Shown here: one piece after another, positions 1 to 22,340 of the stretch | Layout of the letters: every line of letters begins with the position of its first letter | How positions within the stretch are numbered: the stretch's first letter is position 1 | Source of the DNA: Epulopiscium sp. Nele67-Bin004 | GTDB lineage: Bacteria > Bacillota_A > Clostridia > Lachnospirales > Cellulosilyticaceae | Reading direction: 5' to 3' | Length of the DNA stretch: 22,340 nt | NCBI GenBank assembly: GCA_002007315.1 | Contig: LNZQ01000014.1 | Span: 1 to 22,340, forward strand | Position numbers and translations under genes: made by a program | Notes under the pieces: generated by a model | What the model was told of the DNA's origin: nothing | Database searches by the model: none | Seen by the model: only the letters and a program-made list of their open reading frames with translations

Positions 1-1
1 T

Positions 2-355
2 GTTGGTGCTATTGTTCATAATTGGGCACAAGTTTTTGTTGCCATTTTTGTTTTAAATAATATATGGATTTGCTTATATTTACCAGTGTTATCAAGTGTA
101 GCTATTGTTACAGGGATGTTTGTTGGTACAACAAAAACAAATTTTCAAAAACGGGCTAAAATAAAAAAATCGTCGTTAGCAAAGATTTTTGTTATGTCAC
201 CAACCAAAGTTGCTACTATAGCATACAACGGACTTATAAATAATAAAAAAATTATAATTACAGGGGCTTGTAATAAGCATATAATGAATATTATGAACAT
301 AATACCTTGCTCACAAAAGGCGAAACTGGTCGCCAAAACTCAAAATTATAAATAG
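2..355 (+). pseudogene. Chimeric ORF end: Gx-type membrane protein tail fused to short-chain dehydrogenase tail (5'-truncated by window)
   Basis: The frame is open from base 2, so the gene begins upstream of the window. A GTG at 86 lies inside the open frame and is probably not a real start. The first about 40 residues (GAIVHNWAQVFVA, then a hydrophobic stretch ending in YLPVLSSVAIVTG) resemble the C-terminal membrane helices of the Gx / heptaprenyl diphosphate synthase component I family. From about base 125 the protein switches to TTKTNFQKRAKI, then FVMSPTKVATIAYNGL and KKIIITGACNK. That is the usual C-terminal end of DltE/YqjQ-like short-chain dehydrogenases (PG-T-TNFxKRA, then a MSPxKVAxIAYxGL helix). 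Neither half is complete: no Rossmann GxxxGxG or YxxxK is present. I read it as a deletion or recombination fusion, or an assembly chimera. The family calls come from recall of motifs, not a search. Confidence 0.5.
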
Positions 356-382
356 ATAATAATTTTATAGAGGAGGGATTTA

Positions 383-946
383 ATGATAAAAAAAGAAGAT
401 CAACAACAATTAATGATTACAGCATTAACAGGAGTGGGAGTTGTAGTTGCAGTATCAGTTTTTCAAAACATTGATACAAGTAATATTTCACGTCAAATGA
501 GTACGATTGTTTCAAATAGATCCACTGGTAGCGACACAGCAACAGCTGGATCAGGAATGACAAGTCAAACAGGTGGCATGGGTTCAAGTAGCGGCGGTTC
601 AAGTAGTGGCGGTTCAAGTAGCGACAGTTCAAGTAGTGAAAGTAATAGCACTTCAGATGAAAGTACTTCAAGTGAGGACAACACAACTAGTTCTGCAGAT
701 GAAGCAGGTTTAAAAAAGTTTGAAGCAAGTGACAGTAATATGACAGTGACACCTTTAGTGGTAGATGATATCGTGGCATATGGTGAAATTATTGATATAA
801 ACGACTCTGAAGTTGCAATATTATTCGATGAGCAACTAGTAGTTTATCCATATGGCGATAAAGTGACAGACTTTAGTGTTGGAGATTATGTTATTATAAC
901 AAAAGATGGTGACACAAATTTATTAAGAGAACTGCTTGAATTTTAG
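383..946 (+). CDS. Ser/Gly-rich membrane-anchored protein of unknown function
   Basis: This 187-residue protein is preceded by a strong AGGAGG at 371-376. Residues 1-10 are polar and charged (MIKKEDQQQL). A hydrophobic stretch at about 11-27 could be one membrane anchor or an uncleaved signal. Residues about 45-110 are a low-complexity Ser/Gly/Thr linker that becomes acidic (S, E, D) toward its end and includes a four-copy 15-bp tandem repeat. The C-terminal 65 residues (VVDDIVAYGEIIDI through DYVIITKDG) look like a small all-beta domain of alternating hydrophobic strands. I infer that the beta domain is displayed outside the membrane on a flexible stalk. I do not recognise the family. It is convergent with the hydrolase at 997-1782 and shares a hairpin with it. 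Confidence 0.75.
   Translation: MIKKEDQQQLMITALTGVGVVVAVSVFQNIDTSNISRQMSTIVSNRSTGSDTATAGSGMTSQTGGMGSSSGGSSSGGSSSDSSSSESNSTSDESTSSEDNTTSSADEAGLKKFEASDSNMTVTPLVVDDIVAYGEIIDINDSEVAILFDEQLVVYPYGDKVTDFSVGDYVIITKDGDTNLLRELLEF
581..640 (+). repeat. 15-bp tandem repeat, four copies, in the Ser/Gly linker
   Basis: Copies lie at 581-595, 596-610, 611-625 and 626-640. The first three are nearly identical (unit GGTTCAAGTAGYGGC, the third ending GAC) and the fourth is diverged. They encode GSSSG, GSSSG, GSSSD and SSSSE. Because the unit is a multiple of three, copy-number change would lengthen or shorten the linker without breaking the frame. Confidence 0.85.
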
Positions 947-955
947 GATATTTTA

Positions 956-980
956 AGGGGCATGTATGTTAGATGCCCCT
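956..980. terminator. Hairpin between convergent genes, probable shared terminator
   Basis: AGGGGCAT (956-963) pairs perfectly with ATGCCCCT (973-980) across a 9-nt loop. It sits 10 bases after the stop of the Ser-rich gene and 17 bases from the stop of the opposing hydrolase gene. The U-tract is weak on both strands (ATAATTAAT on plus, TTAAAATAT on minus), so termination may be incomplete. Confidence 0.5.
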
Positions 981-996
981 ATAATTAATGCTATTT

Positions 997-1782
997 TTAC
1001 CAAAGTCTATCATCTTGCAAATCAAATCCAAATACTTGAAGCACTTCAAGATTATCACTTCTAGCGATATCTCTTGGCCACACTGTAGGGCCACCATCAT
1101 CATCTATATCAATTCCAAACTGCTTATAAATTTGCCATACAATATGCGAACATTGTGTTGTTTTTGAATTTTCTCCAATTGCAAAAATAAAATACGGAAT
1201 ATCCATAAAATTTTCTAGTGCATATTTTGCAACCTCGTCAAGCTTCTCTTGAGAAAATCCTACTGGTTTAAGCATAATAAAAGTGGGATAAAGTTCCCAT
1301 CTATCGGCATTTTGCAATACTGTTACTGTGCCAGGTTCAAGTGATTCAAGAACAAGCCCGTTTTCGGCGTCAACAACAATTGCAGCGTGTCCATGTCTAA
1401 CTCCGAGAGTTTTTGTGGATTTGGTCAAAAATATATATCCATTTTGATAAGGTGCAAGTTCAAATGCATTCACAACTTCTTCGTCAAAAAACACTTGATC
1501 CCACTTTGTTAGAGCGTTCATCGCAGTTTCTATAACGTCTATATCGTTAAAGTAGTGGTGTTGTAGTGAAAGCATTTCTTCTGTATAATTGGGACGATTT
1601 TTGATTTCGTCTATCAAGCTTTTTGTAATTCCTGTTTGCAAATATAACGTTTCGTAATCGGCATCAGAATAAAAATCTTGTTGCAAAATATATTCAATAT
1701 TTATTTGTTCGTATGTTGGTGCATAAAATTGTGGGGCAGATAATGTATAAAAAATTAGAACTAATATAAGCAATAATGTCAT
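997..1782 (-). CDS. Secreted YiiX/NlpC-P60-like cysteine hydrolase
   Basis: The protein has 261 residues. The N-terminus (MTLLLILVLIFYTLSAPQ) is a short signal peptide or membrane anchor. The C-terminal half carries the permuted papain-like arrangement: a His in VRHGHAAIVVDAENGLVLES, then about 85 residues later a Cys in TTQCSHIVWQIYKQFGIDID. In this fold the segment with H precedes the segment with C, as in YiiX/YebB-type (DUF830-like) members of the NlpC/P60 superfamily. The proposed active-site pair is therefore the His of GHAAIV and the Cys of TQCS. Known relatives cleave amide or thioester bonds in cell-wall peptides or lipids; the substrate here is unknown. The region between the signal and the catalytic domain is mostly helical and acidic. 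A GAAAGGA ribosome binding site precedes the start. The gene stands alone, divergent from tgt. Confidence 0.65.
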   Translation of the reverse strand: MTLLLILVLIFYTLSAPQFYAPTYEQINIEYILQQDFYSDADYETLYLQTGITKSLIDEIKNRPNYTEEMLSLQHHYFNDIDVIETAMNALTKWDQVFFDEEVVNAFELAPYQNGYIFLTKSTKTLGVRHGHAAIVVDAENGLVLESLEPGTVTVLQNADRWELYPTFIMLKPVGFSQEKLDEVAKYALENFMDIPYFIFAIGENSKTTQCSHIVWQIYKQFGIDIDDDGGPTVWPRDIARSDNLEVLQVFGFDLQDDRLW

Positions 1783-1818
1783 AGTGTTTCCTTTCTAAAA
1801 GATTATTTACTAAAAACC

Positions 1819-1847
1819 TTGAAAATTATACCAAACTAGTGTAACAT
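1819..1847 (+). promoter_or_regulatory. Sigma-A-like promoter of tgt-yajC
   Basis: TTGAAA (1819-1824), a 17-base spacer and TAACAT (1842-1847). The -10 is imperfect. The elements overlap those of the divergent promoter, so two polymerases could not bind at the same time. Confidence 0.4.
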
Positions 1848-1854
1848 ATAGCAA
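1825..1854 (-). promoter_or_regulatory. Sigma-A-like promoter of the minus-strand hydrolase gene
   Basis: Read on the minus strand, TTGCTA (1849-1854) is followed by an 18-base spacer and a perfect TATAAT (1825-1830). The -10 lies about 42 bases before the start codon at 1782. It interleaves with the tgt promoter on the other strand. Confidence 0.5.
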
Positions 1855-1876
1855 GCATTAAGAAAAGGAGCAAATT

Positions 1877-3004
1877 ATGTACGAAGTAAAAAAAATTGAG
1901 GGTACAGCAAAACGAGCAACACTTCATACTGTGCACGGCGACATACAAACGCCTGTATTTATGAATGTGGCAACTGTTGCAGCGATTAAAGGGGCATTAG
2001 GCTCAGAAGATTTACACAATATTCACACGCAAGTAGCACTGACAAACACATATCATCTCCATTTGCGTCCAGGCGATGAACTTATCAAAGAACTTGGTGG
2101 TATACACAAGTTTATGAATTGGGACAAACCTGTACTTACAGATTCGGGAGGATTTCAAGTGTTTTCACTTGCTCACAGACGTAAAATTAAAGAAGAAGGC
2201 GTATATTTTGCATCTCACATAGACGGCTCACGTATTTTTATGGGACCAGAGGAGAGCATGCAAATACAATCAAATATTGCATCAACTATTGCGATGGCGT
2301 TTGATGAGTGCCCCCCAGCACTTGCAGAGCGTAGTTATATACAAGCATCGGTTGAACGCACAACGAGATGGTTACAGCGTTCTATGGACGAAATGAACCG
2401 TCTAAATCAGCAAGAGGACACTATAAATAAGCAACAAATGCTCTTTGGTATAAACCAAGGAGGAATTTTGCCAGACGTGCGTATTGAACATGCAAAAGTT
2501 ATACGTGAGTTTGACCTTGCAGGATATGCAGTTGGAGGGCTTGCAGTTGGTGAAAGTCATGAAGATATGTATAACACACTTGAGGCTGTTGTTCCATATT
2601 TGCCACAAAATAAGCCAACATATTTGATGGGTGTTGGTACGCCAGAAAATATTTTGGAGGCAGTTGAGCGTGGTATAGACTTTTTTGACTGCGTTTTGCC
2701 AGCACGAAATGGAAGGCATGGACATGTTTATACAAATCATGGTAAAATGAATTTGTATAACAAAAAGTATGAAAGAGACATGTCCCCAATATCAGAGCAA
2801 TGTGGTTGTAGCGTGTGTCAAAATTATTCACGTGCCTACATTAGACATTTATTAAAGGCAAAAGAAATGTTGGGTATGAGATTTTGCGTAATACACAATT
2901 TGTACTATTTTAACAACCTTATGACAGAAATTAGAAATGCACTTGATGATGGCAAATTTGCCACATACAAAAAAATGCGACTAGACGGTTACACAAATAA
3001 TTAA
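1877..3004 (+). CDS. tgt: Queuine/preQ1 tRNA-ribosyltransferase (TGT)
   Basis: This enzyme exchanges guanine 34 in the anticodon of GUN tRNAs (Tyr, His, Asn, Asp) for preQ1, the key step of queuosine synthesis. The 375-residue length is normal. Visible motifs are LTDSGGFQVFS with the general-acid Asp near residue 90, MAFDEC and GGLAVGE in the base pocket, the nucleophile Asp at about residue 271 in FFDCVLPARNGRHG, and the zinc site CGCSVC plus a His in YIRHLLKAKEMLG. The Cys in FDEC and the Val in GLAVGE are those of preQ1-using bacterial enzymes; queuine-using eukaryotic enzymes differ there (family knowledge). AAGGAG precedes the ATG. yajC follows after 20 bases, so the two are co-transcribed. 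Confidence 0.96.
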   Translation: MYEVKKIEGTAKRATLHTVHGDIQTPVFMNVATVAAIKGALGSEDLHNIHTQVALTNTYHLHLRPGDELIKELGGIHKFMNWDKPVLTDSGGFQVFSLAHRRKIKEEGVYFASHIDGSRIFMGPEESMQIQSNIASTIAMAFDECPPALAERSYIQASVERTTRWLQRSMDEMNRLNQQEDTINKQQMLFGINQGGILPDVRIEHAKVIREFDLAGYAVGGLAVGESHEDMYNTLEAVVPYLPQNKPTYLMGVGTPENILEAVERGIDFFDCVLPARNGRHGHVYTNHGKMNLYNKKYERDMSPISEQCGCSVCQNYSRAYIRHLLKAKEMLGMRFCVIHNLYYFNNLMTEIRNALDDGKFATYKKMRLDGYTNN

Positions 3005-3024
3005 TTAAACGGAGGATACATCTA

Positions 3025-3408
3025 ATGATAGCTGGATCAGTAAGTGGAATTATAGGTTGGGTTTTATATTTTGGATTTTTCTTTGGAGTAATGTGGTTAC
3101 TAATTATTAGACCACAAAAGAAACGTGATGATAAAGTTAATGAAATGAGATCAACAATAAAAACAGGTGACACTGTATTATTAAACAGTGGAATTTACGG
3201 TAAAGTAGTAGATATAATTAATGAAGTATTTATTATAGAAATCGGTATGAACAAAGGTATTAGAATACCTGTAAAACGTCAAGCGGTTATCGGAGTTGAG
3301 TCACCAAACCTAACAGTGGGCAAACAACAAGCATCGCCTAAAGTTGCAGATGAGGACGATTATGACGACTATGAAGACGATGATGAATACGAAGACGACG
3401 ACGAATAA
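3025..3408 (+). CDS. yajC: Preprotein translocase subunit YajC
   Basis: YajC is a small membrane partner of SecDF-SecYEG. The protein has 127 residues: one membrane helix at about 8-28, then the family signature IIRPQKKRDDKVNEMRSTIKTGDTVLLNSGIYGKV and a beta-rich region ending near residue 90. The last about 20 residues are an almost purely Asp/Glu/Tyr tail, longer and more acidic than in most family members; its role is unknown. A GGAGG site precedes the ATG. The tgt-yajC pairing is common, but here secDF does not follow; the next gene is on the opposite strand. Confidence 0.93.
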   Translation: MIAGSVSGIIGWVLYFGFFFGVMWLLIIRPQKKRDDKVNEMRSTIKTGDTVLLNSGIYGKVVDIINEVFIIEIGMNKGIRIPVKRQAVIGVESPNLTVGKQQASPKVADEDDYDDYEDDDEYEDDDE

Positions 3409-3424
3409 AAGCTTATTTTTATAG

Positions 3425-3453
3425 TTGTACCATAAAATGAACAAAGCATAATA
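3425..3453 (+). promoter_or_regulatory. Possible sigma-A-like promoter upstream of the long intergenic hairpin
   Basis: TTGTAC (3425-3430), a 17-base spacer and ATAATA (3448-3453). The region is very AT-rich, so a chance match is likely. If real, it would drive a short RNA containing the 3519-3562 hairpin and ending at the 3615-3649 terminator. Confidence 0.2.
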
Positions 3454-3518
3454 AAATATTTATAAAATATTTATAGCATAGTCATAAAATGTTAAAATGT
3501 ATAAAGTATTATAGTATT

Positions 3519-3562
3519 CAAGAGTTACTACTAGGTCCCCCAACCTAGTAGTAAAACTCTTG
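3519..3562. other. Long intergenic hairpin with a C-rich loop, function unknown
   Basis: The left arm 3519-3536 and right arm 3543-3562 are complementary over 18 pairs, with one two-base AA bulge in the right arm and a 6-base loop of five C and one A. No U-tract follows on either strand, so it is not a standard terminator. It lies between yajC and the convergent Hsp70 gene. It could be part of a small RNA, an RNase processing site, or the remnant of a small mobile repeat. Confidence 0.6.
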
Positions 3563-3614
3563 ATAAGAATCTCCCATAATATATCCCTTTTCCTGTTTGT
3601 AAATTGTAGGCAGA

Positions 3615-3649
3615 AAAAAAGAAGAAACCCCGTTGGTTTCTTCTTTTTT
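3615..3649. terminator. Bidirectional intrinsic terminator
   Basis: A 15-base arm (3615-3629) pairs with 3635-3649 across a 5-base loop. The outer part of the stem is an A-run on one side and a T-run on the other, so the hairpin is followed by U residues whichever strand is transcribed. It serves both the tgt-yajC side (plus) and the Hsp70 operon (minus). Confidence 0.85.
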
Positions 3650-3667
3650 GTTTGTGCAATTTTATTT

Positions 3668-6424
3668 CTATAAATTTTCTACCAAATATTTTTTCTCGAT
3701 TTCTTCAAGATTAGCACCATTTATAACTTTAAGCGTTGTATTTGTAGCCATTTCACATTCATTAGCAACTTTGTTTCCATAACACTCTGGCAAATATAAA
3801 AGTGTATTTTTCACATCATCTAAAATATTAGAATTAATTTTGTGGGTATCACATATGCAACCAATTGCTAGTATTACACACATCAAGTCAGATTGTTTTA
3901 GGCGAATATTGTCTATAATCTCACCAAGTTTTTTGACGATAATTTCAACCCTAGATTTTGATATTTGAGTATCATTTCTAAGTGCAGATGCTATAGCTGA
4001 AACTATTTGCGCCACATTTATTACTAACTCGTTTTGTTCAAGTTGATTGATAATCCAGTCAATATTAGTACCTGTTTTTGCATGTGCATATAAACAAGCT
4101 TGTTTGTAGTGATGATTGCGGTGCAGTAAATGCAACTTATTAATATCCTCAGGTGTTCCACAAATTGCAAGCAATTTAATCGCAGATGAGTTTGTATTAA
4201 TTTTCACTTTAGATGATGAACCTATTCCACTAAGTTCTGAACTAAGTTGAGTTAAACATAGTTTTGCTAGTTTGTGATATTCGCTTTGAGTCCATAAATC
4301 TCCAAGTCTAAATGCAATGATGAATAGTCTATTAATTACAATGTCGTTGTGATTTAGATGTAGATTTTCAAGTACTAGTGGTTTGAAATCTTCTTTATTT
4401 CCAGCGTTACAAATAGTATCAATAATAGTTTTTATACGAGTTGATACATTGCTAGATTTTGTTTGTTTCGATAAGTTGTTGCAAAGCTGTATCAAATTAT
4501 TAATTTCATCTCTTGCATTTAAAGTACTTCCATCAGGTGCTATAAATTTTGCTTTAAATTCTGCAATATCTTTTGTCGTTGTAGAAATTTCAACGATACC
4601 TTCCTCGATTTTTTGTTCACCTTTTTCGTCTAAACTTGTCCAAGCGTTCATAGTGATAACTTTATTTGTACCCATATGCAATTTGAATGCAACATATGCT
4701 CCACTTGAATATTTTCCTTTAAAGGATATATTGCCACTCGATATAGTTCTATATGTGCCATCTAAATTTTGGCTTTTTATTGGTATAGAAATTTTATTTT
4801 GCCCAGGTTCAATTCTAAATCCAAGCATAATATCAGACATATAAGGTAATTCGGAACCAGTTGGTACAATCATTGCAGTTGCTCCATTTTTAGTACCAAG
4901 ATACAAACTATCATTTAATATACTATTTCCAAATTGGATACCCATAGCCTCATAAAATGTATTTTGTTTAGTTTCTTGAACTTCATTAACCTCATTATCT
5001 TGGTTAACTTCAGGTATATATTCAACAGTTTTCATGTTATCTTGAAGTTCGGCATACTTTTGCAAATAGTGGTGATAAATAGCCGCACCACGTGCAACAG
5101 ATTGATCAGGATCTAGTGCAACAATAGGGTCAAATCCAAACAGTTGTTTAAGCCTTTCTTTAATCATATAAAATTTAGACATTCCACCATTTACGATTAC
5201 AGCATCAATATTAATATCTTTTACTTGTAGTTTCTCAGATGCCTTTTTTAGAACATCTAATATAGGGAAAATTATGTTGTTAGTATTAGTAATTGTATCA
5301 AGTTTTTTGTAGTCATCAAATACCATAGTTGGTGCCATAAATTTACCTAGTATATTCTCAATCTCATCTTTAGTAAAACTATCGTCATATGAGTAACCTA
5401 CCCCCCCCATACTACCGCCTATTTGAAGTCGTATTTCGTCATCGTCATCATCGTCATCGTCCCAATTTGATTCCCAACTACTATCAGATATATAGTCGTC
5501 TGTACACATTTCGTTTAGGTCGATTTTGATATTTTCAGCATACACCCTAAGTTGAGCCATAATTGGAGCTTCTGTATTTTTAAGTGTAGATACAACTTTT
5601 GGGTGTGATGAATATTGTTTCAAATAACGCTCATACATAGCTTTGGCGATTGCCTCATCAAAATCATCACCACCAAGTTTTGTATATCTATTTGTTGCAA
5701 TTTCGCTAACTTTTAAAACATCTTGTAAGTTATCACGTCGTTCAATTGTATGAAGTGTAATATCAAGAGTACCTCCGCCAAGGTCAAATACTAAAACGTT
5801 TTTCTTTGTACTAACGTCTAATATATCTCCATGCAGTTCGCCATTTTTTATTTGATTTATAAGGTCATAAATAACAGCATTTGGTTCAGATAACAGTATT
5901 GGACGGTCCGTCCCATCTTCATTTTTTGTTGTAATCCCTGCAAGTTCTGCCGCCTCTATAGTAGCTTTGCACATCGCAGAGTCAAAGTTGGCTGGAACAG
6001 TTATTACAGCGTTTGTAATAGGTTGCTTAAACGTTTGTTTAGTTTCGTTTATCATATGACGCAAAATATTTGCTGAAATTTGTGCTGGCGTCTTGTCTGG
6101 AATGTCGTCAGACAAACCTTCTGTTGTTGGTTTTCCCATCTGACTTTTAATAGATTTCGCCACAAGGTGTGGGCGTAGAGGATATTGAATTTTAGCAAAA
6201 TCCCCTACAAGTGGCTTGTAGCCATTTTCGGCACGATAGTATACGCAAGAAGGTAGAGTGGCTTTTTTTGCTCTTGAAATACCACCGCTTGCCCCCATAC
6301 TGTTGTATATATCAACTGCTCTTTGGACTTCAACAACTTTGCTTATAGCGTCACCATTTGGCTTGACAATAACAGTTGCAAGAACAGAATTTGTAGTTCC
6401 TAAATCAATTCCTATGCATAACAT
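3668..6424 (-). CDS. Large Hsp70-family ATPase with acidic insert and C-terminal helical extension
   Basis: 918 residues, against about 610 for DnaK. The actin-like ATPase domain (about 1-455) has phosphate-1 GIDLGTTNS (5-13), AVITVPANF near 140, phosphate-2 DLGGGTLD (214-221), LGGDDFDEA near 250, the adenosine motif VNGGMS (411-416) and LDPDQSVARGAA (437-448). ATP binding therefore looks intact. An insert at about 305-350 contains eight consecutive Asp (322-329) and a flexible Gly segment encoded by a G8 tract. Residues about 480-640 resemble a beta-sandwich substrate-binding domain. Residues about 640-918 are helical, perhaps HEAT-like, with no EEVD or DnaK-type lid visible. AAGGAGG overlaps the upstream stop codon, and the 12-base gap shows tight coupling to the GrpE-like gene. 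It is not the housekeeping dnaK: the sequence is divergent, the architecture differs, and there is no dnaJ or hrcA neighbour. Confidence 0.85.
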   Translation of the reverse strand: MLCIGIDLGTTNSVLATVIVKPNGDAISKVVEVQRAVDIYNSMGASGGISRAKKATLPSCVYYRAENGYKPLVGDFAKIQYPLRPHLVAKSIKSQMGKPTTEGLSDDIPDKTPAQISANILRHMINETKQTFKQPITNAVITVPANFDSAMCKATIEAAELAGITTKNEDGTDRPILLSEPNAVIYDLINQIKNGELHGDILDVSTKKNVLVFDLGGGTLDITLHTIERRDNLQDVLKVSEIATNRYTKLGGDDFDEAIAKAMYERYLKQYSSHPKVVSTLKNTEAPIMAQLRVYAENIKIDLNEMCTDDYISDSSWESNWDDDDDDDDEIRLQIGGSMGGVGYSYDDSFTKDEIENILGKFMAPTMVFDDYKKLDTITNTNNIIFPILDVLKKASEKLQVKDINIDAVIVNGGMSKFYMIKERLKQLFGFDPIVALDPDQSVARGAAIYHHYLQKYAELQDNMKTVEYIPEVNQDNEVNEVQETKQNTFYEAMGIQFGNSILNDSLYLGTKNGATAMIVPTGSELPYMSDIMLGFRIEPGQNKISIPIKSQNLDGTYRTISSGNISFKGKYSSGAYVAFKLHMGTNKVITMNAWTSLDEKGEQKIEEGIVEISTTTKDIAEFKAKFIAPDGSTLNARDEINNLIQLCNNLSKQTKSSNVSTRIKTIIDTICNAGNKEDFKPLVLENLHLNHNDIVINRLFIIAFRLGDLWTQSEYHKLAKLCLTQLSSELSGIGSSSKVKINTNSSAIKLLAICGTPEDINKLHLLHRNHHYKQACLYAHAKTGTNIDWIINQLEQNELVINVAQIVSAIASALRNDTQISKSRVEIIVKKLGEIIDNIRLKQSDLMCVILAIGCICDTHKINSNILDDVKNTLLYLPECYGNKVANECEMATNTTLKVINGANLEEIEKKYLVENL
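5401..5408 (-). repeat. G8 homopolymer inside the Hsp70-like reading frame
   Basis: Eight consecutive C on the plus strand read as G8 in the coding strand, encoding the end of Met plus Gly-Gly-Val at about residues 339-342. In such AT-rich DNA this is an outlier and a potential slippage site. One base gained or lost would truncate the protein within the ATPase domain. Confidence 0.9.
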
Positions 6425-6436
6425 AACAATCCTCCT

Positions 6437-7525
6437 TTAAATATTTTCTTTGACACGTGGTCTTGAAATTTGAATTTCTTTGTCACGATACATCCAACCA
6501 GGTGAAACAACTCTAACAATTTTAGTTTCTTTGGCATCATCAAATGGGCTACCTTCATAATGACAAAATTCAACGTCTGTTAAATTAACTTCTTTAATAT
6601 CATCTATTTTCATAATAGGGTCAATGTGATTATCTTGTACAAATTTTGTAAGTTTATCAACCATAATAAGAACTCCGCTTAGTTCTATTGGTAGCTCATA
6701 ATTTTCTTTTCTAAGTTTGCGAACGCCTTTTCTTATAACCAAAAGTTCGTCAAGCAAACAACCGTATTTTTCTGAGTTCAATTTGCCAAAAAAGTCTGTC
6801 ATTTCGTTAACTTTGCTTTCTTCAAGTTGAACTGCAAATTCTTCTTGAAGTTCCTCAAGCATATCATTTGTACTTTTGTGCATGTTTTCAAGTTGTATAA
6901 CTCTTTTTTCTAATTCAGCTGCTGATAATTTATTGTTTTGTTTATTGTTTTGCTTTTTGTTGCGTAGTGATACAAATCCATAAACATCACTTATTGTATC
7001 AGCAAAGTCATAAAAGAAGTATTTTGAAAATATACCACCAAATTGAAAAATTTTAGATAAATCATCAAACAAGTCAATTTCAGGATATTTATGATAAATT
7101 GCCAACAATAAAAGTCTATATGGATCATCATGTTTTTTGTAACCGTCTTTTATTAGACGATTGCGAGCTTCTTCAAATTTATCAAAGCTTTTTTTGTCGC
7201 CATTAACTGCTCCCCCAAAATATTTAACAATTTCGTTGACCCAAGCCATAACATTTTCACGTATTTTTGGATTTCCAAGTCTTCTTGATTTCCAAATTTT
7301 TATAACGTCCTCACGATCAACGGTTTGTTTGAATCTAATACTCATTTCATATGCACAAGCACTTGGTGAAATTTTTATGTCTTCACATACAATAGAAAAA
7401 ATCTGGTTTTCTAGTATAAAATCTTCGTTGTTTTTTTGTCTGATTTTTGGAGTATATTTTTCCTCCATAATTTGATGTGCTTCTTGCAATATCTTTCTTA
7501 CGTTTTCGTTACGTGTGTTAACCAT
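6437..7525 (-). CDS. GrpE-like nucleotide exchange factor with unknown N-terminal domain
   Basis: 362 residues from the ATG at 7525. An upstream TTG at 7537 overlaps the GGAGG site and is rejected as a start. Residues 1-195 are a helical domain I do not recognise. Residues about 200-240 are a heptad-like coiled coil (AAELEKRVIQLEN and on). Residues 255-298 (ELPIELSGVLIMVDKLTKFVQ) match the GrpE helical-bundle pattern. Residues 300-362 match the GrpE beta domain: VEFCHYEGSPFD in the FDPxxHEA position, KIVRVVSPGWMY in the VxxVxxxGY position, and a final SRPRVKENI like the GrpE RPAxVxV ending. GrpE proteins release ADP from Hsp70, so the partner is very likely the adjacent Hsp70-like product. 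No HPD J-domain motif is present; KKHDDP near 131 is not equivalent. The gene lies 15 bases after the MBL gene and 12 before the Hsp70 gene. Confidence 0.65.
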   Translation of the reverse strand: MVNTRNENVRKILQEAHQIMEEKYTPKIRQKNNEDFILENQIFSIVCEDIKISPSACAYEMSIRFKQTVDREDVIKIWKSRRLGNPKIRENVMAWVNEIVKYFGGAVNGDKKSFDKFEEARNRLIKDGYKKHDDPYRLLLLAIYHKYPEIDLFDDLSKIFQFGGIFSKYFFYDFADTISDVYGFVSLRNKKQNNKQNNKLSAAELEKRVIQLENMHKSTNDMLEELQEEFAVQLEESKVNEMTDFFGKLNSEKYGCLLDELLVIRKGVRKLRKENYELPIELSGVLIMVDKLTKFVQDNHIDPIMKIDDIKEVNLTDVEFCHYEGSPFDDAKETKIVRVVSPGWMYRDKEIQISRPRVKENI

Positions 7526-7540
7526 TATATCCTCCAAATT

Positions 7541-8671
7541 TTATAAATTATATATCTCTGTTTCTGCTGCAAATATAAATTGCGTGCGACAATGCCCATC
7601 ATACATAATATGTTGTTCGATAGTGTGGTCGTTTTGATGTGCCGAAGAACCACAGTGTACCACGATAATATGTTTAGGATTTGTAGTTTGTACAAATTTT
7701 TTAATGCCATCAAAATCTTCATGTAGCGAAAAATCTACCCTAATATTTTCGTAATTTTTGTAGCGGAAAGTTTCGCTTGATGAAACATAAATGTGTGGCT
7801 TGTTGGGCAAGTTACCTTTTGCGGGATAGTTATTTTTAGTTAGTATTGGAACAGTCATAGTTCCCATTTTGTCTATAAGTCCAAGTAAACCTTCGTCAAT
7901 ATATATAGGGGTATTGGTGCGATTACGTTCATTTAGAATTTTTATAAACTCTATACCTTTTGTGAGTTGGGGAACATAACATTTAACTTTTTTGCCTAAA
8001 AATATTTGACGTTCGATGTTTTCCAAAATTTTGTGTAAGTAGTTGTTTTTTGTCGTGTATTTAGGATGTTTTGCGTGAACACCACACATTATGATAGTAT
8101 CAATATTATAGCCTTCAAACATAAAACAACCATCGGTTAGAGCAGTGTTCATAACAGAATAATCGCCAGTATACAAAATTTTTCGCCTATTGTACTCAAA
8201 TAATATCATCATTGCTCCTGGGATATGACCAGCTGAAAAAAATGTTGCAGTATAGTCTTTAAATTTCATTGGTTTTGCATATGTTACAGGCACAATTTTA
8301 TCTAGGCAAGATTTTATACCAAGTCGTATCATTTGGTTTTGATTAGCTGTATAAGTTTTGTCATATAGCTGAAATTCGGTTAGCGTCTTTGTCATATCAG
8401 TCATGTAGACGTCTGCCATAGGAGTTTCCTGTATAAGTTTTGGTAAATATCCAATGTGATCCATATGGGCATGTGATACAAAAATTTGGTTAATTTGTGT
8501 CAAACTTGTTACAAATGGGGACGTTTTTAAGGCGTATAAATTTGGTTCAAAAATAACACCTTCACTGTCAAGCCCTGTACCAGCATCTAAAATTATGTTG
8601 GACTCTCCGAGTTTTAAATAATAACAACTGGCTCCAATACGTTGCCCACCCCCTAGAGCCATAAAATACAT
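7541..8671 (-). CDS. Metallo-beta-lactamase-fold hydrolase, beta-CASP/RNase J-like
   Basis: 376 residues from the ATG at 8671, chosen because AAGGAGG lies 8 bases before it; the longer frame to 8704 would start upstream of that site. The N-terminal MBL domain shows GGGQRIGASCYYL, LDAG (Asp29), HAHMDH (His67, His69, Asp71, His72), SAGHIPGAM (His149) and YTGDYS (Asp170), a full two-metal ligand set. A shortened central segment (KVKCYVPQLTKGIEF, then TPIYIDEGLLGL) resembles the beta-CASP cap of CPSF73/RNase J proteins. The end has FSLHEDFDG and PKHIIVVHCG, like beta-CASP motifs B and C. Family members cut RNA or DNA; the substrate here is not predictable. First gene of the operon. Confidence 0.8.
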   Translation of the reverse strand: MYFMALGGGQRIGASCYYLKLGESNIILDAGTGLDSEGVIFEPNLYALKTSPFVTSLTQINQIFVSHAHMDHIGYLPKLIQETPMADVYMTDMTKTLTEFQLYDKTYTANQNQMIRLGIKSCLDKIVPVTYAKPMKFKDYTATFFSAGHIPGAMMILFEYNRRKILYTGDYSVMNTALTDGCFMFEGYNIDTIIMCGVHAKHPKYTTKNNYLHKILENIERQIFLGKKVKCYVPQLTKGIEFIKILNERNRTNTPIYIDEGLLGLIDKMGTMTVPILTKNNYPAKGNLPNKPHIYVSSSETFRYKNYENIRVDFSLHEDFDGIKKFVQTTNPKHIIVVHCGSSAHQNDHTIEQHIMYDGHCRTQFIFAAETEIYNL

Positions 8672-8703
8672 AAATAATACCTCCTTATAAAGTTGATACT
8701 TCA

Positions 8704-8732
8704 ATTCTACTTCAATAGTTAAATTGTGTCAA
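8704..8732 (-). promoter_or_regulatory. Sigma-A promoter of the MBL-GrpE-Hsp70 operon
   Basis: On the minus strand, a perfect TTGACA (8727-8732) is followed by a 17-base spacer and TAGAAT (8704-8709), 11 of 12 consensus bases. Transcription should begin near 8697, leaving a leader of only about 25 bases. No CIRCE-type inverted repeat is visible, so HrcA heat-shock control is not indicated. Confidence 0.75.
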
Positions 8733-8759
8733 TTAATAGTTTATTCAGGAATAATAAGT

Positions 8760-8802
8760 AAAAAAAACAATCATACAGAATTAGATAAATTCCATATGAT
8801 TG
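8760..8802 (-). terminator. Intrinsic terminator of lysA
   Basis: 8768-8775 and 8795-8802 form an 8-bp stem (CAATCATA with TATGATTG), continued inside by GAATT/AATTC around a small loop. On the minus strand it is followed by an uninterrupted T-run of about eight. It separates lysA from the downstream Hsp70 operon, which has its own promoter. Confidence 0.85.
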
Positions 8803-8808
8803 CAAAAA

Positions 8809-10062
8809 TTACTTCATAAATGACAATATATCTTCGAATGTTTCACGTCGTCTAATTTGAGTTACTTCGCCAGATTGTTTGATTAATACTTCGCCACATC
8901 TTGGGCGTTGGTTGTATGATGTAGACATCGCAAAACCGTATGCACCAGCGTCCATAAGACCAATTAAGTCACCAAACTTTGGACGAGGAAGAACACGGTC
9001 AGAAGCAAGAATATCGCCGCTTTCGCATATGTTTCCAACAACAGTTAATGGCATTGCTGTTTCGTCAAACTCGCCAGTTGTGTAAAGCTCAATGTCGTGG
9101 TGAGAGTCGTACATAACAGGACGTGCAAGAACGTTAAATCCAACGTCTGTACCTACATATGTTGTGTCAGCATTTTTCTTTGTTCCTGTAACTTGACCAA
9201 GAATTATACCACATTCGCAAGCAACGTAGCGTCCTGGTTCGATTTGGAATTGAATTTTTTTGCCGTAGTCTTTTGCAAATCCGTTAAATAGTGTGTCCAT
9301 TTTTTGTCCAAGGTCAACAAGGTCAAGTCCAGTTTGTCCATCTTGTTTTTTGTATGGAATACCAAATCCGCCTCCAAGGTCAATAAACTCTAAGCTATCA
9401 AATTGCTTTGCAAATTCTAACAAACATGTTGTGCTCTCGATAAATGCTTCGCCGTCCATAAATAATGAACCAATATGTTGATTTATTCCAACTAGCGTCA
9501 TGTTATGTTGTTCAAGAATTTTGTTAACGTTTTCAAATTCTGACATATTTACGCCGAATTTAGTTTTTTTGCCTGCTGTAACAACTTTTTCGTGGTGTCC
9601 TGCACCAACCCCAGGGTTAAATCTAATAGCAACTTTTGAGTTTGGATTTAGTGAGCAGTATAGTTCAAGTTGTTCAACAGAGTCCACACTTGTTAAGACG
9701 TTGTTGGCGATTGCGTATTCAAAATCTTCTTTTGTAGCGTTGTTTGGGATATAAAACAATTCATCGCTTGTAAATCCGCCTTGAAGTGCCATAAAAATTT
9801 CACCTGGACTCATCGTGTCAGCGTGTAGACCCTCCTCTTTTACGATTTTTAAAATATGAATATTTGTGTTTGCTTTTACTGAGTAGTGTGGAACAAAGTT
9901 GCTATATGACACTAAATTTTTCATATCTCTACAACGTTTGCGTAAAATCTCCTCGTTGTAAACGTATAGAGGACTTCCGTACTCTGAAACTAAGTCAAAT
10001 GGACTGTTTTGTGCGAAAAAATTTGTGTCAGTTGTGTAATTACCGTGCATTGTTTTGTACAT
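8809..10062 (-). CDS. lysA: Diaminopimelate decarboxylase
   Basis: This PLP enzyme converts meso-diaminopimelate to lysine, the last step of lysine synthesis. At 417 residues it is full length for the fold-type III family. The PLP lysine is in VPHYSVKANTN. HADTMSPGE and IDLGGGFGIPY (the phosphate-binding glycines) follow, then EPGRYVACECG. The second-domain Cys of the active site is in VVGNICESGDIL, and MDAGAYGFAMSTSYN ends the catalytic region. AAGGAG lies 7 bases before the ATG. It is a single-gene unit with its own promoter and terminator. The leader is too short for a lysine riboswitch. Confidence 0.95.
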   Translation of the reverse strand: MYKTMHGNYTTDTNFFAQNSPFDLVSEYGSPLYVYNEEILRKRCRDMKNLVSYSNFVPHYSVKANTNIHILKIVKEEGLHADTMSPGEIFMALQGGFTSDELFYIPNNATKEDFEYAIANNVLTSVDSVEQLELYCSLNPNSKVAIRFNPGVGAGHHEKVVTAGKKTKFGVNMSEFENVNKILEQHNMTLVGINQHIGSLFMDGEAFIESTTCLLEFAKQFDSLEFIDLGGGFGIPYKKQDGQTGLDLVDLGQKMDTLFNGFAKDYGKKIQFQIEPGRYVACECGIILGQVTGTKKNADTTYVGTDVGFNVLARPVMYDSHHDIELYTTGEFDETAMPLTVVGNICESGDILASDRVLPRPKFGDLIGLMDAGAYGFAMSTSYNQRPRCGEVLIKQSGEVTQIRRRETFEDILSFMK

Positions 10063-10093
10063 AAAAAGCTCCTTTCAGTTTTATATGGCAACT

Positions 10094-10122
10094 AGTATAT
10101 CACGACTTAGCAATGTTGTAAA
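10094..10122 (-). promoter_or_regulatory. Sigma-A promoter of lysA
   Basis: On the minus strand, TTTACA (10117-10122), a 17-base spacer and TATACT (10094-10099). The predicted start site near 10087 gives a leader of about 25 bases. The promoter is back to back with that of the Asp23-family gene. Confidence 0.65.
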
Positions 10123-10156
10123 TAATTGTATGTATTAAGATTTTTTTGAAAATCAA

Positions 10157-10186
10157 TTTACAAGTAGGTCAAACATTGTATATAAT
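10157..10186 (+). promoter_or_regulatory. Sigma-A promoter of the Asp23-family gene and downstream block
   Basis: TTTACA (10157-10162), an 18-base spacer and a perfect TATAAT (10181-10186). The start site should fall near 10193, about 30 bases before the preferred ATG at 10223. Confidence 0.65.
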
Positions 10187-10222
10187 AGAAGAAACATTAT
10201 ATAGAATAGGATGGGATTTGAG

Positions 10223-10570
10223 ATGGAAAAAGAAACTGGAATAGTTCAAATAGCAGATGATGTAATTGCAGTTATTGCTGAAATTGCAGCACTTGAAGTT
10301 GATGGTATGAAAAGCGTTGGAAACATTAAGCAAGACTTGATGCACACGATTACAGGAAAAAAAGCTGCTAAAGGTGTTAAAGTTGACATCGGAAAAGAAG
10401 ATGGCGAAGTTAGCATTGCAGTGTCTGGAATTGTAACATATGGTGCAAAAATTAAAAATGTATGTTTAGAAGTTCAAGATAAAGTCAAAAATTCTATTGA
10501 GACTATGACAGGACTACGTGTTATGAGCGTTGACGTACATGTTGTGGGAGTTGCGTTTGACGGCGAGTAA
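10223..10570 (+). CDS. Asp23/Gls24 family envelope stress protein
   Basis: 115 residues from the ATG at 10223. An in-frame ATG at 10211 is possible but has no spaced ribosome binding site. The sequence ETGIVQIADDVIAVIAEIAALEVDGMKSV is the family signature, followed by KGVKVDIGKEDGEVSIAVSGIVTYGAKIKNVCLEVQDKVKNSIETMTGLRVMSVDVHVVGVAF, the usual beta-strand plus helix core. These small cytoplasmic proteins are linked to envelope and alkaline stress, and in Clostridia they commonly sit just before nusB, as here. A terminator separates it from nusB. Confidence 0.9.
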   Translation: MEKETGIVQIADDVIAVIAEIAALEVDGMKSVGNIKQDLMHTITGKKAAKGVKVDIGKEDGEVSIAVSGIVTYGAKIKNVCLEVQDKVKNSIETMTGLRVMSVDVHVVGVAFDGE

Positions 10571-10578
10571 AAAGTGTG

Positions 10579-10607
10579 CAGGCGGGGCGTTACCTCGCCT
10601 GTTTTTT
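10579..10607 (+). terminator. Intrinsic terminator/attenuator between the Asp23-family gene and nusB
   Basis: A 9-bp GC-rich stem with one G-U pair (10579-10587 with 10593-10601), a 5-base loop, then six T. nusB begins 27 bases later and no clear promoter lies between, so nusB and the genes after it probably depend on readthrough. Confidence 0.85.
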
Positions 10608-10633
10608 AATCAATATTTTAAGGAGCAAAAAAT

Positions 10634-11023
10634 ATGACAAGACGAGAAGCAAGAGAATGTGTTATGCAAATGCTATATAGTTTAAGTTTTCATGAGGCGG
10701 AGCAGGCAGACACAATATTAGAAGAACAAACAGAGGATATAAAAGGCAAAGTGTTAACGTTTATACAAAACACTTATAAAGGAATTATCGAAAATATGAG
10801 CCAAATTGATGAAATTATATCTCAAAACTTAAAACAGTGGGATATTTCACGTATCGCAAAAATTGACCATATGATATTACGACTTGCAATATATGAAATC
10901 AAGTGGGAGGAGGACGTCCCAGACAAAGTTGCCGTAAATGAGGCGGTCGAAATAGCTAAAATATATGGAACGGATAAATCGCCAAAATTTATACACGGTG
11001 TACTTGGACAAGTGGTGCAATGA
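10634..11023 (+). CDS. nusB: Transcription antitermination factor NusB
   Basis: NusB binds boxA RNA with NusE (S10) and supports antitermination, chiefly of rRNA operons. The protein has 129 residues, a normal length, with the family signatures MTRREARECVMQMLYSLSFHE at the start, then DISRIAKIDHMILRLAIYEIKW and VPDKVAVNEAVEIAKIYGTDKSPKFIHGVLG. AAGGAG precedes the ATG. The stop overlaps the xseA start (ATGA), indicating translational coupling. The hairpin and U-tract just upstream could allow NusB-dependent control of its own operon, but that is only inference. Confidence 0.95.
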   Translation: MTRREARECVMQMLYSLSFHEAEQADTILEEQTEDIKGKVLTFIQNTYKGIIENMSQIDEIISQNLKQWDISRIAKIDHMILRLAIYEIKWEEDVPDKVAVNEAVEIAKIYGTDKSPKFIHGVLGQVVQ

Positions 11024-12138
11024 CAAAACGTGTAGTACCAATTTCAGATGTAAATAAATATGTTGCGGATATGTTATCGCAAGATTTTATGTTACAAAAT
11101 TTATGGATATCGGGTGAAGTGTCAGGGTGTAAATATTACCCGTCTGGACATGTTTATTTTACTATTAAAGATGAAGATGCTACTATTAAAGCTGTTATGT
11201 TTTCACAATACGTTAGAAATTTATCATTCCGTCTTGAAGATGGGATGAAAATTTTGGCACGTGCTAAAATCACAGTTTACGACAAAACAGGTAGTTATCA
11301 AGCAAACGTTATAGAAGTTGAAAAACAAGGTATTGGAACGTTGTATGAGGCGTATGAGGCACTAAGAGCATCTCTTGAAAAAGAGGGGCTTTTTGACAAT
11401 AAAAGGCAAGTTCCTAAATATCCAAAAAGCATCGGAATAATAACTTCAAAACAAGGTGCAGCACTTCAAGATATGTTGAATGTTGCGTCACGTCGAAACA
11501 AAAATATTCCTATATATGTGTATCCTGCGTCTGTGCAGGGGCAACTTGCTAAGGCTGAAATTGTTAGGCAAATTGAGCGTGCAAATGAAGCAAACGTTGC
11601 CTCGGTTCTTATAGTTGGACGAGGTGGAGGCTCTATAGAAGATTTGTGGTCATTTAATGAGGAAATAGTTGCAAGAGCGATTGCGGCGTCAAAAATTCCT
11701 GTTATATCGGCTGTTGGGCATGAAACCGATTTTACAATTGCGGACTTTGTTTCAGATTTGAGAGCTCCAACGCCATCTGCTGCTATGGAGATTGCTATGC
11801 CGTCAGCAGATGAAATGGCGGTACAAATTGAGCAATATAGACACCGAGCGGTGCTTGCCATGGAAAAGAAAATAAGCCTAGAACAAAATAACATTGCATA
11901 TTTGCAAGATAGACTTAATATGTTATCTAAAAATAGAATAAATAACTATTGGATTAATCTGGATTATCTAACAAATATGCTTGATAAACTTTCGCCGCTA
12001 AAAACGTTAAGTCGTGGATATAGTTACGTCACAAAAGATACCGTTGTTACGTCAATTAACCAAGTTGAAATTGGCGACAAATTGGAAATCACAGTTGCCG
12101 ATGGAACGATTGGGGTATCAGTAAATACAAAGGAGTAA
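11020..12138 (+). CDS. xseA: Exodeoxyribonuclease VII large subunit
   Basis: Catalytic subunit of the single-strand-specific exonuclease VII used in repair. 372 residues, at the short end for the family (E. coli 456), consistent with a reduced C-terminal coiled coil. The N-terminal OB fold includes WISGEVSGCKYYPSGHVYFTIKD. The catalytic core shows YPKSIGIITSKQGAALQDMLNVASRRN, IVGRGGGSIEDLWSFNEE and PVISAVGHETDFTIADFVSDLRAPTPSAAMEIA, all diagnostic. The C-terminus ends in the strand region LSRGYSYVTKDTVVTSINQVEIGD. It overlaps nusB by 4 bases and lies 6 bases before xseB, the small subunit of the same enzyme. Confidence 0.96.
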   Translation: MTKRVVPISDVNKYVADMLSQDFMLQNLWISGEVSGCKYYPSGHVYFTIKDEDATIKAVMFSQYVRNLSFRLEDGMKILARAKITVYDKTGSYQANVIEVEKQGIGTLYEAYEALRASLEKEGLFDNKRQVPKYPKSIGIITSKQGAALQDMLNVASRRNKNIPIYVYPASVQGQLAKAEIVRQIERANEANVASVLIVGRGGGSIEDLWSFNEEIVARAIAASKIPVISAVGHETDFTIADFVSDLRAPTPSAAMEIAMPSADEMAVQIEQYRHRAVLAMEKKISLEQNNIAYLQDRLNMLSKNRINNYWINLDYLTNMLDKLSPLKTLSRGYSYVTKDTVVTSINQVEIGDKLEITVADGTIGVSVNTKE

Positions 12139-12144
12139 ATAAAT

Positions 12145-12354
12145 ATGGAATTTGAAACAGCAGTTGGGGAACTTAAAGCAATAATAGAAGACATGGAGCG
12201 AGACAACAAACAAACACTAAATGAAACTGTAGAAAAATATAAAGAGGGGCTTGAACTTGTGACGTATTGCAACGATTTACTTAAAAAAGCCGAGCAACAA
12301 ATTGTTGTTTATGATTCTATGTTTAGCGATGAGGGGGAGCCAAATGATTTATGA
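12145..12354 (+). CDS. xseB: Exodeoxyribonuclease VII small subunit
   Basis: 69 residues, with the typical helical-hairpin pattern FETAVGELKAIIEDMERDNKQTLNETVEKYKEGLELVTYCNDLLKKAEQQIVV. Several copies bind the coiled coil of XseA. Its stop overlaps the start of ispA by 11 bases, so the two are probably translationally coupled. Confidence 0.94.
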   Translation: MEFETAVGELKAIIEDMERDNKQTLNETVEKYKEGLELVTYCNDLLKKAEQQIVVYDSMFSDEGEPNDL

Positions 12355-13210
12355 ATATAAAGAATATGTTGAGCAAACAATAGAAAAATATTTGCCAAAG
12401 TCAGATGGGCCGTTTTCAAGACTAAACGAGGCGATGAGATACAGTGCTTGCCTTGGAGGCAAACGAATTCGCCCAATTTTGATGCGACTGGCATATGAGG
12501 CTGTTGGCGGAACTGGAAATATTGATGCTTATATGTGTGCAATTGAGTTTGTGCATACATACTCATTAATACATGATGATTTGCCTGCTATGGATAATGA
12601 TGACTTGCGTCGTGGAAAGCCAACAAATCATATACAATTTGATGAGGCAACAGCAATTCTTGCAGGTGATGGATTGCTTACGTATGCATTTGAAGTTATG
12701 TTTGCGGATATGACGCAAGATGTTGACTCGGCAAAAGTTATAGCGGCGGGAATACTTGCTAGTGCGGCTGGAGTTAACGGAATGGTTGCAGGGCAAATGC
12801 TTGATATACAGAGCGAGGGCAAAGAAATTGACATTGAAACTCTTGATTTAATTCATCTAAACAAAACAGGAGCGCTAATAAGCGGTGCAACAAAAATGGG
12901 TGCTGTTCTTGGGTATGGAAATGCACAAGAAGTTGCGGCACTTGAGGCGTATGGAATGTATTTAGGAAAAGTGTTTCAAATTGTTGATGACATATTAGAT
13001 GAAACGGGTGAAGTGGAACAACTTGGAAAACCTATAAATAGTGACATTGAAAACGGAAAAATAACATATACTAGATACTATACAAGCCAAGAATGTTATG
13101 AAATAGCAACTAAACTAACAGATAAGGCGATAAAATGTCTTGATAGAGTAGATGGCGATACACAAATGCTTGAGGACATAGCAAAGATGCTTATAGATAG
13201 ACGACAATAA
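12344..13210 (+). CDS. ispA: Farnesyl/geranylgeranyl diphosphate synthase (IspA type)
   Basis: Adds isopentenyl diphosphate units to make short trans-prenyl diphosphates for quinones and for undecaprenyl carriers. 288 residues from the ATG at 12344, chosen because a GGGGGAG site lies just before it; a frame opening at 12302 has no site. Diagnostic motifs are GGKRIRPIL, the first Asp-rich motif HDDLPAMDNDDLRRGKPTNH, GQMLDIQSEG, LNKTGALI and the second Asp-rich motif FQIVDDILDETG. It is in the same transcription unit as XseAB, as is usual in Firmicutes; dxs, further along, feeds the same pathway. Confidence 0.94.
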   Translation: MIYEYKEYVEQTIEKYLPKSDGPFSRLNEAMRYSACLGGKRIRPILMRLAYEAVGGTGNIDAYMCAIEFVHTYSLIHDDLPAMDNDDLRRGKPTNHIQFDEATAILAGDGLLTYAFEVMFADMTQDVDSAKVIAAGILASAAGVNGMVAGQMLDIQSEGKEIDIETLDLIHLNKTGALISGATKMGAVLGYGNAQEVAALEAYGMYLGKVFQIVDDILDETGEVEQLGKPINSDIENGKITYTRYYTSQECYEIATKLTDKAIKCLDRVDGDTQMLEDIAKMLIDRRQ

Positions 13211-13223
13211 GGAGGGTGAGAAA

Positions 13224-13664
13224 GTGCAAGGCATATTTAACAACGAAATATTAATAGCAGCGGCACTTAGTTGGTTTATAGCACAAATGATAAAATTAGT
13301 GTTGACGTTGTTTAATGAAAAAAAGCTAGATTTATCGAAATTAACATCATCAGGTGGAATGCCAAGTTCTCATAGTTCTTTGACGGTGGCATTAGCGGTA
13401 GGGATAGGACAGGCACATGGATATGATAGCACATTGTTTGCGATAGGATTTGTTTTTAGTGCAGTAGTTATGTATGATGCGGCAAATGTGAGGTTGCAAG
13501 CAGGAAATCATGCAATATTATTAAATAAAATATTAGAGCAAATGAAAGATCATACAATAAGTATGGAGTTTACGCTTAAAGAGTTGCTGGGGCATACACC
13601 TATACAAGTGTTGGCGGGAGCTATACTTGGTGCAGTCGTAGCGTTGATGTATGTGCCTGTGTAA
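13224..13664 (+). CDS. YuiD-like divergent PAP2 family membrane protein
   Basis: 146 residues from a GTG start with GGAGG nearby. About four hydrophobic segments flank a conserved core: KLTSSGGMPSSHSSLTVALAVGIG, then VMYDAANVRLQAGNHAILLN. These match the divergent acid phosphatase/VanZ-related (DUF212, YuiD) family, whose SSGGMPSSHS element corresponds to the PAP2 phosphatase SxxxGH/SRxxxxxHxxxD core. Members are thought to act on polyprenyl or lipid phosphates, which fits the position right after ispA, but the reaction is not established. Part of the nusB-ispA operon. Confidence 0.88.
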   Translation: MQGIFNNEILIAAALSWFIAQMIKLVLTLFNEKKLDLSKLTSSGGMPSSHSSLTVALAVGIGQAHGYDSTLFAIGFVFSAVVMYDAANVRLQAGNHAILLNKILEQMKDHTISMEFTLKELLGHTPIQVLAGAILGAVVALMYVPV

Positions 13665-13675
13665 TCGGGCACATA
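13650..13675 (+). other. Hairpin spanning the stop codon of the YuiD-like gene
   Basis: TATGTGCC (13650-13657) pairs with GGCACATA (13668-13675); the stop codon lies in the 10-base loop. There is no T-run after it, so it is not a full intrinsic terminator. It could reduce readthrough into, or translation of, the next gene. Confidence 0.45.
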
Positions 13676-13693
13676 TAGTTAGGGGGGAATGTT

Positions 13694-14542
13694 TTGAAAA
13701 ACAGGGAAAGAGAGAAGGAGAAGTTACGACAAGAGTTTTATACATTAGTATTATTATGGGAGTATAAAGAAAAAAACGAAACGTTAGCGAACTTTGCAAA
13801 ATTATTGCAAGCAAGAATACCAAACAAACTAACAGTGAAAAAATATATAGACATCGAAGATGTACATTCAACAGAGGGACTGCTTATAGGCATGTTGCAC
13901 GTGCTTGAAAATACAGAAGAAAAGTATATACGCCAGCTATCGCTAGAGGTTTTTAAAAATCCAAAGCAACTTGAAAAAATAGCAACAAAAATAAAAAATA
14001 TAATACGTGAATTTCATTGTGAACCACTTATGTCAACAGAAGATGTGCTTGGTGAGTTTAATGTTATAACAGATGTAGAAGAAATAAAAATAAAAGGCTG
14101 TAGGGAAGATGAAGTTAAATCTATTGTGGTAGTTCAAACTTCGGAGGCACTTCATTTTTATGAAAAACCAAATACGCTTATTGTATTTTTGGGCGGTCAT
14201 TACAACCCTGCACGAATAGAAGTGTTAAAACAGTTACAACAACAATATCCAGATGCACAGTGGTTGTATTGGGGCAACATTGAGTATCGGAGCTTTCAAA
14301 TTTATAAAGAGCTGTGCATAAAAACAGATATACAATTTGAAACGATGCATATGGGGGTAACCACATTAAATAAGTATAAGGAAGACGGGGTATCACTGAC
14401 TAAAGTTGAAACGGGAAAACTACATAACTCACTAAAAGATGATAATGAACCGTTTAAAGATGTGATAGCCTTAATGCTTGATGAGGGGATTAAGCTTGAG
14501 CAAGAAATAGTGGCACTAAATATGTATACTAATGGGGAGTAG
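13694..14542 (+). CDS. Lone JetD/DUF2220-like protein with altered Toprim residues
   Basis: 282 residues from a TTG start with AGGGGGG before it; the ATG at 13689 is out of frame and stops at once. The N-terminal part (1-140) is charged and helical, with possible winged-helix character. The C-terminal half resembles the Toprim-like end of DUF2220/JetD proteins: SEALHFYEKPNTLIVFLGG where relatives have an ENLTSF...YLGG pattern, then NPARIEVLKQLQ and WLYWGNIEYRSFQIYKEL where relatives have a GDIDxGGFxI core, then late TTLNKYKEDGVSLT and KLEQEI. Glu151 is kept, but the metal-binding DxD appears as Asn195-Ile-Glu197, so nuclease activity may be lost. No JetA, JetB or JetC gene is in the window. 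Family assignment is by pattern recall. Confidence 0.5.
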   Translation: MKNREREKEKLRQEFYTLVLLWEYKEKNETLANFAKLLQARIPNKLTVKKYIDIEDVHSTEGLLIGMLHVLENTEEKYIRQLSLEVFKNPKQLEKIATKIKNIIREFHCEPLMSTEDVLGEFNVITDVEEIKIKGCREDEVKSIVVVQTSEALHFYEKPNTLIVFLGGHYNPARIEVLKQLQQQYPDAQWLYWGNIEYRSFQIYKELCIKTDIQFETMHMGVTTLNKYKEDGVSLTKVETGKLHNSLKDDNEPFKDVIALMLDEGIKLEQEIVALNMYTNGE

Positions 14543-14566
14543 TCGTGAAGATTACTCCTCGTTTTT
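14534..14566 (+). terminator. Intrinsic terminator before dxs
   Basis: GGGGAGTA (14534-14541) pairs with TACTCCTC (14553-14560) with one G-U, across an 11-base loop, then five T at 14562-14566. The stem overlaps the last codons and stop of the JetD-like gene. It ends the nusB transcription unit; a new promoter follows. Confidence 0.75.
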
Positions 14567-14586
14567 GATTATATCACTGCTGCGCC

Positions 14587-14615
14587 TTGCCATACAACGA
14601 AAAAAAAAGTATACT
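14587..14615 (+). promoter_or_regulatory. Sigma-A promoter of the dxs operon
   Basis: TTGCCA (14587-14592), a 17-base spacer containing a run of A, and TATACT (14610-14615). A second TATAAT at 14619-14624 has no matching -35. The predicted start site is about 23 bases before the dxs ATG. Confidence 0.6.
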
Positions 14616-14644
14616 AGATATAATATAGAATACGAGGTAATCAT

Positions 14645-16489
14645 ATGGTAAACATAGAAGATATAAAAAAGATGAACATAGCCGAACTTTCCCTATTGGC
14701 GAGGGACATACGACGATTTTTGGTAAAAACAGTGGCAAAAACAGGTGGGCATCTATCATCGAACCTAGGAACAGTTGAGTTAACGATAGCTTTGCACTAT
14801 GTGTTTGAGTCGCCAAAAGATAAAATTATATGGGACGTTGGACATCAGGCATACACACACAAAATACTAACAGGGCGGACAAAACAATTTTCAACATTAA
14901 GGCAAGAAGGTGGATTAAGTGGTTTTTTGAAACGTGGCGAAAGTGAGCATGATATATTTGAAACGGGACATAGTTCAACGTCAATATCAGCATCGCTTGG
15001 AATAGCCGTAGCACGTGACTTGAAAGGCGAACAAGGTCACGCCGTTGCCGTTATAGGTGATGGGGCGTTGACTGGTGGAATGGCGTTTGAGGCTTTAAAT
15101 CACGCTGGCAGAACTTCAACAAACATTATAGTTATATTAAATGACAACGAAATGAGCATTTCCCCAAATGTTGGAGGTATGAGCAAATATCTTACAAAGC
15201 TACGTGCAAAAAAAGAGTATGCTCAAGCAAAACGAAACATTGCATCGGCATTAACCCAAATACCCAAAATCGGAAAAACAGTTTTGCACACGGCAAGACG
15301 AACAAAAGATAGCATAAAATCTTTTTTAATGGAGGACACATTATTTGATGAAATGGGCTTTACTTACCTAGGACCTGTTGACGGGCACAATATTTCTGAT
15401 TTAACTAACATATTAGAAAGTGCAAAAAAATTATCTGGACCATTGTTAATTCACGTAAAAACTATTAAAGGAAAAGGATATTTGCCAGCTAAAAACAATC
15501 CAGGACTTTATCACGGCGTACCACCTTTTGACCCCAAAGTTGGTATAATCCAAAAAACAACGCCAACAATAACGTTTTCTAGGGCGTTTGGAGAGGCTAT
15601 GGAGGATATCGGTTCTGAGAATAAAAAAGTTATTGCTATATCAGCTGCTATGATTGATGGAACGGGGTTAACAGGATTTTCACAAAAATTTCCAAGACGT
15701 TGTTTTGATGTAGGCATAGCAGAGCAGCATGCAGTAACTTTTGCAGCAGGGCTTGCGATAGACGGATTTATACCAGTGGTGGCTGTATATTCGTCATTTT
15801 TACAACGTGCTTATGATCAAATTTTGCATGACGTGGCTTTGCAAAACTTGCCTGTTATATTTGCAATTGATAGGGCAGGACTTGTTGGGGAGGACGGTGC
15901 GACGCATCAAGGAATTTTTGACATGGCATATTTATCGCATATCCCAAATATGCAAATTTTGTGCCCAAAAACGCCAAACGAAATAGATTCTGCATTACGT
16001 TATGCAACAACAAGAAAAAATCCAGTGGCAATACGGTATCCAAAAGGTAACATTGAAACTAACTTAGCACAAGCAGAATATACAAAACAGAGCGTCCCAC
16101 CGATTGTGCACTATGATTATAGTGAAAGTGAGATAGCTATACTTGCTACGGGTCGTGCTGTTAGTTGGGCTGATGAAGTGTGTGCATATTTAAAAGAAAC
16201 ATACGATGTACAATCAAGCCTAATAGAAGTGCCACAAATAATGCCATTTGATACAAAAGGAATTAATGAACTTATTACAAATTATTCTCAAATAATAACA
16301 ATAGAAGACCATGTTATAACAGGTGGGTTTGGTTCTATTGTTAAAATGAATTGTAATCACCCAAATATATTATGTTTTGGATTTAAACAAGGCATAGTTG
16401 AACATGGGGGGATCGAAAAATTATTAGAAAAAAATTGTCTAACTCCTAGCCAAATAGGGGATACTATTATACAAAGAGGTGCAATATGA
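14645..16489 (+). CDS. dxs: 1-deoxy-D-xylulose-5-phosphate synthase
   Basis: First enzyme of the non-mevalonate (MEP) isoprenoid pathway; joins pyruvate and glyceraldehyde 3-phosphate using thiamine diphosphate. At 614 residues it is full length. Motifs: GGHLSSNLGTVELTIALHYVF, WDVGHQAYTHKILTGR, the thiamine-binding GDGALTGGMAFEALNHAG through NDNEMSISPN, then the pyrimidine-domain RCFDVGIAEQHAVTFAAGLA and DRAGLVGEDGATHQG, and a C-terminal transketolase domain ending ITIEDHVITGGFGS. The start has a GAGG site. It opens a second transcription unit, and its stop overlaps tlyA by 4 bases. Confidence 0.97.
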   Translation: MVNIEDIKKMNIAELSLLARDIRRFLVKTVAKTGGHLSSNLGTVELTIALHYVFESPKDKIIWDVGHQAYTHKILTGRTKQFSTLRQEGGLSGFLKRGESEHDIFETGHSSTSISASLGIAVARDLKGEQGHAVAVIGDGALTGGMAFEALNHAGRTSTNIIVILNDNEMSISPNVGGMSKYLTKLRAKKEYAQAKRNIASALTQIPKIGKTVLHTARRTKDSIKSFLMEDTLFDEMGFTYLGPVDGHNISDLTNILESAKKLSGPLLIHVKTIKGKGYLPAKNNPGLYHGVPPFDPKVGIIQKTTPTITFSRAFGEAMEDIGSENKKVIAISAAMIDGTGLTGFSQKFPRRCFDVGIAEQHAVTFAAGLAIDGFIPVVAVYSSFLQRAYDQILHDVALQNLPVIFAIDRAGLVGEDGATHQGIFDMAYLSHIPNMQILCPKTPNEIDSALRYATTRKNPVAIRYPKGNIETNLAQAEYTKQSVPPIVHYDYSESEIAILATGRAVSWADEVCAYLKETYDVQSSLIEVPQIMPFDTKGINELITNYSQIITIEDHVITGGFGSIVKMNCNHPNILCFGFKQGIVEHGGIEKLLEKNCLTPSQIGDTIIQRGAI

Positions 16490-17274
16490 AAAAACAAAGA
16501 CTTGATACACTTATAGCCGAACGTCGCCTTGCTGACTCAAGAGAAAAGGCAAAAGCTTTGATTATGGCTGGTGTTGTTTACGTTGATGGTCAAAAAGAAG
16601 ATAAAGTTGGGCTACAAGTATCAGTGGAAGCCCATATTGATGTACGCCAAAAAATGAAATACGTTAGTCGTGGTGGTTACAAATTAGAAAAAGCAATTGC
16701 TGAGTTTGATATAAATTTAGAAAATAAAATATGTATGGACGTTGGGGCATCAACAGGCGGATTTACAGATTGTATGTTGCAAAATGGTGCTACAAAAGTG
16801 TATGCTATAGATGTGGGGTATGGTCAACTTGCTTGGTCACTACGCCAAAATCCACAAGTAATTTGTATGGAAAAAACTAATATGAGATATGTTGAACAAC
16901 TTGACGATAAAATACAATTTTGTTCAATTGACGTATCGTTTATATCACTATCAAAAATACTTGAGCCAGTAAAAAATTTGCTTGACGATGAGGCTTATAT
17001 AGTTGCATTAATTAAGCCGCAATTTGAAGCAGGGCGTGAGCAAGTTCAAAAACACGGAGTTGTCAAAGATCCGAAAGTTCACAGGCAAGTAATAGAAGCA
17101 ACTTGGGAATTTGCACAGCAAATTGGATTTACAGTGCTAGGGCTAGATTTTTCGCCAATAAAAGGTCCTGAGGGCAACAGAGAATATTTAATTTATTTAT
17201 CAAATTCCAAAGGGCAAACAGCGGATCAAAGCTGTATCAAAAAAGTAGTAGATTTATCACACGAAACTTTATAA
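16486..17274 (+). CDS. tlyA: TlyA-family rRNA 2'-O-methyltransferase
   Basis: 262 residues. An S4 RNA-binding domain occupies about 1-60 (QRLDTLIAERRLADSREKAKALIMAGVVYVDGQ), followed by an FtsJ-like methyltransferase: the SAM loop CMDVGASTGGFTDCMLQNGATKVYAIDVG, then DVSFISLSKIL, VALIKPQFEAGRE and SPIKGPEGNREYL. Family members methylate 16S and 23S rRNA ribose; older annotations call them haemolysins. The start overlaps the dxs stop (ATGA). Confidence 0.93.
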   Translation: MKKQRLDTLIAERRLADSREKAKALIMAGVVYVDGQKEDKVGLQVSVEAHIDVRQKMKYVSRGGYKLEKAIAEFDINLENKICMDVGASTGGFTDCMLQNGATKVYAIDVGYGQLAWSLRQNPQVICMEKTNMRYVEQLDDKIQFCSIDVSFISLSKILEPVKNLLDDEAYIVALIKPQFEAGREQVQKHGVVKDPKVHRQVIEATWEFAQQIGFTVLGLDFSPIKGPEGNREYLIYLSNSKGQTADQSCIKKVVDLSHETL

Positions 17275-17285
17275 GGGGGAACTTT

Positions 17286-18134
17286 ATGAATACAATAGGT
17301 ATAATTCCAAATACAACTAGAGATACAGACTTTAAAGTTACAAAACATTTAATAGAGGTGCTTGAGGCACAACAATTTGAAGTAAAACTTGAAGATTTTG
17401 TTGCAGAAAAAATTGGTAGAGAAGGCTTGGTGGGGGATGATATATACAAAGTTCCTGATATGATTATTACTATTGGTGGCGATGGAACGATACTTAGAGC
17501 AGCTGGGAAAGCTACGTTTCACGATGTACCAATACTTGGTATAAACTTGGGTAGGCTTGGATTTCTTGCAGAAGTTGAAAGTCCAGACATAGAAAAACTT
17601 ATAACACGTGAAAGGCTTCAAAATGCCACAATCGAAGAACGTATTATGTTGCATATAATCGCTTGTGATGGTATGGGAAACAAAAGCAATTTTTGGTGTC
17701 TAAACGAGGTAAGTTTAATTCGTGCCTTTTCGAGCAGAATAACAGATTTTGAAATCACTATAAACGATAAACTTTATGACGTTTACCCAGCAGATGGAAT
17801 ACTTGTTGCAACACCAACGGGTTCAACAGCATACAATTTATCGGCAGGAGGTCCAATAGTTGCACCATATTCAAAAGACATTATATTGACTCCTATTTGC
17901 CCGCACACAATATACTCAAGGTCAATTATTTTGACTGAGCGTGACACTATTGGTATAAAAATGATTGGTGAGGAACAACTTAATCTTTGTATAGATGGCG
18001 AGGCACAAATGAACTTTACTAAAAGGCATAGCGTGCAAGTTAAAAAGTCTAGCAAAGTTGTAAAACTTGTACAGTTAGGGGAGCTTGACTTTTTACAAGT
18101 GCTAAAAACTAAAATTGTGGGAAGGAGAAAATAA
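17286..18134 (+). CDS. nadK: NAD kinase
   Basis: Phosphorylates NAD to NADP. 282 residues. It has the catalytic MIITIGGDGTILRAAGK, ILGINLGRLGFLAEVE, the central NEVSLIRAF (usual NE motif), DGILVATPTGSTAYNLSAGGPIVAP, and a late IDGEAQ. AAGGGGG precedes the ATG. The next gene, argR, starts almost at its stop codon, so both are in one message. Confidence 0.96.
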   Translation: MNTIGIIPNTTRDTDFKVTKHLIEVLEAQQFEVKLEDFVAEKIGREGLVGDDIYKVPDMIITIGGDGTILRAAGKATFHDVPILGINLGRLGFLAEVESPDIEKLITRERLQNATIEERIMLHIIACDGMGNKSNFWCLNEVSLIRAFSSRITDFEITINDKLYDVYPADGILVATPTGSTAYNLSAGGPIVAPYSKDIILTPICPHTIYSRSIILTERDTIGIKMIGEEQLNLCIDGEAQMNFTKRHSVQVKKSSKVVKLVQLGELDFLQVLKTKIVGRRK

Positions 18135-18138
18135 AAGA

Positions 18139-18588
18139 GTGGGGATGAAAGAACAACGTCAATCAAAGATTTTAAGCCTAATTGATAAGTATGAGATAGA
18201 AACACAAGAGGAGCTTGTTGAAACTTTAGAACAAGCAGGATTTAGTGTTACACAGGCGACTATTTCTCGAGATATTAGAGAGCTAAAGTTAACCAAAATA
18301 GCTACAAAAAAAGATAGTCAAAAATATGTTTCATTAAATTATGATGTGTCAGATAAAGTGCTACGTGTGTTTAGGGCTGGATTTTTGTCAATGGACGTTG
18401 CACAAAATATACTTGTTATAAAAACGTTGCCAGGTATGGGAAATGCTGTTGCGGCGGCGATTGACGCTCTAAGCTATGAAGAAGTTGTTGGTACAATTGC
18501 AGGTGATGATACTATATTTTGTGCTATACGTACAGAGGGGCTTATTAGTAGCGTAATAGAAAAATTTCACGAGGTACTTAAATTGTAG
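18139..18588 (+). CDS. argR: Arginine repressor ArgR
   Basis: Arginine-responsive hexameric DNA-binding regulator of arginine biosynthesis and catabolism. About 150 residues. The N-terminal winged helix is QSKILSLIDKYEIETQEELVETL through VTQATISRDIRELKLTKI; the C-terminal domain ends with the arginine-binding motif GTIAGDDTIFCAIRT. I prefer the GTG at 18139, 11 bases after AAGGAG (18122-18127); the ATG at 18145 is 17 bases from it. It lies between nadK and recN as in many Firmicutes. Confidence 0.94.
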   Translation: MGMKEQRQSKILSLIDKYEIETQEELVETLEQAGFSVTQATISRDIRELKLTKIATKKDSQKYVSLNYDVSDKVLRVFRAGFLSMDVAQNILVIKTLPGMGNAVAAAIDALSYEEVVGTIAGDDTIFCAIRTEGLISSVIEKFHEVLKL

Positions 18589-18599
18589 AAAGGAACAAA

Positions 18600-20285
18600 A
18601 TGTTAATTGAACTACACGTAAAAAATATTGCATTAATAGAAGAAGTAAAACTAAAGCTACATGACAACTTAAATATTTTTAGTGGAGAAACAGGGGCAGG
18701 AAAATCTATGCTTATAGATTCTATACAATTTGCAATTGGAAACCGCACATCAAAACAGATTGTTAGAAAAGGTCAACAATGTGCATATGTTTTGCTTGAA
18801 TTTCAAGATACTAAAAATGTTGTTATACCGATCCTTGAAGAAAATGGTATACCTTATGAGGGTCGCAAAATTATACTAGAGCGTACGCTATATACTTCAG
18901 GACGGACAGTGTACAAAATAAATGGTGTTACATCTACAAGGGGAATTGTGCGTGACATTGCAACGTTGCTTATAGACGTGCATGGTCAACATGAGCCGCA
19001 ATCATTGCTTGAGACAGCTAAACATATCAATTTGCTTGATGGATTTGGTGATGAGCAGTTTATTGCAATAAAACATAGTTATGATAATGATTTTACAAAG
19101 TGGCAAGCGATATCACAAAAACTTTCTGACATTGATATAGATGACCGAAAAAAATTGCAACTGAAAGATATGTTAACTTTTCAAATAGAAGAAATAGAAA
19201 TGGCAAATTTGAAAGTTGGAGAAGAAGACGAGCTAAAAGCACAATACCAAGTACTTGCTAATGCTGAAAAAATACTTATTGGTTGCCAAAAAGCTTATGC
19301 ATGCCTTGAAAGTGAAGATGGGGGGGCACTGTCTTTGACAGGGCTTGCCTCGAGAAACATACAAGATATAGCTAACATAAGTGTCGAGATATCTAACTTT
19401 TATGATACGCTTGAAGGGGTGCAATCACAACTACAAGATGTTATGTTTGACCTTAGAAGGTACACGGAGCAAATTGAATATTCACCAGAAGTTTTGGTTG
19501 ATATACAAAACAGACTTGATACTATTTATAAGCTTAGAAAAAAATATGGTGATAATATTGAAGAAATACTTGAATACAAAGACAAGTGTCAAACAGAACT
19601 TGATGAAATGTTATCAGCAGAAAATGACACACAACATTTGCAAAATGAGTTGTTAAAGCTTGAAAATATACTTAAAGAAAAGGCAGAGCAACTTACAAAA
19701 ATGAGAATATGTATGGCAAGCTCGCTTGAAGGACAGATTGAAACTCATTTGCGTGATTTACAAATGCCACATGCACAATTTAAAATTAACGTAACTTTAA
19801 CGGATATATTTACTAAAAATGGACAAAATAACGTAGAATTCCTAATTAAAACAAATTTAGGTGATGATTTGCACCCGTTATCAAAAATTGCTTCGGGTGG
19901 AGAAATATCTAGGGTAATGCTTGCTTTAAAAACAGTATTGCTTATGGGTGACACGATAGAAACGGTAATATTTGATGAAATTGACAGTGGAATAAGTGGA
20001 ATAGCAGCACAAAAAGTTGCAGAAAAGTTAGCAATTATATCGTCTGACAGACAAGTTATTTGCATAACTCATCTACCACAAATTGCTGCTATGGCTAACA
20101 ATCACTATTTAATAGAAAAAAACGTAGTTAATGATTTTACGCAAACATCGTTACAGTTATTAACAGATACTCAGATATATCAAGAGTTAAGCAGGCTGAT
20201 GGGCGGTATACAGACTGCCATAACGCTACAAAGTGCTAGGGAATTAAAGGAACTTGCAAACAAGTACAAAGAAACTAGGGTTTAA
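18600..20285 (+). CDS. recN: DNA repair protein RecN
   Basis: SMC-like ATPase in double-strand-break repair. At 561 residues it has the normal length. Walker A is in NIFSGETGAGKSMLIDSIQFA. RTVYKINGVTSTRGIVRDI and LIDVHGQHEPQSLLE follow. The centre (about 155-370) is a coiled coil. The signature LHPLSKIASGGEISRVMLALK and Walker B TVIFDEIDSGISGIAAQKVA end in VICITHLPQIAAMANNHYLIEK. A G7 run lies at 19320-19326 within the coiled-coil region. AAAGGAA precedes the ATG. Confidence 0.96.
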   Translation: MLIELHVKNIALIEEVKLKLHDNLNIFSGETGAGKSMLIDSIQFAIGNRTSKQIVRKGQQCAYVLLEFQDTKNVVIPILEENGIPYEGRKIILERTLYTSGRTVYKINGVTSTRGIVRDIATLLIDVHGQHEPQSLLETAKHINLLDGFGDEQFIAIKHSYDNDFTKWQAISQKLSDIDIDDRKKLQLKDMLTFQIEEIEMANLKVGEEDELKAQYQVLANAEKILIGCQKAYACLESEDGGALSLTGLASRNIQDIANISVEISNFYDTLEGVQSQLQDVMFDLRRYTEQIEYSPEVLVDIQNRLDTIYKLRKKYGDNIEEILEYKDKCQTELDEMLSAENDTQHLQNELLKLENILKEKAEQLTKMRICMASSLEGQIETHLRDLQMPHAQFKINVTLTDIFTKNGQNNVEFLIKTNLGDDLHPLSKIASGGEISRVMLALKTVLLMGDTIETVIFDEIDSGISGIAAQKVAEKLAIISSDRQVICITHLPQIAAMANNHYLIEKNVVNDFTQTSLQLLTDTQIYQELSRLMGGIQTAITLQSARELKELANKYKETRV

Positions 20286-20294
20286 CGCCCTTTT
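20277..20294 (+). terminator. Weak terminator at the end of recN
   Basis: AGGG (20277-20280) pairs with CCCT (20288-20291), with the recN stop codon in the loop, then TTTTCCTT. The stem is only 4 bp, so it is weak; a second imperfect hairpin (near 20299-20329) follows it. Confidence 0.3.
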
Positions 20295-20347
20295 CCTTGT
20301 ATTTGCTTTTTAATGCAAAAAATACCTACAAATAATTACGCTAAAGT

Positions 20348-20377
20348 GTATAAATAATCTTAAAAAAGGTGAAATTA
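20348..20377 (+). promoter_or_regulatory. Sigma-F-type (forespore) promoter of spoIVB
   Basis: GTATA (20348-20352) is a full match to the forespore -35 pattern GYWTA. After 15 bases comes GGTGAAATTA (20368-20377), matching the GGNNANAMTW -10 pattern at all but one position. It ends 32 bases before the spoIVB start. In B. subtilis spoIVB is transcribed in the forespore by sigma-F/sigma-G, so this fits the expected control. Confidence 0.6.
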
Positions 20378-20409
20378 TAAGAAACACAAAGAACAGGATG
20401 TGAACAAAA

Positions 20410-21705
20410 TTGGAAAATGATAAACTCAGAAAAGTCCTGCATTGTTGCGTATCTTTTATGATTATTTTTACAATATTAAGCCCAATTATAGTAACGTATT
20501 ATTACTTGCCAAATGAAATCAAAGTTGTGGTGGGGCGTGAATATAGCATAAATTTTGAAGTTCCGATTTGGGCGAAACTAAATATATCAGATGATTTGCT
20601 AATTGCAGACAATGAGAGTATATTAGTTGGGGCTCAAAAAGTAAAGTTAAATGACCCCCTTGTAGTCGAAGCTCAGCATGAGGGGCAAACAGATTTAGAA
20701 ATTAGCTTGCTTGGTGCGATACCTGTAAAAACTGTACAAGTTCAAGCTATGCCGTATACAGAAGTTATACCAGGTGGTCAAGTTATTGGAATAGAGGTTC
20801 ATTCCGATGGCGTATGTGTGGTTGGTACAGGAGGGTTTTTATCAAATGATGAAATGGTAGACCCTTGTAAAAGTAAAATTAAAAAAGGAGATATTATTAC
20901 ATCAGTTGATGGAAAAGAAGTTATAACTAAAGAAGATTTTAAGGAGTATGTTGAAGACAATAATGGCGAAACTATCACGGTAGGTATAACCCGTGGGAAA
21001 AAACATTTAGAAGTTGAAATTACACCTGCTTTTTCTGATGAAGAAGATGCCTACAAAATTGGAGCATGGATAAAAGATACTATACAAGGTCTAGGTACAT
21101 TAACATACATTGACCCAGAAACAGGTAACTTTGGTGCACTAGGACACGGTATAACAGATGCAGAATTTGAAAAGCTTATTCCTATCGACAACGGGACTAT
21201 TATGTCTGCAAAAATTGATGGAATAACAAAAGGTGAGGCAGGTAACCCTGGTGAAATCAGTGGGATTATAAATACTGGTGACCACGCTAGGTTAGGTGAA
21301 ATTGATTATAATACAGCACGAGGTATATTTGGTGTTATAGAGCAAGAAGATATTTATGACTTGTCGAATACAGCAATTCCTATCGCTTGTCAAAATGAAG
21401 TCAAAGAAGGTAGTGCCACAATTTTAGCAAGCTTGACCGATGAGGGTATTATGTCGTACAATATAGAAATACAAAAAGTTGCAAAATATTCAACAGAACC
21501 ATCAAAAGGTATGATAATTAAAATTGTAGATGAGAGACTTCTTGAGTTAACTCAAGGTATCGTTCAAGGGATGAGTGGTAGTCCAATAATTCAGGACGGT
21601 AAACTTATAGGTGCAATAAGCCATGTATTTGTAAATGACCCAACTACAGGATATGGTATTTTTATTGAAAATATGATTGAAACAGTTCATAATCTACAAT
21701 ATTAA
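20410..21705 (+). CDS. spoIVB: SpoIVB peptidase, sporulation signalling serine protease
   Basis: Secreted from the forespore into the intermembrane space, where it triggers processing of pro-sigma-K. 431 residues from a TTG start with AGGA upstream; no other in-frame start is near. One membrane helix lies at about 9-30. A PDZ domain (about 135-215) includes SKIKKGDIITSVDGKEVITKEDF. The S55 peptidase domain has FGALGHGI with His at about 246, and GIVQGMSGSPII with Ser at about 391; the acidic partner is probably the Asp in IVDERLL. Upstream is a forespore-type promoter, downstream is spo0A, the conserved Firmicute arrangement. Confidence 0.95.
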   Translation: MENDKLRKVLHCCVSFMIIFTILSPIIVTYYYLPNEIKVVVGREYSINFEVPIWAKLNISDDLLIADNESILVGAQKVKLNDPLVVEAQHEGQTDLEISLLGAIPVKTVQVQAMPYTEVIPGGQVIGIEVHSDGVCVVGTGGFLSNDEMVDPCKSKIKKGDIITSVDGKEVITKEDFKEYVEDNNGETITVGITRGKKHLEVEITPAFSDEEDAYKIGAWIKDTIQGLGTLTYIDPETGNFGALGHGITDAEFEKLIPIDNGTIMSAKIDGITKGEAGNPGEISGIINTGDHARLGEIDYNTARGIFGVIEQEDIYDLSNTAIPIACQNEVKEGSATILASLTDEGIMSYNIEIQKVAKYSTEPSKGMIIKIVDERLLELTQGIVQGMSGSPIIQDGKLIGAISHVFVNDPTTGYGIFIENMIETVHNLQY

Positions 21706-21753
21706 TTGAAAGTTTTTAAAGAAAAAGAAAAATTTACCAAATTTTAGGAAATC

Positions 21754-21782
21754 ATCTAAAAATAGATTGATTTATTTTAGAT
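21754..21782. promoter_or_regulatory. Inverted repeat covering the spo0A -35 box
   Basis: Arms 21754-21764 and 21773-21782 match over 10 pairs with one unpaired A. The 8-base centre holds most of the -35 element. It can be read as an operator for a dimeric regulator or, less well, as a weak spoIVB terminator. An alternative hairpin (21749-21758 with 21763-21773) uses the same bases. Confidence 0.4.
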
Positions 21783-21795
21783 AATTAAGTATAAT
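21767..21795 (+). promoter_or_regulatory. Sigma-A promoter of spo0A
   Basis: TTGATT (21767-21772), a 17-base spacer and a perfect TATAAT (21790-21795). The predicted start is about 40 bases before the TTG start codon. No convincing sigma-H pair (AGGAWWW with GAATWW at the right spacing) or TGTCGAA 0A box is seen. Confidence 0.6.
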
Positions 21796-21844
21796 AAGAA
21801 TATATTTACAGATAAAAATGCAAAAATTGTTAGGGGGAAAAATT

Positions 21845-22340
21845 TTGGATAACAAAATTAAAATTGTAATAGCAGATGACAGCAGGGACATGGTAGAAAT
21901 ATTAAGAGAGTTCCTGAATAAACAACCAGATATGGAGGTTGTAGGTATTGCGGGTGACGGGCACGAAGCATGTCAAGAGGTGTTCGAGCTTGAGCCAGAC
22001 GTATTAATTTTAGATGTTATTATGCCAAACTTAGACGGTATAAGCGTTCTAGAGAAACTTAGAGATACGCCGCTAAACAAGCGTCCTGTGATAATCATGC
22101 TGTCAGCCGTTGGTCAAGACAAAATTACAGGTAGAGCGTTGGCATTAGGTGCAGAATACTACATTATCAAACCGTTTGATATGGAAGCATTAAGCGTTAG
22201 AATTCGTCACTTGCTTAATACTCAAGGTAGCTTCAAAGTGCCACCAAGTCAAAATTTTATGAGCAAAGATATTTTGCCACCGCAAAAACCAGCTATTACA
22301 AAACATTCGTTAGAAACAGAAGTTACAAGCGTAATACACG
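21845..22340 (+). CDS. spo0A: Spo0A, sporulation response regulator (3'-truncated by window)
   Basis: Master regulator of entry into sporulation. The TTG at 21845 is preceded by AGGGGGA. The frame stays open to the window end, so about 165 residues are visible. The receiver domain has the acidic pair Asp11-Asp12, the phosphorylated Asp57 in VLILDVIMPNLDG, Ser87 in MLSAVGQD and Lys109 in YIIKPFDMEAL. A Pro/Gln-rich linker follows (about 125-150), and the C-terminal DNA-binding domain begins at LETEVTSVIH, the usual Spo0A sequence. Position after spoIVB confirms the identity. Confidence 0.95.
   Translation, partial: MDNKIKIVIADDSRDMVEILREFLNKQPDMEVVGIAGDGHEACQEVFELEPDVLILDVIMPNLDGISVLEKLRDTPLNKRPVIIMLSAVGQDKITGRALALGAEYYIIKPFDMEALSVRIRHLLNTQGSFKVPPSQNFMSKDILPPQKPAITKHSLETEVTSVIH

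Follow-up and report, generated by a model that had tools for sequence, protein, structure and literature searches.

Related systems and layout of the locus

GrpE is usually regarded as the housekeeping partner of DnaK. A specialised Hsp70 is combined with a dedicated co-chaperone in both HscA/HscB/IscU and the dnaK-grpE-dnaJ operon, and the Hsp70 of HscA/HscB-IscU has a single client. In CoCoNuT systems, CnuD is described as an Hsp70-like nucleotide-binding and substrate-binding unit (NBD/SBD) followed by HEAT-like helical repeats and is encoded in operons with nucleases, and an MBL-fold gene appears among the associated genes in one figure legend (PMC11090510). In GAP1-N2 GTPase systems, HSP70 and GrpE are linked outside the dnaK operon, and the core component is a GTPase accompanied by FNIII/DnaJ or TPR proteins; the text of that source mentions neither beta-lactamase nor MBL (PMC7159879). 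In antiphage nuclease-protease pairs, an MBL nuclease is controlled by an adjacently encoded partner, which is a trypsin-like protease, and the main text does not mention Hsp70 or chaperones (PMC12799240). For a link between an Hsp70 cycle and a nuclease, one bacterial precedent was found, that of the chaperone DnaJK with RNase P in B. subtilis (PMC11898665).

The window, a stretch of 22,340 nucleotides from Epulopiscium sp. Nele67-Bin004 (contig LNZQ01000014.1), contains three minus-strand genes, termed MBL, GRP, and HSP, which span positions 8671-3668 with intergenic gaps of 15 and 12 bases. The features are as follows.

8704..8732, minus strand, promoter TTGACA-N17-TAGAAT, 11/12 consensus matches
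8680..8686, minus strand, ribosome-binding site AAGGAGG of the MBL gene
7541..8671, minus strand, MBL gene, ATG start, 376 aa, metallo-beta-lactamase of the CPSF73/INTS11/aCPSF1 kind, beta-CASP region shortened, RMMBL segment present
8456..8473, minus strand, HAHMDH metal-binding motif, MBL residues 67-72, invariant ligands, kept in clade 2
7531..7535, minus strand, ribosome-binding site GGAGG of the GRP gene
6437..7525, minus strand, GRP gene, ATG start, 362 aa, divergent GrpE-type protein
6980..7525, minus strand, GRP N-terminal all-helical domain, residues 1-182, modelled with nine helices
6440..6940, minus strand, GRP residues 196-362, GrpE-like part with a long helix, two more helices, and a beta wing
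6431..6437, minus strand, ribosome-binding site AAGGAGG of the HSP gene
3668..6424, minus strand, HSP gene, ATG start, 918 aa, Hsp70 whose C-terminal domain is helical
5048..6424, minus strand, HSP nucleotide-binding domain, residues 1-459, ATPase motifs intact
4583..4912, minus strand, HSP substrate-binding-domain-like beta part, residues 505-614
3671..4516, minus strand, HSP C-terminal helical region, residues 637-918, predicted helices
3615..3649, minus strand, intrinsic terminator, hairpin of -17.5 kcal/mol, z -4.9

The sequence-only reading had proposed a three-gene operon with strong ribosome-binding sites, a near-consensus promoter, and a terminator, and this layout was confirmed by the coordinates and by the GGAGG-type site before each ATG. 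The promoter was the top-scoring promoter-like site within 3400-9000, a region in which such sites as a class were not enriched (35 observed versus 28.4 ± 5.8 in shuffles). None of 200 shuffles was as stable as the terminator hairpin; this hairpin is missing from the list of the consensus scanner. A CIRCE element, which that reading had reported as absent, was not found at the locus with up to 3 mismatches allowed, and the Rfam scan gave no match at gathering score. The claimed lack of a J-protein was correct for the window, in which no J-domain pattern was found; among 36 related loci, L017 alone has a J-protein gene upstream (1/37 sources). The nine other J-domain pattern matches all fall within HSP itself.

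Compared with HscA/HscB/IscU, where a dedicated J-protein is a typical feature, and with dnaK-grpE-dnaJ, the trio has a GrpE-type protein in place of the J-protein, its partner is a hydrolase, and HSP is about 280 residues longer than DnaK. A canonical dnaK operon was rejected because the canonical GrpE is encoded elsewhere; it was present besides GRP in 14/14 genomes. Membership in the CoCoNuT or GAP1-N2 systems was also dropped because no fourth gene is conserved: CoCoNuTs carry an McrB-type GTPase (PMC11090510) and GAP1-N2 systems their own GTPase (PMC7159879), whereas in neighbourhood clustering no family outside the trio occurred in more than 4/37 neighbourhoods. Neither a description of the trio nor a named system of this composition was found in the family libraries or the open-access literature, in agreement with the earlier statement that none was known.

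Properties of the three proteins

The NBD of HSP has the Hsp70 fold and carries both the phosphate and the adenosine motifs, and every Hsp70 catalytic motif checked is kept. The ATP motifs, which had been described as intact in this 918-residue protein, are invariant in 34/34 rows, whereas CnuD, compared here by its description, is expected to hydrolyse ATP very poorly (PMC11090510). The NBD is followed by a substrate-binding-like beta domain and then by a large helical extension, which we read as HEAT-like from its predicted helices. An LLLDV-type interdomain linker was present in 0/34 HSP rows, and a variable, low-confidence segment lies in its place.

In MBL, the two-metal site typical of CPSF73, INTS11, and RNase J is complete (ligands HxHxDH, H, D, H). 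As had been claimed, all of the metal ligands are present; they are invariant in 32/32 aligned rows and are also retained in L042 and L043. The beta-CASP-like segments proposed at the same time were upheld in part. The histidines of motifs B and C (H317 and H339, placed by alignment with INTS11) are present, but the motif-A acid is replaced by Cys in 32/32 clade-1 rows and by Asn in L042 and L043; an aligned motif-A Glu (IIEST) was found only in L092, the most divergent relative, where the cap domain is apparently missing. The top profile and PDB matches of MBL were RNA-cutting beta-CASP enzymes. The beta-CASP nucleases CPSF73, INTS11, aCPSF1, TTHA0252, and Cas14 gave the best profile matches and share the metal ligands and motifs B and C with MBL, whereas MBL differs from them in the motif-A replacement, the shortened cap (376 aa), and the chaperone partners. 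We lean slightly towards predicting a nuclease, and RNA as its predicted substrate falls a little short of even odds.

The listed MBL homologues additionally bear the Apyc1-type Pfam label PF23023. This label would suit a private maturation chaperone, that is, an HSP/GRP pair that only folds, holds, or metallates MBL, the substrate of which would lie elsewhere, for example, a small-molecule phosphodiester. Such a role would also fit the exact co-occurrence of the trio genes and the existence of single-client Hsp70s such as HscA/HscB-IscU. However, MBL domains normally fold unaided, the helical extension of HSP, 280 residues long, and the additional GRP domain would seem excessive for one client, and the best MBL matches are the RNA-cutting enzymes named above; we consider this explanation improbable.

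GRP had been described as a GrpE-like exchange factor with a new N-terminal domain. It shows the GrpE architecture of a long helix, a helix bundle, and a C-terminal beta wing, and the N-terminal helical domain matches no recognised family. The GrpE-like assignment of the C-terminal half holds through the clade-2 homologues and the modelled structure, whereas the window sequence alone is insufficient for it. GRP of the window did not match the curated GrpE model PF01025, and neither did the clade-3 GRP of L092. In the genome search, the two clade-2 GRPs reached 28.0 and 27.5 bits (cut-off 25.8); as whole proteins, they scored 25.6 (below the cut-off) and 26.6 (above). In a profile-profile comparison, the C-terminal half together with clade 2 matched canonical GrpE with a probability of 33% and P 4.6e-4 (controls: reversed, 0.26; unrelated families, 0.02), and P was 0.04-0.075 without clade 2; the canonical reference was a 217-residue GrpE with sequence from 11/14 loci, one being a 74-residue fragment. 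When the PDB was searched by sequence with the GRP profile, no match rose above chance level. Foldseek placed talin, globins, and Zorya coiled coils first, with none at E <= 0.001, and the first GrpE stood in row 24 (E 0.63). Because Foldseek gave no significant GrpE match, the clade-2 sequences were needed for the assignment. We predict that GRP is very likely the exchange factor of HSP and, with somewhat less assurance, that it contacts MBL.

Co-conservation and a possible coupling of the Hsp70 cycle to MBL

Among the 36 loci found through GRP, HSP was the next gene in 36/36 and MBL preceded GRP in 33/36, whereas no non-trio family occurred in more than 4/37 neighbourhoods. Within one order (151 genomes), GRP and MBL were detected in the identical 33 genomes and HSP in 31 of those; in the other two, the loci are cut by contig ends. 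MBL was found at E <= 1e-50 in none of the 118 GRP-less genomes of the same order. The distances of the three proteins were correlated (r 0.86-0.89) across 33/40 sources, after removal of L011, L015, L027, L033, L035, L036, and L043, which had coverage below 60% or a missing gene. The tree has very long branches for L092, L090, and L034, and its deep placements were not relied on. Gene order is kept in the divergent versions of the trio, and in one genome with a divergent version, that of L043, MBL and GRP are fused into one protein.

These results show that the trio keeps its gene order and is acquired or lost as a whole. Chance neighbours were rejected on the co-occurrence of the three genes, and the recurrence in the same order, which had been proposed as a test, extends well beyond the Epulopiscium genome. 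The proposed tie between the Hsp70/GrpE pair and the MBL hydrolase is likewise borne out by the fixed order, the correlated distances, and the MBL-GRP fusion, and the three genes almost certainly form one functional module. The folds of HSP and GRP by themselves would suit a second DnaK/GrpE set, that is, a general stress chaperone pair co-transcribed by chance with an unrelated enzyme gene. This explanation is already largely refuted by the co-occurrence (MBL in all 33/151 GRP genomes and in 0/118 others) and is highly improbable: the L033 genome keeps MBL although it is unlinked there, the fusion joins MBL to GRP directly, and the locus has no CIRCE element and, in 36/37 sources, no linked J-protein pattern.

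We favour the reading that the trio is a chaperone-gated hydrolase, to which we assign a probability of roughly 0.6; the hydrolase may well be an RNase. HSP would take on a protein or ribonucleoprotein as its client, with no J-protein dedicated to it. GRP would act as an exchange factor reserved for HSP, and MBL may be docked onto the Hsp70 cycle by the extra GRP domain or, in one relative, by direct fusion. ADP/ATP exchange driven by GRP could then couple client binding or release to the activation or release of MBL, which would cut a phosphodiester substrate, most likely client-associated RNA, for example, where a nascent chain stalls or misfolds or at a foreign ribonucleoprotein. More tentatively, the trio might serve in surveillance: its Hsp70, working without a J-protein and reset by its own GrpE-type factor, would detect aberrant nascent chains or ribonucleoproteins and activate a tethered nuclease of the CPSF73 family. 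If true, protein misfolding or invasion would be converted directly into RNA cleavage by a new class of bacterial machine.

The trio joins a second GrpE-type protein to an Hsp70 of its own and a single enzyme, and this three-gene package has persisted through deep sequence divergence. The trio is a compact system for asking whether an Hsp70 cycle directly gates a nuclease, and the MBL-GRP fusion yields a direct structural prediction.

Distribution and genomic context

The distribution of the trio was patchy (7/250 and 8/392 genomes, seeds included), and broad samples gave only the seed genome (1/398, 1/398 with the clade-3 GRP query, and 1/39). Together with 33/151 in the order above, this patchiness and the stand-alone operon at variable sites are consistent with anti-phage defence, in which HSP/GRP would sense phage proteins or assemblies and unleash MBL as a nuclease effector. 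Hsp70-bearing conflict systems are described (PMC7159879 and PMC11090510), and a partner-gated MBL nuclease has a precedent in defence (PMC12799240). On the other hand, no PADLOC 2023 model fitted the trio well (best E: HSP, 0.0068; GRP, 0.043; MBL, 0.0015), the GRP search of the plasmid, phage, and viral-contig collections gave no match, and the alignments are rather conserved (mean column identity, 46-58%).

The flanks were diverse, with some defence-type matches among the families listed. The flank set comprised 105 proteins of at least 110 aa (up to 2 per side) from 35/36 loci, which matched 160 Pfam families (E <= 1e-5) and 104 PADLOC families (E <= 1e-10). Among the PADLOC matches listed were mad2 (4) and Cas6, mad3, DpdF, and AriA (2 each), as raw counts rather than enrichment, and kinase-STAND-TPR genes were located at two loci; however, none of the best 25 families occurred in more than 3/105 (Pfam) or 4/105 (PADLOC) flanking proteins. 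A defence role is possible but doubtful, and as a purpose, it would be compatible with the chaperone-gated mechanism favoured here. The trio is scattered through anaerobic bacteria of several families and one Riflebacteria MAG, and deposited strains that carry it include DSM 24553 of Lachnoanaerobaculum orale and DSM 3986 of L. saburreum.

Organization and co-conservation of the trio

In the window, the three minus-strand genes encoding MBL (CPSF73/INTS11-type metallo-beta-lactamase), GRP (divergent GrpE with an extra helical domain), and HSP (Hsp70 with a helical tail) were confirmed at the positions claimed by the sequence-only reading, with intergenic gaps of 15 and 12 bases, and the promoter and terminator that it had proposed were both found.

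Features of the trio in the window
8671-7541, minus strand, MBL gene, 376 aa, GGAGG-type ribosome binding site ahead
7525-6437, minus strand, GRP gene, 362 aa, GGAGG-type ribosome binding site ahead
6424-3668, minus strand, HSP gene, 918 aa, GGAGG-type ribosome binding site ahead
8732-8704, minus strand, promoter TTGACA-17-TAGAAT (sequence motif)
3649-3615, minus strand, strong intrinsic terminator (z -4.9)

As also claimed, the window contained no CIRCE element. Judged from their translations, the neighbors look like housekeeping and sporulation genes, which we take to be tgt, yajC, lysA, asp23-like, nusB, xseA, ispA, dxs, recN, and spoIVB. A 261-aa gene adjoining tgt (997-1782, minus strand) resembles a YiiX/NlpC-P60-type cysteine peptidase by the look of its translation. 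Epulopiscium-group bacteria were among the relatives of the window proteins (MBL, 61%; partial GRP, 55%; HSP, 54%), which makes an origin of the window in this group probable; one GRP relative was nearer than theirs (89%).

The trio is a real chaperone-hydrolase module, widespread but patchy, whose function we infer. The co-occurrence in the same order across genomes that the sequence-only reading had proposed to check was borne out. When the species-genome collection was scanned once with the GRP alignment, 36 loci were obtained (a lower bound, with two peptide patterns). HSP lay downstream of GRP in all 36 loci, and MBL lay upstream in 33 of the 36, a count that includes two loci at contig ends, L011 (last 41 residues only) and L028 (without the first 27). 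Two loci without an upstream MBL, L027 and L035, begin at contig edges; the L027 genome has an MBL close to the end of a different contig, and no close MBL was found in the L035 assembly (G007). The sole separation of MBL seen inside contigs was L033, whose genome carries MBL on another contig. With gap lengths taken from the longest-frame caller and the window included, MBL and GRP were ≤39 bases apart or overlapping in 30/33 cases, and GRP and HSP were ≤36 bases apart or overlapping in 32/37. In neighborhood clustering of 37 sources, only the MBL, GRP, and HSP families occurred in more than four neighborhoods.

Of 151 genomes from the order to which the Selenomonadaceae seed G005 belongs, 33 contained GRP, and MBL (E <= 1e-50) was present in the identical 33. 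The HSP C-terminus (E <= 1e-10) was detected in 31 of these and in 0 of the other 118; in the remaining two, G751 and G790, the loci stop at contig borders. By coordinates, MBL and GRP shared a contig, ≤315 bases apart, in 32/33 genomes, and the full order was present in 14 of the 15 loci read, the other being that of the L033 genome. Pairwise distances of the three proteins correlated at 0.86-0.89 within clade 1, the window-like units (0/1000 permutations), in a test that kept 33/40 sources (32 of them clade 1) and in which shared host descent adds to the correlation.

Divergent versions

L042 (G115) keeps MBL-GRP-HSP at about 27-35% identity. In L043 (G179), MBL and GRP form a single 794-residue frame followed by HSP, and the fused protein matches the Lactamase_B and GrpE models, both above cut-offs; this fusion is the strongest hint of contact between MBL and GRP. 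L092 (G951, clade 3) keeps the order with an MBL of 278 residues, a GRP of 245 residues in which the N-terminal domain is largely missing, and an HSP of 869 residues. Its GRP had no match to GrpE models and was assigned through the GRP family alignment (E 2.2e-9). Its CPSF73-like MBL (L092:151-987) apparently lacks the beta-CASP cap but retains the residues of motifs A (IIEST), B, and C, a possible minimal form of this enzyme. G951 also holds a GRP-HSP pair of clade 1, located where a contig ends. Judged from these divergent versions, the core kept by selection is the metal site, the GrpE-like half, and the Hsp70 with its helical tail.

Additional complete trios were L087, L088, L089, and L090. 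GRP lies in two overlapping frames at G741:C15:3167-4205, a frameshift or an assembly error. G966 has two different GRP copies (C27 and C37; L086 and L093), one of them truncated where its contig ends and adjacent to an MBL 61% identical to that of the window.

Proposed mechanism and related systems

GrpE-type proteins reset Hsp70s, and having a dedicated one suggests that HSP runs its own cycle. The hydrophobic linker motif serves interdomain signaling in DnaK. Because no dedicated J-protein was linked in 36/37 sources (for the window, in agreement with the sequence-only reading) and no DnaK-type linker motif was found in 34/34 HSPs, HSP may differ in how clients enter and how its ATPase is triggered. 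The partner that constantly accompanies this pair is MBL, whose metal site is intact, as had been claimed; MBL is therefore either controlled by HSP/GRP or a tool aimed by them. We favor gating of MBL by HSP/GRP, in which HSP would bind a client, GRP would drive exchange, and MBL would be docked via GRP. Since MBL best matches enzymes that cut RNA, RNA is its likeliest substrate. Two real cautions are the motif-A change (acid replaced by Cys in clade 1 and by Asn in L042 and L043) and the clade-3 MBL that apparently has no cap. Outside support comes from three reports: in Bacillus subtilis, DnaJK affects mRNA metabolism that depends on RNase P (PMC11898665); Apollo, a human beta-CASP nuclease, co-purified with Hsp70 (PMC5564657); and defense systems include MBL nucleases gated by neighbors (PMC12799240).

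No description of the trio was found in searches of open-access literature, consistent with the sequence-only reading, which named no system of this composition. CoCoNuT CnuD shares the Hsp70-plus-HEAT layout with HSP (PMC11090510), and HSP70 is linked with GrpE in some of the GAP1-N2 systems (PMC7159879). Both kinds of system center on a GTPase, and neighborhood clustering showed no conserved fourth gene with the trio.

Distribution and flanking genes

With seed genomes included in all counts, GRP was present in 7/250 genomes sampled from the Lachnoanaerobaculum family (five close and two divergent), 8/392 of the order sample around G115, 33/151 of that around G005, 1/398 of a phylum sample, and 1/39 of the phylum sample of G007, a Riflebacteria MAG; the single genome was the seed in both phylum samples. 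GRP was not found in plasmid, phage, and viral-contig collections. The distribution is that of an accessory unit which sits in chromosomes of anaerobes and is often moved or lost. In the HSP tree, the Riflebacteria copy falls among Bacillota copies with weak support.

Neighborhood clustering showed that the flanks vary between loci. Among the matches listed for 105 flanking proteins (raw counts without background), each Pfam family occurred ≤3 times and each PADLOC family ≤4 times; these matches comprised envelope, transport, metabolic, and regulatory families and a few defense-type ones (Cas6, mad2, mad3, DpdF, and AriA).

In L002, from a Lachnospiraceae genome, the trio lies inside an Hsp70 island (446-2776 and 8753-15054), with an Hsp70 carrying an inserted PIN nuclease domain (PF13638, E 1.5e-15) directly upstream and two further Hsp70-like genes downstream. 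Two loci have large proteins upstream of the trio (L025:1946-6325 and L026:4419-8687) that matched kinase, STAND-type ATPase, and TPR. Apart from the canonical grpE and the trio, G003 has two more GrpE-like frames (C5:98239-98709 and 40417-40764; 364 and 346 aa; 46.3 and 35.7 bits), possibly parts of other Hsp70-linked systems.
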